Below, in pieces: positions 1 through 53,872 of a DNA stretch of 53,872 nt. The position numbers were made by a program, and so were the translations under genes. Within the stretch, counting starts at the first letter, position 1; each line of letters begins with the position of its first letter. Source of the DNA: Clostridia bacterium (GTDB taxonomy: Bacteria; Bacillota; Clostridia; Christensenellales; Aristaeellaceae); assembly GCA_030536295.1 (NCBI GenBank), contig JAUNQH010000008.1, positions 1 through 53,872 on the forward strand, read 5' to 3'. The notes under the pieces were generated by a model that did not search any database, was not told the origin of the DNA, and saw only the letters and a program-made list of their open reading frames with translations.

Positions 1-142
1 CCAGTTTGTCATACGTGTAATTCACTCTGCCCGTTCCGTATGTCAGCGAGGTCACACGGTTTTCGCTTTTACGGATGCGGACATGGTGATGCCTCCTTAA
101 TATATGGTCGTGTACAAAGAGTACGAAGTAAACCGGGTTCAT
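1..142 (-). pseudogene. RHS/YD-repeat protein fragment, runs off the window
   Basis: On the minus strand a frame is open from an ATG at 142 to the window edge (47 codons). Its last part reads SENRVTSLTYGTGRVNYTYD, typical of RHS/YD-repeat proteins (large surface or secreted proteins, often toxins). The ATG at 142 follows an in-frame TAG and has no good ribosome-binding site. A strong site (AAGGAGG, about 102-108) does precede an ATG at 93-95, but that frame stops after ten codons. A one-base shift in the A-rich stretch near 76-84 would join that start to the YD frame. I read this as a frameshifted or truncated RHS fragment. An intact gene with a different start cannot be excluded because the rest lies outside the window. 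Confidence 0.45.
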
Positions 143-387
143 CTATATGACGGGCGGAACTTCTGAATGATTCCATTGGATCATACATTTCTGTTCACTG
201 CTGTTCAGTTCCGAACCGGCGGATCTGTAAGTGATCACATCAGTGGCTTGTGTTATGCGATGTTCGCTTGATATGCCCTCAAAATTGCAAAAAGAGAGAT
301 TACTGTTGTCAACACCGAAAAACTGTCAACTTTCTCCTCCAATCATGAAAAACGTTTGTCTGACAGGCTTCCCGAACGCGCGAAATA

Positions 388-396
388 TGGTATACT
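388..396 (+). promoter_or_regulatory. Extended -10 promoter for the esterase operon
   Basis: TGG-TATACT lies 35 bases before the esterase start. No good -35 is seen at 16-18 bp, so the extended -10 probably carries recognition. The 16-mer GAAATATGGTATACTG at 382-397 recurs exactly before dnaK (22079-22094). The rest of 143-430 holds no convincing gene; a minus-strand frame there of about 60 codons has no usable start. Confidence 0.6.
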
Positions 397-430
397 GAAT
401 GTAAATATCCGAAAACGGGAGGAATGGAAT

Positions 431-1207
431 ATGGCATTTCTGCAGGTTCAGTTTTTTTCCGAATCATTGAATGTGGCGTCGACGGTGAATGTGATCCTGC
501 CGGAAGTGAGGCAGGGGATCGGCGTGCAGAAAGGCACGCGGCAGGAGGATCCGGATGTGCTGTATCTGCTGCACGGATACAGTGATGATCACTCCATCTG
601 GATGCGGAGAACATCGGTGGAGCGCTATGCCGCGGGGCATAATCTGGCCGTGATCATGCCGGCCGTGAACCACAGCTTTTACTGCAATGAGGTGTACGGC
701 GAGAAGTACTGGGATTATGTGAGCGAGGAGCTTCCGGCGGTGATGCACCGGTTCTTCCGCCTGACGGATGATCCGAAGCGGACCTATGTCGCGGGGCTGA
801 GCATGGGCGGCTACGGCGCCATGCGTCTGGCGCTGACATATCCGGAGCGCTTCGGCGCCGCGGCCAGCTTCAGCGGCGCGGTCGATATCGTGGACGAGAT
901 CCGGTACCTGACGGAGGAACGCAAGGAAAACTGGCGCCGCGTGCTCGGTGACCTGGACACGATAGAGCATACCGAAGTGGATACCATGTATCTGGCCGAA
1001 AAGAACGCGGACGCGCCCGAAAAACCGGATCTCTACGTCGCCTGCGGCACGGCGGATTTCCTGTATCCCCAGCATCTGCGCTTCGTTCCGCAATTGGAGA
1101 AGAACGGCTGGAACGTAAAGCATTACGAGAAGCCGGACGCGGTGCACGAGTGGGGCTTCTGGGATGAGCAGATCCGCACATTCATCGACTTCATCTATGG
1201 CAGGTAA
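431..1207 (+). CDS. Alpha/beta-hydrolase esterase (tributyrin esterase / S-formylglutathione hydrolase-like)
   Basis: A 258-residue cytoplasmic serine esterase of the EstA/esterase D type, which hydrolyses short acyl esters. The nucleophile elbow is GLSMGGYGAM. The acid is probably the Asp in the CGTADF stretch and the catalytic His is in VHEWGFWDEQ. The frame opens earlier, at 356, but 431 is chosen because GGGAGG sits about 8 bases before it and the promoter -10 (391-396) lies inside the longer frame. First gene of a close unit: the Nudix gene starts 8 bases after the stop. No signal peptide is seen. The natural substrate cannot be told from sequence; S-formylglutathione is only one member activity of the family. 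Confidence 0.85.
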   Translation: MAFLQVQFFSESLNVASTVNVILPEVRQGIGVQKGTRQEDPDVLYLLHGYSDDHSIWMRRTSVERYAAGHNLAVIMPAVNHSFYCNEVYGEKYWDYVSEELPAVMHRFFRLTDDPKRTYVAGLSMGGYGAMRLALTYPERFGAAASFSGAVDIVDEIRYLTEERKENWRRVLGDLDTIEHTEVDTMYLAEKNADAPEKPDLYVACGTADFLYPQHLRFVPQLEKNGWNVKHYEKPDAVHEWGFWDEQIRTFIDFIYGR

Positions 1208-1215
1208 GCGGCATC

Positions 1216-1602
1216 ATGAAAACGGTACGTGTAGTCGCGGCGGTGATCCGTGACGGCAGCCGGATCTTCGCGACGCAGCGCGGTTACGGGGAATACAAGG
1301 ACGGCTGGGAGTTTCCGGGCGGCAAGATCGAGAACGGGGAGACACCGCGGGAGGCGCTGAAACGCGAGATCCTGGAGGAACTGGATACCGCGATCGATGT
1401 GCGTGAGCTGATCTGCACTGTGGAATATGATTATCCGTCATTTCATCTGTCCATGGACTGCTTTATGGCGGAGGTGGTCAGCGGAAGCCTGACGCTCAGG
1501 GAAGCGGAGGACGCCAGATGGCTGACCAAGGATGAGCTGGACAGCGTGGACTGGCTGCCGGCGGACAGGACGTTGATCGCGAAACTGAAGGAAGCTATGT
1601 GA
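1216..1602 (+). CDS. Nudix hydrolase (MutT/CTP pyrophosphatase-like)
   Basis: A 128-residue Nudix enzyme of MutT size, expected to cleave nucleoside diphosphate linkages such as oxidised or non-canonical NTPs. The Nudix box begins at GGKIENGETPREALKREI and continues EEL; the metal-binding REXXEE core is intact. The Gly that usually follows EEL is Asp here, a variation seen in other MutT-like proteins. It starts 8 bases after the esterase, has an acetyltransferase downstream, and shares its transcript with a uracil-DNA glycosylase, which would fit a nucleotide/DNA housekeeping role. The real substrate is unknown, so no gene symbol is given. Confidence 0.85.
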   Translation: MKTVRVVAAVIRDGSRIFATQRGYGEYKDGWEFPGGKIENGETPREALKREILEELDTAIDVRELICTVEYDYPSFHLSMDCFMAEVVSGSLTLREAEDARWLTKDELDSVDWLPADRTLIAKLKEAM

Positions 1603-1632
1603 CCGGGTCATAAAGGACAGAGAGGAAACCGA

Positions 1633-2820
1633 ATGTATATCAGATTGCTGGAGAACACTGAAAAATACGAAGCGGGAAAGATCGCGGCGTTCTGCTTCCA
1701 TATGCGCGTATCGGATGAGGAAGCGGAAAAGAAAAAGGAAGAGTGCCTGAACAACCGGGATGAGCAATGGGGCGCGTTTACGGATGACGGCGTGCTGATG
1801 GGCAGCATCATCAACAACCATTATATGGCGCGCCTTTGCGGGCAGGATGTGATGTGCGGCGGGATCGGCGCCGTTTCAACGCTGCCGGAATACCGCCGCG
1901 GCGGCGCGGTCCGGGGCATTTTCGGCGAGCTGCTGAAAGCGGCCCGGGCGCGTGGTGAGGTCATTTCACTGCTGTATCCCTTCAGCCATGAGTTTTACCG
2001 CAAGTTCGGCTATGAAAGCGCGACGACCGGTACATGCTATGAAACGGAGCCTGCGGTTCTGAAACGATTTGTGTTTGACGGGCAGGCAAAAATGTGGCAG
2101 CCCGGGGATCCGGTGACGCCTTATACGGAACTGTATAATCAATGGGCGGAACAGTGGCATCTGGCTTTCCGCCGTACGGATGAGCAGATGAACGGGCAGC
2201 AGATGGGCAAGAAACCGCTCCGCGACAGACGATTCTGCTGGCTGCTGACGCCGAAGGAGGGAGGGAGCCCCTTCGCGTATGTGCTCGCTGACGATGTTTA
2301 CCATGAGCCCGACGCGATCATGAATGTGAATGAAGCCGCGTGGACGAACGCGGAAGGATTCCGGGCGGTCCTCGGCTTCCTGGGGCGCTTTGGCGCCGAT
2401 TACGGTACGATCCGCTTTATGAATATGCCGACCGGCATCGACCTTGCGGCGCTCAGCGGAAACGCGTACGGTGTAAGCACCAAACCCGCCAGAGCCCAGA
2501 TGCTGCGCGTGATGAACACGGAGATGCTGCTGCGGGTGATGTGCCGCGGCAGGAACGCGAAGTTTACGATCAGCGTGACCGGCGATGAGCAGATCGCGGA
2601 GAATAACGGCATCTTCCGCGTGGCGGGGGATACCGTGACGGCCGCGGAAAACGCGGTGCCGGATATCACAGCGGATATCCGAGCCCTGGCGCGCATGGCC
2701 TGCGGGGACGCGGAAATGGCGGAGATCCTGCTGCGGCCGGATGTCACCGTGACCGGCGCTGTATCGGAAATGAGCAAGGTCTTTTTCAGACGCAATGTGT
2801 ATATCGGGGACCATTTCTGA
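1633..2820 (+). CDS. Eis-like GNAT N-acetyltransferase with C-terminal SCP2-type domain
   Basis: 395 residues, the usual length for the Eis family (two GNAT-like domains plus a sterol-carrier-type C-terminal domain). The acetyl-CoA region is GAVSTLPEYRRGGAVRGIF (about residues 77-95), followed by SLLYPFSHEFYRKFGYE, a strong Eis hallmark. The last 100 residues (from about 295) are rich in short beta strands, as in the SCP2-like domain. Eis proteins acetylate amines, including aminoglycosides and peptides, but the substrate here is unknown and resistance should not be assumed. AGAGAGG lies 9 bases before the ATG. Third gene of the 431-3430 unit. Confidence 0.85.
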   Translation: MYIRLLENTEKYEAGKIAAFCFHMRVSDEEAEKKKEECLNNRDEQWGAFTDDGVLMGSIINNHYMARLCGQDVMCGGIGAVSTLPEYRRGGAVRGIFGELLKAARARGEVISLLYPFSHEFYRKFGYESATTGTCYETEPAVLKRFVFDGQAKMWQPGDPVTPYTELYNQWAEQWHLAFRRTDEQMNGQQMGKKPLRDRRFCWLLTPKEGGSPFAYVLADDVYHEPDAIMNVNEAAWTNAEGFRAVLGFLGRFGADYGTIRFMNMPTGIDLAALSGNAYGVSTKPARAQMLRVMNTEMLLRVMCRGRNAKFTISVTGDEQIAENNGIFRVAGDTVTAAENAVPDITADIRALARMACGDAEMAEILLRPDVTVTGAVSEMSKVFFRRNVYIGDHF

Positions 2821-2836
2821 CGAGCGGAGGCATGAT

Positions 2837-3430
2837 ATGGCTGAGATCAGCTGGGAGTTATTTGACCGCCAGGTGCAGGAATGCCGGATGTGTCCGCTGT
2901 ACGCGGGCGCGAAGAACAAAGTGCCCGGACAGGGCGACCGGCAGTCGCCGCTGATGCTGATCGGCGAGGGTCCGGGTCAGGTGGAGGACGAGCAGGGACT
3001 CGCGTTCGTGGGTCCCGCCGGGCAGCTGCTGACGAAAATGCTCGGGGCCGTCGGGCTCCCGCGAGACAGGGTATATATCTGCAATATCGTGAAGTGCCGC
3101 CCGCCGCAGAACCGCGTGCCGGAGCCGACGGAAGCGGACGCGTGCAAGCTGCATCTGCGGATACAGACCGCGCTGATCCGGCCGAAGGTGATCCTGCTGC
3201 TGGGCTCCACCGCGGCGAAGAATACACTGGATCCGGAATTCCGGATCACGCGGCAGCGCGGGCAGTGGTTCGAACGCAAGGGCGTATGGATGATGGCGAC
3301 CTACCATCCCTCGGCACTGCTGCGTGACGCTTCCAAAAAGAAGGAAGCCTGGGCGGATATGCAGACATTGCGCGATAAACTGAAGGAACTGGGGCTGTAT
3401 GAAGATCTGCCGGGTTACGGGCAGGAATGA
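2837..3430 (+). CDS. Family-4 uracil-DNA glycosylase (Fe-S type)
   Basis: 197 residues. It removes uracil from DNA to start base-excision repair. Motifs: GEGPGQVEDEQGLAFVGPAG for uracil binding, HPSALLR near the C terminus for DNA contact, and four cysteines for a [4Fe-4S] cluster (C16, C19, the Cys of IVKCRPPQNR, and the Cys of EADACKL). The frame is open from 2795, inside the previous gene, but 2837 has GCGGAGG 6 bases upstream. Last gene of the operon; a terminator follows at 3441. The family is common in thermophiles and many anaerobes. Confidence 0.92.
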   Translation: MAEISWELFDRQVQECRMCPLYAGAKNKVPGQGDRQSPLMLIGEGPGQVEDEQGLAFVGPAGQLLTKMLGAVGLPRDRVYICNIVKCRPPQNRVPEPTEADACKLHLRIQTALIRPKVILLLGSTAAKNTLDPEFRITRQRGQWFERKGVWMMATYHPSALLRDASKKKEAWADMQTLRDKLKELGLYEDLPGYGQE

Positions 3431-3440
3431 TCAGAGGAAG

Positions 3441-3462
3441 AGCGGGCTGCGGCCTGCTTTTC
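3441..3462 (+). terminator. Intrinsic terminator after the UDG gene
   Basis: Stem AGCGGGC / GCCTGCT (one G-U pair) with loop TGCG, followed by a run of T. It begins 10 bases after the UDG stop. Confidence 0.7.
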
Positions 3463-3501
3463 CGTTATAGAAGAAAGATTGATGTATGCGCGGGTCCGCT
3501 G

Positions 3502-3530
3502 TCGACACGGATCGGCGGAAATGATACAAT
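3502..3530 (+). promoter_or_regulatory. Promoter for the ABC exporter operon
   Basis: TCGACA (3502-3507), 17 bp, TACAAT (3525-3530), with TGA directly before the -10 (extended -10). It lies 30 bases before the first exporter gene. Confidence 0.75.
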
Positions 3531-3560
3531 ACAGGGGATATCGATCAACGGGGAGCATGT

Positions 3561-5276
3561 ATGAAACTGATTCTGAAATATCTGCGCAAGCACTGGGGGA
3601 TCTTTCTGATCTCGACATTGTTCCTGACAATGGAAGCGGTGGCTGATCTGATGCAGCCGACATTCATGTCAAAGATCGTGGATAACGGCGTCCGGAACGC
3701 GGATACCGGACTGATCCTGCTGTACGGGCTGATCATGCTCGCGATCGCCGCCGCGGGCGCTTTCTGCGCCGTGATGCGGAACAGGTTTGCCAGCAGGACA
3801 TCACAGACCGTCGGCAATGAGCTGCGCCTGGACATGTACCGGCATGTACAGGAACTGTCCCTTGAGAATATCGACAGGCTGCAGCCCGCGTCCATCATTA
3901 CCCGCATGACGAATGACGTGACACAGATACAGGATTTTATCGCCAGCATGATGCGCATGATGGTCAAGGCGCCGATCACCGGCATCGGCGCGATCGTGCT
4001 GATCATCATCCAGACGCCGCGCCAGGCGCCGGTGATGGGCCTGATCCTGCTGATCGCGGCGGTGCTGATCTGGTGCAATATCCGGATCGGCTATCCCAAG
4101 TTCGATCTGGTGCAGAAGTGCCTGGACCGGCTGAATCGGACCAGCCGGGAGTTTCTGACCTCCATCCGCGTGGTCAAGGCTTTCTCGGCCGAGGACCAGG
4201 AACGCGAAAAGTTTTCCGACGCGTCCGAACAGCTGGCGGAGGCAAACAGAAAAGCGCAGCAGATCATGGCAGTGTTCACGCCGCTGATCAATCTGGTGGT
4301 GAACTTCGGCATCGTGCTGCTTCTGTGGGTCTCGCAGAATCAGGATGAAGCGCAGATCGGCCGCCTGATGGCGTCCGTCAACTATATGACGCAGGTCATG
4401 TTCGCCGTGACGATGATCGCCAACGTGATGAACACGGCGGTGCGCGCCATGGCTTCCTCCGCGCGCATACAGGAAGTACTGGATGAACAGCCCGCGCAGG
4501 ATATGGCGGAAAGTACAGAAAGACCTGAGATCCGCGGCGGCATCGCGCTGGAAGACATGAGCTTCACATATGCCGGAGCGTCGCGGCCGGCACTGAAGGA
4601 TATCGGATTCGCGATCGAAGCCGGAACGATGCTGGGCATCATCGGTCCCACGGGCTCCGGCAAGACGACGCTGGTGAATCTGATCCCGCGGTTCTATGAC
4701 GCGACGGAAGGGCGGATCCTGATCGACGGGACGGATGTACGGAAGATGGAGCCGGAGCATCTGCGGAAAGCTGTCGCGGTGGTCTCGCAGAAGGCGCTGT
4801 TGTTCAGCGGCACGATCCGTGAGAACCTGAAATGGGGCTGCGCGGACGCGACGGACGAACAGATCCGCGAAGCGGCGCGCATTGCCTGCGCCGATGAATT
4901 TATCGAAAAAACGGAAAAGGGATATGACACCGAGCTCGGGCAGGGCGGTGTGAACCTTTCCGGCGGACAGAAACAGCGCCTGTCCATCGCCAGGGCGCTG
5001 CTGTGCGATCCGCGCATCCTGATCCTGGATGACTGTACCAGCGCGCTGGACGCGCAGACCGAGAGCAAGGTGCTGGATCATCTGACGCGCAAACGCGGTG
5101 AAATGACGGTGCTGCTGATCAGCCAGCGCATCTCCACCGTGATGCGGGCGGACCGGATCCTCTGCCTGGATGACGGATGCGTGCAGGGCTTCGGCACACA
5201 TGACGAGCTGATGCGTGACTGCCGCGTGTACCGGGAGATCCGGCATTCGCAGATCGGAGGCGGTGAAAATGAGTAA
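3561..5276 (+). CDS. ABC exporter half-transporter A (degenerate catalytic site)
   Basis: 571 residues: an N-terminal six-helix membrane domain (about 1-310) and a C-terminal ATPase domain. Walker A is GPTGSGKTT, the signature LSGGQKQRLS. Walker B reads LILDDCTSALD, with Asp in place of the catalytic Glu. In known heterodimeric exporters (TM287/288, BmrCD) one subunit carries exactly this substitution, giving one inactive ATP site. The partner gene overlaps the end of this one by 8 bases, so the two are translationally coupled. There is no C39 peptidase domain, so it is not a double-glycine peptide exporter. Substrate unknown; drugs or lipids are typical for the family. Confidence 0.9.
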   Translation: MKLILKYLRKHWGIFLISTLFLTMEAVADLMQPTFMSKIVDNGVRNADTGLILLYGLIMLAIAAAGAFCAVMRNRFASRTSQTVGNELRLDMYRHVQELSLENIDRLQPASIITRMTNDVTQIQDFIASMMRMMVKAPITGIGAIVLIIIQTPRQAPVMGLILLIAAVLIWCNIRIGYPKFDLVQKCLDRLNRTSREFLTSIRVVKAFSAEDQEREKFSDASEQLAEANRKAQQIMAVFTPLINLVVNFGIVLLLWVSQNQDEAQIGRLMASVNYMTQVMFAVTMIANVMNTAVRAMASSARIQEVLDEQPAQDMAESTERPEIRGGIALEDMSFTYAGASRPALKDIGFAIEAGTMLGIIGPTGSGKTTLVNLIPRFYDATEGRILIDGTDVRKMEPEHLRKAVAVVSQKALLFSGTIRENLKWGCADATDEQIREAARIACADEFIEKTEKGYDTELGQGGVNLSGGQKQRLSIARALLCDPRILILDDCTSALDAQTESKVLDHLTRKRGEMTVLLISQRISTVMRADRILCLDDGCVQGFGTHDELMRDCRVYREIRHSQIGGGENE

Positions 5277-7086
5277 CAGACCGAATGCAGTGCCGCCGGC
5301 CAATATGACAGGCATTACCCGCGGGGGCCGGGGCGTTTTCGTGAAGCCCAAAGACTTCAGAGGCACACTGCGCCGGCTGTGGGATCTGACCCGCGGCAAG
5401 CGGAACGGACTCGGCTGGATCCTGCTGCTGTCCGCGCTGGCGTCCGCGGCTTCCATCCTGTCGCCGTATCTGAGCGGCAAGGCGGTCACGGCGATCAAGG
5501 ACGGTTCCCCGGTCAAATTCCTGCTGCTCATGCTGCTGCTTCTGTATTTCGCGGACTGGCTGGTGAAGCTGCTGCAGAAGCTGCTGATGGCGACTGTCGG
5601 TCAGCGCGTGATCCATCATATCCGCAATACGCTGTTTGACAGGATGATCCGGCTTCCGCTGGCCTTCTTCGATGAGCACCGGCACGGTGAGCTGATGAGC
5701 CGCCTGACGAACGATATCGACAATATCAGCACTACGATCTCCAATTCGCTGACGATGCTGATGACATACGCTTTCACGATCGTCGGCATTCTGCTGATCA
5801 TGCTTGTCCTGAGCCCGCTGCTGACGCTTGTGGCATGCGTGTCGATCATCCTGATCGTGCTCACGACGCGGTTCATCACGAAGCGCACCCGGAAGATGTA
5901 TGCCGAGCAGCAGAAGGACCTCGGCGTTCTCAACGCGCAGATCGAGGAAGGCATATCCGGACTGAATGTGGTCAAGGCGTTCTGCCATGAGCGGGAAATG
6001 GAAAAGGTCTTCACGGAAAAGAATGACCGGCTGACCGCGACCGCGATCCGGGCGCTGATCATGTCCGGCTATCTGATGCCCATGATGAACGTGATCAACA
6101 ATCTGAGCTACGCGGCGATCGCCGTATTCAGCGGTGTGATGTATGTGAAGGGGCAGATCGCGGATATCGGCCTGATCACCAGCTTCCTGCTGTATGTGCG
6201 GCAGTTCACGCGGCCCTTTGTGGAGATCGCGAACATCTATAACAGTTTCCAGACCGCCGTTGCGGGCGCGGAACGCGTGTTCGACATCATGGACCGGGAG
6301 ACCGAGCCGGAGGACCGGCCGGATGCGCTGCCGTTTACCGATCCCACCGGTGAGGTTGAATTCAGGCATGTGCGGTTCGGATACTCGCCGGAGAAGGAAG
6401 TGCTGAAGGATATTTCCCTCTCCGTGCCCGCGGGCACGCGGATGGCCATCGTCGGCTCCACGGGCTCCGGCAAGACAACACTGATCAATCTGCTGACGCG
6501 GTTCTACGATGTGACGGGCGGGGAGATCCTGCTGGACGGACATAACATTAAGAATTACAGGATGCATGACCTGCGCGAGGCTTTCGGCGTGGTGCTGCAG
6601 GATACGAACCTGTTTGCCGCGTCCGTGCTGGAAAACATCGCGTACGGTGATCCGGAAGCATCCCGTGAAAAGATAGAGGAAGCCGCGCGGCTGGCCGGCG
6701 CGGACGCGTTCATCCGGCGCCTGCCGGACGGATATGATACCGTGCTGGAGCAGGGCGGCGCGGAGCTGTCACAGGGCGAACGGCAGCTGCTGACCATCGC
6801 CCGCGCCGTGCTGGCGGATTCGCCCATCATGATCCTGGATGAGGCAACGAGCTCGGTCGACACGGTCACGGAGCAGAAGATCCATCACGCGATGCTGGCA
6901 ATGTGCCGCGGACGGACATCCTTCATCATCGCGCACCGGCTCTCCACCATCCGGGATTCGGATAAGATCGTTCTGCTGGAGGACGGCAGGATCGCCGAGA
7001 TGGGCACGCATGATGAGCTGATGGCGCTGGGCGGCCGGTATGCCGGCATGTATCTGACGCAGACCGGAGCATGCGCGAACGGGTAA
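5269..7086 (+). CDS. ABC exporter half-transporter B (catalytic Glu present)
   Basis: 605 residues; membrane domain to about 340, then the ATPase. Walker A is GSTGSGKTT and Walker B MILDEATSSVD, with the normal catalytic Glu. The signature is LSQGERQLL rather than LSGGQ, which matches the non-canonical signature expected of the partner of a Walker-B-degenerate subunit. The start at 5269 is chosen because a purine-rich site (GGAGGCGGTG) precedes it; the frame opens at 5215 inside the previous gene. The N terminus has about 40 extra cytoplasmic residues compared with subunit A. With A it should form one heterodimeric exporter. Confidence 0.9.
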   Translation: MSNRPNAVPPANMTGITRGGRGVFVKPKDFRGTLRRLWDLTRGKRNGLGWILLLSALASAASILSPYLSGKAVTAIKDGSPVKFLLLMLLLLYFADWLVKLLQKLLMATVGQRVIHHIRNTLFDRMIRLPLAFFDEHRHGELMSRLTNDIDNISTTISNSLTMLMTYAFTIVGILLIMLVLSPLLTLVACVSIILIVLTTRFITKRTRKMYAEQQKDLGVLNAQIEEGISGLNVVKAFCHEREMEKVFTEKNDRLTATAIRALIMSGYLMPMMNVINNLSYAAIAVFSGVMYVKGQIADIGLITSFLLYVRQFTRPFVEIANIYNSFQTAVAGAERVFDIMDRETEPEDRPDALPFTDPTGEVEFRHVRFGYSPEKEVLKDISLSVPAGTRMAIVGSTGSGKTTLINLLTRFYDVTGGEILLDGHNIKNYRMHDLREAFGVVLQDTNLFAASVLENIAYGDPEASREKIEEAARLAGADAFIRRLPDGYDTVLEQGGAELSQGERQLLTIARAVLADSPIMILDEATSSVDTVTEQKIHHAMLAMCRGRTSFIIAHRLSTIRDSDKIVLLEDGRIAEMGTHDELMALGGRYAGMYLTQTGACANG

Positions 7087-7091
7087 AATAC

Positions 7092-7120
7092 TTGACAGAA
7101 GCGCGCGGCGCGTGTATCCT
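7092..7120 (+). promoter_or_regulatory. Promoter for the PfkB-type kinase
   Basis: TTGACA (7092-7097), 17 bp, TATCCT (7115-7120), directly after the exporter stop and 32 bases before the kinase start. The kinase therefore has its own promoter. Confidence 0.85.
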
Positions 7121-7152
7121 TGGTGACATTATTCAGACAGGAGGTGCCCGGT

Positions 7153-8052
7153 ATGGCTCAGGCGTATCTTTTCGGACAGGTGCTCGGAACTCATTCCTTC
7201 TATCTGCGGGACGGTTTCCCGGTGGAAGATGAGTATTCCGAGCTTGCCAATACCTACTTCCTTCCGGGCGGCGAGACCGGCTCCGCGGCTACGGTGCTGG
7301 CATCGCTCGGCGTTCATGTGAAGATGGACGGTACCCATATCGGCACCGAAGTCGCGCCCATGCTGCGTGCCTTCTACGCGGACAAGTGCGTTGACCTGTC
7401 CTCTTTGTATTTCGATCCGGATTATCAGGGCCTGATGGATTATGTGCTGGTATCCGGGCTCAGCCGTACGCCGATGGGCACATTCCAGCAGCTGTATGAG
7501 CTGGGTATCAAGCGCTGGAATATGCCGCGGGAGACGGATATCGCCGGGGCGGAAGTCGTCGCGATCGATCCCTTCTTTCAGGAGGAAACGCAGGCTGCCG
7601 CGGAGATGTGCGTGAAGCACGGCAAGCCGTATGTGACGATCGACTGCGCCCATGATACCTACCTGCACAGCCATGCGGCGGTGAATGTCGTTTCAAAGGA
7701 ATGCCTGGGGAATGATTACCGCGGTGTGCCCAAAGAGGAAGCGGCGGAACTGCTGAAGGAGCATTCCGACGGCCTGACCATCGTGACCACCGGCGCGAAC
7801 GATATGCTCTACGGCAGAAAAGGGCAGGCGCTGAAGCGCATGAAGCCCTTCTCCGTTGAGGTGCGCAGCACGCTGGGCGCCGGGGACACCTTCAAGGCGG
7901 GCTGCGTTTACGGCCTGCTGCACGGGATGAATGATGACGAACTGGTACGGTTCGCGAGCGCGTGCTCCGCGGTCGCGATCACACGATATCCGCTGCCGCT
8001 GTATCCTCCGAAGCCTGAGGAAGTCGCGGCGCTGATCGGCCGCGGCGTGTAA
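7153..8052 (+). CDS. PfkB-family carbohydrate/nucleoside kinase
   Basis: 299 residues. The family phosphorylates sugars or nucleosides with ATP. The C-terminal signature STLGAGDTFKAG carries the catalytic Asp and anion hole; the N-terminal LPGGETGSAATVLASLG matches the first PfkB signature. AGGAGGTG lies 9 bases before the ATG at 7153; the in-frame ATG at 7120 lies on the -10 element and is not used. It has its own promoter and a terminator downstream, so it is a single-gene unit and its neighbours say little about the substrate. Confidence 0.88.
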   Translation: MAQAYLFGQVLGTHSFYLRDGFPVEDEYSELANTYFLPGGETGSAATVLASLGVHVKMDGTHIGTEVAPMLRAFYADKCVDLSSLYFDPDYQGLMDYVLVSGLSRTPMGTFQQLYELGIKRWNMPRETDIAGAEVVAIDPFFQEETQAAAEMCVKHGKPYVTIDCAHDTYLHSHAAVNVVSKECLGNDYRGVPKEEAAELLKEHSDGLTIVTTGANDMLYGRKGQALKRMKPFSVEVRSTLGAGDTFKAGCVYGLLHGMNDDELVRFASACSAVAITRYPLPLYPPKPEEVAALIGRGV

Positions 8053-8121
8053 GCGGAGGAGATACGGCGGCGTAAAAGTCCCTTTGATGAACGGATCAGA
8101 CAAATGAATCGGAACGGCGCG

Positions 8122-8159
8122 GCCTGTTTTCCGGAAAACAGGCATGTATTTGTTTTTTA
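8122..8159 (+). terminator. Perfect 22-bp palindrome plus T-rich tail
   Basis: 8122-8143 is a perfect palindrome (centre CCGG, arms GCCTGTTTT / AAAACAGGC), followed by a T-rich stretch to 8159. It can act as the terminator of the PfkB unit. Its exact symmetry would also suit a dimeric repressor ahead of the next gene, which starts 26 bases later. Confidence 0.65.
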
Positions 8160-8184
8160 TATTTTGAATCGGGAGGAATGAGAT

Positions 8185-8655
8185 ATGATCCGGCTGGCAG
8201 TTGCGGAAGATATAGATCGTGTGAATGAATTGCGGAAGATCGTGAATGATCTTCATGTACAGGGGCGCCCGGATATTTTCAAACCGGGCTTCGGTGAGGA
8301 GATCCGCGCTCATGCGGCGAACTACCTTGAGTGGGAGAATAATGATATCCTGATCTGCGAACGGGACGGCGTCATCTGCGGGTTCGTGATGGTGGATTAT
8401 ATCGAAAAGCCGGAGAACGCGTACAACCTGGCACGAAGGTTTTATCACATAGCCGAGATCTGTGTGGATCCCGCGTACCGCAGAATGGGCGTCGGCCGGG
8501 AAATGATGGAATATATGAAAGCGGACGCGAAGAAGCGGGGCTTTGACCGGATCGAACTGGATATGTGGGAGTTCAATGACGCCCTGGATTTCTATGAGGC
8601 AATCGGTTTCAGAACTTACAGGAGGTATATGGAATATGTATTTGAAGATGATTGA
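8185..8655 (+). CDS. GNAT-family N-acetyltransferase
   Basis: 156 residues, a single GNAT domain. The acetyl-CoA loop is VDPAYRRMGVGREMMEYM (about residues 93-110) and the C-terminal part reads ALDFYEAIGFRTYRRYME, usual for the family. GGGAGGAATGAG precedes the ATG. The stop overlaps the next gene by 20 bases, so the two are coupled. Acceptor substrate unknown. Confidence 0.9.
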   Translation: MIRLAVAEDIDRVNELRKIVNDLHVQGRPDIFKPGFGEEIRAHAANYLEWENNDILICERDGVICGFVMVDYIEKPENAYNLARRFYHIAEICVDPAYRRMGVGREMMEYMKADAKKRGFDRIELDMWEFNDALDFYEAIGFRTYRRYMEYVFEDD

Positions 8656-9658
8656 TCACGAAGATACAGATAAGATCTGGGCGTATCTGACCGCGGTCCC
8701 GGAGGATGAAAACGGATTTATCAACAACTGTGCCGGAATGCCGCGGGAAGGTTTTGAAGACTGTATCGCGAAAATGATCGCTTCCCGCGAGGGAGAAGAA
8801 TTGCCGGAAGGATATGTGCCGGAGACGTTCTATATCCTGTGGGATGATGACGGAACGCCGGTCGGCCAGTTCCGCCTGCGGCACTATCTGTGTGAGAGCC
8901 TGCGTACAGGCGCCGGCCATATCGGCTACAGCATCCGGGACGGATACCGCGGCAGGGGATACGGCACGGAGGGACTGCGGCTGCTGCTGAAGGAGGCGGA
9001 GCATCTGATCCCCGAACCGGAAGCGTATCTGCGCGTGAACAAAGACAATCCTGCTTCCCTGAAGGTGATGCTGCACAACGGAGCCCGGATCGCCGGGGAG
9101 GATGAGGAACACTATCTGACCCGTATCCCGCTGCGTGAAGGTGACCGCGAACCGATCTTCTCCTCGGAACGGATCGATTTTGTGCGGCTGACGCCCGAGC
9201 TGACGGATGATTACGTGACCATGGTGAATGACGCGGAAACGAGCATGGGCATCCGCAACGAAGCGGTCACCATGACCCGGAACGAGGAGATGCTGTGGGT
9301 CGCGAAACAGCGGACGCAGACCGACACGCTGTTTTCCATGCTGGAAAAGGAAACCGGCAGGTTTATCGGCAACATCGAACTGTTCAACAAGGAAGAAAAG
9401 CACGCGACCCTGGGCATCTGTCTCACGCCGGAGATGCAGAACCGGCATTTCGGCACCGAAGCCATACACGCGCTGCTGGATCACGGCTTCCGGAGATTCG
9501 GATATGATGAGATCCTGCTGGACGTGTTTTCAACCAATCAGCGGGCACTGCATTGCTACCGGAAGATCGGCTTCGCACAGACCGGTGAAACGCCGATGAC
9601 CGCGCCGGACGGAAGCCCGATGACGGAGATCCATATGACATACCGGCGGAACGCGTAA
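8636..9658 (+). CDS. Protein with two tandem GNAT domains
   Basis: 340 residues. Domain 1 (about 1-165) has the acetyl-CoA loop IRDGYRGRGYGTEGLRLLLK. Domain 2 (about 175-340) is RimJ/RimL-like, with LTPEMQNRHFGTEAIHALL and the terminal strand RALHCYRKIGFAQTGE. The start at 8636 is fixed by GGAGGT at 8621-8626; the longer frame from 8543 runs inside the previous gene. Two complete GNAT folds in one chain are less common than one, and the pair could act on different substrates or as an internal dimer. It overlaps the single-domain GNAT gene upstream and ends at a terminator. Confidence 0.88.
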   Translation: MYLKMIDHEDTDKIWAYLTAVPEDENGFINNCAGMPREGFEDCIAKMIASREGEELPEGYVPETFYILWDDDGTPVGQFRLRHYLCESLRTGAGHIGYSIRDGYRGRGYGTEGLRLLLKEAEHLIPEPEAYLRVNKDNPASLKVMLHNGARIAGEDEEHYLTRIPLREGDREPIFSSERIDFVRLTPELTDDYVTMVNDAETSMGIRNEAVTMTRNEEMLWVAKQRTQTDTLFSMLEKETGRFIGNIELFNKEEKHATLGICLTPEMQNRHFGTEAIHALLDHGFRRFGYDEILLDVFSTNQRALHCYRKIGFAQTGETPMTAPDGSPMTEIHMTYRRNA

Positions 9659-9668
9659 GTAAAAAACG

Positions 9669-9706
9669 GCAGGCATATCCTGAAAAACGGATATGTCTGC
9701 TTTTTT
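9669..9706 (+). terminator. Intrinsic terminator after the GNAT pair
   Basis: A 12-bp stem (9669-9680 with 9689-9700, one G-U pair), an 8-base loop and six T. Confidence 0.85.
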
Positions 9707-9708
9707 GA

Positions 9709-9738
9709 TTGACACGCGGGGCGGAATGTGGGTAATAT
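9709..9738 (+). promoter_or_regulatory. Promoter for glycerol-1-phosphate dehydrogenase
   Basis: TTGACA (9709-9714), 18 bp, TAATAT (9733-9738), starting 3 bases after the T-run of the previous terminator. Confidence 0.85.
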
Positions 9739-9780
9739 GCAGACAGATGATGCACGGAAATATGAAGGAGAATGATTCTG

Positions 9781-11142
9781 ATGCAAAAGGCTTTTAATGA
9801 AATGACACTGCAGGAGCTTGTCTGCCATGAGGGGCATGAGTGCGCCTGCGGCAGGCATCATGCCTGCGCGATGAAATATCTGAAGATCGGTCCCGGCATT
9901 CTCAACGAGGTGCCGGAGATGCTGCGGGCAGCGGGCAGCAGCAAGCCGTTTATCCTGTATGACAGAAACACCTATGAGGCGGCCGGCCGCCGCGTGCTGG
10001 CGATCCTCGACGAAGCTGGCGTTCCCTATTCCGCGTGGGAGATCCCGGAACGGGAAGGCAAAAGGATCGCGCCGGCGGAATGGGAGCTCGGCAGCTGTGC
10101 GTTCCATTTTGACCCTTCCTGTGACCTGATCCTCGGCATCGGCAGCGGGGTGATCAATGACCTGTGCAAGTGCCTGGGGAAAACGGCCGGGCTCGATACG
10201 GCCATTGTCGGCACGGCGCCGTCTATGGACGGGTATGCTTCGGATTCAGGTTCCATGGAGGTCAACGGCATCAAGGTATCGGTCTACTGCAAGGCGCCTG
10301 CCGCCATTCTGCTGGACACGGAGATCCTTGCAAACGCGCCCATGCGGATGCTGGTAGCCGGCTTCGGCGATATGATCGCCAAGTATATCGCAATCTGCGA
10401 ATGGCGCATATCCGCCATGGTGACCGGGGAGCATTACTGTGAAGGAATTGCCGGAATGATGCGTACGGCGGTGGACAGGATCATGAAAGCGGCGGACGGC
10501 ATTCCGGCGCGTGATCCGGAAGCGATCCGGTATATCGCGGAAGGGCTTGTGATCTCCGGTATCGCGATGGCTTATCTCGGCAACTCACGCCCCGCGTCCG
10601 GTCTGGAACACTATTTTTCCCATGTGTGGGAGATGATGGCGATGGAACGGCATAAACCCTATGAGCTGCACGGGATCCAGGTCGGCATCGGTACCGTGCT
10701 GACGCTGGACCTGTATCGGGAAATCAGAAAAACCACACCGGACCGGTCCGCGCTCGAGGCGGCAGTACAGGCATTTGATGAGCGGGAATGGCTTGAGGAT
10801 ATCCGACGGATCTTCGGCAGCTGCGCGGATGAGATCACAGAGATCACGGAGAACGCCCGGCTGAACAGCGCGGAAAAGCGCAGGACGCATTTTGACATAT
10901 TGGAAAAGAACTGGGATAAGGTGCTGCGGATCATTGCGGAAGAACTGCCGGACCCGGATGAGATCACGGCGGCCGCGGAACGCATCGGCATGCTGACGCG
11001 GCCCGGAGAGATCGGGATCGGGCGGGAGGATACCGTGATGGCGTTCATCGGCTCCAGAAACCTGCGGAACAAGTATCTGACTTCGACTCTGATCTGGGAT
11101 CTGGGCCTGACGGACAGGTTTGCCCGCCTGGCCGGCCAGTGA
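9781..11142 (+). CDS. egsA: sn-Glycerol-1-phosphate dehydrogenase (AraM/EgsA type)
   Basis: 453 residues of the iron-alcohol/glycerol dehydrogenase superfamily, AraM branch. It should reduce dihydroxyacetone phosphate to sn-glycerol-1-phosphate with NAD(P)H. The nucleotide region is GIGSGVINDLCK; GTAPSMDGYASDSGSM is a hallmark of G1P dehydrogenases. Metal ligands fit GFGDMIAKY (Asp), SGLEHYFSHVW and YELHGIQVG (His). AAGGAG at 9765-9770 suits the ATG at 9781 and is too close to the one at 9772. In Bacillus the enzyme feeds heptaprenylglyceryl phosphate synthesis; its partner gene (pcrB) is not in this window. It has its own promoter. Confidence 0.85.
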   Translation: MQKAFNEMTLQELVCHEGHECACGRHHACAMKYLKIGPGILNEVPEMLRAAGSSKPFILYDRNTYEAAGRRVLAILDEAGVPYSAWEIPEREGKRIAPAEWELGSCAFHFDPSCDLILGIGSGVINDLCKCLGKTAGLDTAIVGTAPSMDGYASDSGSMEVNGIKVSVYCKAPAAILLDTEILANAPMRMLVAGFGDMIAKYIAICEWRISAMVTGEHYCEGIAGMMRTAVDRIMKAADGIPARDPEAIRYIAEGLVISGIAMAYLGNSRPASGLEHYFSHVWEMMAMERHKPYELHGIQVGIGTVLTLDLYREIRKTTPDRSALEAAVQAFDEREWLEDIRRIFGSCADEITEITENARLNSAEKRRTHFDILEKNWDKVLRIIAEELPDPDEITAAAERIGMLTRPGEIGIGREDTVMAFIGSRNLRNKYLTSTLIWDLGLTDRFARLAGQ

Positions 11143-11179
11143 AAATGACCGGTCAGGGTGATACGGACAAAAGAAAAGC

Positions 11180-11215
11180 GGGGGTTCGGTCAGCGAACCT
11201 CCGTCTGCTTTTTTT
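11180..11215. terminator. Bidirectional terminator between converging genes
   Basis: A 9-bp stem (11180-11188 with 11194-11202) with T tracts on both strands. The MATE stop codon lies in the loop, so the hairpin overlaps the end of that gene. Confidence 0.7.
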
Positions 11216-12572
11216 CAAGGCCGTGTATCCAGTCGCTCTTCAGCAGTACCGCCAGAAAAACGATGGTGCTCAGCGTCCAGGTGATCGGATAGCACAGCGC
11301 GATGGCGCGGTACTCGGACCATACGCGGACGATCAGCGTGACATAGACCGTACGGACAACGCACCAGAAACTGAGCATGGTCGCCATCGGAATGAACGCT
11401 TTGCCGCAGCCGCGCAGCACGCCGGCCGCGCAGTGGCTGAACGCCAGCAGGAAATAGAACAGGGTAGTGGTGCGCGCGTGGATCGCGCCGTAGCGGATCG
11501 CCACGCTGTTGGCCGTAAATAATCCGATGACCTGCGGCGCGAAGATATTGAGCAGGATGCCGACGATCTCGGCGCTGATCATGCCGCAGAGAATGCCGAA
11601 TACCGCGCAGCGCTTTGCACGGTTGTATTCCTTTGCTCCGAGGTTCTGGCTGATAAAGGTCGGCAGGGACATGCTCATGCAGTTGACCGGCAGGAACACA
11701 AAGCCCTCCACCTTGGAATAGGCGCCCTGACCGGCGATCACAAATCCGCTGCCGGCTTCGTACAGCTGATCAAACATATTGATATTGCCCTGTACCACCA
11801 TGTTGCCGATGCTGATCACAGAATTCTGGATCCCTGTGGGAATGCCCTGCGCGAGGATCTCGCGGATCATTCTTCCGTTGGGCTTCAGGTACTGCAGCTG
11901 CAGGCGGCTGTCATCCCGGGCGCGGATCATGCGGATGATACACAGGATACTGCTCATGACCTGCGCGATCACCGTGGCAATGGCCGCGCCGGCTGTGCCC
12001 ATATGGAAAACAGCCACGAAAAGCAGGTCCAGCGCGATGTTGGTCAGGCTGGAGATGATCAGGTAATACAGCGGATGCTTGCTGTCACCCAGGGAGCGCA
12101 TGACGGACATGCATGTGTTGTACATGATCACGCCGGTGATGCCCGCGAAATAGATGGACAGATAGGTCCGGCTGTCCGGAAGAACGGACGCGGGCGTGTT
12201 CATCCAGGTGAGGATCGTCGGGGTGAACGCGAGCCCCAGTACCGTCGCGACCGCGGAAAAGATCAGCGCGAGGAATATATTGTTGTATACGGCCGCGCGC
12301 ACATTTTCCGTACTGCGCATGCCGACATATTTTGAAATGACCACGCCGCCGCCGATGGCGGTGCCGTTGAAGAAACCGACGATCAGGAAAACAAGGCTTC
12401 CCGTTGATGTGACGGCGGCCAGTGCCGTATCGCTGCCGAAATTGCCGAGCACCCACGCGTCCGCGGTATTGTACAGCTGCTGCAGAATGAGACCGAACAG
12501 CAGCGGCGCCGCGAACCTGAGCAGCCCGCGGCCGACCGGTCCCTTCGTCAGATCCATCGCGGTCGATCTCAT
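11190..12572 (-). CDS. MATE-family multidrug/Na+ antiporter
   Basis: 460 residues, about 12 membrane helices in two repeated halves, as in the MATE family, which expels organic cations or metabolites in exchange for Na+ or H+. The N-terminal LTKGPVGRGLLRFAAPLLFG and LQQLYNTADAWVLGNF are typical of the DinF/NorM-like Clostridial group. The ATG at 12572 follows GGGACGGGA. It has its own promoter and faces the glycerol-1-phosphate dehydrogenase, sharing its terminator. Substrate not predictable. Confidence 0.9.
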   Translation of the reverse strand: MRSTAMDLTKGPVGRGLLRFAAPLLFGLILQQLYNTADAWVLGNFGSDTALAAVTSTGSLVFLIVGFFNGTAIGGGVVISKYVGMRSTENVRAAVYNNIFLALIFSAVATVLGLAFTPTILTWMNTPASVLPDSRTYLSIYFAGITGVIMYNTCMSVMRSLGDSKHPLYYLIISSLTNIALDLLFVAVFHMGTAGAAIATVIAQVMSSILCIIRMIRARDDSRLQLQYLKPNGRMIREILAQGIPTGIQNSVISIGNMVVQGNINMFDQLYEAGSGFVIAGQGAYSKVEGFVFLPVNCMSMSLPTFISQNLGAKEYNRAKRCAVFGILCGMISAEIVGILLNIFAPQVIGLFTANSVAIRYGAIHARTTTLFYFLLAFSHCAAGVLRGCGKAFIPMATMLSFWCVVRTVYVTLIVRVWSEYRAIALCYPITWTLSTIVFLAVLLKSDWIHGLEKKQTEVR

Positions 12573-12605
12573 GCTCCCGTCCCCTTTACAGTCATCATCC
12601 GCGGC

Positions 12606-12634
12606 AGTATATCACATGCCGCCTTTTTTCGCAA
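12606..12634 (-). promoter_or_regulatory. Promoter for the MATE gene
   Basis: On the minus strand: TTGCGA (12629-12634), 17 bp, TATACT (12606-12611), preceded by TGA (extended -10). Confidence 0.75.
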
Positions 12635-12681
12635 ACCCAACCTGAAACAAACCTGTGAGCGGGTGCCGGCCATGCTTTTCG

Positions 12682-12728
12682 AAAACAGAAGATACCGGCC
12701 GCCTGTGCCGGCTGCCGGTATGTCTTCT
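12682..12728 (-). terminator. Terminator after the zinc-ribbon leader peptide gene
   Basis: A long stem (arms 12687-12699 and about 12714-12728) followed on the minus strand by GTTTTC. It begins about 27 bases after the peptide's stop. Confidence 0.65.
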
Positions 12729-12754
12729 TTTGATAATGCTGTTTTTACCGCGTG

Positions 12755-12958
12755 TCAGATCCCGAATACCCGACGGATGTTCTTGCTTCCGCATTCCGGA
12801 CATTCATGCAGCATGCGGTTGCAGGGCATGAATTTGAAGTAGCCGCAATCCGGACATTTCTCAATTGAGAAGTACTTGAATTTGATGCCGCCGGTCACCT
12901 GCTCCAGTTCATTTTCGGTCAGTATTTCGGGTCTGTTTTTCATGATCGTATTTTCCAT
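12755..12958 (-). CDS. Small protein: double-glycine leader plus zinc-ribbon-like cargo
   Basis: 67 residues. The frame opens at 12982, but AGGAGG sits 8 bases before the ATG at 12958, giving a protein that starts MENTIMKNRPE. Residues 12-24 read ILTENELEQVTGG, which fits the double-glycine leader recognised by C39-peptidase ABC transporters. Cleavage after G24 would release 43 residues with two CPxCG-type knuckles (CPDCG, CPECG) and one extra Cys, so a zinc-ribbon-like fold is likely. It lies 82 bases after the cystatin-like gene on the same strand and is probably co-transcribed. Cargo function unknown; no C39 transporter is in the window. The LysM protein at 19525 has the same leader pattern. 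Confidence 0.75.
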   Translation of the reverse strand: MENTIMKNRPEILTENELEQVTGGIKFKYFSIEKCPDCGYFKFMPCNRMLHECPECGSKNIRRVFGI

Positions 12959-13040
12959 TTTTTGATCCTCCTTTTTGTTCATGTGACTTTTCAGAATCTG
13001 TTAGTGTTTCTTTCTGTTTCCCGGAATTCCGTTATGCCGG

Positions 13041-13790
13041 TCATTCCGCGATATAATCCCATACGAACACGCAGTCCGCGCCTGCGTTCTCTTTGCTGTC
13101 GGTCCAGTGCACGGAACCGTCTTCCGCAAAGGTGAGCGTGCCTTCGCCGTCCGTGTAGACGGAAGAGATGGTTTCGTTGCCGGCTTCATCATAGGTGCAG
13201 ATCCGTTTTTCGCAGCCGGTGTAGGTCACTGTGAATGTGTCCGGATCGACAACACCGGTGAACATCCATTCAACGGTCTCAAAGGCGCTGTTTGCCCACA
13301 TGATCGTCACATCAGCCAGGTCTTCTTCCAACGCCGCGATGTTCATGGTCGCGCGTTCGCTGGTTTTATCCACATAGAAGCCGATGATGTTCATCGCGGG
13401 GTTCTGTCCGTCCATGTCTTCATCGGGCACCGGTGAAACGCCGATATTGAGCGTCTGCACATCCAGCAGTTCGGCGGAACCGTCAAGCGCGGCGTAGATA
13501 TAGACCAGCGCGTAGAAGGTGTCCTGTTCGGGGGTGACCAGTGTGGCTTTGCACAGCAGGCAGTAGTTGAGACCTGCCACGACCTGCGTTCCCAGCAGGG
13601 CGACCGGCTCATAGCTGACGCCGGTGAACTCCGCGAATGCCTTGTCAAACGCGGCGCGTGCCTCGTCTGTTACGGCCGGATCTTCCGGCGCGTTCCATCC
13701 GCCGGCGAGGAAAGGTGATTCTTCCGCGAAAGCGGAGATACAGGTCAGGGCGAGCATGAGAGCAATAACAGCGCAAACGATCTTCTTCAT
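13041..13790 (-). CDS. Secreted protein: cystatin-like domain plus shared C-terminal domain
   Basis: 249 residues with a signal peptide (about 1-22, cut after AFA). Residues 30-31 are Gly-Gly and 67-76 read GTQVVAGLNY; a Gly near the N terminus and QxVxG about 40-45 residues later is the cystatin (cysteine-protease inhibitor) arrangement, and the stretch between looks helical as in cystatins. Residues about 161-245 form a second domain that aligns with the C terminus of the protein at 48355. The start at 13790 has GGAAGG upstream; the much longer frame on this strand runs antisense through the TRIC gene and is not used. I see no residues for a catalytic role. Inhibitor activity is inferred. 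Confidence 0.75.
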   Translation of the reverse strand: MKKIVCAVIALMLALTCISAFAEESPFLAGGWNAPEDPAVTDEARAAFDKAFAEFTGVSYEPVALLGTQVVAGLNYCLLCKATLVTPEQDTFYALVYIYAALDGSAELLDVQTLNIGVSPVPDEDMDGQNPAMNIIGFYVDKTSERATMNIAALEEDLADVTIMWANSAFETVEWMFTGVVDPDTFTVTYTGCEKRICTYDEAGNETISSVYTDGEGTLTFAEDGSVHWTDSKENAGADCVFVWDYIAE

Positions 13791-14120
13791 TTTGATTTCC
13801 TTCCTTTCCATTTTGTGTTTCCATGATATCAGACGGAGCAGCCGGTGTTTTTGTTCCGTCCGGTTTTCCGTATCTTGCGGAACATTTCCTTTCCGCGTGT
13901 AAAGAATAACATACGGTTCGTTGCAAAAACGTTGCAGGCTGAAGATTATTTTTTCATTTTTCCGGAAACGGAAAAACACCCCGCGGCACCGGCCGGAAAA
14001 TGCCACCGCGTCAGAGGCGGAGCCCGGTTCCGTATGTACGGGAAAATATGGCGCGGGGGATATCCACATGCCGGCGATTGTGATAAAATAAAAAGGAATC
14101 CGCACTGCGAGGGACCTGTT
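13791..14120. other. Divergent intergenic region with repeats and a GAAA hairpin
   Basis: 330 bases between two divergent genes. It holds a direct repeat CGTTGCA-N4-CGTTGCA (13919-13936, 11-bp period) and a perfect 8-bp hairpin with a GAAA tetraloop (13957-13976). An extended -10 for the rightward gene lies at 14081-14089. No convincing -10/-35 pair is seen for the leftward gene and no small gene is supported. Confidence 0.5.
14081..14089 (+). promoter_or_regulatory. Extended -10 for the TRIC gene
   Basis: TGA-TAAAAT, 31 bases before the ATG at 14121. No clear -35. Confidence 0.5.
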
Positions 14121-14711
14121 ATGTATTTTATCCTTGAATTGCTGGGTACAGTCGCTTTTGCGATCTCCGGCACAATGGTCGGTGTGCAGGCGCATATGGA
14201 TATGCTGGGCACAACGGTGCTCGGCCTGACCACCGCGGTAGGCGGCGGCATCATCCGGGACCTGCTGATCGGGGTCACTCCGCCTGCGGCGTTCCAGCAT
14301 CCGGTTTACGCGCTGGCCGCGATCGCGGTATCCCTGATCGTGTTCATTCCGCCGATCCGGAAACGGATCAATACGAATGCCATGATCCTGATCCTGGTCG
14401 ATGCTGTCGGGCTCGGCGTGTTTACGGTGACCGGCGTGCAATCCGGCATAGCATTCAGCAATCCGTTTCTGCAGATCTTTCTGGGGGTCGTGACCGGTGT
14501 GGGCGGCGGCGTGCTGCGGGATGTTTTTGCCATGCAGAAGCCGGCGATCTTCGTACGCCATTTTTACGCGATCGCCAGCATGATCGGTGCAGCGGTCTGC
14601 TATTTTCTTTTGAGTGTGAATGAAAACGCCGCGATGATCGCCGGCATTTCGGTGATCGTCGTGCTGCGTATTCTCGCGGCAGCCTTCAGATGGCATCTGC
14701 CGAAAACATGA
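14121..14711 (+). CDS. TRIC/UPF0126 (YicG-like) membrane protein
   Basis: 196 residues with about seven membrane segments in two repeated halves. The repeats are marked by GGGIIRDLLIG and GGGVLRDVFA, the UPF0126/TRIC signature. Prokaryotic TRIC homologues form trimeric cation channels; some bacterial members are linked to glycine transport. The ATG at 14121 follows AGGGA. The frame is open back to 13845, but that upstream part is poorly like the family and includes the promoter. NagA follows after 20 bases, so the two are probably co-transcribed. Confidence 0.85.
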   Translation: MYFILELLGTVAFAISGTMVGVQAHMDMLGTTVLGLTTAVGGGIIRDLLIGVTPPAAFQHPVYALAAIAVSLIVFIPPIRKRINTNAMILILVDAVGLGVFTVTGVQSGIAFSNPFLQIFLGVVTGVGGGVLRDVFAMQKPAIFVRHFYAIASMIGAAVCYFLLSVNENAAMIAGISVIVVLRILAAAFRWHLPKT

Positions 14712-14731
14712 TCAACAGGGAGGAAAACAAT

Positions 14732-15844
14732 ATGAAGCTTTACAGGAATGCCAGGCTGTTTCTGAACGGAAAGTTCACGGAACCGGACTGCTTATACGCG
14801 GAGAACGGCAGGATCGCGGCGATCGGTGAGACCGATGCCGCGGCGGATGAGATCATCGACCTGGAAGGCGATTATCTGCTGCCCGGCTTTGTGGATGTGC
14901 ATATCCACGGCTTCCGCGGGCATGATACCATGCGCGGTGAGGAAGATGTTCGGTTTATGAGCCGCGAGCTGGCGAAGGAGGGCGTCGCGGCGTTTCTGCC
15001 GACAACGATGAGCGCGTCTGCCGAGGATACGGCGGCAGCACTGGCGGGTATCCGCGCCGTGATGCAGGACCCGGAAAAAGACGGGGCGGCCGTGCTCGGC
15101 GCGCATATGGAGGCGCCGTTCCTTTCAGCGGGACGGGCCGGCGCGCAGCCTGTCTGTTTCTTCGCGGATCCGACGGAGGAAAACTGGGAGAGATATACCG
15201 GCGGCTGTGAAAGCGTCGTGCGTATGATCACCATGGCGCCGGAAAGGGAAAACGCGCTCGCGTTTATCGGATATCTGACCGCGCGCGGGATCACCGTGAG
15301 CCTGGGGCATACGGACGCGGACGCGGAATGTGTGCATGCCGCGGCCGACGCGGGCGCGACGCATGTGACGCATACCTTCAATGCCCAGACGCCGATCAAT
15401 CACCGCAAGCCCGGCGTGCCCGGCGCGGCGCTGACGGATGACCGCCTTGTATGTGAGTTCATCGGGGACGGGATCCATCTTCATCCCGATATCGTGCGCC
15501 TGCTGATCCGCTGCAAGGGTCCCGAAGGCGCTGCCGCGATCACGGATGCCATGGAAGCCGCGGGCATGCCGGACGGCTGCTACGAGCTGGGCGGACAGCA
15601 GGTGTTCGCGAAGGACGGCGCGGCAAGGCTGGCGGACGGCACACTGGCCGGCAGCACGCTGACGCTGGGCCGCGCGCTGCTGAACCTGATCCGGTTCGGC
15701 ATTCCCGCGGAGGATGCCGCGGCAATGGTGACCTCCACACCGGCGCGGTCGGTGGGAAATACGGAATACGGCGTGATCCGGATCGGCGCGCCGGCCGTGC
15801 TCGTACGGCTGAGCAAGACCCTGGACAGCGTATCGCGCGTCTGA
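14732..15844 (+). CDS. nagA: N-acetylglucosamine-6-phosphate deacetylase
   Basis: 370 residues, amidohydrolase fold. It removes acetate from GlcNAc-6-phosphate to give glucosamine-6-phosphate, the first step of amino-sugar use and murein recycling. Visible motifs: metal-binding HIH (57-59) in FVDVHIHG, SLGHTDAD, the substrate stretch THTFNAQTPINHRKPG, and the catalytic Asp in AAITDAMEAAG. AGGGAGG lies 9 bases before the ATG; the longer frame begins inside the TRIC gene. No nagB is nearby. The GH2 gene converges on it from downstream. Confidence 0.93.
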   Translation: MKLYRNARLFLNGKFTEPDCLYAENGRIAAIGETDAAADEIIDLEGDYLLPGFVDVHIHGFRGHDTMRGEEDVRFMSRELAKEGVAAFLPTTMSASAEDTAAALAGIRAVMQDPEKDGAAVLGAHMEAPFLSAGRAGAQPVCFFADPTEENWERYTGGCESVVRMITMAPERENALAFIGYLTARGITVSLGHTDADAECVHAAADAGATHVTHTFNAQTPINHRKPGVPGAALTDDRLVCEFIGDGIHLHPDIVRLLIRCKGPEGAAAITDAMEAAGMPDGCYELGGQQVFAKDGAARLADGTLAGSTLTLGRALLNLIRFGIPAEDAAAMVTSTPARSVGNTEYGVIRIGAPAVLVRLSKTLDSVSRV

Positions 15845-15866
15845 ACCACAGCAGTGATATGATACG

Positions 15867-15905
15867 GAACGGGACCGCCCATACAGGCGGCCCCGTTCGT
15901 TTGTT
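15867..15905. terminator. Bidirectional terminator between nagA and the GH2 gene
   Basis: Stem GAACGGG-A-CCGCC with GGCGG-C-CCCGTTC, 6-base loop, followed by GTTTGTTTT. It serves the converging ends of two genes. Confidence 0.75.
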
Positions 15906-15922
15906 TTCGTTTGTCTCTGTTT

Positions 15923-18900
15923 TTACGGCGTGGAGGGCGCGGGCTTCCGGAAAACAAAGCCGTAAAGGTCGAAACAGCTGCCGGGAAGGAATACCAGTGA
16001 GACCGAGCACATGCCGCCGGGAACGCGGATGGGGAAGGATTGTTCCGTGCCCGCGTCCCCGCGGAACATGGCAAGCTCCGTCAGGTTTTCGCCGCGGTCA
16101 TTTTCCATACGGATCGTAACGGCATTTGTTTCCAGCGGTGTGTTGCCGCGAAGAACAAGCTCCGCTTCGCCGGCATTGCCGAAGTCCATTTCGTTCCAGA
16201 CGAGCGTGACATTGTTGCCGATGCCGAGGATGCGGTCGCCTTCCTTCCGGAAGGCATCTCCCCAGACGCCGTCGGCATCCGCCGCGGTCTGCGGCCTGAA
16301 AGCCCGGCTCATTCTTTCAAAGCGGAATCCCTTCAGATGCACCTTGTCGGTCATGGAAAAGCACAGCGTATGCATGCCGGTCAGCACTTCGGGGAGCTCC
16401 CACGTCTCCTCCTGATAGACATTCCAGATGCTGGGCTTTTTATATTTCAGCACGGTGAAGGGTCTGACACCGTTCTGACGCGGGTCATCAAGCCATACGG
16501 TGATCTCATGCTCCTCCCCGTCAAGCGCGAAAACGGGCATGGTGACAGTGCCGCTTCCCGCTTTGCCGAAGTCGACGCGGCTGAATCCGGCCATGCTGTA
16601 TCCGTCCCGCGCGAACGCGATGCCCTGTTCATTCCCGGAGCCGATCTCGCCGTCGCTCAGGTCATACAGGCCCGCGCTGACAAAACTGTAAGGATCGAAT
16701 GCCGCGCTGCCGAACCCGTGCGCCGTGAACTCAAGCTGGCTGATCAGTTCCGGATGATCGTCCGCGTTTCCGCTCAGCGCCCGCAGCAGGAAAACGCCGT
16801 CACCCCTGCCGGTCACGAACACGCGGTCCTCCGTGACGCGCAGCACCGCGGACGGTGTTTCGATCCCGGATTCATTGGTGACCTGCCAGCGGATCGGCCG
16901 CGGAGCCGCGTCCGCGGGAAACAGCTGCCATCCGAACGCGCATTCGGGATGGTCGGGCGTAAGCTCTGTGCTGCCTTCCGGAATCAGGCCGATGCGGCGC
17001 AGACAGATCTCATTGCCGGCGGTCTCCGGTATCTTCTGCAGGCAGCTGACGCCCGGAACGCGCGGCGCGGGGCGTACGGGGATCTCCAGACGGGCACCTT
17101 CGCGGCCCGGACTTTCGGCTTCGATCGAAATATTCTCATCCGTTCCGTCGGAACCGACGATCAGCAGCAGCTTTCCGCCGAACAGACGCCTGCTGGCGCT
17201 TTTGTATTCTTCCGTATCGGACGGATCGCCGTTATCCGTACCCAGCAGCCTGCCGCCGCCGCTGACGCGGATATTGATCCGGTTCCGCGCGTTTTCCACG
17301 GGATGACCGTTTTCATCCTCTATTGTGACGGTGATGAAGGTGATGTCATGACCGTCCGAAAGAATGGATCCGTCTTCCGCGGAAAGCCTGAGCTGTTTCC
17401 CGTCACCGGGGGTGAAACGGCTTTCCTCACGGAGCAGTGATCCGTTCCGGTCATAGGCGCGGGCGGTGAGAACGCCGGGACGGAAAGGGACCCGCCAGCA
17501 TGGCATGCATTTTTCCGTGTTTCCCCGGATGACCTGCTTCCGGCCGAGACTTTCACCGTTCAGAAGCAGCTCGGCTTCCGCACCGTTTGTCATGACATTG
17601 ACGTCGATCATCTGACCGATGTTCCAGTCCCAGTGAACGCCGATGTGGATCATCGGCCTGTCTGTCCACTGACTTTGGAACAGATAATACATATCCTTCG
17701 GGAAACAGGCCGTATCCGCCAGCCCGAAATAGCAGGACCGTGTTTGGTACGGGGTCGGTTCCCCGATGTAGTCGATCCCGCTCCACAGGAACTGTCCCAT
17801 GGAATACGGGTTATGAAGATCATCACATATCAGGCCGCAGGGATCCTTCGCACCCCAGGAGCTGGTGCTGTTTCCGAGGGATGAGCACTGCAGGTCGACA
17901 TCGCTCAGAATGCTCTTGCTTTTCGGAAAATGATAGATGCCGCGGCTGAACAGCATGCTGCCTGTTTCGCTGCCGTAAATGACCCAGTCCGGATGCTTCG
18001 CGTGGTGGGCGTCATAATATTTCTCGCCGTAATTGTAACCGGGGATCCGGATATCCTCCGCGCAGCGCTGGGCGCCCTCCCACGGCATGTAGTTGGAGCC
18101 GAAGGTGACTTCCGCGTGCCCGTCCGGATCGTGCTCCCTGACCTGACGCGCGAGCATGAGCATCACCTGCCGTCCGCGTTCATCCGCGTGCATATCGTAG
18201 ATCTCATTACCGACAGACCACATGATCACGCATGGATGGCAGCGGTCACGCCGGATCCACAGCGCGACATCCTCCGCCTCATGCGCGGGAAAGAAACGCG
18301 CGTAGTCAAACTCCGTCTTGCTGCGCTCCCACATATCGAAGGCTTCATCGATAACGAGGATGCCCTCCCGGTCGCAAAGATCCAGCAGCGCGGATGCCGG
18401 CGGGTTGTGGCTGGTGCGCAGGGCGTTCACGCCCATTTCCTTCATCACGCGCAGCTGGCGGGCGGCCGCTTTCGGATGAAATGCCGCGCCGAGGCAGCCG
18501 AGATCATGATGCAGGCAGACGCCCTTCAGCTTTGTGTGCTCGCCGTTCAAGAAGAAACCGCCTGCCGGGTCAAAACGCAATGTACGGAATCCGACATGCA
18601 GCTGCTCGGTCTGCTCGCCGAAGGTGACTGTCAGCGTATACAGATAAGGATCGGCAACGGACCATCTGCGGACGGAAGAAGCATGGAGCACGGCCAGCGC
18701 TTTTCCGTTTTCCGCTTCCGCGGACGCTTTGCCTGTTACGGCACCGTTTTCGTCGGCAAGGACCGCGGTGAACGTGCCGGCGCCGGCGGTCTCCGCGCTG
18801 ACGCGCAGCTCCCAGCCGGTATCCGTTTCATTCGTGATGACATAAAGGCTGTCCGGGATCAGATGCTTTTGCGGAAGCGTGACCAGATGTACATCCCGGA

Positions 18901-19294
18901 AGATGCCGCTGCCGGAATACCAGCGGCTGTTGGGGCTGCGGTGGCGGATGTGGACCGCCAGCTCATTATCCCCGTCCCGGAGCCTGCCGGTCAGATCGGC
19001 ATAAAAGGCGGTATATCCGTACGCGTGGGATGTGATGATCTCACCGTTGAGCAGTACATCACAGTCCATGTATACGCCGTCGAAATGCACGAGGCAGACC
19101 GGCGCGGAGCAGACGCTTCGCGGCAGAACGCGCCGGTACCACGCGTCGGCGGTCTCATACAGATCATGCGCCTGACCGATCAGCCAGTCATGCGGCAGGT
19201 CAACAGCCTGCCATTCCGCTTTGAAAGCCTGTTCCGGGGTGCTCCCGGAAGGAAGCTTGACAAAGGACCATCCGTCATTGATCAGCTGTTTCAT
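15923..19294 (-). CDS. Glycoside hydrolase family 2 (beta-galactosidase-like), 1123 residues
   Basis: N-terminal jelly-roll (about 1-165), Ig-like domain (to about 270), TIM barrel (about 270-570), then Ig-like and carbohydrate-binding-like domains to 1123. The acid/base Glu is in MWSVGNEIYD (near 363) and the nucleophile Glu in YGSETGS (near 442). RTSHNPPASALLDLCDREG is a GH2 hallmark. No signal peptide, so it acts in the cytoplasm on imported oligosaccharides. AGGAG precedes the ATG. The promoter is framed by an 8-bp inverted repeat, suggesting substrate-controlled repression. Specificity (galactosidase, glucuronidase or other) cannot be decided. It is larger than a simple GH2 enzyme because of the C-terminal extension. 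Confidence 0.92.
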   Translation of the reverse strand: MKQLINDGWSFVKLPSGSTPEQAFKAEWQAVDLPHDWLIGQAHDLYETADAWYRRVLPRSVCSAPVCLVHFDGVYMDCDVLLNGEIITSHAYGYTAFYADLTGRLRDGDNELAVHIRHRSPNSRWYSGSGIFRDVHLVTLPQKHLIPDSLYVITNETDTGWELRVSAETAGAGTFTAVLADENGAVTGKASAEAENGKALAVLHASSVRRWSVADPYLYTLTVTFGEQTEQLHVGFRTLRFDPAGGFFLNGEHTKLKGVCLHHDLGCLGAAFHPKAAARQLRVMKEMGVNALRTSHNPPASALLDLCDREGILVIDEAFDMWERSKTEFDYARFFPAHEAEDVALWIRRDRCHPCVIMWSVGNEIYDMHADERGRQVMLMLARQVREHDPDGHAEVTFGSNYMPWEGAQRCAEDIRIPGYNYGEKYYDAHHAKHPDWVIYGSETGSMLFSRGIYHFPKSKSILSDVDLQCSSLGNSTSSWGAKDPCGLICDDLHNPYSMGQFLWSGIDYIGEPTPYQTRSCYFGLADTACFPKDMYYLFQSQWTDRPMIHIGVHWDWNIGQMIDVNVMTNGAEAELLLNGESLGRKQVIRGNTEKCMPCWRVPFRPGVLTARAYDRNGSLLREESRFTPGDGKQLRLSAEDGSILSDGHDITFITVTIEDENGHPVENARNRINIRVSGGGRLLGTDNGDPSDTEEYKSASRRLFGGKLLLIVGSDGTDENISIEAESPGREGARLEIPVRPAPRVPGVSCLQKIPETAGNEICLRRIGLIPEGSTELTPDHPECAFGWQLFPADAAPRPIRWQVTNESGIETPSAVLRVTEDRVFVTGRGDGVFLLRALSGNADDHPELISQLEFTAHGFGSAAFDPYSFVSAGLYDLSDGEIGSGNEQGIAFARDGYSMAGFSRVDFGKAGSGTVTMPVFALDGEEHEITVWLDDPRQNGVRPFTVLKYKKPSIWNVYQEETWELPEVLTGMHTLCFSMTDKVHLKGFRFERMSRAFRPQTAADADGVWGDAFRKEGDRILGIGNNVTLVWNEMDFGNAGEAELVLRGNTPLETNAVTIRMENDRGENLTELAMFRGDAGTEQSFPIRVPGGMCSVSLVFLPGSCFDLYGFVFRKPAPSTP

Positions 19295-19367
19295 AGTGGG
19301 CTCCTGTATAGTTCATGTTATTGACCGGTCTCCACGTTCCGCGGAACCGTGCAGTACGTATCCCTGC

Positions 19368-19402
19368 GTACAAATCATATCATATGCGCGGTTCATTTGT
19401 AC
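19368..19402. promoter_or_regulatory. Inverted repeat (operator candidate) at the GH2 promoter
   Basis: GTACAAAT (19368-19375) and ATTTGTAC (19395-19402) form a perfect inverted repeat. Its arms overlap the -10 and -35 of the leftward promoter, a repressor arrangement. Confidence 0.6.
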
Positions 19403-19403
19403 A
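19374..19403 (-). promoter_or_regulatory. Promoter for the GH2 gene
   Basis: Minus strand: TGTACA (19398-19403), 18 bp, TATGAT (19374-19379) with TGA before it. About 80 bases ahead of the GH2 start. Confidence 0.6.
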
Positions 19404-19444
19404 GTGCGTTATCCCGTCGCGGGCGGTCGGAAACGAAACGTGCT

Positions 19445-19473
19445 TTGCATTTCCGGCACAAATATGATACAAT
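19445..19473 (+). promoter_or_regulatory. Promoter for the LysM leader-peptide gene
   Basis: TTGCAT (19445-19450), 17 bp, TACAAT (19468-19473), extended by TGA. It diverges from the GH2 promoter. Confidence 0.75.
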
Positions 19474-19524
19474 AAATACAAATATGATCGTTTTGTTTTT
19501 GGAACTGAGGAAAGGAGAAGAAAG

Positions 19525-19761
19525 ATGCTGAATAATGTCCGTGAACTGACTGACGAGGAACTGCACCCGGTCGCCGGCGGCGTTTCATCCGCCGACCGCT
19601 GGATCCGTCCGGGAACATATACCCTGAAGCCCGGAGATGATCTGAACAAAGTCGCGATCAGGTTCGGAACCACCCGGAATGAGCTGCTGGCGCACAACCG
19701 CGGGATCGGGACGGCGGAACAGTGCAAGCCGGGTGATATGATCAATGTACCGTCCGTATGA
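19525..19761 (+). CDS. Small protein: double-glycine leader plus LysM domain
   Basis: 78 residues. Residues 7-19 read ELTDEELHPVAGG, a double-glycine leader; cleavage after G19 would release 59 residues. These form one LysM domain: GTYTLKPGDDLNKVAIRFG, then TTRNELLAHN and PGDMINVPS. LysM binds GlcNAc-containing glycans such as peptidoglycan. There is no Sec signal, so export would need a C39-type ABC transporter, which is not in the window. AAAGGAG lies before the ATG and a good promoter lies 50 bases up. The leader matches that of the zinc-ribbon peptide at 12755. The two-component system begins 111 bases later under its own promoter. Confidence 0.85.
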   Translation: MLNNVRELTDEELHPVAGGVSSADRWIRPGTYTLKPGDDLNKVAIRFGTTRNELLAHNRGIGTAEQCKPGDMINVPSV

Positions 19762-19813
19762 GACCTGCATTTTCGGTTCACGCTGTCTTCACCTAATGTT
19801 CATGCGGCATAGC

Positions 19814-19842
19814 TTGATTTGGAAGACGCGGGCGGTTATACT
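19814..19842 (+). promoter_or_regulatory. Promoter for the two-component system
   Basis: TTGATT (19814-19819), 17 bp, TATACT (19837-19842), 30 bases before the response-regulator start. Confidence 0.8.
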
Positions 19843-19872
19843 TTTGGCATGAAGGAATCAGGGGTGAAACGG

Positions 19873-20538
19873 ATGAAGCTGCTGATCGTGGATGATGAAC
19901 CGGGGATCCGGACGCTGATCAGAAAGTACGCGCAGTTTGAGGGCTATGAGACGGAAGAGGCGGAGAACGGGATGTCTGCCGTGGAAATGTGCAGAAACCG
20001 TAAGTTCGATCTGATCATTATGGATGTGATGATGCCGGAACTGGACGGTTTTTCCGCCGTGCGCGAGATCCGGAAGAATGACGCGACCCCTGTGATCATG
20101 CTTTCCGCGCGAGGCGAGGAATATGACAGGATCCACGGCTTTGAGCTCGGGATCGACGATTATGTCGTAAAGCCGTTTTCACCGAAGGAACTGATCATGC
20201 GCGTGAATGCCGTGCTGAAGCGCGCGGCGCGGACGCCGGAAAATGAAAATGCGCTTGAGTTCGGCGAATTGCGGATCGATTTTGTCGCGCGCCGGGTGAC
20301 CGTGGAAGGGAAAACGGTCGATCTGAGCCCGAAGGAGTATGATCTTCTGTTCTACATGGCCAAAAACTGCGGCATCGCCCTGACGCGGGAGAAGCTGCTC
20401 AGCAATGTATGGGGCTATGAGTTTTTCGGGGATGACAGAACGCTTGACACGCATATCAAACTGCTGAGAAAACAGCTGGGTCCGTGCGCGGACAGGATCA
20501 CCACGCTCCGGGGAGTGGGGTATCGCTTTGAGAAATAA
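19873..20538 (+). CDS. OmpR-family response regulator
   Basis: 221 residues: receiver domain (1-115) with acidic pair D7/D8, phospho-acceptor D51 in LIIMDVMMPE and the conserved Lys in DDYVVKPF; then a winged-helix DNA-binding domain (about 127-221) ending RGVGYRFEK. The start at 19873 is supported by AGGGG upstream and by the normal family start MKLLIVDDE. It overlaps the kinase gene by 11 bases, so the two form a cognate pair. Targets unknown; dnaK and the adjacent LysM gene are candidates by position only. Confidence 0.95.
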   Translation: MKLLIVDDEPGIRTLIRKYAQFEGYETEEAENGMSAVEMCRNRKFDLIIMDVMMPELDGFSAVREIRKNDATPVIMLSARGEEYDRIHGFELGIDDYVVKPFSPKELIMRVNAVLKRAARTPENENALEFGELRIDFVARRVTVEGKTVDLSPKEYDLLFYMAKNCGIALTREKLLSNVWGYEFFGDDRTLDTHIKLLRKQLGPCADRITTLRGVGYRFEK

Positions 20539-22033
20539 ACGAAAACTCGCATATCGTGATGAGACGATACTCGGCCGGGTCGGTATCAGAACCAAGATAC
20601 TGACCTGGCTTGTTGTACTTGTTGCGTTTGTGATCTCACTCGTCTGGCTCTGTCAGATCGTGCTGACCTTTGATATCTATAAAAACTATAAAACCGAACA
20701 GATAACGGCTGCCGCGGATATCATCGCGGACAATATCGACAATCCGGAACTCGCGATGCTGTGCGACCGCCTTTCCGGTGACAGGGATATCTGTATCCTG
20801 CTGCTTGATGATCACGGCAATGTACGGATCTCCGCCGATCACGTACGCTATTGCCTGCTCCATCATATGAGCGGCGAACAGCTCGCGGAACGCGCGAAAA
20901 AAGCCGCGGAATCCGGGAGCCCCGTGGTCGAACTGGCGAATGTGATCCCGTTTATCAATGATCAGTACAGCCCGGAAAAATTCCGCGGAAGCGTGCCGAA
21001 GGACGACGGCGACCGGGGCATGAGCATGCTGTATGTGCGAAAGGTCAACTTTGGCAGAAGTGAGGGGACGCTGTTTCTCAATGCCCAGATCACACCGTTC
21101 GGAACGACAGTGAGAACGATGCGGCGTCAGTTTATCCTGATCTCCTGTACCGTTCTGCTGATGACGATCATTCTCGGCTTTTTCATGTCCAGGAGCATAT
21201 CCGAACCGATCATCGAAACGAATGAGGCCGCGAAGCGTCTTTCGGCTTTCCGGTACGCGCGTCCGCCGCACAGCGGAGGGTACAGGGAGATCGCCGAACT
21301 CAACGATACGCTTGTGCGGGCGGCTGAAGATCTGAGCCGTGTGGAGGACCTGCAGAAGGAACTGATCGCGAACATCAGCCATGACCTGAGAACGCCGCTG
21401 ACAATGATCGGCGGATACGCCGAAGTCATGCGGGATATACCCGAGGAGAACACGCCGGAGAACATGCAGATCATCATTGATGAGACCAGCCGTCTGTCAT
21501 CCCTGGTCAATCAGGTGCTGGACTACTCGCGTATCCAGTCCGGAACGATGCGGCTGCAGCCGGAAGAAATGGATATCACGGATGAGACCGGGCTGATCAT
21601 ACAACGGATCGCGAAAATGACGGAAAAGGACGGATACACCATCTTTTTCAGTCCGGAGACGCGTTTTACCGTCAGCGCGGATCGCGACGCTTTCGGACAG
21701 ATCGTGTACAACCTGATCGGAAACGCGCTGACTTATACGGGCGATGATCATATCGTGCGCGTTTCGCAGAAGAAAAACGGCGGAAAGGTGCGCGTTGCCG
21801 TATCGGACAGCGGAAAAGGCATTCCGCCCGGCGAACTGCCGATGATCTGGGAGCGCTATTACCGGACAGCGGACACACACCGCAGGGCGGTCATCGGGAG
21901 CGGGCTCGGGCTGAATATCGTACGCGGGCTGCTGGAAGCACATGGCGCGCCGTATGGTGTTGAAAGCGATGAGCGGACAGGGACCACCTTCTGGTTTGAG
22001 TTCGACATCATCCGGGAACAGGACGGGCAGTGA
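20528..22033 (+). CDS. Membrane sensor histidine kinase
   Basis: 501 residues starting with TTG (GGGAGTGGGG upstream), overlapping the regulator by 11 bases. Membrane segments at about 25-50 and 198-220 enclose an extracytoplasmic sensor of about 150 residues. Then HAMP, the H-box NISHDLRTPLT (H285), N-box YNLIGNALTY, and G-boxes SDSGKGIPP and GSGLGLNIV. It senses an external signal and phosphorylates the regulator at 19873. The sensor region matches no domain I recognise. No ATG lies near the start, so TTG is the likely initiation codon. Confidence 0.93.
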   Translation: MRNKRKLAYRDETILGRVGIRTKILTWLVVLVAFVISLVWLCQIVLTFDIYKNYKTEQITAAADIIADNIDNPELAMLCDRLSGDRDICILLLDDHGNVRISADHVRYCLLHHMSGEQLAERAKKAAESGSPVVELANVIPFINDQYSPEKFRGSVPKDDGDRGMSMLYVRKVNFGRSEGTLFLNAQITPFGTTVRTMRRQFILISCTVLLMTIILGFFMSRSISEPIIETNEAAKRLSAFRYARPPHSGGYREIAELNDTLVRAAEDLSRVEDLQKELIANISHDLRTPLTMIGGYAEVMRDIPEENTPENMQIIIDETSRLSSLVNQVLDYSRIQSGTMRLQPEEMDITDETGLIIQRIAKMTEKDGYTIFFSPETRFTVSADRDAFGQIVYNLIGNALTYTGDDHIVRVSQKKNGGKVRVAVSDSGKGIPPGELPMIWERYYRTADTHRRAVIGSGLGLNIVRGLLEAHGAPYGVESDERTGTTFWFEFDIIREQDGQ

Positions 22034-22084
22034 TCTCTTTTCACTTTATGTTCACACAGTTTTTTCTTATTACTGACAGAAATA

Positions 22085-22093
22085 TGGTATACT
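22085..22093 (+). promoter_or_regulatory. Extended -10 promoter for dnaK
   Basis: TGG-TATACT, inside the 16-mer GAAATATGGTATACTG (22079-22094) that also occurs at 382-397. No clear -35, and no CIRCE-type inverted repeat is seen. Confidence 0.6.
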
Positions 22094-22127
22094 GCGTATT
22101 GTAAAATCTTCATGCGGCGGTGATCGA

Positions 22128-23879
22128 ATGAGCAAGCTGATCGGTATTGACCTCGGTACGACAAATTCCTGTGTATCCTTTATAGAAAACGGCCGCGCCG
22201 TTATCGTTCCGAATGCCGAAGGCGGCAGGACAACGCCTTCCGTGGTGGCATTTACGAAATCCGGCGAGAGGCTCGTGGGTACAGCCGCCAAGCGTCAGGC
22301 GATCACGAACGCCGCCGGAACGGTGATCTCTGTCAAGCGCGAAATGGGCGGCGACAAAAAATACAACATCTTCGGGAAACAGTATTCGCCGCAGGAGATC
22401 TCCGCGATGATCCTGCGGAAGCTGAAGACCGACGCGGAGGAATATATCGGTGAAAACGTGACCGATGCCGTGATCACCGTGCCCGCGTATTTTTCGGACG
22501 CGCAGCGCCAGGCGACAAAGGACGCGGGTCTGATCGCGGGGCTCAATGTTCTGCGCATCATCAACGAACCGACGTCTGCCGCGCTGGCTTACGGGTTTGA
22601 TAAGGAACAGCCGCGCAAGATCATGGTCTACGATTTCGGCGGAGGCACTTTTGACGTTTCCGTTCTTGATATTGACCGTGACGCGATCGAGGTACTGTCA
22701 ACATCCGGCAACAATCATCTCGGCGGAGACGATTTTGACCGCTGTATTGTCGGCTGGCTGCTGGAGGAATTCAAAAAGCGGAACAAAACCGATATCTCGC
22801 GCGATATCGTTGCCATGCAGCGGCTGACGGAGGCGGCGGAAAACGCGAAGATCGAGCTGTCATCCGGAAATGAGGCAATGATCAACCTGCCGTTCCTGGC
22901 TGTCGCGAACGGTGTGCCGCAGCATCTGGAATGCAGCCTGACGAGGGCGCGCTTCAATGAACTGACGGAGCATCTTGTGCGCGCGACGGAGGAACCTGTG
23001 CGCCGTGCCGTGCGGGATGCCGGCATTCAGTTCAGCGATATCGACAAGGTGCTGCTTGTCGGCGGCTCCACAAGGATCCCGGCTGTGCAGGAGGCCGTGC
23101 GCAAGATGACCGGTCATGAACCGTCACGGGATATCAATCCGGATGAATGTGTTGCCATGGGCGCCTGCCTGCAGGGCGGCGTGCTGACGGGCTCCATCAA
23201 CTCCATTGTGCTGATCGATGTGACGCCGCTTTCGCTCGGTATCGAAACGATGGGAGATGTGTTCGCGAAGATCATCGACCGCAACACGCCGCTGCCCTGC
23301 CAGCACTCGCAGGTGTTCACAACAGCCGCGAATTTCCAGACATCGGTCGAGATCAATGTTCTGCAGGGTGAGCGGGAGACCGCGTCACAGAACAAGTCCC
23401 TCGGCAAATTCCGCCTTGAGGGGATCCGCCGCGCGCTCCGCGGGATACCGCAGATCGAAGTGACGTTCTCGATCGACACGAACGGCATCGTGCATGTGAC
23501 TGCGAAGGACCTCGGCACGAACCGGAGCCAGGACATCACGATCTCGGGAAGCTCCAATATGAGCAGGGACGAGATCGACAGAGCGATCCGGGACGCGGAG
23601 AACTACGCGAAGCAGGAAGCCGCGAAGAAGGATCGCCAGAACGCGAAGGATCAGGCTGAGACCCTGCTGGCCGAGGCCAAACGCGCGGGAAAGAAGATGA
23701 AGCAGGAAGACCGCGAACAGCTTGAGCGGGCTGCCGCGCAGCTTGAATCCGCGCTTCAGGACGATGATATGACCCGTGCTGAGCAGGCGAAGATCGAACT
23801 TGAGCAGATCCTCAGTACCTGCGGCAGGTATCGCGGTGAAAATAAAGGCAGCAACGATGACGGCTCCTATGATGTATAA
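22128..23879 (+). CDS. dnaK: Hsp70 chaperone DnaK
   Basis: 583 residues. The ATPase domain has [27 protein letters not shown] and [11 protein letters not shown]. The linker and substrate-binding domain follow ([29 protein letters not shown]). The helical lid is shorter than in most DnaK (about 610-640 residues) and the C terminus is acidic and Ser/Asp-rich. It sits in an unusual set: no grpE or hrcA, but a DUF5685 gene 10 bases later, then a J-domain gene and a zinc-ribbon gene. This suggests a specialised or second DnaK rather than the main heat-shock copy, although the sequence itself is canonical. Confidence 0.95.
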
Positions 23880-23889
23880 CAGGTGAGAT

Positions 23890-24753
23890 ATGTTCGGATA
23901 TATTGTTCCCGCGTTCTCCGCGCTTTCGGAAGAACAGAAGGCATCATACCGCGGGTATTACTGCGGCCTGTGCGGCGCACTGGCGGAAACGACCGGCAAG
24001 CCGGGCCGGCTGACCCTGAGCAATGACCTGACATTTGTTTATTTACTGCTTGACTCGCTGTATGAACCGGCATATGATGAAAAACGGGTACACTGCCCCG
24101 TGCATCCCGTAAAGAAGCAAACGGTCATCACTTCGGCGGTGAGCGGCTACTGTGCCGATATGAATCTGCTGTTGACCTGGTACAAGCTGGCCGACCAGTA
24201 CGAGGATGACGGGAATCGTTTCGCGCGTCTGACCGGGCGGAAAATGGACGGCCTGATCGGTGAGATCACGCGGCGGCATCCGGAGCGGTCACTCGCGATC
24301 GGAAAAGCGGTTCATGAGATCAATGCCCTGGAGAAACAGATCACGGCGTCGCAGCAGCGGCCGGATGATCTGGACCGCCTGTGCAACCTGACCGGTGAGA
24401 TCCTGGCTCAGCTGTGCCTGTATAAAGAAAACGATCCGTGGGGCGATCTGCTCCGCGGTCTCGGATCCTCGCTTGGGCGCTTCATCTATCTGATGGACGC
24501 TTATGATGACCTGAAAAAAGACATCTCACGGAAGAGATTCAACCCGCTGATCCCGTATATGTCCAGACCGGATCTTGATGCTTTCACGCATGACACGCTG
24601 AATATATTCGCGTCAGAAGCAGCCGGATGTCTGGAGACGCTGCCGCTTGAAAAGAATCTGGATATTCTGAGGAATATCGTATACAGCGGTATCTGGCAGC
24701 GATGGGCGGCTGTTCATTCCGCGGCGGGCAAGGAGAAAACACATGACGAATGA
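23890..24753 (+). CDS. DUF5685-family protein
   Basis: 287 residues, mostly helical, cytoplasmic. The N terminus [20 protein letters not shown] and the Cys pair YYCGLCGAL (residues 20-28) are hallmarks of DUF5685; further Cys/His in VHCPVHP and SGYCADMN could complete a metal site. An Asp-rich helix ([12 protein letters not shown]) lies in the second half. It starts 10 bases after dnaK and overlaps the DnaJ-like gene by 11 bases, so it is tightly tied to the chaperone pair. No function is known to me for the family; a co-chaperone or client role is only inferred from position. Confidence 0.8.
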
Positions 24754-25552
24754 TCCTTTTTCGGTCCTCGGTGTATCCCGCGGCGCGACCGAGGACGAAA
24801 TCAAATCGGCATACCGGAAGCTGGCCAAGAAATACCATCCGGATCTTAATCCGGGCGATAAGTTCGCGGAGCAGAAGATGCGTGAGATCAACGAAGCCTA
24901 TGCCGAGGCGCTCCGCATCAAACGCACGGGAACAGGCAGCGCCGGCAATTCATCCGGCGGCTACGGCAGCTACGGCAGAGGCGATCCGTACGGATCCTAT
25001 GATCAGAGGAATTCCTCCTATGACCGGAACGGATATTCCTCATCCGGACAGGGGTACGGCGGAAACGGCTGGGACGGATTCAATCCTTTTGCCGGATTCG
25101 GATTTGATCCTTTCTCATCCGGCAGCGGACGGACCACACGGTTTCGCCCCGCGGGACGCAATTACCGTTCACCGGAGCTGGAGACCGTGCGCCAAAGCAT
25201 TCTGGCGGAACGGTATACGGACGCCATCGACCGGCTGAACCGGATCCCGTATCATGATGCCGACTGGTATGCCCTGTACGCGCTGGCAGATGCCGGCCTC
25301 GGAAACCGCAGTTCTGCGCTGGATCACGCGAGAAACGCCGTGCGCCTTGCTCCGGATGACCGTGAGTACAATGAGCTGCTGTCGACCCTCGAATCCGGGA
25401 GCCGTTCCTATGAACAGCGGCAAAGCAATATGGGCTTTGATCTGAAATCGTTCATCTGTTCCAACCCCTGCCTGACATGCTGCCTGGCAAACACGGTGCT
25501 GAACTGCTGCTGCATGGGCGGCGGCTATCGTTACGGAACATTCTGCTGCTGA
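24743..25552 (+). CDS. J-domain protein with low-complexity linker and Cys-rich tail
   Basis: 269 residues. The J domain (4-65) has the HPD motif in [11 protein letters not shown], needed to stimulate DnaK. It is followed by a Gly/Ser/Tyr-rich segment (about 66-130), a short helical repeat-like part (about 140-220), and a Cys-rich end ([14 protein letters not shown], then NCCCMGGG and FCC) with about nine cysteines in the last 35 residues. The zinc-finger and client domains of classical DnaJ are missing. The tail may bind metal or be acylated. The ATG overlaps the DUF5685 gene by 11 bases and has AGGAG upstream. The likely partner is the DnaK two genes upstream. Confidence 0.88.
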
Positions 25553-25576
25553 AAATACTGAACAGGAGAGAATAAA

Positions 25577-26011
25577 ATGCTTCAGAAGATCAAAAACGCG
25601 ATCATTCGTTTTATGAACGGACGCTACGGCCTTGATAATCTCGGCCAGTTTACATTACTCACGGGCCTTGCCGTCAGTATCCTTTCGTCGATCCTGCAGA
25701 GCTCCCTGCTGAGCCTGATCGGGTTCGCGCTGTATGTGATCACCCTGTTCAGAATGTTTTCGAAAAACAGGGATAAACGCAGGCAGGAAAATATCAAATA
25801 CATGGATATCACCGGAAATATCCGGCCGAAGATCAGGCGGATCTTCGGAAACGTCAAAACGCGTGTCTCCCAGTTTATCAAACGCCTGAAGAACAGCAAG
25901 GAGTACAAATACTTCAGATGCCCGGGCTGCAAAGTGCTGCTGAGGAAAAAAAGATCCTCCGAAAAGAAGGAGATCACCTGTGTGCGCTGCGGACATAAGT
26001 TTGTGAAATAA
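25577..26011 (+). CDS. Small membrane protein with C-terminal zinc ribbon
   Basis: 144 residues. A membrane segment or hairpin (about 22-62) follows GRYGLDNLGQF; then a basic region and a zinc ribbon with CPGC and CVRC knuckles at the C terminus. AGGAGAG precedes the ATG and the gene is 24 bases after the J-domain gene, so it is the last member of the chaperone operon. I know this architecture only as hypothetical proteins. With the J protein's Cys-rich tail it could place the chaperone at the membrane (inference). Confidence 0.8.
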   Translation: MLQKIKNAIIRFMNGRYGLDNLGQFTLLTGLAVSILSSILQSSLLSLIGFALYVITLFRMFSKNRDKRRQENIKYMDITGNIRPKIRRIFGNVKTRVSQFIKRLKNSKEYKYFRCPGCKVLLRKKRSSEKKEITCVRCGHKFVK

Positions 26012-26013
26012 CG

Positions 26014-26055
26014 GAAAGCGTCCGCGCCGCACCACTGTGCCGTGCGGACGCTTTC
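26014..26055 (+). terminator. Long hairpin after the chaperone operon
   Basis: A perfect 12-bp stem (26014-26025 with 26044-26055) 3 bases after the zinc-ribbon stop. It lacks a T-run after the stem, so it may stabilise the mRNA end rather than terminate. Confidence 0.55.
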
Positions 26056-26113
26056 ACGCGGAAACACTGTATTCTCCGGCAATGAACGATTCATCAGGGA
26101 AGGAGGTGAATGA

Positions 26114-26344
26114 ATGAAGATCACCATGAACCCTGACGCGGAGATCGTTAAGATCGTCAGGGAGGGTCTGAAGCGGACCGGCGGGTACTGCCCGTGCCGC
26201 ATGGAAAAAAAGGAAGAATACAAGTGCATGTGCGAGGAATTCAAATCGCAGATCGCGGATCCTGATTTTGAGGGATACTGTCACTGCATGCTTTACTATA
26301 AATCCAACAAGGAAACATCCGAAGGAGAAGATCAGAATGGCTGA
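26114..26344 (+). CDS. Ferredoxin:thioredoxin reductase catalytic-subunit-like protein
   Basis: 76 residues with three CxC motifs: CPC (26-28), CMC (38-40) and CHC (56-58), the FTR catalytic pattern that holds a [4Fe-4S] cluster beside a redox disulfide. The spacings (9 and 15 residues) differ from the plant/cyanobacterial CPC-X16-CPC-X8-CHC, and the middle motif has Met for Pro. The thioredoxin gene overlaps its end by 8 bases. The role would be to pass electrons from ferredoxin to thioredoxin in an anaerobe. No FTR variable subunit is seen. AAGGAGGTGA lies before the start. Confidence 0.85.
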   Translation: MKITMNPDAEIVKIVREGLKRTGGYCPCRMEKKEEYKCMCEEFKSQIADPDFEGYCHCMLYYKSNKETSEGEDQNG

Positions 26345-26657
26345 GATCACGATCACAAAAGAAAATTATGAAAATGAAGTACTGAAGTCCGAGCTTCCCG
26401 TTCTGCTGGATTTCTGGGCGCCCTGGTGCGGACCGTGCAGGATGCTGGCGCCCGTGATCGAAGAAATAGCCGATCAATATGAAGGCAGGATCAAAGTCGG
26501 CAAGGTGAATGTGGATGAGGAAGGGGAACTTGCCGTTATGTTCCGGGTGGTGAGCATTCCGATGCTGGCTGTGATCAGGGACGGGAAGACCGTAAGCACA
26601 TCCGTCGGCTATATGCCGGCTGAAGAAATTGAGCAAATGCTCGAAAAAACGATTTAA
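26337..26657 (+). CDS. trxA: Thioredoxin
   Basis: 106 residues, single thioredoxin fold with active site WCGPC (C31, C34) and the cis-Pro loop SIPMLAV. Cytoplasmic disulfide reductant. The start at 26337 overlaps the FTR-like gene (ATG within its last codons); the frame opens at 26268 inside that gene. It is followed after 18 bases by rubrerythrin. The reductant is probably the FTR-like protein, since no NADPH-thioredoxin reductase is nearby. Confidence 0.95.
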   Translation: MAEITITKENYENEVLKSELPVLLDFWAPWCGPCRMLAPVIEEIADQYEGRIKVGKVNVDEEGELAVMFRVVSIPMLAVIRDGKTVSTSVGYMPAEEIEQMLEKTI

Positions 26658-26675
26658 GGCAAGGGGGAAAAACAA

Positions 26676-27326
26676 ATGAAAACGTACAAATGCCTGGTTT
26701 GCGGAACGGTCTTCGAGGCAGAGGAAGGCGCTGAACCCGTTTGCCCCAAATGCAAGGTGCATGGGGACAGGATCATTGAAGTGAAAAAGGCCAATCCCTA
26801 TGAAGGCACACAGACCGAAAAGAATCTGCTGGCCGCTTTCGCGGGTGAATCCCAGGCGCGCAACAAGTATACCTACTTTGCGTCCAAGGCGAAGAAGGAA
26901 GGCTTTGAGCAGATCGCGGCCATGTTCCTGAAGACCGCGGATAATGAGAAGGAACACGCGAAGCTGTGGTTCAAGGAACTGAACGGGATCGGTTCCACGG
27001 CGGAGAATCTCGGTGCCGCCGCGGACGGAGAGAACTACGAGTGGACCGATATGTACGAGGGCTTCGCGCAGACCGCCGAGGCGGAAGGCTTCACCGAACT
27101 GGCGGCGCGTTTCCGCGCGGTGGCCGCCATCGAAAAGCATCACGAGGAGCGCTATCGCGCCCTGCTCCGCAATGTGGAGGCCCAGGAGGTCTTCGCGAAG
27201 AGTGAAGTGAAGGTTTGGGAGTGCCGGAACTGCGGGCATATCATCGTCGGCACAAAGGCCCCCGATATCTGCCCGGTATGCGCGCATCCGCAGGCATATT
27301 TTGAGATCAACGCCGAGAATTACTGA
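26676..27326 (+). CDS. rbr: Rubrerythrin with two rubredoxin-like domains
   Basis: 216 residues. An N-terminal rubredoxin-like knuckle pair ([18 protein letters not shown], residues 1-35), a ferritin-like di-iron domain (about 50-170, with [10 protein letters not shown] and EKEHAKLW, and EKHHEERY), then a classical C-terminal rubredoxin ([22 protein letters not shown]). It reduces hydrogen peroxide in anaerobes using rubredoxin-type electrons. Most rubrerythrins have one rubredoxin domain; here there is one at each end. Co-transcribed with thioredoxin and the FTR-like gene; a strong terminator follows. Confidence 0.93.
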
Positions 27327-27341
27327 TGATCCCGATAACCG

Positions 27342-27371
27342 GCGGCGCCGTCTGAAGACGGCGCCGCTTTT
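27342..27371 (+). terminator. Intrinsic terminator after rubrerythrin
   Basis: A perfect 11-bp GC stem (27342-27352 with 27357-27367), TGAA loop, then TTTT. Confidence 0.9.
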
Positions 27372-27407
27372 GCGATAAGCGTCGGGTTGTGAAAAACGGA
27401 AGATGAA

Positions 27408-27417
27408 AATCCGGATT
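27408..27417. promoter_or_regulatory. AATCCGGATT palindrome at the M14 promoter
   Basis: A perfect 10-bp palindrome overlapping the start of the -35. The same 15-mer GAAAATCCGGATTAC occurs before the SH3 gene at 31593. Confidence 0.6.
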
Positions 27418-27444
27418 ACAGGGAGAAGACCCGCGGGATATAAT
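27416..27444 (+). promoter_or_regulatory. Promoter for the M14 peptidase
   Basis: TTACAG (27416-27421), 17 bp, TATAAT (27439-27444), 50 bases before the ATG. Confidence 0.75.
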
Positions 27445-27494
27445 GTTTTTGTCAGAGGGAGACATACTCCGGCGGACAGAATGGAGAAGAAAGT

Positions 27495-28280
27495 ATGAAG
27501 AAACTGATTCGTTTTATGGCTTTCATGCTGATCGTATGCTGTTGTTCATTTTCCGTTGCGGAAGAGCATTCCGCGGTGAGGATCGTATACGGTCAGAGCC
27601 AGATGGGCCGGGATCTGGAATGCTGGCAGGTCGGCAGTGAGGACGCCGCCTGCTCCATGCTGATGGTGTTCGGTATCCACGGCTTTGAAGATATTTATGA
27701 TCATGACGCGGATATTCTGAAGGAGATCGCGGAAAAAATGATCAGTCATTATGAAGAGCAGACTCCGGCGGCCTGCCTGTATATCATTCCTTCCGCTAAT
27801 CCGGACGGCCTGATCGACGGCGTGTCCAAAGACGATTTCGGGCGCCTGACAGCTGCGCAGATCGATCCGAACCGGGATTTCCCTGTCAGATGGAGCGAAA
27901 ACTCCAAAACGAAGAACCTGCGGAACCGTACGGGAACCAAGGCGTTTTCATGCCCGGAAACACGCGCGATCGGGCTGTTTACACTATCGCATGATCTGAA
28001 TTGGGGCATTGATGTGCACGGTTACATCAACGCGGTATACGGCACCGGTCAAATGGCAAAATCATTTGCCAAAACCATGAATATGCCGAAAAAGCAATGG
28101 AGTTCCGGCGGCATGATGTGTGAATGGTTTGACGCGGTCCTGGATGAGGGGATCATGATCGAACTGCCGTCATTCAGATATAATGAGGCCTTTGACCGCG
28201 ATGCATATATTTCCGAATATGCGGAAAAACTGATCACATCCGTGGACACATGGCTCAAACTGAATACGGCAGCCGAATAA
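27495..28280 (+). CDS. Secreted M14-family zinc carboxypeptidase / murein-peptide amidase-like
   Basis: 261 residues with a signal peptide (about 1-22, cut after SVA; three Cys at 15-17 are in the hydrophobic part and do not make a good lipobox). M14 motifs: zinc ligands H62 and E65 in IHGFED, ANPDG, the Arg of DPNRDFP, the third ligand in IDVHGYIN, and the catalytic Glu in IMIELPS. The relatives are MpaA-like enzymes acting on murein peptides, so the target is probably a cell-wall peptide. Its promoter is nearly the same as that of the tandem SH3 gene at 31593. Terminator downstream. Confidence 0.88.
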   Translation: MKKLIRFMAFMLIVCCCSFSVAEEHSAVRIVYGQSQMGRDLECWQVGSEDAACSMLMVFGIHGFEDIYDHDADILKEIAEKMISHYEEQTPAACLYIIPSANPDGLIDGVSKDDFGRLTAAQIDPNRDFPVRWSENSKTKNLRNRTGTKAFSCPETRAIGLFTLSHDLNWGIDVHGYINAVYGTGQMAKSFAKTMNMPKKQWSSGGMMCEWFDAVLDEGIMIELPSFRYNEAFDRDAYISEYAEKLITSVDTWLKLNTAAE

Positions 28281-28320
28281 ACAAGGGGAGACAGCGCTGT
28301 GCCGTCTCCCCTTTGTTTAT
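28277..28320. terminator. Bidirectional terminator between M14 and kinase genes
   Basis: Arms 28277-28292 and 28304-28320 pair over about 15 bp with one bulge; T-rich and A-rich flanks serve both strands. Confidence 0.8.
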
Positions 28321-28372
28321 CCGGCATACATCATCTGTGATGTCCGGATCTGTCAACGGTATGTATGTGTGA

Positions 28373-30163
28373 TCAGAATTCAGCCGGTGGGATCACCGTC
28401 ATGCCGGTGATCTGACAATCAGGATAAGCATCGGCGTTGTATGCGCAGATCAGGTTCAGAATGCTGTACTCAAGCCCGCCGTCGCGGTCAAGCCGGACAT
28501 ACAGCAGCGGCTTTTTATCGGCGCCGCTTTCATCGGAGCGGGATCCGGACAGGCGGAAATCGACTGACTGCCCATTCAGCCTGATCCGGATGATGCTCTC
28601 GGTCATCCGGGACGCCCCGGGTGTATCACTGCCCTTGAAATGGTAGACGATCGTATTCTCCGCCATTTTTTCATAGAGGACGGAATCATCTGTTTCGGTC
28701 AGTACGCCTGTATTCAGATCATACAGGAAACAGCAGGTGTCATCCGCGCTTCTTCCGAAATAACGCATGATATCCGGAGAAAAAATATCCTTATCCGGCA
28801 ATAACGGCAGCTGATCCAGGTTCTGATAGGGACCGTTTTTTTCCATATAGAAAGTGCTTCCCGTGAGCAAACGTTCCCAGTTGCTTCTGAACCGGGCTGC
28901 CGTCATCCCGAAACATGGGACCAGACCGGTTTCGGCATCGGCTGAAGCTGATGCCGGAACCGGTGACGGCTCTGCTGTCGGGGTCACGGTCGGTTCCGCT
29001 GCCGGCTCTGCTGTCGGGATCACAGTCACAGTTACAGTCGGCTCCGGGATCATCACGGTCGTATTCGCGGCAGGATCGTCTGTGAATTCAAGCGGGGGAA
29101 AAGGCGGAACGGGTCTGACCGCTATGATGGCGGCTGCTCCGGCAAGCAAAAGGATCACAACCGGGAGAATGAACTTTTTTGTCTTCGGACGTGATCCGCG
29201 GTCGGAGATCACCGTCTCCTGTTTTGGCTCTTTCAGTGCCTGAAGGGCTTTTTTCATATCGGATGCAGAAGCGTACCGATCTCCGGCTTTATTCGCGCAT
29301 GCTTTCAGAATGATCCCCTGAAGTTCCGGAGAAACATTGGCGGGCGGCGGCAGTTCATCGCCCGAGATCCTGCGCGCGAACGCGTCGGCACGCTCACGCG
29401 CGGACACGATCTGTTTGCCCTGCGGCAGGAACGGCAGCCTGGAACCGTTGCTGAGCCAGTACAATACCATTCCCAAAGAATAGATGTCCACTCTGGATGC
29501 CGAATCGATATCCGTTTCTTTCAGAACCGCGTTGTATACCTCAGGCGCCATATAGTTCGGCGTGCCTTTGCGTGACAGCCCCGCGGTCAGCTTTTCAAGA
29601 TTCCTGGCGACACCGAAATCGCCGAGCTTATAGTCCCCGCGGCTGTTGATAAAAATATTCTCCGGTTTGATATCGCGATGCACGATGTTGTGCTCCCGGC
29701 AGATCTCAAGCGCGCTGCACATATCGGTTCCGAGCCGTATGATCTCATCCTCATTCATGCCGTCCAGCGCCACTTTCCGGACGAGCGGCGTCAGCAGCTC
29801 CATGCGGATCAGAATATACCATACCATACTGTCGGGGGAGTGAATGACTTTATAATCGTCGATCGTGACGATATTCGTGAATCCCTTAACGGAATCCATC
29901 AGCCTGATCTCATTTGTATAGTCTTTAACAACATTTTCGTAATAGATATACGTCTGCTCTCCGGTCAAGCCTTCAGCCCGCAGCTCCTCGATCTCACCGC
30001 AGCTCCGGGGGATCTTCGTGACCTTGACGGCCGCGCAGGAGGTGCCGACGAAGTCATTCCGGACCGCTTTATACACTGACCCGAAAGCACCTTCGCCGAG
30101 TTCTTCGGTCACTTCCCATTCCGGCCATGCTTCGCGTATCAGATCCGGATATTCTTTATCCAT
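28373..30163 (-). CDS. Transmembrane Ser/Thr protein kinase (Hanks type)
   Basis: 596 residues. Kinase domain (about 15-300): Gly loop GEGAFGSV (23-30), K47, E85, HRDIKPEN (162-169), DFG (182-184), APE (206-208), all active-type. One membrane helix at about 340-362. Outside is a Thr/Pro/Glu-rich stalk with TAEPA-type repeats (about 375-420), then about 170 residues of an unknown sensor domain; no PASTA repeats. The start at 30163 has AAGGAG upstream; the frame opens at 30241 inside the previous gene. It follows the secreted SH3 gene by 46 bases. It probably senses an envelope signal; substrates unknown. No partner phosphatase is seen. Confidence 0.93.
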   Translation of the reverse strand: MDKEYPDLIREAWPEWEVTEELGEGAFGSVYKAVRNDFVGTSCAAVKVTKIPRSCGEIEELRAEGLTGEQTYIYYENVVKDYTNEIRLMDSVKGFTNIVTIDDYKVIHSPDSMVWYILIRMELLTPLVRKVALDGMNEDEIIRLGTDMCSALEICREHNIVHRDIKPENIFINSRGDYKLGDFGVARNLEKLTAGLSRKGTPNYMAPEVYNAVLKETDIDSASRVDIYSLGMVLYWLSNGSRLPFLPQGKQIVSARERADAFARRISGDELPPPANVSPELQGIILKACANKAGDRYASASDMKKALQALKEPKQETVISDRGSRPKTKKFILPVVILLLAGAAAIIAVRPVPPFPPLEFTDDPAANTTVMIPEPTVTVTVIPTAEPAAEPTVTPTAEPSPVPASASADAETGLVPCFGMTAARFRSNWERLLTGSTFYMEKNGPYQNLDQLPLLPDKDIFSPDIMRYFGRSADDTCCFLYDLNTGVLTETDDSVLYEKMAENTIVYHFKGSDTPGASRMTESIIRIRLNGQSVDFRLSGSRSDESGADKKPLLYVRLDRDGGLEYSILNLICAYNADAYPDCQITGMTVIPPAEF

Positions 30164-30209
30164 TGAGAAACGCTCCTTCCGTGAATCATACAGGCTGATG
30201 CGATACGAC

Positions 30210-31328
30210 TCAGTATGACAGATCTTCAGTTGCAAAAGCAAATGCCGCGACCCATCCGAAGCGGTTGTCGGCGTACTCTACTTTATACCATATATTATCC
30301 GTCTGAAACGCGACAGCGACATCAAGGATCTCGTAGCTGCGGCCGGCGGAAAGCTTTCCGACATAGGGCGATTTGCTGTCCGGCTGCTCACGGATATTAC
30401 CGCTGCTCAGCGCGTATGCCTGCTGGCCGAGCGCATGATCACCGATCTGTTTGGCAATGGCTTGCCGTTCCACGTTGGAAAGCGCCGCGTGCTGCGTTTT
30501 TTCGCCGGATGAAATGCTTTCCTGCGGAACGGGAACACCGGCTGTGTCTTCTTCCGGTCCGGATCCGGTGCCGCTTCCGGCGGTATCCGTTTCACTGTTC
30601 GATACGGGAGATCCGGACTCCGGTTCCGTCTCTTTCACATAGATGAATGAAAATTCTGAAAGTATGCTTTCACATGTCAGCATATCATATTCCGCTTCAA
30701 TGGAGTTCTCCGGGCAGATATAGCCGGGGATCTCTTTCGCGTAAACGACACGGGAAGAGGATATGATCTCTTCGTACATGTCCAGAACGGTGCCGTCCTC
30801 CGTGACGCACCGGATGCTGATCTTTCCGGAAGGCTTTTCCGTCAGCACGGAGCAGCCGGATGTACCGGAAACAGACCAGGATGCGTCACTGTCCCAACAG
30901 ACGAATACATCTCCGGACAAATATGCTTCGATATCGGCGGCATTCATCGGTTCAATGGTGACCGCGCATACACCGCAGCGGCTGAAACGGATAAAAAGAG
31001 GATCTGATTCATAGATCATGCCCTGATGATCAGAAGCGGACGGAGCCCATATAAGCTGTTCTGTATTTTCACTGTCCGCCCAGCTGCCGCTGACATAATA
31101 GTATCCGTGACGCCGGTCGGGTACGGTCTGATCGGAATCGTCTCTGCGTGTTTCAGCCATTCCCGGCACGGATTCCAGACAGATCCAGGCAGCATCCGGA
31201 CCGGTCCTGACATAAAACGTAACACTGCCGGAAACGGAACCGGAAATCGATCCGGCTGATGCCGGCAGACAATAAATGCACATCAGCAAAAAGATCAATA
31301 TGACAGATGTTTTGATCGTCCTGCCCAT
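30210..31328 (-). CDS. Secreted protein with C-terminal SH3 domain
   Basis: 372 residues. Signal peptide about 1-25 (cut after ASA). Residues about 26-230 are an unrecognised beta-rich domain opening with SGSVTFYVRTGPDAAW. A Ser/Glu/Gly/Thr-rich linker (about 235-285) leads to a bacterial SH3 domain (about 305-372: SSGNIREQPDSKSPYVGKL, WYKVEYADNRFGWV). Such SH3 domains usually bind peptidoglycan or its peptides. First gene of an operon with the kinase, so it may be an external ligand-binding partner of it (inference). GGAGGA precedes the ATG. Confidence 0.85.
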   Translation of the reverse strand: MGRTIKTSVILIFLLMCIYCLPASAGSISGSVSGSVTFYVRTGPDAAWICLESVPGMAETRRDDSDQTVPDRRHGYYYVSGSWADSENTEQLIWAPSASDHQGMIYESDPLFIRFSRCGVCAVTIEPMNAADIEAYLSGDVFVCWDSDASWSVSGTSGCSVLTEKPSGKISIRCVTEDGTVLDMYEEIISSSRVVYAKEIPGYICPENSIEAEYDMLTCESILSEFSFIYVKETEPESGSPVSNSETDTAGSGTGSGPEEDTAGVPVPQESISSGEKTQHAALSNVERQAIAKQIGDHALGQQAYALSSGNIREQPDSKSPYVGKLSAGRSYEILDVAVAFQTDNIWYKVEYADNRFGWVAAFAFATEDLSY

Positions 31329-31357
31329 TTTGTCCTCCGTTTGTCATAAACATGAGA

Positions 31358-31386
31358 ATATCAGACAGCATTGTACCTGCTGTCAA
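31358..31386 (-). promoter_or_regulatory. Promoter for the SH3/kinase operon with operator-like repeat
   Basis: Minus strand: TTGACA (31381-31386), 17 bp, TGATAT (31358-31363). The spacer is filled by the inverted repeat GACAGCA-N7-TGCTGTC (31364-31384), a likely repressor or activator site. Confidence 0.65.
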
Positions 31387-31501
31387 GTATATCAGATAAA
31401 GCACTGAATGTCGAGCGGAGAACCGGCATCGGATATGATCCGTCTCCGGCAGCGTACAGATCATCTGCGCAAAGGATCCGCATATGAAAACGAAAAGTGA
31501 A

Positions 31502-31511
31502 AATCCGGATT
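31502..31511. promoter_or_regulatory. AATCCGGATT palindrome at the tandem SH3 promoter
   Basis: Second copy of the palindrome seen at 27408-27417, again at the edge of the -35. Confidence 0.6.
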
Positions 31512-31539
31512 ACGGGAACAAAGACGGGACGGATATAAT
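31510..31539 (+). promoter_or_regulatory. Promoter for the tandem SH3 gene
   Basis: TTACGG (31510-31515), 18 bp, TATAAT (31534-31539). The similarity to the M14 promoter runs from about -60 to the ribosome-binding site. Confidence 0.75.
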
Positions 31540-31592
31540 GCCATTGTCAGGAGGCAAAAGACCTCAGAGGACAAAATAAAGGAGGAAGTCAC

Positions 31593-32189
31593 ATGCGTAA
31601 TTCTGTTATTAAAAACCTGATCGCGGTATCCCTTGTACTCGTTATTCTTTTCGCCTGCGGAACGGTCCTGGCGGAAGTCACACAGATCAGAACGCTCGAA
31701 CGCGGCGTATCTCTCCGTACAGCTCCCTGGGTGGAAGACGGAATCAAGATCCTCGGTATTCACGCGAATACAACACTGGATGTATACGGCGAGACCAATG
31801 GATGGTACTACGTATGCTACAAAGGCAACTGGGGATATGTTGCCTCCTGTGATGAAAACGGCCGCGCCCTGGTAACGGTCGTTCTGAACGCCCGCGATCA
31901 CAGCGGCAATTATGACCGCAGCGGCAATTACGGATATGAAGTTGAGTTTTCCGAAACCGATTACAGCGGGATCCGGATCCGTACGCTGAGCCGCGGCGCG
32001 TCGCTCCGTTCCGATCCGTGGGTGGGAGACAATAACAAGCTTTGCGGTGTTCACGCCAACAGAACACTGGATGTCTACGGCGAGGTCAACGGATGGTACT
32101 ATGTTTACTATGAAGGGTACTGGGGATATGTCGCTTCCCGCGACCAGAACGGAAACGCGCTGGTGACCGTGATCCCTGATTTCAGGTAA
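31593..32189 (+). CDS. Secreted protein with two bacterial SH3 domains
   Basis: 198 residues: signal peptide (about 1-27) and two SH3 repeats of about 65 residues (about 30-98 and 126-194). Each has the pattern RTL-RG-SLR, then LDVYGE-NGWYYV and GYVAS, with ALVTV near its end. They are joined by an Asn/Ser/Gly/Tyr/Asp-rich linker (about 100-125). The repeats are similar enough to suggest a recent duplication. No enzyme domain is present, so it is a wall-binding or ligand-binding protein. GGAGGAAG lies before the ATG. Confidence 0.88.
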   Translation: MRNSVIKNLIAVSLVLVILFACGTVLAEVTQIRTLERGVSLRTAPWVEDGIKILGIHANTTLDVYGETNGWYYVCYKGNWGYVASCDENGRALVTVVLNARDHSGNYDRSGNYGYEVEFSETDYSGIRIRTLSRGASLRSDPWVGDNNKLCGVHANRTLDVYGEVNGWYYVYYEGYWGYVASRDQNGNALVTVIPDFR

Positions 32190-32236
32190 TATGACGGAAG
32201 AAAACTTTTCCGGCGGAAACAGCCCATGGACCGGAG

Positions 32237-32265
32237 AAACGGGTGATTGTATGATCACCCGTTTT
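32237..32265 (+). terminator. Intrinsic terminator after the tandem SH3 gene
   Basis: An 11-bp stem (32237-32247 with 32254-32264) ending in T. It overlaps the next promoter. Confidence 0.7.
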
Positions 32266-32275
32266 CTGATATGAT
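32247..32275 (+). promoter_or_regulatory. Promoter for the TlpA-like gene
   Basis: TTGTAT (32247-32252), 17 bp, TATGAT (32270-32275) with TGA before the -10. A second hairpin (32312-32338, 11-bp stem) lies in the leader between promoter and ribosome-binding site. Confidence 0.6.
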
Positions 32276-32367
32276 AACAGATACAGTAACTGTGTACTGA
32301 TCCGGGTGCATGGCGCGGGAACAGCCGGTTCCCGTGCCGCATTCCCGTAAAGGAGGCAGAACAAAAA

Positions 32368-33360
32368 ATGAAAAAAGTGCTTACTGCCGTGCTGATCCTG
32401 GTGCTGGTATTCGTCATCGGAACGGCTTCCGCCATGAACGTACCGCTGAAGGGCTATGGAACCGACGGCAATGAAAAGGAGATCATCGTGCCGGAAAGCT
32501 GCCGGCTGATCCTGGTCGATCTGTGGCAGCCCTGGTGCTACTACTGCAGGGAAAGTATGCCCGGGCTCAATGCGCTGTATGAAAAATATAAGGATCAGGG
32601 TCTGCTGGTGATCGGCCTGTACAGCGACACGGCCGCGAGCCCGCAGACCGGCAATATGACGCCGGCGGAGCTGCTGGACAGCCTGGGCGTGACCTATCCG
32701 GATCTGATGATCACGGAAGAGGAAATGGCGCGGCTCGCGACGAGCTTTCCGACCGCGTATTTTGCGGACCGGGAGGGAAACATCCTGCCGGTCACCTATG
32801 ATGAGAAGGTCACACTGATGATGAGCAGTGTGGAAGCGCAGATGCGGGAGATGCTGGAGAGCGGCATTGTGGATCGGGACAGCGGAGACCATGCGATGGT
32901 CATTATGATCGCGGAAAATGAAGCGATACGGCGTGAGATCGCCGGGGGGCTGCTTGCCGGGGATTGCGCGTATGAAATGGAAACGGACGGCGTGATCGGC
33001 GCCATGCCGGAAGCCGGATGGGACCGTGTGATCGGTGAACGGCTTCAGGACAGCGTTCCGGGGAATGACATCGCGGATCAGCAGGAAGATCGCCCGGAAG
33101 AACCGGGTTACACGGTCACCGTGACCGATGAAGACGGGAATCCCGTCGCGGGAGCCGCGGTGCAGCTGTGCCCGGGTCCTTTGTGCATCCGGAGAAAGAG
33201 CAATGAGGACGGAAAAGTGTATTTCGGCGATGTGGAGCCCGGTGTGCATGAATTTCATCTGCTGGATGTTCCGGAAGGATATGAACCCGTGTCCGCTGTT
33301 CCGGAGAAGACCGATCCGGACGAAAGAAGCATCCTGATCGTGCTGAAAAAGACTGACTGA
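32368..33360 (+). CDS. Exported TlpA/redoxin-like protein with C-terminal Cna-B/prealbumin-like domain
   Basis: 330 residues. Signal peptide 1-22 (cut after ASA). Thioredoxin fold (about 30-180) with active site WCYYC (C57, C60) and cis-Pro in SFPTAYF, as in TlpA/ResA-type thiol reductases working outside the membrane. A middle part without clear identity (about 180-245) leads to a beta-sandwich of the Cna-B/prealbumin type (about 248-327: TVTVTDEDGNPVAGAAVQL, VEPGVHEFHLLDVPEGY). The fusion would hold a redox domain on a surface module. No CcdA-type electron donor is nearby. AAGGAGG precedes the ATG. Confidence 0.85.
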   Translation: MKKVLTAVLILVLVFVIGTASAMNVPLKGYGTDGNEKEIIVPESCRLILVDLWQPWCYYCRESMPGLNALYEKYKDQGLLVIGLYSDTAASPQTGNMTPAELLDSLGVTYPDLMITEEEMARLATSFPTAYFADREGNILPVTYDEKVTLMMSSVEAQMREMLESGIVDRDSGDHAMVIMIAENEAIRREIAGGLLAGDCAYEMETDGVIGAMPEAGWDRVIGERLQDSVPGNDIADQQEDRPEEPGYTVTVTDEDGNPVAGAAVQLCPGPLCIRRKSNEDGKVYFGDVEPGVHEFHLLDVPEGYEPVSAVPEKTDPDERSILIVLKKTD

Positions 33361-33419
33361 ACCGCGTGCGGACCGCGGCGGGACCATGTTGTTTCATAGG
33401 GCGGAAGGTGAAAAAGACA

Positions 33420-34121
33420 ATGATCGGTTATCGGATGATCGAACCGGAAACATATCCGCGAAAGGCGCATCTGGCCTATTTCATGGGTATGGAGCGGCCG
33501 CAGTTCAATATCACTGCGGATGTGGATGTAACGGAGCTGAGACGCTTCTGCCAAGAAAAGGGATATTCCTTTTTCCTGAGCTTTCTGCACATCGTCGCGC
33601 TGTCCGCGGATGCCGTGCCCCAGCTGCGGCAGCGGATCCGCCGGCTCACGCCCGAAGAGATCCTGCTGCGCGGAGAAGCGGAAGTATTGCCCGGCGGGAT
33701 CGAGATCCGTGAGTATGCTGAATGCCCGACATCGCATACCGAAACAGCCGGAAACGGAACCTACTGCTATTGCGCGCTGCACCATCATATGCCGTGGGAG
33801 CAGTATATCCGCATGGCGGAGGAGCTTCAGCGAAAGGCGCGCGAAAAGGGATCACTGGAGGAGGACCCGGAGATCGAGGCGTTCTATTTTCCGACATGCA
33901 TTCCGTGGATCCATTACCGTGATGTGGTCCATCCGATGACCGACCGGTTCGATTCCAATCCGAGATTCAGCTGGGGGAAATACGAGGAGGACTTCCGCGG
34001 CAGGCTGATGATGCCGCTGACGGCCGCGGTTCATCACGGGCTGGTCGACGGTCTGCATATCGCAGAATTTTACCGGCTGGTCGAAGAAAACACGGCGAAA
34101 TTGATATCAGGCGGTCTGTGA
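33420..34121 (+). CDS. Chloramphenicol acetyltransferase-like protein (type A CAT fold)
   Basis: 233 residues, slightly longer than classical CAT (about 215). The C-terminal HHGLVDG motif (from residue 205) holds the catalytic His and the structural Asp; NITADVDVTELRRFCQEKGYSF is the usual N-terminal strand-helix. The start at 33420 (GGAAGGTG upstream) is preferred to the frame opening at 33366. Many chromosomal homologues in Clostridia do not give chloramphenicol resistance, so the real acceptor is uncertain. It follows the TlpA-like gene by 59 bases and ends before a strong terminator. Confidence 0.85.
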   Translation: MIGYRMIEPETYPRKAHLAYFMGMERPQFNITADVDVTELRRFCQEKGYSFFLSFLHIVALSADAVPQLRQRIRRLTPEEILLRGEAEVLPGGIEIREYAECPTSHTETAGNGTYCYCALHHHMPWEQYIRMAEELQRKAREKGSLEEDPEIEAFYFPTCIPWIHYRDVVHPMTDRFDSNPRFSWGKYEEDFRGRLMMPLTAAVHHGLVDGLHIAEFYRLVEENTAKLISGGL

Positions 34122-34200
34122 TCCCGGTGTGTTGATCTGACGCGGTTTACGCTCTGCACATCAACTGATGCGGAGAAGGGCTGCGCGATCGCGGACGATC

Positions 34201-34238
34201 AACAAAGCGCCCGGCCTTGCGGCACGGGCGCTTTGTTT
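34201..34238. terminator. Bidirectional terminator
   Basis: A perfect 13-bp stem (34201-34213 with 34225-34237) with T and A flanks, between converging genes. Confidence 0.85.
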
Positions 34239-34255
34239 ACTTTACGAACCGGTTA

Positions 34256-35182
34256 TCAGAAGGCGATCAGGGTGCTCAGAATGTCGGTCATGATCAGAGC
34301 GGCTTCTTCGCCATCCAGCCAGAACACGATCTCAACGAAGTCATTGCCGGCTTCGGTGATCGCGGTGAAGGTCTCGTATTCTTCGCCGTCGAACTCTTCG
34401 GTAGCATAGTAGCCGTAAATAACCAGACCGTTGTTGATGATCTCGGCAACATCAACGTTCTCGCCGTATTCGGCAGCTTCAGCCATGGCTACGCTCTCGG
34501 CGGTCTCGCCTTCGGCCTTGGCCCACTGATAAACGTCGAAGTCAACCAGGGAATCAGCGCTCTTGTAGTAGCCGACCTGACCTTCATCGGTATCTTCGGC
34601 GGTCAGTTCGCCCTTTTCATAAGCGATAGAGGTGGTGATCTTCAGGTTGGAGGTGCCGAGCACGATCTCGTTGCCGCCTTCGCTGATCTCAGCGGTTTCC
34701 TTCACAGCAACAGTCGCCAGAATGGCAGCGGCGGTTTCTTCGGCATTGTCGCCATCCAGCCAGAAAACGATCTCAGCAAAGACATCGCCGTTTTCCATCA
34801 TGAAGGTGGCGGTGGCGTATTCGGTGCCGTCGAACTCTTCGGTGGCATCGTAGAACCACATGGTCACGCCGTTGATCTCGGTCATTTCAGCGGTGGCTTC
34901 ATATTCGGCAGCTTCGGCGGCGGCAGCGCTTTCCAGGGTCTCGCCGTCGGCCTTGGCCCACTGATACAGGTCAAAGTCCACCAGGGAAGCTTCGCTCTTG
35001 TAGTAGCCGACCTGATTCTCATCAGTATCTTCGGCGGTGATCTCACCGGCGACATAACCGGCGGGAATGGTGAACACGATACCGGAGGTTCCCAGTTCGA
35101 TCTCCTGCATTTCTTCAGCCATGGCGGAAGTCATGCACAGAGCCAGTACCAGAGCGATCACGATAGCAAGGGCCTTTTTCAT
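34256..35182 (-). CDS. Secreted protein made of two homologous ~135-residue domains
   Basis: 308 residues. Signal peptide 1-22 (cut after AMA). Two homologous halves (about 26-160 and 167-308) share GELTAEDTDEGQVGYYKSADSL-like, VDFD-YQWAKA-GET, ATEEFDG-EY and FVEIVFWLDG. The protein is very acidic and has few Cys. A near-consensus promoter and strongly biased codons suggest high expression. The family is unknown to me; the halves look alpha/beta and soluble. AAAGGAGA lies before the ATG. Confidence 0.8.
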   Translation of the reverse strand: MKKALAIVIALVLALCMTSAMAEEMQEIELGTSGIVFTIPAGYVAGEITAEDTDENQVGYYKSEASLVDFDLYQWAKADGETLESAAAAEAAEYEATAEMTEINGVTMWFYDATEEFDGTEYATATFMMENGDVFAEIVFWLDGDNAEETAAAILATVAVKETAEISEGGNEIVLGTSNLKITTSIAYEKGELTAEDTDEGQVGYYKSADSLVDFDVYQWAKAEGETAESVAMAEAAEYGENVDVAEIINNGLVIYGYYATEEFDGEEYETFTAITEAGNDFVEIVFWLDGEEAALIMTDILSTLIAF

Positions 35183-35229
35183 GTTTGTCTTCTCCTTTTA
35201 CGAAAAATGATAGTGTTTTGACGGAAAGA

Positions 35230-35258
35230 ATAATACACCTGCAGACAATGGGTGTCAA
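35230..35258 (-). promoter_or_regulatory. Near-consensus promoter for the secreted repeat protein
   Basis: Minus strand: TTGACA (35253-35258), 17 bp, TATTAT (35230-35235), 48 bases before the ATG. Confidence 0.88.
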
Positions 35259-35358
35259 TGATTTTCCTGTGTTTATGTAACAAAAATTTCCGGATATGTA
35301 ACTGAAATACGGCGCATTCGTATGAATGAGACGGAAATTCGGCTGTATGGATCTGAGC

Positions 35359-35387
35359 TTGCTTTTCCGGACATTTTATGTTTTAAT
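35359..35387 (+). promoter_or_regulatory. Putative promoter for the ZIP transporter
   Basis: TTGCTT (35359-35364), 17 bp, TTTAAT (35382-35387). 35259-35427 otherwise holds nothing recognisable. Confidence 0.5.
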
Positions 35388-35427
35388 AATCGATTGGAAA
35401 TGACATGGTGATGGAACGGAGGAGATT

Positions 35428-36279
35428 ATGAGCGCGATCTGGATGCTGGTCATCATCACGGCGATCGCCGGGGTGGGCGGGACAGGCATGGGCGGCATTG
35501 TTGCCTGCGCGTTCCGCAAGGATTCCAACAAGACGGTCAGCCTGCTGCTGTCTTTCGCAGCCGGTGTAATGATGTCAGTTGTATGCTTTGATCTGCTGAC
35601 TGAGGCACTGCATGCGGAAGAGCAGGTCAATGTATGGCCGGTCACTGCCGGCGTACTGATCGGATTCTGTGTGATCGCCGCGCTGAACTGGCTGATCGAT
35701 AAAGCCACGAACCATGAAGTGGCGCATATTGATGAGAATCATCCCCGTACGGCCGACTCACTGGAGGAACTGACCCACGCCAACCATCTGCATGAGCATC
35801 GGGAAGGACGTCAGCCCCGCAGCGGACTTTTCCTGGCGGGTCTTGTCATGGCGGCCGCCATCGCGCTCCATAATATTCCCGAGGGCATGGTGATCGGCGC
35901 GTCCTTTGCGGGAACGGCGGACGAGCTGCTTACAAACCGCGGCGGCATCATGATGGCGATCGTGATCGGCATGCATAATATTCCGGAAGGAATGGCGGTC
36001 GCGGTACCGCTGATCTCCGGGGGCATGAGCAAGGTCAGGTCCGTGGGCATCACCGCGGTCTCCGGAGCACCGACGATCCTGGGAGCCGTGCTGGGTTTCC
36101 TGATCGGCGCCATCAGCCCCGCCGCGCTGATCATTTCCCTGAGTTTCGCTTCCGGAGCGATGCTGTATGTGGTTTTCGGCGAACTGCTGCCGGAATCCAT
36201 CCTGATGTGGAAATCCAAGCTGCCGGCGGCGGTTGCCGTGCTTGGAATGCTGACCGGTCTGATCATTATCTATGTATGA
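35428..36279 (+). CDS. ZIP-family divalent metal transporter
   Basis: 283 residues, eight membrane helices. Metal-site motifs HNIPEG occur twice (helices 4 and 5), typical of ZupT-like importers of Zn, Fe or Mn. A His-rich cytoplasmic loop (about residues 98-130, with HEVAHIDENHP and HANHLHEH) probably holds or senses metal. CGGAGGAG precedes the ATG. A C26 peptidase follows after 83 bases. No metal-regulator box was recognised. Confidence 0.92.
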   Translation: MSAIWMLVIITAIAGVGGTGMGGIVACAFRKDSNKTVSLLLSFAAGVMMSVVCFDLLTEALHAEEQVNVWPVTAGVLIGFCVIAALNWLIDKATNHEVAHIDENHPRTADSLEELTHANHLHEHREGRQPRSGLFLAGLVMAAAIALHNIPEGMVIGASFAGTADELLTNRGGIMMAIVIGMHNIPEGMAVAVPLISGGMSKVRSVGITAVSGAPTILGAVLGFLIGAISPAALIISLSFASGAMLYVVFGELLPESILMWKSKLPAAVAVLGMLTGLIIIYV

Positions 36280-36362
36280 CCCGATGCTGATCACAAGATG
36301 CATCTGATCGACGGATACAGGAGCGTAATCGGTGCCGGCGGTATGCCGGCGGGAGGCGGGTT

Positions 36363-37019
36363 ATGAAGATCGCCGTAGCCGGCGGAAGAGCCGGCAGACA
36401 AAACTATTTTGACGCGCTGACGGGCGCGGGGGCGGAAGCGGTACCCGTGGAGCATGATCGTGATATTTCCGCTTACGACGGGCTGCTGCTGCCCGGCGGA
36501 GCGGATCTGGATCCGGCATGGTACGGACAGGCGAATACGGCCTCTGTCGCGATCGACCGGGAACTGGATGAGCTTCAGTTCGCCCTTGCAAAACGTTTTA
36601 TAGCGGCCGGAAAGCCGATATTGGGCATCTGCCGCGGGCATCAGCTGCTGAACGTCTGCCTCGGCGGCACGCTGATCCAGCATATTGCCTCAGCGGGCCG
36701 CCACGCCCGGGAACCCGGCTCCGATGAGGATAAGGTACATGACGCGCTTGCCCGCGGCGGCATCCTGCGTGAGCTTTACGGTGAATGCTTCGCAGTGAAC
36801 AGCAGCCATCATCAGGCGGTCGACCGCCCCGGTGAGGGCATGATCATGACGCTTGTGTCCGATGACGGTATTACAGAAGCGACGGAACATGATACGCTGC
36901 CGATCCTGACGGTTCAGTTTCACCCGGAGCGGATGAGCTTCGCGCATAAACGCCCGGACACCGTTGACGGGGAACTGATCTTCCGCCGGTTTATGCGCAT
37001 GACGGGCGGAAAAGAATAA
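36363..37019 (+). CDS. Class-I glutamine amidotransferase / gamma-glutamyl hydrolase (peptidase C26)
   Basis: 218 residues, a little shorter than usual (about 240). It has LPGGADLDPAWYG, the nucleophile Cys in GICRGHQLLNVCLGG, SSHHQAVD, and the catalytic His-x-Glu in VQFHPERM. Members hydrolyse gamma-glutamyl bonds, as in PuuD for putrescine breakdown. No polyamine genes are nearby, so the substrate is open. GGGAGGCGG lies before the ATG. A terminator follows. Confidence 0.88.
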   Translation: MKIAVAGGRAGRQNYFDALTGAGAEAVPVEHDRDISAYDGLLLPGGADLDPAWYGQANTASVAIDRELDELQFALAKRFIAAGKPILGICRGHQLLNVCLGGTLIQHIASAGRHAREPGSDEDKVHDALARGGILRELYGECFAVNSSHHQAVDRPGEGMIMTLVSDDGITEATEHDTLPILTVQFHPERMSFAHKRPDTVDGELIFRRFMRMTGGKE

Positions 37020-37046
37020 AACACGGTCTGTATGACGATCGTTCAG

Positions 37047-37082
37047 AGGATGACATTCCGGAAACGGAGGTCATCCTTTTTT
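37047..37082 (+). terminator. Intrinsic terminator after the C26 gene
   Basis: An 8-bp stem (37047-37054 with 37070-37077) and six T. Confidence 0.8.
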
Positions 37083-37180
37083 GATCTCCGGAAGCCGCGG
37101 AACGGCAAAAGAAGGAAAAAACGCGCCGACGGAGAAATCTGTATCCCGGAGAACCGGAAGAAAGGCCGTGAGATGAGAAC

Positions 37181-38236
37181 GTGGTCGATGAGACTTTTGA
37201 AAAGGAGATGCTGCATGAACTGGAACTGCAGTTTCAGCGATATCCGGACATGCAGCCTGAGGACGCGGTCAAGTTTGTTTTTCAGGGGATGCTGGGTGTC
37301 GGTCATCTGCTTTCGGATCGCACCGCGGTGACACATTATATCGAAAATGAAATGTCCGGGCTTGAGCCGGATCCCGGGGAACCGCTGTTTGAGAGACTCA
37401 GTCCGGCCTGGTGCAGGCTCAATCTGCGCAGGGCTATGGCTGAGCATATTCCCCCGTCTGTGATCGCCGGGATGATGACGGCTTCGGACTTTGAAACACG
37501 GTTTTCGCGGAAGGAAGCGGCGGATGTATTCCTGAGGCTCGCGGAAACGAAGGAGCCGCGTTTCCGGGAACCGGATCTGACGGATGTGCTTCTGAACGAA
37601 AAGAGGCTGCCATCACATTCCTCTGTGTATCATGACAGATATCATCCGGCATACCGTGTTATAAGCACCTTCTGGATCCGACATATGAGCGCGGTAAGCG
37701 CGATCACGGAAATACTGAACGGCACAGAACGGAAGATCGTAACGATCGACGGTCCCTGCGCGTCAGGCAAAACAACGCTGGCGGCCCGGCTGGCCGCGGT
37801 GTTTGACGCCGCTGTGGCGCATACGGATGATTTTGTGGTGCCGCACGCGATGAAAACGAAGGAAAGGCTGGCGATCCCGGGCGGTAACTGTGATGATGAA
37901 CGCCTTGCCGGAGAAGTGGCCGTTCCATGGAAAAACGGCGGTGCGGTCAGATACCGCAGGTATGACTGCTGCATGGACAGAATGATGAACGAAGAAGAGC
38001 TTCCGGATCGTCAGCTTCTGATCCTGGAAGGCTGTTACTGCAATCTTCCGTCTGTGCGGCAATACGCGGACCTGCGCTTGTTTGTGAGCGCACCCGAAGA
38101 GCTGCGCATGATGAGGCTGCACCGGCGGGAATCGCCGGAATCGCTGCGGCGCTTCACGGAGATATGGATACCGCTGGAAAACGCGTATTTCTCCGCGTAC
38201 GGCCTGCCGGCTTCCGGGGATATCATCATTGAATAA
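37181..38236 (+). CDS. Fusion: uncharacterised N-terminal domain plus uridine-kinase-like P-loop domain
   Basis: 351 residues from a GTG at 37181; the ribosome-binding site is weak there, and the in-frame ATG at 37208 (after AAAGGAG, but very close) is an alternative. Residues 1-170 are a helical domain I do not recognise, with VFQGMLGVGHLLSDRTAV and an SHSSVYHDRYHPAYRVI end. Residues about 185-351 are a uridine-kinase-like NTPase: Walker A GPCASGKTT, VAHTDDFVVP, LILEGCYCNL. The N-terminal domain has many conserved-looking Asp, Glu, His and Arg and could be a second enzyme. Substrates unknown. Confidence 0.75.
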   Translation: MVDETFEKEMLHELELQFQRYPDMQPEDAVKFVFQGMLGVGHLLSDRTAVTHYIENEMSGLEPDPGEPLFERLSPAWCRLNLRRAMAEHIPPSVIAGMMTASDFETRFSRKEAADVFLRLAETKEPRFREPDLTDVLLNEKRLPSHSSVYHDRYHPAYRVISTFWIRHMSAVSAITEILNGTERKIVTIDGPCASGKTTLAARLAAVFDAAVAHTDDFVVPHAMKTKERLAIPGGNCDDERLAGEVAVPWKNGGAVRYRRYDCCMDRMMNEEELPDRQLLILEGCYCNLPSVRQYADLRLFVSAPEELRMMRLHRRESPESLRRFTEIWIPLENAYFSAYGLPASGDIIIE

Positions 38237-38339
38237 AAAATGCTGTTCGTGCCGGGATCTGTGCTTTCGGAGGGTGTATAATGGTATGATCCCTTCGCGC
38301 GGCGGCGGATATACAGAAAAACGAAACGGAGCGGATCTC

Positions 38340-38879
38340 ATGCGTGAACTGGCGGTATATGACTATAAGAATTATACGGAGAACGGGACGGTCGGAAGAC
38401 GGCCTTCGGTCCGGGGCATCATCATTCGCGGCGGCAGGATCGCCATGGTGCACAGCCTCAGATATGACTACTATAAATTTCCCGGCGGCGGGATCGACGG
38501 GAACGAGACCCATACGGAGACTCTGATCCGTGAGGTGAAGGAGGAAACGGGACTGATCGTGATCGAAAGTTCCGTTTCGGAGTACGGATATGTATTGAGA
38601 AAAGAAAAAGGAAAGCGGGAAGATCTGTTTATACAGGAAAACTTTTATTATTTCTGTGACGTGACGGATGAGAACGGGGCACAGGTCCTGGACGATTACG
38701 AGGCTTTTGAGGAGTTTATGCCCGAATGGGTCAGTCCGGAAACGGCGATCGAGGCCAATCTGCATCATGATCATAAAGACAAGGATACACTTCTCGCGAA
38801 GCATATGATGGAACGGGAGGCATCCGTACTGCGGATGCTGCTTGATGAAGGCTATTTTGGAAGCCGTGTACTGAAATAA
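38340..38879 (+). CDS. Nudix hydrolase
   Basis: 179 residues. The Nudix box opens at GGGIDGNETHTETLIREV, followed by KEETG. The N-terminal part RRPSVRGIIIRGGRIAMVH is the usual first strands. ATG at 38340 with GGAGCGG upstream is chosen over the longer frame from 38229. A probable -10 (TATAAT) lies at 38277-38282. A charged C-terminal tail of about 50 residues (HHDHKDKD, HMMEREASVLRM) extends past the core. Substrate unknown. Confidence 0.85.
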   Translation: MRELAVYDYKNYTENGTVGRRPSVRGIIIRGGRIAMVHSLRYDYYKFPGGGIDGNETHTETLIREVKEETGLIVIESSVSEYGYVLRKEKGKREDLFIQENFYYFCDVTDENGAQVLDDYEAFEEFMPEWVSPETAIEANLHHDHKDKDTLLAKHMMEREASVLRMLLDEGYFGSRVLK

Positions 38880-38904
38880 CTGAAAATGAAGGCCGGATGA
38901 AAAG

Positions 38905-38938
38905 AACACCGGAACCGCGTTGAACGGTTCCGGTGTTT
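38905..38938. terminator. Bidirectional terminator
   Basis: A 13-bp perfect stem (38905-38917 with 38925-38937), 7-base loop, T and A flanks. It separates the Nudix gene from the converging importer operon. Confidence 0.85.
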
Positions 38939-38951
38939 CAAATACCGAAGA

Positions 38952-40232
38952 TCAGTTTTTGACCGCGCCTTTCAGCTCGTTTCCGGGCTTTCTCTTCTGC
39001 GCGCCCTTCCAGGCGTACAGCACCAGCGCCAGCGCGATGACGCCGTAGCTCAGGAAAGCGCGGAAGTATTCGCCGATCACGCTGTCGCCGAACAGGTTGC
39101 TGGCGGCGTTCTGCGCGGTGATGAACAGGGAGTGGAACAGGAAGGTGCCCAGCAGCGCCTGCCAGTTTGTGGCACGGTCGATGCTCGCGCCGCCGACCAG
39201 GATCGCGGCGCCCGCGTACAGACCGACCTGCTCATGTGCCGCATAGGTCTGGAAGGTACCGATGCCTTCGCTCTGCATGAACAGGATCTGACCCCAGCCG
39301 GCCAGTACCGTGGAGATCATGATGGCGATCAGCCGGGTACGGTTGACATTGATGCCGCTGGCGTTCGCCACGGTACGGTTCTGACCGACCGCGCGGAACT
39401 TCTGCCCGAGCTTTGTCTTCATGATCAGCGAGTTGAAGACGCACAGCATCAGAATGATGACCCAGGTGATGACGGGGACCGTGATGACGCGTCCGCCCTT
39501 GCTTCCGTCAAATACCGCGCGGATATCCGGGAAGACATACAGCAGGGAGATAACGGCACTCAGGGACAGGTTCACGATCAGCTTTTTCAGGTCGTATTTT
39601 TTCCTGACGAACTGAATGATGCTCCACGCGGCCAGTACGCCGCACAGGATCCATACAGCCGTGAAGAAGGGAATGGCGAGAATGCCGTCCACCGCTTTAT
39701 ACAGCCCGGTGTCGCCGGTCAGGTTCAGGGTGTTCTGCACGCCGGTGGCGCCGACGATGGTCACGTTCTTGTTCAGCGGAATGATATTGCCGAAGATGAA
39801 CAGGAACAGCAGCTGATAGGCGCCGTTGGCAAAGTAGCCCAGGATCATGGAGCCGATGGTCTCCTGACCCTTCATTTTGTTGAGCATCTTGCCGATCAGG
39901 AAGCCGAACAGCAGACCGAGGGGCAGGGTGATGGCAGCGGCCAGCAGGATGCCGGCAAACCCGGTCACGCCCCAGTTGATGGTCAGCAGAAGACCGATCT
40001 GCGCCGCCATGGCGCCGATTGTGATGGCAAAGTTGATCCCCATGCCGGCCACGATCGGGATGATCAGCGCCAGCACGATGAACGCGTTGCGGTTCAGACG
40101 CAGAAGCAGCTGACTGCAGACGTAGTTCATGTCCAGTTTACTGACAATGATAAAGAATACGCTGATGGCGATAAACAGATATGTTACCGCGTACTTTTTC
40201 AGATTCTCCGCGAAGCCTTTACGATCAGCCAC
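38952..40232 (-). CDS. ABC importer permease 2 (BPL/nucleoside-type family)
   Basis: 426 residues, about ten membrane helices, of the RbsC/BMP-type importer permease family (GMGINFAITIGAMAAQIG, FGFLIGKMLNKMKGQETIGSMILGY). The start is GTG at 40232, 8 bases after GGAGG; it overlaps the stop of permease 1 by 8 bases. The frame's earlier GTG at 40241 sits on the ribosome-binding site. With permease 1 it forms the membrane channel of the DUF3798 importer. Ends before the shared terminator. Confidence 0.88.
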   Translation of the reverse strand: MADRKGFAENLKKYAVTYLFIAISVFFIIVSKLDMNYVCSQLLLRLNRNAFIVLALIIPIVAGMGINFAITIGAMAAQIGLLLTINWGVTGFAGILLAAAITLPLGLLFGFLIGKMLNKMKGQETIGSMILGYFANGAYQLLFLFIFGNIIPLNKNVTIVGATGVQNTLNLTGDTGLYKAVDGILAIPFFTAVWILCGVLAAWSIIQFVRKKYDLKKLIVNLSLSAVISLLYVFPDIRAVFDGSKGGRVITVPVITWVIILMLCVFNSLIMKTKLGQKFRAVGQNRTVANASGINVNRTRLIAIMISTVLAGWGQILFMQSEGIGTFQTYAAHEQVGLYAGAAILVGGASIDRATNWQALLGTFLFHSLFITAQNAASNLFGDSVIGEYFRAFLSYGVIALALVLYAWKGAQKRKPGNELKGAVKN

Positions 40233-42306
40233 GTGAATCACCTCCCGACTGGGTCAATGCATACAGGATGATACCGTTGGAGATCATAATACGCATGACC
40301 TCGCTCAGACCGCCGCCGGCAACCGCAGCGTTGGCGACCTGCTGGCCCATGCACAGCACGCCTTCAAACAGGAAAACACCGATGAGCACATGGCTGACGG
40401 ATGCTTTTTTGGTCGTCGCGCCGCCGATCAGGATAGCGCTGGCGGCGATGAAGCCCAGCTGGCGCGGCGCGTTGTACAGCTGCGCGTAGCCGAAGGACTG
40501 GGAATAGACCACGATACCGATGGCGGCGAGCACGGTGCTCAGAATGGTGCCCAGAGTACGCATGCTGTCCACATCGATGCCGCTGGCTTCCGCGAAACGC
40601 GGATTGGAACCGACGGCGCTCATGCGGATGCCCAGCTTGGAACGGCTGAAGATCCAGATCAGCAGGCAGCACGCCAGGAAAAAGAGCACTGTGCCGCTGG
40701 GTACGGTGATCCCGAAGATCTTAAAGGACAGGAAACGGTCCAGCACATGGGCGAAGCTGCCCAGCAGGCCGTGCGTTACGCGCAGACCGTGTCCGGCAAG
40801 CATCCAGATGATCTTGGGATTGTTGAAGGGCAGTGCCATCCAGCCGATGCACATCAGGGATACGAAGCTGAATCCGACGTAGGTCGATATCGTCATTTCG
40901 TTGCCCTTCATCCGGTTCAGCAGCAGGCTGTAGGCCCAGCCCAGCGGAATGGCCACCAGGATGCCAAGGACCAGGCTGAAGATCAGTGCGGGCGCGCCCG
41001 TCATGTTGTACTGCAGCGATACCACGATCGCGAACAGACCGCTGATGCAGCCGATGGTCATGCCCATGTTCAAACCGATGCCGCACTGGATGCCCGGCAG
41101 CATGGCCAGCGCCAGTACACCGTACATGCCCACGCGCTCCAGAATATTGCCCAGCATCAGATTGATGTTGATCTTATAGAATTGAGCGGCCAGCAGCAGG
41201 TAGATGAAGAACAGCAGGATGATGCTTCTCGGAACGCCCATCTTCTTTGTTACGGGCTTCCAGAAGGTGTACAGCAGGGCAAGCAGCAGTACCGCGATGC
41301 CCAGCAGCAGGAAGTTCTCCGCGTTGGAGACCACGCGCAGCTTGCTTGCATCCTGCGGCTGCAGGATCTCATCCGCGTTTTCCTTCACATACGCGTTGTA
41401 GCGTACATCGAAGCTTTCATCCGCTGAGGCGATAATGTTCTGAATATCAGCCCGGACACTTTCACAGGTCTTTGTGTCCAGCGTTGCCAGATCCGGAATG
41501 ACATTGCACAGTTCAGCCCAGAGACCGGCGTATTTTTCTTCGGCTTCTTCAGACGCGGTGTTCAGTTCTTCGGAAGCGACGAACCAGGTGTAGTCCACTT
41601 CGGCAGCGGTTGAGACCGCGTCTTCGGATATTTCACCGGAAGCGTCCTCGGTTCCGGTCTCCGTTTCCGCCTTCGCGGCGTCTTCCGCTTCCTTCTGCGC
41701 CATCTGACCGGCCATACTGGTCATGCCGTCCTTCAATTCGGTGTGATCGTTCAGCTCGGGGCAGGCGGCCGTCATGGCGTCCCAGATCTCGTCCGGCGTT
41801 TTGCCTTCGGTGATCGCGGTCCACCCGGCGATCCGCTCTGTGACGGAAGTGAACACGGAAGCATAGGCTTCCTTTTCACGGTTCATGATCGCGTCACGTG
41901 CAAGCAGCGCTTCTTCCAGCACGGTGATCTTCTGTTCGATGGCGTCATTGTCCACGTTTTCGGGAACGGCATAAAGCGCTTCCGCTTCGGCGCGCGCTTT
42001 GGCGACGACTTCATCCTTCCGGCGCTGGATCTCATTGGTACCCATGGAACGGAAATTGGGATCCTTGCGGATCTCCTTGAGCGCGTTCGCGTTCGCGGCG
42101 TCGGCGATCTGGTCCACCAAACCGCCGGAAGCGGCGTGCAGCACCGCACGGGTGCGCATTGTGTTCAGCTGCGCGGCTGTACCGGCTGTTCCCTGAATGA
42201 TATATCCGCCGACGGATACGATCAGCAGGACCGCGGCAACGGTAAACAGCGCGATGCTCAGGATCCTGCGGGAAAGGGATCTCTTTCCGGTCATTTTCTC
42301 TGTCAT
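40225..42306 (-). CDS. ABC importer permease 1 with a large extracytoplasmic insert
   Basis: 693 residues. After membrane helix 1 (about 15-37) comes an external segment of about 290 residues (38-330): mostly helical, Glu/Ala/Lys-rich, with coiled-coil-like stretches. Then about eight or nine membrane helices as in RbsC/BMP-type permeases (LPGIQCGIGLNMGMTIG, LLNRMKGNEMTISTYVG, VGSNPRFAEASGID). The insert roughly doubles the normal size (about 330-400). The start overlaps the ATPase stop (ATGA). The insert could dock or tether the binding protein, which has no lipid anchor. Substrate unknown. Confidence 0.87.
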   Translation of the reverse strand: MTEKMTGKRSLSRRILSIALFTVAAVLLIVSVGGYIIQGTAGTAAQLNTMRTRAVLHAASGGLVDQIADAANANALKEIRKDPNFRSMGTNEIQRRKDEVVAKARAEAEALYAVPENVDNDAIEQKITVLEEALLARDAIMNREKEAYASVFTSVTERIAGWTAITEGKTPDEIWDAMTAACPELNDHTELKDGMTSMAGQMAQKEAEDAAKAETETGTEDASGEISEDAVSTAAEVDYTWFVASEELNTASEEAEEKYAGLWAELCNVIPDLATLDTKTCESVRADIQNIIASADESFDVRYNAYVKENADEILQPQDASKLRVVSNAENFLLLGIAVLLLALLYTFWKPVTKKMGVPRSIILLFFIYLLLAAQFYKININLMLGNILERVGMYGVLALAMLPGIQCGIGLNMGMTIGCISGLFAIVVSLQYNMTGAPALIFSLVLGILVAIPLGWAYSLLLNRMKGNEMTISTYVGFSFVSLMCIGWMALPFNNPKIIWMLAGHGLRVTHGLLGSFAHVLDRFLSFKIFGITVPSGTVLFFLACCLLIWIFSRSKLGIRMSAVGSNPRFAEASGIDVDSMRTLGTILSTVLAAIGIVVYSQSFGYAQLYNAPRQLGFIAASAILIGGATTKKASVSHVLIGVFLFEGVLCMGQQVANAAVAGGGLSEVMRIMISNGIILYALTQSGGDSRG

Positions 42307-43937
42307 GCCTGTTCACCGCCTTTCTTCGAAGCGTGCGCGTCTGCCCGCCACAGTTCATTTTCCTGGGTGATCGTCATGCCGCTCATGGCCAGACCGTAGG
42401 CGGCGTCAGAGCTGTCCGGACGCAGGACGCAGTTGATCCTGCCTTCCGCGACAACGGCGATCCGGTCGCAGATGGAGCGGAGCTCCTGCAGTTCGGAGGA
42501 GACGACCACAACGGTCAGCCCCTGTTCGCGGTTCAGCCGGGCCAGTGTTTCAAGCACCAGCTGCTTCGCGCCGATGTCGATACCGCGGGTCGGTTCGGAA
42601 ACGAAGAGGAACTTCGGCTTCAGTGCCAGCGCGCGCGCCACGCAGACTTTCTGCTGGTTGCCGCCGGACAGTGTGCCGGCGGTCTGGGTAGGACCGAAGC
42701 AGCGGATGTCCAGCTCTTTGATCATCTCTTCCGCGTATGCGCGGATGGCTTTCGCGTTCTTCAGGTTAAAGGGCTTTGTCAGGAATTCGCCGTGGACCTG
42801 CATCGCCGTGAAAGCGATATTATCTTCGATGCTCTGGTCCAGCAGGAGCCCTACGCCGCGGCGGTCCTCGCTCACCATGGCGAGACCGCGCTTCAGCGCG
42901 GTTTTCGAGTCATTGAGCGGCAGCGGCTCACCGTGGAATTCCACCGTGCCGGAGGCGGGATAAAGCCCCATTACGCCGTTCGGCAGACCGATCTTGCCCT
43001 GACCGGCCAGACCGGCGATGCCGATGATCTCGCCTTCATAGATGTCCAGATCGATGCCTTTTACGGTCTCGCCGGGCATTTCAACTTCCAGATCGCGCAC
43101 CTTCATGGCAATGTCGCTGTACACGGGATCGTGTTTTCCTTCGATCCTGACCAGGCTTTCATCACCGCGCCCGATCATCTTTTCGGCCAGCCGGTCCACG
43201 GTCACATCCGACGTGCTGCAGGCTGCGACCATCTGACCGTCACGCAGGATGGTAATATGATCGGCAGCCATCATCACCTCATCCAGACGGTGGGTGATAA
43301 AGATGATGGCAATGCCGCGACTTGCGATATCCTTCATTACGGAGATCAGCTGCTTTGCTTCGCTTTCCGTCAGCACGGCGGTCGGTTCATCAAATACCAG
43401 CAGCTTCACGCCTTTTTTATCGATCTCACGCGCGATCTCCACAAACTGCATATAGCCGACAGGCAGCGTGCCGACAAGCGTATCCTCGCCGATGTTGATG
43501 CCTACGCTGTCCAGTGCCTGACGCGCGTCGGTGCTCATGGCGAGTTTGTCCATGATCTCAAGGTCTTTGCTGAAGACCTTGCTGAAAAGCCAGCCTTTGG
43601 AAAGCTCGCGGTTCAGCTTGATATTTTCGGTCACGTTAAAGCCGGGGATCAGCATGAATTCCTGATGGACCATGCCGATGCCGTGATTCATCGCGTCCAT
43701 GGGGGACATGATCTTTACGGGTTCGCCATCCACAAGCACCTGACCTGAGAATCCGCCTGTGGCGTGGATGACGGGCATGCCGAACAGCACGTTCATCAGC
43801 GTGCTTTTGCCGGCGCCGTTTTCACCAAGAAGCGCGTGGATCTCACCCGGACGGATCTGAAGGGTGACGTCCTTCAGCACCGGGTTTCCCGAGTACTCCT
43901 TGCTGATGTTTTTCATTTCAAGCACAAAATCTGACAA
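42303..43937 (-). CDS. ABC importer ATPase with two ATP-binding domains
   Basis: 544 residues from a TTG at 43937, 8 bases after GGGAGG; the frame opens at 44003 but the region before the TTG holds a terminator and no start signal. Domain 1: Walker A GENGAGKST, Walker B LLVFDEPTAVLTE. Domain 2: degenerate Walker A (GLAGQGKIG), signature LSGGNQQKV, and Walker B FVSEPTRGID with Ser where Asp is usual. This is the sugar/nucleoside (RbsA/BMP) pattern. It powers the two permeases downstream; the permease 1 start overlaps its stop. Confidence 0.92.
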   Translation of the reverse strand: MSDFVLEMKNISKEYSGNPVLKDVTLQIRPGEIHALLGENGAGKSTLMNVLFGMPVIHATGGFSGQVLVDGEPVKIMSPMDAMNHGIGMVHQEFMLIPGFNVTENIKLNRELSKGWLFSKVFSKDLEIMDKLAMSTDARQALDSVGINIGEDTLVGTLPVGYMQFVEIAREIDKKGVKLLVFDEPTAVLTESEAKQLISVMKDIASRGIAIIFITHRLDEVMMAADHITILRDGQMVAACSTSDVTVDRLAEKMIGRGDESLVRIEGKHDPVYSDIAMKVRDLEVEMPGETVKGIDLDIYEGEIIGIAGLAGQGKIGLPNGVMGLYPASGTVEFHGEPLPLNDSKTALKRGLAMVSEDRRGVGLLLDQSIEDNIAFTAMQVHGEFLTKPFNLKNAKAIRAYAEEMIKELDIRCFGPTQTAGTLSGGNQQKVCVARALALKPKFLFVSEPTRGIDIGAKQLVLETLARLNREQGLTVVVVSSELQELRSICDRIAVVAEGRINCVLRPDSSDAAYGLAMSGMTITQENELWRADAHASKKGGEQA

Positions 43938-43971
43938 GGAAAAAACCTCCCGCAATCGGAGTTTGAAAAAA

Positions 43972-44013
43972 TGAGAAAACCCGGACCCGCTGCCGGAAGG
44001 CACCGGGCCCGGG
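43972..44013 (-). terminator. Terminator or attenuator between binding protein and ATPase
   Basis: Minus strand: stem CCCGGGCCCG / CGGGTCCGGG (44004-44013 with 43980-43989), then TTTTCTC. It lies inside the operon and would leave more transcript for the binding protein than for the rest. Confidence 0.75.
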
Positions 44014-44035
44014 AAATCAGGAACTTATACCGGAA

Positions 44036-45172
44036 TTACTTGGTAACGAAATCCGCGAAATCGATGGGGGTCAGCGCCATCAGGTAGTAGTTCTCAACCT
44101 TGTCGCCGTTGGCATCGACGTATTTGTCAAGCTTGACTTCAACGCCGGCGCTCTCGGAGATGGCCTTTTCCATGGCGGCTTCGTCGATATTGCCTTCGAT
44201 CTTGCCTTCGGCGTAATCGCACGCATAGGCGAACATGCCCTTGATCATGCTCATGTTGACGGGCAGGCTCCAGGTGGAGAAGCGGCCCACGGCATCCTTG
44301 GTGGCCAGATAGTTGGCCAGCTCGGTCAGAGCTTCCTCGATGCTTCCGCCGGCTTTGCTCTCAAGACCGAAAGCTTCCTGGAATCCATGATAGGGAGAGG
44401 GGCAGCAGGGCAGCGCGTAGTAGGCGTTGGGCTGCTCCACGATCGCCTGCTGGAGAGCGACCTGCAGACCGCAGTTGGTGCAGTAGAAGCAGACTTTCTT
44501 GCCGGCGTACTCTTCCATGACCTTCGGGATGTCTTCCAGAACCGCAGCCTGCGCGCCGCTCATGCCGGCGTCACCGGTGGGATCGGGACAGTCGCGTTCC
44601 ACGAACTCGATGCCGTAAGCTTCGGCAGTCATCTTCATGGCGTCACGCTTGCCGACGATGGTCTCGTAGCTCAGGTGACGGGCGAAGGAATAATGGACCA
44701 GAACGTCGCAGCCCCACTCGGCAGCCTTGTCGGCAACCTGGTAGCCGCAGCCGATCTCGTCATTGGCCAGAACGATGTCCGCAGCGGCGGAGATATCGCC
44801 GGGATCCTCGGCGGGAACGCCGGTCACCAGCAGGATATCATCGCGGCCCAGGTCATTCTTGATCTGGTTGAAAGCGGAGGTAGCGCCCTGAACGCCCTGA
44901 ACGAAGATGATGGCCTTCACTTCGGGGTCATTGGCGAAAGCAAGCAGCTTGGAAATGGTGGTTTCAACTTCGGAAGAGAAGTTGTCCGGATAGGTGTCAT
45001 GGATCACGATGTCGGGATACAGTTCCTTCAGGTTCTCAGCGGCGGCGTATTCTTCGTCGCCCTGGCTGGTGGTGCCGGTCAGGATCGCGATTTTGTATCC
45101 ATCGGCGGCAGCGAAGCTGACCACGGACAGGACAAGCGCCAGAGCCAGCATGATACTGAGCAGTTTCTTCAT
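44036..45172 (-). CDS. DUF3798-family ABC importer binding protein
   Basis: 378 residues. Signal peptide 1-23 with AxA-type cleavage (AAADG); no lipobox Cys, unusual for a Gram-positive binding protein. The rest has a type-I periplasmic-binding fold (YKIAILTGTTSQGDEEYAAA, IIFVQGVQGATSAFNQI). Unusual Cys motifs CFYCTNCG and LPCCPSPYHG lie in the second half. DUF3798 proteins stand beside importers of this kind; the ligand is not known to me. Strong promoter and an internal terminator suggest high expression. AAGGAGG precedes the ATG. Confidence 0.85.
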   Translation of the reverse strand: MKKLLSIMLALALVLSVVSFAAADGYKIAILTGTTSQGDEEYAAAENLKELYPDIVIHDTYPDNFSSEVETTISKLLAFANDPEVKAIIFVQGVQGATSAFNQIKNDLGRDDILLVTGVPAEDPGDISAAADIVLANDEIGCGYQVADKAAEWGCDVLVHYSFARHLSYETIVGKRDAMKMTAEAYGIEFVERDCPDPTGDAGMSGAQAAVLEDIPKVMEEYAGKKVCFYCTNCGLQVALQQAIVEQPNAYYALPCCPSPYHGFQEAFGLESKAGGSIEEALTELANYLATKDAVGRFSTWSLPVNMSMIKGMFAYACDYAEGKIEGNIDEAAMEKAISESAGVEVKLDKYVDANGDKVENYYLMALTPIDFADFVTK

Positions 45173-45220
45173 GGTGAGTCCTCCTTATGTTATCTTGTCT
45201 CGTTCATCGAGAGTATGTTT

Positions 45221-45249
45221 ATGTTACCAAAACTATGGAATGTTGTCAA
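45221..45249 (-). promoter_or_regulatory. Promoter for the DUF3798 importer
   Basis: Minus strand: TTGACA (45244-45249), 17 bp, TAACAT (45221-45226). A perfect palindrome CGAACGTTCG (45258-45267) lies just upstream of the -35, a good place for a regulator. Confidence 0.8.
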
Positions 45250-45344
45250 AACAAAACCGAACGTTCGTAAAACAAAAACAAGGGAAAAACATTCGGAGAT
45301 CACGCTTCCGGCGGACCGGAGCCGGATGACGGTACTTTAAGATG

Positions 45345-47279
45345 TCAAAAATCGAAGATACCGCCTTCCAGGGCGCTGCGGGCGGCAAGAATGTATTTTG
45401 CCGTATCCAGCGGATCCGTTCCCCTGCGCGGGGTGGTTTTATCCGTGTCGGGAGGGGCTTCCCGGTAACCGGTGAGACGGGTGTTCATGATGCCGCGGCC
45501 GCCGGTCGCGGCGGCGAGCTGTGACGCATAATCAAGGCTTGAAGCGGCCGGAACGTCCGCAATAAGGCGGATGTTTTCACCGTCGGTTTCCGTGGATGTG
45601 ATCTCACCGCGCATGCGGTTGATATCATTCATGACGCGGCCAAGGCATTCGGCCGGTATGATCAGCCGTGTTTCCAGCACGGGCTCCAGCAGGACCGTGC
45701 CGCCGCGGCGGAGTCCGTCCTGGATCGCCATGGGCGTCGCCACGATGAAATCAAGCGGATGCGTATGGATCAGATGGTGGCTGCCGCCGGTCAAGGTGAT
45801 CTTCAGATCCGTCACCGGCCATCCTTTCCGGCCCTGGCTGAGTGCGAGCGGGAGCGCCTGACGCACCTGATGCTGATATCTGGTTTCGATCTCCCTGTGC
45901 GGCACGACCGATGAAAATGAGATCCCGCTTCCGCGCGGGGCGGGCTCCATCCTGAATTCCAGGATCGCCCAGCACGGTTTCGGCATCGTATACGCGGCAA
46001 AGCCGACGGCTTCGCGCGCAATGGTCTCGCGGTATATCACGGCCGGCTCCCCGAAGCGCGCGTTCAGGCCGAAACGGGTCTTCAGCAATTCGCCCAGGAT
46101 CTCCAGCTGGATCCTGCCCATCACGTGCAGCCGGATCTCCTTCAGGGGACGGATATATTCCACGTTCAGAAGCGAGTCTTCCAGTGTAAGTTCCTCGCAG
46201 GCGGCGCGCAGCTTCTCCGTATCCTCATCCTTTTCCGGCAGAACGCGGACCGTGATCAGAGGCGTGCGGTAATGTCCGGGCTCCACATGGCGCGGAAGCG
46301 CTTCGGCGCTTCCGAAAACATGACCGATCCGGAGATCGCCGAGCCCGTAAACGACGCCTGTTTCACCGGCATTCAGGACCCCGGTGTCCTCACCCGAGGC
46401 GTTTCTGATCTGCGTGATCTTCCGCTGCACAAAACGCTGTTCCCCGGTGACAGGGTCTGTTCCGGCCGCGGTATCCAGGGTCTGTCTGTTTTCCAGCTTC
46501 CCGCCGAAAAGGCGGACCCACAGCCCGCGCCCCATCGTCCGGTCGGCGGCAGCGGCAAAGACCACGCCGCTCAGCCCGGCATCGGCAGGCGCAGGCGGCG
46601 GAAGCAGCTCCGTGACCGCGTCCAGCAGTTCATCAATATGTTCGTTTTTCAGCGCGGATCCGTACAGAACGGGATGGATCTTCCCTTCACGCGAAAGGAC
46701 GCGCAGAAGGCCTGCGATCTCTTCGGGATCGATCGCCTCATCATTCAGGTACCGTTCCGTCAGCGCTTCATCCGTACCGCAGATAAACTCCTTTGCTTCA
46801 TCCCAGCGCTGAAGCAGAAAAGCGGCTTTCGTCAGCCTTTTCCGTATTTGCGCGAGCGTCTTGTCCACATCAGCGCCGGGCCGGTCTGTTTTGTTCAGGA
46901 AAAACAGGAACGGCAGCCCCTGTTCGGTAAGCGCGTGAAAAAGGATCTCCGTCTGTGGCTGGATCCCTTCCGCTGCGTCCAGAAGCAGGACAGCGCCGTC
47001 CAGTGCCCAGAAAGACCGTTCCACTTCAGCGGAGAAATCGATATGGCCGGGGGTGTCGATCAGGTTGACGCGTGTGCCTTTCCAGTCCAGGCTGACGACC
47101 GATGCTCTGACGGAGATGCCCCTGCGCTTTTCCACGTCCATTGAGTCCGTAAAAGCCGTGCCGCGATCCACTGAACCGACGGTCCTCAACCGTCCCGCAT
47201 GGAACAGAAGCTGTTCGGACAGCGTGGTTTTCCCCGCGTCCACATGGGCAAAGATGCCGATATTTCTGATCTCCGGCAT
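45345..47279 (-). CDS. Tet(M)/EF-G-like ribosome-protection family GTPase
   Basis: 644 residues, the length of Tet(M)/Tet(W) (about 640). G1 HVDAGKTT (residues 9-16), G2/G3 RRGISVRAS and DTPGHIDF, G4 NKTD. Domains II-V follow in order and GRIQLEILGELLK... is family-like. Domain IV is where Tet proteins displace tetracycline through a tip loop with YSPVSTPADF; here that place reads GGSHHLIHTHPLDF. Resistance is therefore not assured; it may be a diverged ribosome-rescue or unrelated translation factor. The start at 47279 has GGGAGGAAG upstream. An extended -10 (TGG-TATACT, 47316-47324) precedes it. Confidence 0.85.
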   Translation of the reverse strand: MPEIRNIGIFAHVDAGKTTLSEQLLFHAGRLRTVGSVDRGTAFTDSMDVEKRRGISVRASVVSLDWKGTRVNLIDTPGHIDFSAEVERSFWALDGAVLLLDAAEGIQPQTEILFHALTEQGLPFLFFLNKTDRPGADVDKTLAQIRKRLTKAAFLLQRWDEAKEFICGTDEALTERYLNDEAIDPEEIAGLLRVLSREGKIHPVLYGSALKNEHIDELLDAVTELLPPPAPADAGLSGVVFAAAADRTMGRGLWVRLFGGKLENRQTLDTAAGTDPVTGEQRFVQRKITQIRNASGEDTGVLNAGETGVVYGLGDLRIGHVFGSAEALPRHVEPGHYRTPLITVRVLPEKDEDTEKLRAACEELTLEDSLLNVEYIRPLKEIRLHVMGRIQLEILGELLKTRFGLNARFGEPAVIYRETIAREAVGFAAYTMPKPCWAILEFRMEPAPRGSGISFSSVVPHREIETRYQHQVRQALPLALSQGRKGWPVTDLKITLTGGSHHLIHTHPLDFIVATPMAIQDGLRRGGTVLLEPVLETRLIIPAECLGRVMNDINRMRGEITSTETDGENIRLIADVPAASSLDYASQLAAATGGRGIMNTRLTGYREAPPDTDKTTPRRGTDPLDTAKYILAARSALEGGIFDF

Positions 47280-47315
47280 GCTGTTCTTCTTCCTCCCGGT
47301 TTTCCTTATATTGAC

Positions 47316-47324
47316 AGTATACCA
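47316..47324 (-). promoter_or_regulatory. Extended -10 promoter for the Tet(M)-like gene
   Basis: Minus strand TGG-TATACT, 36 bases before the start, with TTCCGG 17 bp upstream as a weak -35. The third TGGTATACT in the window. Confidence 0.6.
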
Positions 47325-47382
47325 CATTCCGCGGTCTTCCGGAAGCGGTGCGTCTCTATTCGGCCGGAAAGTGCGGCCCGGC

Positions 47383-47411
47383 TTGAAACGATGTGTTTTC
47401 TGTGATAATAT
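47383..47411 (+). promoter_or_regulatory. Promoter for the polysaccharide-deacetylase-like gene
   Basis: TTGAAA (47383-47388), 17 bp, TAATAT (47406-47411), with TGA before the -10. It diverges from the Tet(M)-like promoter. Confidence 0.8.
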
Positions 47412-47512
47412 TGTGAATCACTTAACACGCCGCACAGCGTCGGCCGGAACAGGAGAAGGGGACGTCCGCGCCGCTGATGACGGACAGTGAACGGAAAGGA
47501 AGTTGAACCGGT

Positions 47513-48202
47513 GTGAACAGCGGAATTCTGACGATCGATGATATTTCATCCAAAAACACGCCAGCGATCGTTGATTATCTGAAGGAGAACGGGATCCGGG
47601 CAGTGATGTTCGCCGAAGGCGGCAGGGTGGAACGCTTTTGGGATGAAGCGGTCTACGCGCTGCGGAACGGTATGATCGTGGGAAACCACAGTTATTCGCA
47701 TCCGGCGTTTTCCTCGCTCTCCGCCGAAGACGGCATAAGGGAGATCGAAAAGAACGAAGCCGTTCTCGACCGGCTGTATGAAGCTGCCGGTGTGGAGCGG
47801 AAGTATCGTCCGTTCCGCTTTCCCTACGGTGATAAAGGCGGCGCGAATAAGGAGATCCTGCAGCGATATCTGAGGGAGCATGACTTTTTCAAACTGCCGG
47901 ATGACAGGATCCCGTATCCTTTCTGGAAGGAAAGCGGGCTTGACCGGGATATCGACACGCTGTGGACATACGATTTTGAAGAATACAGGATCCGTCCGGG
48001 TTCCGGATTCACCATTGACGATGTGTTTGCGAAGATGCGCGATCCGGCGCCCCGTTTCGGCGCGTCCCTTTTCGGGGATGATCAATTCCATTTCCTGCTG
48101 ATGCACGCGCATGATGAAACAGAGGAACTGGTGCCTGAATACTGGAAGAAGATGATCGGATATCTGCTGGATAACGGTTTTGTATTCGCACAGCCCGTTT
48201 AA
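47513..48202 (+). CDS. Polysaccharide deacetylase-like (NodB-fold) protein
   Basis: 229 residues from a GTG (AAAGGAAG 11 bases upstream). NodB motifs: TIDD (D8, D9) for metal and base, NHSYSHP for the two His ligands, and RFPYGD for the groove. No signal peptide, so it appears cytoplasmic, which is unusual for enzymes that deacetylate wall or capsule glycans; a small-molecule or intracellular substrate is possible. Downstream hairpin at 48255-48276 (7-bp GC stem, no T tail). Confidence 0.85.
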   Translation: MNSGILTIDDISSKNTPAIVDYLKENGIRAVMFAEGGRVERFWDEAVYALRNGMIVGNHSYSHPAFSSLSAEDGIREIEKNEAVLDRLYEAAGVERKYRPFRFPYGDKGGANKEILQRYLREHDFFKLPDDRIPYPFWKESGLDRDIDTLWTYDFEEYRIRPGSGFTIDDVFAKMRDPAPRFGASLFGDDQFHFLLMHAHDETEELVPEYWKKMIGYLLDNGFVFAQPV

Positions 48203-48288
48203 ACGGTCTGCCATGCGGAAAAGTATATGCGCTGTGCGGGTATGACGGCGGACAGCGGCGCCTTTTTCCGCGCCGCGGCGGGTCATGG

Positions 48289-48317
48289 TTGAACAGAAGT
48301 GTTTTCAGACATATAGG
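48289..48317 (+). promoter_or_regulatory. Putative promoter for the secreted protein at 48355
   Basis: TTGAAC (48289-48294), 17 bp, TATAGG (48312-48317), 38 bases before the start. Confidence 0.5.
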
Positions 48318-48354
48318 ATAACAGATCAAAAATGAACGATCGGGGAGGCTCATG

Positions 48355-49215
48355 ATGAAAAACAGGATAAAGAGATCCATTTTTCTGGTGATCGCGGTTC
48401 TGGCGGTGCTGGGTGCCGCAGCGGCGGCAGAAGCGCCGATGACGGCCGGTATGCCCAATCCGTGGATCGAAGCGGAATCCATTGAAGCGCTGAATGAAGC
48501 TGCGGGCGTCAATCTTCATCTGCCGGGCGTGATGGGTATCACGGATGTCGCGTACCGCCTGATGGACACGGAAGAGCTGACGATCGCGGAGCTTGATTTC
48601 CGCGTGAACGGCATGGCGTATATGCTGCGCGCGTCCGGTGAGATGGCAGCCGATATTTCCGGTGTTTATACGGATGACGGCAATACCGCGTTCTGCGGCT
48701 GCGAATATGAAGGGCTTTCGGTGAAGCTGCTTGATGACTGCAAGCTTGCGCGGTGGGTCTATACGGACGGGCAGTACGTGCTTATGGTCAATGATGAAGG
48801 GACGATGGACGCGGAGACCTTTGAAGCGATCGTTTCGGAAATGATGGACATCACAAGTTCTTTCAGACCCGCGGCGATCGCGGAGGGCGTTTATTACGAT
48901 CCGGTCAGCGGGCGCGCATATGCGGAAGTCACCGCTGCCGGGGACAATGTTTACGCCATCCGGATCCACTGGGCCGATTCCGCGGTGGAAGACAATGTAT
49001 GGACAATGACCGCTTCGGTCGGCGAGGACGGTCTGCTGAGCTATTATGACTGTGTGCTGAAGCATGTTGTGACCGCGGAAGACGGGACTGATGCGGAAAG
49101 CGAAGCCGACGCGGCTGCCGAAGGCTGGTTTGAGATCGCTGACGGAAAACTGCTGTGGACCGGCGCGGATGATGAATCCTGCCGTGCATGTGTATTCGAA
49201 CTGTATACCGAGTAA
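48355..49215 (+). CDS. Secreted protein sharing a C-terminal domain with the cystatin-like protein
   Basis: 286 residues. Signal peptide about 1-26. GGGGAGG suits the second of two adjacent ATGs (48355) better than 48352. Residues about 36-155 (ESIEALNEAAGVNLHLP, ELDFRVNGMAYMLRASG, DISGVYTDDG) look like the DUF4367-type secreted domain. Residues about 200-284 align with 161-245 of the protein at 13041: W-A-[DN]-S, a Trp ten residues on, then G-W/G-E, DG-LW and a late Cys-Val-Phe. The function of either domain is unknown. Terminator downstream. Confidence 0.78.
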   Translation: MKNRIKRSIFLVIAVLAVLGAAAAAEAPMTAGMPNPWIEAESIEALNEAAGVNLHLPGVMGITDVAYRLMDTEELTIAELDFRVNGMAYMLRASGEMAADISGVYTDDGNTAFCGCEYEGLSVKLLDDCKLARWVYTDGQYVLMVNDEGTMDAETFEAIVSEMMDITSSFRPAAIAEGVYYDPVSGRAYAEVTAAGDNVYAIRIHWADSAVEDNVWTMTASVGEDGLLSYYDCVLKHVVTAEDGTDAESEADAAAEGWFEIADGKLLWTGADDESCRACVFELYTE

Positions 49216-49227
49216 GCATCAGAACGG

Positions 49228-49261
49228 AAAACCGCGGGGACTGCCCCCTCCGCGGTTTTTT
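49228..49261 (+). terminator. Intrinsic terminator
   Basis: A 10-bp perfect stem (49228-49237 with 49250-49259) followed by T. Confidence 0.85.
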
Positions 49262-49339
49262 GTATCCGCCGGCGGACCGGACGCGGCGCCGCAATATGGA
49301 CGCCGTACGCCGGAATGACAGGAAAACCAGAAATGAAAG

Positions 49340-49369
49340 CGCCTCCTTCGTGTCTGAAGGAGGCGTTTT
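49340..49369. terminator. Bidirectional terminator after the peptide-binding protein
   Basis: A perfect 10-bp stem (49340-49349 with 49356-49365), 6-base loop, TTTT on the plus strand and a T-rich minus-strand exit. Confidence 0.8.
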
Positions 49370-49396
49370 CCGGTCCGGCGGAACCGGACACGCGGA

Positions 49397-51352
49397 TCAG
49401 TCATCATTAAGCTCTTCGAAATTTCCTGTTGTATCCGTTTCAAGAAGCGGATCACCGTAGTACGCGCTCATGATCGCCTGACTCCAGGTGACGCCGGATG
49501 TGATGGCGTAGTCCTGCAGGATGGGCGTATAGAAATCAAAGTATGTGTTGCAGTAGACAGGGATCATGGGAAGCACTTCAGCAAAGGTCTCCTCAAAGGA
49601 GACCCACTTCCCGAGATATCCCAGGAAGTCGCCGGGTTCCGTACGCGCCATATCCGCCGCTTTCTCATACAGCGCCGTATCCGCGATCGCGGTACGGTTG
49701 CCCACACCGGTCTGCGCGTCGGCGGGATCGAATTCCGGGGTCGGATCGAACACAACTTCGTAGTTGGTGGCCAGATAGATCATATCCCAGTTGCGTTCCG
49801 CCCGGCGGTCATACTGCTCCAGCAGCTCCGTCCAGGGAACGGGAACAAGCTGTACAAGGATGCCCGCGTCAGCCAGATAGGGGAGGAAGTGCTTTTCCAG
49901 CAGTTCTCCGATCTGATTGCCTTCGGGGTAGGCCAGTGTAAGATCCAGTGCCCGGAGTTCACCGGCGATCTCTTTGCACCGGACATCATCGGATTCCGGG
50001 TCAAAGGCTTCGCCGTTTCTGTTCAGCGTCCAGCCGGCTTCCTCCAGCAGGGTGACCGCTTTCTGATGATCGGGATCGTATACGGTAACATTGTCCAGTG
50101 TCATTTCTTCCAGCAGCGCGCTGTTTTCATCGTATTCCGCGAGCTCTTCTTCCGACGCGTCTTCCGCGGGTTCGTCAAAGGGCTTCACGAGACCGCTGAC
50201 CGCCATATACATCCACTGACCGATGCCGTAATAGCCGTCGGCGCGCAGGGCGTAATTGCCGGAATAGTCGGAAACGAGCGCGTCCTTGTCCAGACAGTAA
50301 GCGATGGCTTTGCGGATACTGCTGTCGCTGACGGTGTCCTTTTCGCACATGAAAGCGATGTAGCTTTCACCGGTGCGGGGATAGGCCTGCATACGGGCGG
50401 TATCCGAGGTGACCAGTTTCAGACCGTCATCGATCGTATCGGCGCGGACGCATTTGTTCAGCAGACCGAACTCGCCGTCTGCCAGCTTGCCGATCATCGT
50501 ATCGTTATCAGCCAGCGTATAGATCAGGCGGGGGATGCCCGGCAGTCTGCCGTCCGTATCGCCTTTGAAGTACGGGTTTGCTTCAAATATGGCGGTCGTT
50601 CCGTCAAATGAGGTCAGGGTGTAGGGTCCGCTCACGACCTGCGGGTGAGTGAGGTAACCGGTCTCCTCATCCAGCAGGGCGGCGCGGAGTGCTTCGACAG
50701 ACGGCGCGTTTTTGAGATACGCGCCGCTGCCGTCGTCCGTGATCTCCGTATCCGGAGCCAGCAGTGATGCCGGCATCGGGTCGCACATCAGCAGACCGAG
50801 TTCATAGAAGAAAGGCACGTAGTCGGCGGTGACTGTAAGCTTCAGCGTATCCTCACCGATGATCCGGATGCCGGTCACAGTGTCGGCATTGCCTTCGGCC
50901 CAGTCGCGGAGACCGGCGATCCAGCCGTAATGGTTCGTGCTTCCGCTGAGCTCCCCGATCTGGGGCATGACACTCAGCATCAGCGCGAAGGCATAGTCCG
51001 CGGCGGTGATACGTGTGCCGTCCGACCAGAGCAGGTCGTCATAAAGAGTGATCCAGTAACTGCGGCTGCCGTCCTTGTTATTGACCGCGGAGATGCCGGT
51101 CACCGCGTTTTCCGCGGGTTTGAAATTGCAGAGTCCTTCGTCCCAGTCGATCAGATTGTAGCCGCAAAGCAGGGCTTTTACGTCCAGATCGGCGGTATTG
51201 TTGCCCCAAAGGGTCGTTGTGAAGTTTCCGCTCAGCTGTGTGGTGTTGCCCACTGTCAGCTCATCCGGAAAGACGCTTTCCTCACCGGCGGCGGAGACAC
51301 AGACCGCCGACATCAGAACAAGTGCCAGAAAAACAGAGAGTAAACGTTTCAT
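49397..51352 (-). CDS. ABC transporter substrate-binding protein, family 5 (peptide type)
   Basis: 651 residues, somewhat longer than OppA/DppA (about 540). Signal peptide about 1-23 with no good lipobox (the Cys at 18 is preceded by SAV). Family-5 features: SYWITLYDDLLWSDGTRITA, SDSSIRKAIAYCLDKDALV, YDPDHQKAVTLLEEAGW and VPWTELLEQYDRR. It should bind oligopeptides or a similar ligand. The start at 51352 (AAAGGGG upstream) is preferred to 51376, which overlaps the previous gene and lacks a site. No permease or ATPase genes follow; the only neighbour is the repeat protein 16 bases upstream, with which it is co-transcribed. Confidence 0.88.
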   Translation of the reverse strand: MKRLLSVFLALVLMSAVCVSAAGEESVFPDELTVGNTTQLSGNFTTTLWGNNTADLDVKALLCGYNLIDWDEGLCNFKPAENAVTGISAVNNKDGSRSYWITLYDDLLWSDGTRITAADYAFALMLSVMPQIGELSGSTNHYGWIAGLRDWAEGNADTVTGIRIIGEDTLKLTVTADYVPFFYELGLLMCDPMPASLLAPDTEITDDGSGAYLKNAPSVEALRAALLDEETGYLTHPQVVSGPYTLTSFDGTTAIFEANPYFKGDTDGRLPGIPRLIYTLADNDTMIGKLADGEFGLLNKCVRADTIDDGLKLVTSDTARMQAYPRTGESYIAFMCEKDTVSDSSIRKAIAYCLDKDALVSDYSGNYALRADGYYGIGQWMYMAVSGLVKPFDEPAEDASEEELAEYDENSALLEEMTLDNVTVYDPDHQKAVTLLEEAGWTLNRNGEAFDPESDDVRCKEIAGELRALDLTLAYPEGNQIGELLEKHFLPYLADAGILVQLVPVPWTELLEQYDRRAERNWDMIYLATNYEVVFDPTPEFDPADAQTGVGNRTAIADTALYEKAADMARTEPGDFLGYLGKWVSFEETFAEVLPMIPVYCNTYFDFYTPILQDYAITSGVTWSQAIMSAYYGDPLLETDTTGNFEELNDD

Positions 51353-51368
51353 CAGCGGCACCCCTTTC

Positions 51369-53872
51369 TCATTCATAGCAGTCGCCGGCGTTCACGTTAA
51401 GTCCGCCGATACCCATGGGCGTGTCGTAATCGGTAATGGTTACAAGATCGTCGCCGGGCTTGAAGTAGATGACCGTGATCACGGTATCGTGTCCGGGCAT
51501 ATCGCCTTCGACGACTTCCGTTACGGTGATATACCCCTCAACATCCGGGGATTCCACTTCGTAATGATCGCCGGTCTTATGGGTCTCGGTATGCGGGTCA
51601 TGGACCGGGTCACCGTCCTCATCCACATAACGGATGATCAGCTGATGCTCCGCCGGTGTATAGATGACGTCAAACACCAGATCGCGCGTTCCCATGGTTC
51701 CCTCAACGATGCGGATATCGACCGTATAGCCGGGGATGACAGGGCTGGGGATATGGTACTCTTCACCTTCGTCATAGAGCGCGACCGCATCGGGATGGAT
51801 AGGCCGGCCGCCGATCTTTTCCTCCCAGTAGTGTACGGTGATCTTGTGCACGGGGATGACTCTCAGGGTACCGATATCCTCATCGGCGATGTAGTAATCC
51901 TCCGGATCGGCGGTTCCGTCAAAGTCCAGCGTGTAGTCATTGTCGCTGCTGCCGACTTCCGTCTGGCTGCCGGTGACTTTGAACGTGTAGGTCTCGCCCT
52001 CTGCGAAGCCTTCCACCTTGCCGCCCGCGGTCAGGGGTTCTCCGTCATAGACCTTGGTCGCGCTTTCCGTGACGATGATCAGCGGAGCGGGGGTAATGGT
52101 CAGGTCGCCGAATGTGGTGGTGACTTCGGGATAATAGTCCGGGTTCTCCACGGTCCAGGTGAAGGTGTTGTCGCCTTCTTCTTTCGTTTCGCCGACATGG
52201 GTGACGGTGGCGTCATCGTCAGGCGTTACGGTGATCTTGTCGCCGGTGGGCAGCGTGCCGGTGAAGGAACCGTCGCTTTCGCGGGTCATGGGCACATCCT
52301 CGCCGCCGTAGGTCACGATGACGGTATCGGTCTGATGCGGCTCTCCGTCGTAGGTCCATTCGCCGTCGGGGGTCCTGATGGTGATCTCCTGCGGAGTGAC
52401 CGTCAGGGTACCGATATCCTCATCGGCGATGTAGTAATCCTCCGGATCGGCGGTGCCGTCAAAGATCAGTTCGTAGGTGTTGTCGCTTTCGCCGGGCACG
52501 GTCTGGCTGCCGGTGGTATCAAAGGAGTAAGTGTCACCGTCGGCAAAGCCTTCCACCTTGCCGCCCGCGGTCAGGGGCTCTCCGTCATAGCCCTTCTCAT
52601 CGCTGTCCGTGACGATGATCAGCGGAGCGGGGGTAATGGTCAGGTCGCCGAATGTGGTGGTGACTTCGGGATAATAGTCCGGGTTCTCCACGGTCCAGGT
52701 GAAGGTGTTGTCGCCTTCTTCTTTCGTTTCGCCGACATGGGTGACGGTGGCGTCATCGTCAGGCGTTACGGTGATCTTGTCGCCGGTGGGCAGCGTGCCG
52801 GTGAAGGAACCGTCGCTTTCGCGGGTCATGGGCACATCCTCGCCGCCGTAGGTCACGATGACGGTATCGGTCTGATGCGGCTCTCCGTCGTAGGTCCATT
52901 CGCCGTCGGGGGTCCTGATGGTGATCTCCTGCGGAGTGACCGTCAGGGTACCGATATCCTCATCGGCGATGTAGTAATCCTCCGGATCGGCGGTGCCGTC
53001 AAAGGTCAGCTCGTAGGTGTTGTCGCTTTCGCCGGGCACGGTCTGGCTGCCGGTAGGTTCGAAGGTATAGGTCTCACCATCCATAAAGCCTTCCACCTTG
53101 CCGCCCGCGGTCAGAGGCTCTCCGTCATAGCTCTTCTCATCGCTGTCCGTGGTCACGGTCAGGGGTGCGGGATCGATGGTCAGGTCGCCGTATTTGGCCG
53201 TTGTGCTGTCTTTGTAGAGACCGGTCTTGTCGGTGCTGTCGGAACCCTTGACAGACCATGTGAAGGTGTTGTTTCCGGTCTTGCCTTCCGTTTCGGAAAC
53301 GTGGGTGACGGTGGCCGCAGCGTCAGGCGTTACGGTCAGCACATCGCCGCTGCCGAGGGAGCCGGTGAAGGTGCCGTCGGTGCCTCTGGTCATGGTGACC
53401 GTTTCGCCGCCGTAGGTCACGGTGATGGTCTCGGTCTGATGACCGGTGCCGTCATAGGTCCATTCGCCGTCGGGGGATTCGATGGTCAGCGTCAGGGGCT
53501 TGACGGTCAGGGTGCCGCAGTTTTCCGTAATGGTGTAGTCGTTCAGATCAGTGCCGTCCTTGGCTTTGTAGTCGAAGGTGTTGTCACTGCCGCCGACCGC
53601 GGTCTGACTTCCGGTGAAGGTGACTTCAACACCTTCGCCGTCCATCCAGCCGGAGTCTGTGGTCAGACCGCTGGGCTGCTTGTCCGCGGCGGGTACGCCC
53701 TCATTCGTCAGTGCGGTGCCGTCATAGTCCTTTTCGGCGCTGCCGCTGATGAGGGTGACGGGGGCGGGGTTGACGGTCAGGTCGCCATACGCGACGGATG
53801 TTGTTTTTGCGTAGAGCCCGGTCTTGTCGGTGCTGTCGGAACCCTTGACAGACCATGTGAAGGTGTTGTTTC
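51369..53872 (-). CDS. Large surface protein: YDG/MBG-type repeats and C-terminal MucBP-like domains (5' end missing)
   Basis: At least 833 residues; the frame is open to the window edge, so the N terminus is missing. The visible part alternates two small beta domains: one with SYDGEPLTAGGKVEGF and DPEDYYIADEDIGTLTV (YDG-like), one with GEWTYDGEPHQTDTVIVTYGG (MBG-like). The pair repeats about every 180 residues. The C terminus has two MucBP-like domains (ITVHYWEEKIGG, then LIIRYVDEDGDPV). There is no LPxTG or membrane anchor; the chain ends in a short tail with a lone Cys (NAGDCYE). The stop is 16 bases before the binding-protein start. Probably an adhesin or surface scaffold. Confidence 0.85.
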   Translation of the reverse strand, partial: NNTFTWSVKGSDSTDKTGLYAKTTSVAYGDLTVNPAPVTLISGSAEKDYDGTALTNEGVPAADKQPSGLTTDSGWMDGEGVEVTFTGSQTAVGGSDNTFDYKAKDGTDLNDYTITENCGTLTVKPLTLTIESPDGEWTYDGTGHQTETITVTYGGETVTMTRGTDGTFTGSLGSGDVLTVTPDAAATVTHVSETEGKTGNNTFTWSVKGSDSTDKTGLYKDSTTAKYGDLTIDPAPLTVTTDSDEKSYDGEPLTAGGKVEGFMDGETYTFEPTGSQTVPGESDNTYELTFDGTADPEDYYIADEDIGTLTVTPQEITIRTPDGEWTYDGEPHQTDTVIVTYGGEDVPMTRESDGSFTGTLPTGDKITVTPDDDATVTHVGETKEEGDNTFTWTVENPDYYPEVTTTFGDLTITPAPLIIVTDSDEKGYDGEPLTAGGKVEGFADGDTYSFDTTGSQTVPGESDNTYELIFDGTADPEDYYIADEDIGTLTVTPQEITIRTPDGEWTYDGEPHQTDTVIVTYGGEDVPMTRESDGSFTGTLPTGDKITVTPDDDATVTHVGETKEEGDNTFTWTVENPDYYPEVTTTFGDLTITPAPLIIVTESATKVYDGEPLTAGGKVEGFAEGETYTFKVTGSQTEVGSSDNDYTLDFDGTADPEDYYIADEDIGTLRVIPVHKITVHYWEEKIGGRPIHPDAVALYDEGEEYHIPSPVIPGYTVDIRIVEGTMGTRDLVFDVIYTPAEHQLIIRYVDEDGDPVHDPHTETHKTGDHYEVESPDVEGYITVTEVVEGDMPGHDTVITVIYFKPGDDLVTITDYDTPMGIGGLNVNAGDCYE
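52066..52464 (-). repeat. 399-bp exact repeat, copy 1
   Basis: Identical base for base to 52606-53004, inside the repeat protein. Period 540 bp (180 residues). The flanks are similar but diverged. Confidence 0.92.
52606..53004 (-). repeat. 399-bp exact repeat, copy 2
   Basis: Identical to 52066-52464. A third, partial and more diverged unit covers about 51866-52025, and a fourth about 53106-53600. Confidence 0.92.

Follow-up and report, generated by a model that had tools for sequence, protein, structure and literature searches.

Two small open reading frames in the window, the whole stretch of 53,872 nucleotides analysed here from the genome of an uncultured Clostridia bacterium, raise the question of how small domain-type proteins could leave the cell behind a leader of the bacteriocin type, and which transporter would carry them. 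The usual interpretation of a C39 exporter is that it secretes bacteriocins or pheromones. The sequence-only reading had aligned the two N-termini in the pattern LTxxELxxVxGG, with a zinc ribbon behind one and a LysM domain behind the other. The analysis described below indicates that the two proteins very probably belong to a genome-wide, unlinked set of small proteins with a common double-glycine leader, for which a single peptidase ABC transporter of the NHLM type serves as exporter.

Leaders and cargo of the two window genes

Both ORFs and their aligned leaders were present as described. When LTxxELxxVxGG was searched as a degenerate DNA pattern with ≤1 mismatch, it was found at exactly two places in the window, both of them these ORFs, and none of 100 dinucleotide shuffles of the window contained a match. 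According to the excerpts of two C39 structural reports (PMC6363468, PMC6959990), the leader residues L-12, L-7, V-4 and GG dock on C39; both window leaders carry this consensus, plus E-8. The features of the two genes are listed in the table.

Table. Features of the two leader-bearing genes of the window
Feature	Position	Strand	Details
GG-leader zinc-ribbon-like protein, CPDC-x14-CPEC cargo	12755..12958	-	67 aa; leader HMM E 7.3e-5
Leader MENTIMKNRPEILTENELEQVTGG of the zinc-ribbon-like protein	12887..12958	-	24 aa; L-12, E-8, L-7, V-4, GG; sequence
Predicted cargo of the zinc-ribbon-like protein, two CPxCG knuckles	12758..12886	-	below Pfam cut-offs
AAGGAGG, Shine-Dalgarno-like, for the start at 12958	12967..12973	-	read from sequence
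Stem-loop region 3' of the zinc-ribbon gene; terminator-like matches, both strands	12694..12722	.	consensus match only
GG-leader single-LysM protein	19525..19761	+	78 aa; leader HMM E 7.2e-6
Leader MLNNVRELTDEELHPVAGG of the LysM protein	19525..19581	+	19 aa; L-12, E-8, L-7, V-4, GG; sequence
LysM domain (PF01476), residues 32-76	19618..19752	+	Pfam 25.2 bits, cut-off 20.9
Sigma-70-like promoter TTTGCA-18-TACAAT, 5' of the LysM gene	19444..19473	+	consensus match only
AAAGGAG, Shine-Dalgarno-like, of the LysM gene	19511..19517	+	read from sequence

The LysM part of the cargo claim stood, with a match above the Pfam cut-off, whereas the zinc ribbon held at motif level only: the 67-aa protein looks like a zinc ribbon in its CPDC and CPEC knuckles, and its best scores against Pfam zinc ribbons, 21.3 bits (cut-off 31.2) and 20.9 bits (cut-off 34.4), lay below the curated cut-offs. 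Its ATG start is at 12958, and an alternative in-frame ATG at 12982 would give a protein of 75 aa. Three sigma-70-like consensus matches (0.6 expected) and three terminator-like ones (0.8 expected) were counted in their respective regions. With the class II bacteriocin leader model TIGR01847, the zinc-ribbon-like protein scored 17.8 bits (cut-off 15.7) and the LysM protein gave no match at E ≤ 10. No leader-bearing homologue of the zinc-ribbon-like protein was found in 40 relatives, where two other matches sat inside large ORFs; the leader-bearing relatives of the LysM protein were distant only, the best at ~36-39% over the full length.

Leader genes and the C39 exporter across genomes

A search of the own genome for further leader-bearing short ORFs, as the sequence-only reading had suggested, brought their number to nine: the two of the window plus seven more, with two LysM, two SH3, two zinc-ribbon-like and one short-peptide cargo. 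Further LysM, SH3 and zinc-ribbon-like cargo was found behind the same leader in relatives, and leader matches per genome were patchy and high (0 to 13 across 41 genomes). The LysM share among the leader ORFs may be too high, because LysM searches had supplied part of the leaders on which the leader models A2 and A3 are based. Among 77 leaders, G-1 and G-2 occurred in 77 each, L or M at -7 in 77, V or I at -4 in 71 and L at -12 in 63, a tally that is not independent because the leaders were selected by model. Weak leader matches in two long ORFs (C25, 418 aa; C15, 602 aa) were internal and were dropped. The NHLP and Nif11 models matched neither window protein, and Pfam Nif11 matched 1 of the 76 leader ORFs scanned in the own genome and relatives (L167, truncated at the end of its contig, was excluded from the 77). 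Inspection by eye revealed long Nif11-like leaders in some relatives (L182, L186), as well as bacteriocin-like cargo behind the same leader in a minority of cases, for example L148 (Gly-zipper look), L189 and L203. The claim that the cargo is not bacteriocin-like is therefore upheld for the LysM and CxxC cargo of the window, but not for this minority of the same leaders. The cargo of other leader genes, not those of the window, had dN < dS in four of four ortholog pairs, which shows that the cargo of sister leader genes is under purifying selection.

As previously stated from the sequence, the window yielded no C39 domain; its ABC-transporter ORF at 5338-7047 aligned with the ABC1 model (710 positions) only from 132 to 707, a range that lacks the C39 part. 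The exporter that had been placed elsewhere in the genome was detected: the single C39 domain found lies on contig C73, not the window's contig, in a 717-aa NHLM ABC1 (TIGR03796; 873.7 bits, cut-off 853.3) that keeps the expected residues Q16, C22, H96, D112, Walker A and LSGGQ, and a second exporter may be missing from view because the assembly is a MAG, 66.8% complete. ABC1 is adjoined by an ABC2-like partner (TIGR03797; best match, 683 bits against a cut-off of 709.4), and a 157-aa HlyD-type partner (TIGR03794) matched in its N-terminal part only, below the cut-off (22.2 versus 156.2 bits). Neither window leader gene adjoins the exporter. Of the genes next to the exporter, the FliB-like and amidohydrolase ones were discarded as possible partners, as only G000 (the own genome) and G022 have them among 20 exporter loci compared at a 12-bit cut of our own choice, which also applies to the linkage and strand counts below.

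Within the genomes sampled, the tagged proteins were nearly confined to genomes with one particular exporter. In the order sample (n = 151), leader ORFs occurred in 8/10 genomes with ABC1 above the cut-off versus 0/141 others (Fisher p 8e-12), and in 5/7 versus 0/141 when the three genomes that fed the leader model were removed. For the 41 genomes (own plus relatives) the values were 17/22 ABC1-positive versus 1/19 ABC1-negative, or 11/16 versus 1/19 without the model genomes and G022, a contrast weakened because it is largely one genus against others. No leader match at E ≤ 0.01 was obtained for five ABC1-positive relatives (G001, G002, G016, G023, G024) and 2/10 ABC1-positive genomes of the order sample (G001, G078); four more genomes of that sample had ABC1 matches below the cut-off and no leader match, and G014 had a leader match, yet no ABC1 above the cut-off. 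The genome sets overlap in part, as L210 and L298 (G053), both on a contig of 41,206 bases, in all likelihood represent one record. Among other Clostridia, leader ORFs adjoined ABC1 at 46 of 80 ABC1 loci, and 148/153 of those beside ABC1 were on its strand; one contig (L252) carries ABC1 together with three GG-LysM genes. Many ORFs beside ABC1 elsewhere carry Nif11-like leaders, as judged by eye.

Proposed export route and its alternatives

The detection of the exporter, the seven more leader ORFs and the coincidence in 151 genomes support the earlier proposal of a host pathway that sends small domain-type proteins outside by the bacteriocin route; two results that would have counted against it, a genome lacking any C39-type transporter and no additional leader-bearing ORFs, were not obtained. 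The leaders, an exporter with the expected catalytic residues, co-occurrence, linkage and purifying selection on sister cargo form its sequence basis, and from these we infer docking, cutting, export, folding outside and wall binding. The leader helix would dock on the C39 domain of ABC1 through the side chains of L-12, L-7 and V-4, C39 would cut after GG, and the ABC1/ABC2 pair would thread the unfolded cargo of 40-80 residues outward, where it would fold into a wall-binding domain (LysM or SH3b) or into a zinc ribbon. We take the end products to be extracellular wall-binding proteins, predicted to target either neighbouring cells or the wall of the producer itself. Competition, to which we give about an even chance, is ranked ahead of envelope maintenance or adhesion, for which our confidence is below even.

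A chance likeness of the leaders, or a common cytoplasmic signal unrelated to C39, is extremely improbable. GG and acidic helices occur widely, G014 has its leader without ABC1 above the cut-off, and TIGR01847 alone gave weak matches (up to E 10) in 6/14 control genomes, one of them above the cut-off. A chance origin was nevertheless rejected on the shuffles and on a reversed-leader model, which matched in 0/41 genomes, an empty result that proves little for a model without a known match; the 141 genomes without ABC1 above the cut-off and the strand-biased linkage to ABC1 also speak against it. Another reading takes the proteins as RiPP precursors: NHLM would export RiPPs, and the cargo would undergo chemical modification before it leaves the cell instead of being an ordinary folded domain. 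NHLM ABC1 was defined with RiPP (NHLP, Nif11) precursors, according to the excerpt of PMC2887384, and the Nif11-like leaders seen in some relatives and beside ABC1 elsewhere fit this. It is nonetheless unlikely, given that the LysM, SH3 and CxxC cores are recognisable as domains or motifs and that the four ortholog pairs are constrained. The modification enzymes searched for, LANC-like ones (PF05147), were found in only 2/41 genomes (G011, G023) and were absent from the own genome (G000, the 66.8%-complete MAG), and a lanthipeptide route via PF05147 was not supported.

The question whether these are class II-type bacteriocins, unusual ones with LysM, SH3 or zinc-ribbon as killing or targeting domains that leave by ordinary bacteriocin secretion, overlaps with the preferred explanation and concerns function, not route. 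We consider it a serious possibility, a little short of even. The bacteriocin-like cargo behind the same leader in the same genomes and the patchy, high leader counts favour it. Against it stand the constraint on the four ortholog pairs and the scanned neighbours of the window genes, namely a MatE transporter (11190-12572), a GH2 enzyme (15926-19294) and an ORF at 13041-13790 without a Pfam match; on these neighbours no immunity gene is evident, a statement that the last ORF limits.

The exporter family and the leader type of the favoured pathway are already known. The NHLM/NHLP system (TIGR03794/03796/03797; Haft et al. 2010, PMC2887384), in its excerpt, resembles the own genome in ABC1 above the cut-off, its pairing with an adjacent ABC2-like partner, many precursors per genome and, per figure legend, leader make-up (acidic residues, Leu, V/L, GG); it differs in that the window leaders are short and class II-like, not NHLP or Nif11, the cargo here is of folded-domain type, and the HlyD partner is short and weakly matched. 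PCAT1 of Clostridium thermocellum with its 90-residue CtA (PMC6959990, excerpt) is likewise a C39 ABC exporter with a polypeptide of about this size and contacts at L-7 and L-12, but a figure legend depicts the CtA cargo as unstructured, and the excerpted account mentions no LysM, SH3, zinc ribbon or genome-wide repertoire. LahT of Lachnospiraceae C6A11 (PMC6363468, excerpt) is also a Clostridia exporter, with a protease tolerant of many cargos on whose C39 V-4, L-7 and L-12 dock, whereas it acts on nine putative lanthipeptide precursors, which come from one cluster and carry leaders of the Nif11 type. Class II bacteriocins share the TIGR01847 leader with the zinc-ribbon-like protein and differ from the window proteins in the mature parts. 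Among the literature matches listed, whose coverage has most subscription journals outside it, no paper was found that describes LysM, SH3 or zinc-ribbon cargo behind a C39 leader. Should this route serve LysM, SH3 and zinc-ribbon proteins across many Clostridia, annotation is overlooking a class of exported proteins, for which no Sec signal peptide is expected and whose ORFs often fall below 100 codons; tools in which C39 and a GG leader together stand for antimicrobials then assign these proteins wrongly.

Promoter and sigma gene of sister species

The scattered leader genes of sister species have a common ECF-type promoter, counted without L165 and L172 (upstream regions too short), which also lies 5' of a sigma gene near the exporter. 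This promoter was not found before the leader genes of the own genome, among which a common promoter was sought and none was found. A conserved protein of ~62 aa, encoded just 5' of the sigma gene, has a leader-like end (L-12, L/M at -7, V-4) with Ala-Ala replacing GG. A dedicated circuit for wall-binding mini-proteins is conceivable, although we regard it as doubtful: an ECF sigma near the NHLM exporter would switch on many scattered GG-leader genes, the ~62-aa protein would be an uncleavable leader mimic on the exporter that couples export traffic to sigma activity, and the window species would have kept exporter and cargo and have lost, or lie outside, the circuit. With the promoter motif and the linked sigma gene of sister species as a handle, a repertoire of exported LysM, SH3 and zinc-ribbon proteins could be tested directly in relatives that are in culture. 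A search for the sigma gene in ~0.3 of 2.2 Mb of the own genome gave one distant match, with 25.6% identity, on C22.

The window proteins, their genome and its exporter

Translation of the window returned both open reading frames with the coordinates and double-glycine leaders (LTxxELxxVxGG) that the sequence-only reading had given them. The 78-residue protein was confirmed as a LysM protein by Pfam (25.2 bits; cut-off 20.9). The zinc ribbon proposed for the other protein (67 amino acid residues when translated from the 12958 ATG, which a good Shine-Dalgarno-like site precedes) was upheld in part: two CPxCG knuckles (CPDC-x14-CPEC) are present, but all Pfam matches are sub-threshold. When a leader DNA pattern permitting one mismatch was run over the window, only these two genes were matched, and 100 shuffles of the window gave no match.

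The genome is a 2.2 Mb metagenome-assembled genome (MAG) of 84 contigs, 66.8% complete. The sequence-only reading had proposed one shared C39 exporter elsewhere in the genome and had called for a search for further leader ORFs; a C39 exporter and such ORFs were found. One C39 match at E ≤ 0.001 lies on contig C73, outside the window; the 717-aa protein carrying it scores above the cut-off of TIGR03796 (NHLM ABC1; 873.7 bits, cut-off 853.3). An ABC2-like protein (683 bits, cut-off 709.4) follows directly, and upstream lies a 157-aa protein with a weak similarity to the N-terminal part of the HlyD model for NHLM. ABC1 has Q16, C22, H96 and D112, which by analogy with other C39 proteins we take to be catalytic, as well as Walker A and LSGGQ. 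ABC1 and ABC2 are adjacent in this locus and in 19/19 stretches from relatives (20 were taken, one of which, L302, is a leader cluster without exporter). MAG contigs can be misbinned, but this exporter also occurs in G022, a close relative (93% identity), along with orthologues for four of the own leader genes.

Searches with TIGR01847, with leader models and with a LysM query turned up nine short leader-bearing ORFs, two of them in the window; the nine are spread over seven contigs.

Features of the leader genes, exporters and putative sigma-factor genes
Feature	Contig or locus	Positions	Remark
Leader CxxC type	C75 (window)	12755-12958 (-)	zinc-ribbon-like
Leader LysM	C75 (window)	19525-19761 (+)	
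Leader LysM	C74, C6		own genome
Leader SH3	C7		SH3_3, 34.1 bits (cut-off 27)
Leader SH3-like	C83		iterated profile
Leader CxxC type	C22, C77		own genome
Leader short peptide	C21		49 or 52 aa, depending on start
Weak tenth leader candidate	C22 (L313)	7763-8032	near C22 zinc-ribbon leader gene
Distant sigma-factor-like match	C22 (L313)	11862-12314	near C22 zinc-ribbon leader gene
Short HlyD-like gene before ABC1 (about 140-157 aa)	L002 (own exporter locus)	9311-9784	only start of 421-position NHLM HlyD model matched
Short HlyD-like gene before ABC1 (about 140-157 aa)	L252	5256-5684	only start of 421-position NHLM HlyD model matched
Gene overlapping end of ABC2	L002	14191-15120	among exporter loci compared, shared only with G022; product presumably FliB-like
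Eleven leader ORFs adjoining ABC1	L297 (G104)	2046-11268	in several, Cys and His spacing resembles that of zinc fingers
Nine leader ORFs	L302 (G145, contig C76)	624-12747	several with related cargo of no assigned type; exporter apart, on contig C9
Motif-bearing leader genes	L130-L204		scattered; ECF-type motif; G003, G004, G006, G008, G009, G011-G014, G017, G019-G021
ECF-like sigma gene near NHLM exporter, after ~62-aa gene	L287	9305-9978	
same	L288	9742-10412	
same	L290	12211-12878	
same	L291	1172-1836	
same	L292	231-894	
same	L303	9182-9822	

Co-occurrence and linkage of leaders and exporter

With the leader profile model A3 (19 rows, 18 leader columns), 18 of the 41 genomes (own and relatives) had matches at E ≤ 0.01, 77 in all; a reversed leader model matched none of the 41. 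ABC1 was above cut-off in 22 of them; leader matches were present in 17/22 ABC1-positive versus 1/19 other genomes (Fisher p = 3.6e-6), and in 11/16 versus 1/19 (p = 1.6e-4) when the model-source genomes and G022 were dropped. This contrast is mostly one of genus versus non-genus, and the order-wide sample is cleaner. There, ABC1 was above cut-off in 10/151 genomes and leaders were matched in 8/151; all eight, spanning six families (f1, f10, f14, f23, f29 and f31), fall within the ten. Without three model-source genomes, leaders were found in 5/7 ABC1-positive genomes versus 0/141 others. ABC1 without a leader match at E ≤ 0.01 was seen in G001, G002, G016, G023, G024 and G078, and a leader match without ABC1 above cut-off in G014; four genomes with sub-cut-off ABC1 (G062, G106, G130 and G139) gave no leader match.

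No leader ORF adjoined ABC1 in the exporter stretches examined from the window's genus; leader ORFs do so in G104 (11 ORFs), G053 (4) and G167 (4). When the genome_contigs set was searched with the own ABC1, 46 of the best 80 of 575 relatives (loci from other Clostridia, many cut by contig ends) held 153 short ORFs scoring at least 12 bits with A3. GG lies within the match in 152 of these, and 148 run in the direction of ABC1. By a crude pattern, 45 have at least two CxxC, 17 have one, three have a LysM pattern and 88 have none; many, by eye, carry long Nif11-like leaders. Three GG-LysM genes (42.6, 61.1 and 65.4 bits; cut-off 20.9) share locus L252 (CAMNKQ010000025.1) with ABC1 (943 bits) and a short HlyD-like gene. 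Judged from sequence, predicted export of the leader proteins by the C39 exporter is well supported. The exporter class and the leader type are known already; no report of LysM, SH3 or zinc-ribbon cargo on a C39 leader, or of a leader-gene regulon, was found in a literature search largely outside subscription journals.

Leader and cargo make-up

All 75 A3 matches outside the window were retrieved and translated. LysM was assigned to 33/76 and SH3_3 to 8/76 by Pfam, and LysM to 33/77 and SH3 to 11/77 by iterated profile; a strict two-knuckle CxxC pattern took in seven proteins, and 26/77 remain unclassed. By eye, the latter include more cysteine-knuckle proteins (L144, L172, L185, L186, L195), bacteriocin-like peptides (L148, L189, L203) and long Nif11-like leaders (L182, L186). 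The cargo measures 51-71 residues in the LysM proteins, 68-82 in the SH3 proteins and 37-55 in the strict CxxC group. The 77 leaders were themselves selected by the model and were lined up on the best-fitting GG. Every one has G-1, G-2 and L or M at -7; position -4 is V or I in 71, position -12 is L in 63 and position -8 is E in 60. Both window leaders satisfy every one of these positions.

For four G000-G022 ortholog pairs (G000 being the own genome), cargo dN/dS was 0.03/0.52, 0.18/0.68, 0.10/0.85 and 0.15/0.59, and the cargo reads as a conserved protein, not a hypervariable core. No close orthologue of either window gene was found in the relatives searched, so these values speak for the leader set, not for the window genes.

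Promoter motif and sigma gene in sister species

In most of the other sampled genus members that carry leader genes, these genes are preceded by TGCC-N16/17-CGTA(T/A); CGTA at -10 is typical for promoters of some ECF sigma factors. The motif is present in 38/56 leader-gene upstream regions (150 bases), in 37 of the 38 at 51-105 bases before the start, and in 0/56 on the other strand. It occurs in 0/258 regions upstream of ATG ORFs of at least 100 codons in any frame (11 genus exporter stretches). By cargo, it precedes 19/22 LysM, 4/6 SH3, 2/5 CxxC and 13/23 remaining genes. It was not found before the leader genes of G010 (0/2), G018 (0/1), G000, G022 or G033.

In six genomes (G003, G010, G013, G016, G017 and G019), the motif also precedes a two-gene unit close to the exporter, which encodes a ~62-aa protein and then a sigma factor; the motif is absent in G012, where both genes are present. 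Both sigma proteins scanned (G010, G016) passed Sigma70_r2 and r4. Sigma matches were obtained by tblastn in 12/21 own and relative stretches and 22/80 other loci (best 80 of 575), of which the weaker ones, at around 30% identity, may represent different ECF sigma factors. The one ~62-aa protein scanned had no Pfam match; speculatively, proteins of this kind may regulate the sigma factor or bind C39. When 13 were aligned, 11 ended leader-like in exact register (L-12, L/M at -7, V-4) with Ala-Ala in place of GG; the L222 protein has Ala-Ala with one residue fewer, and that of L268 a true GG in register.
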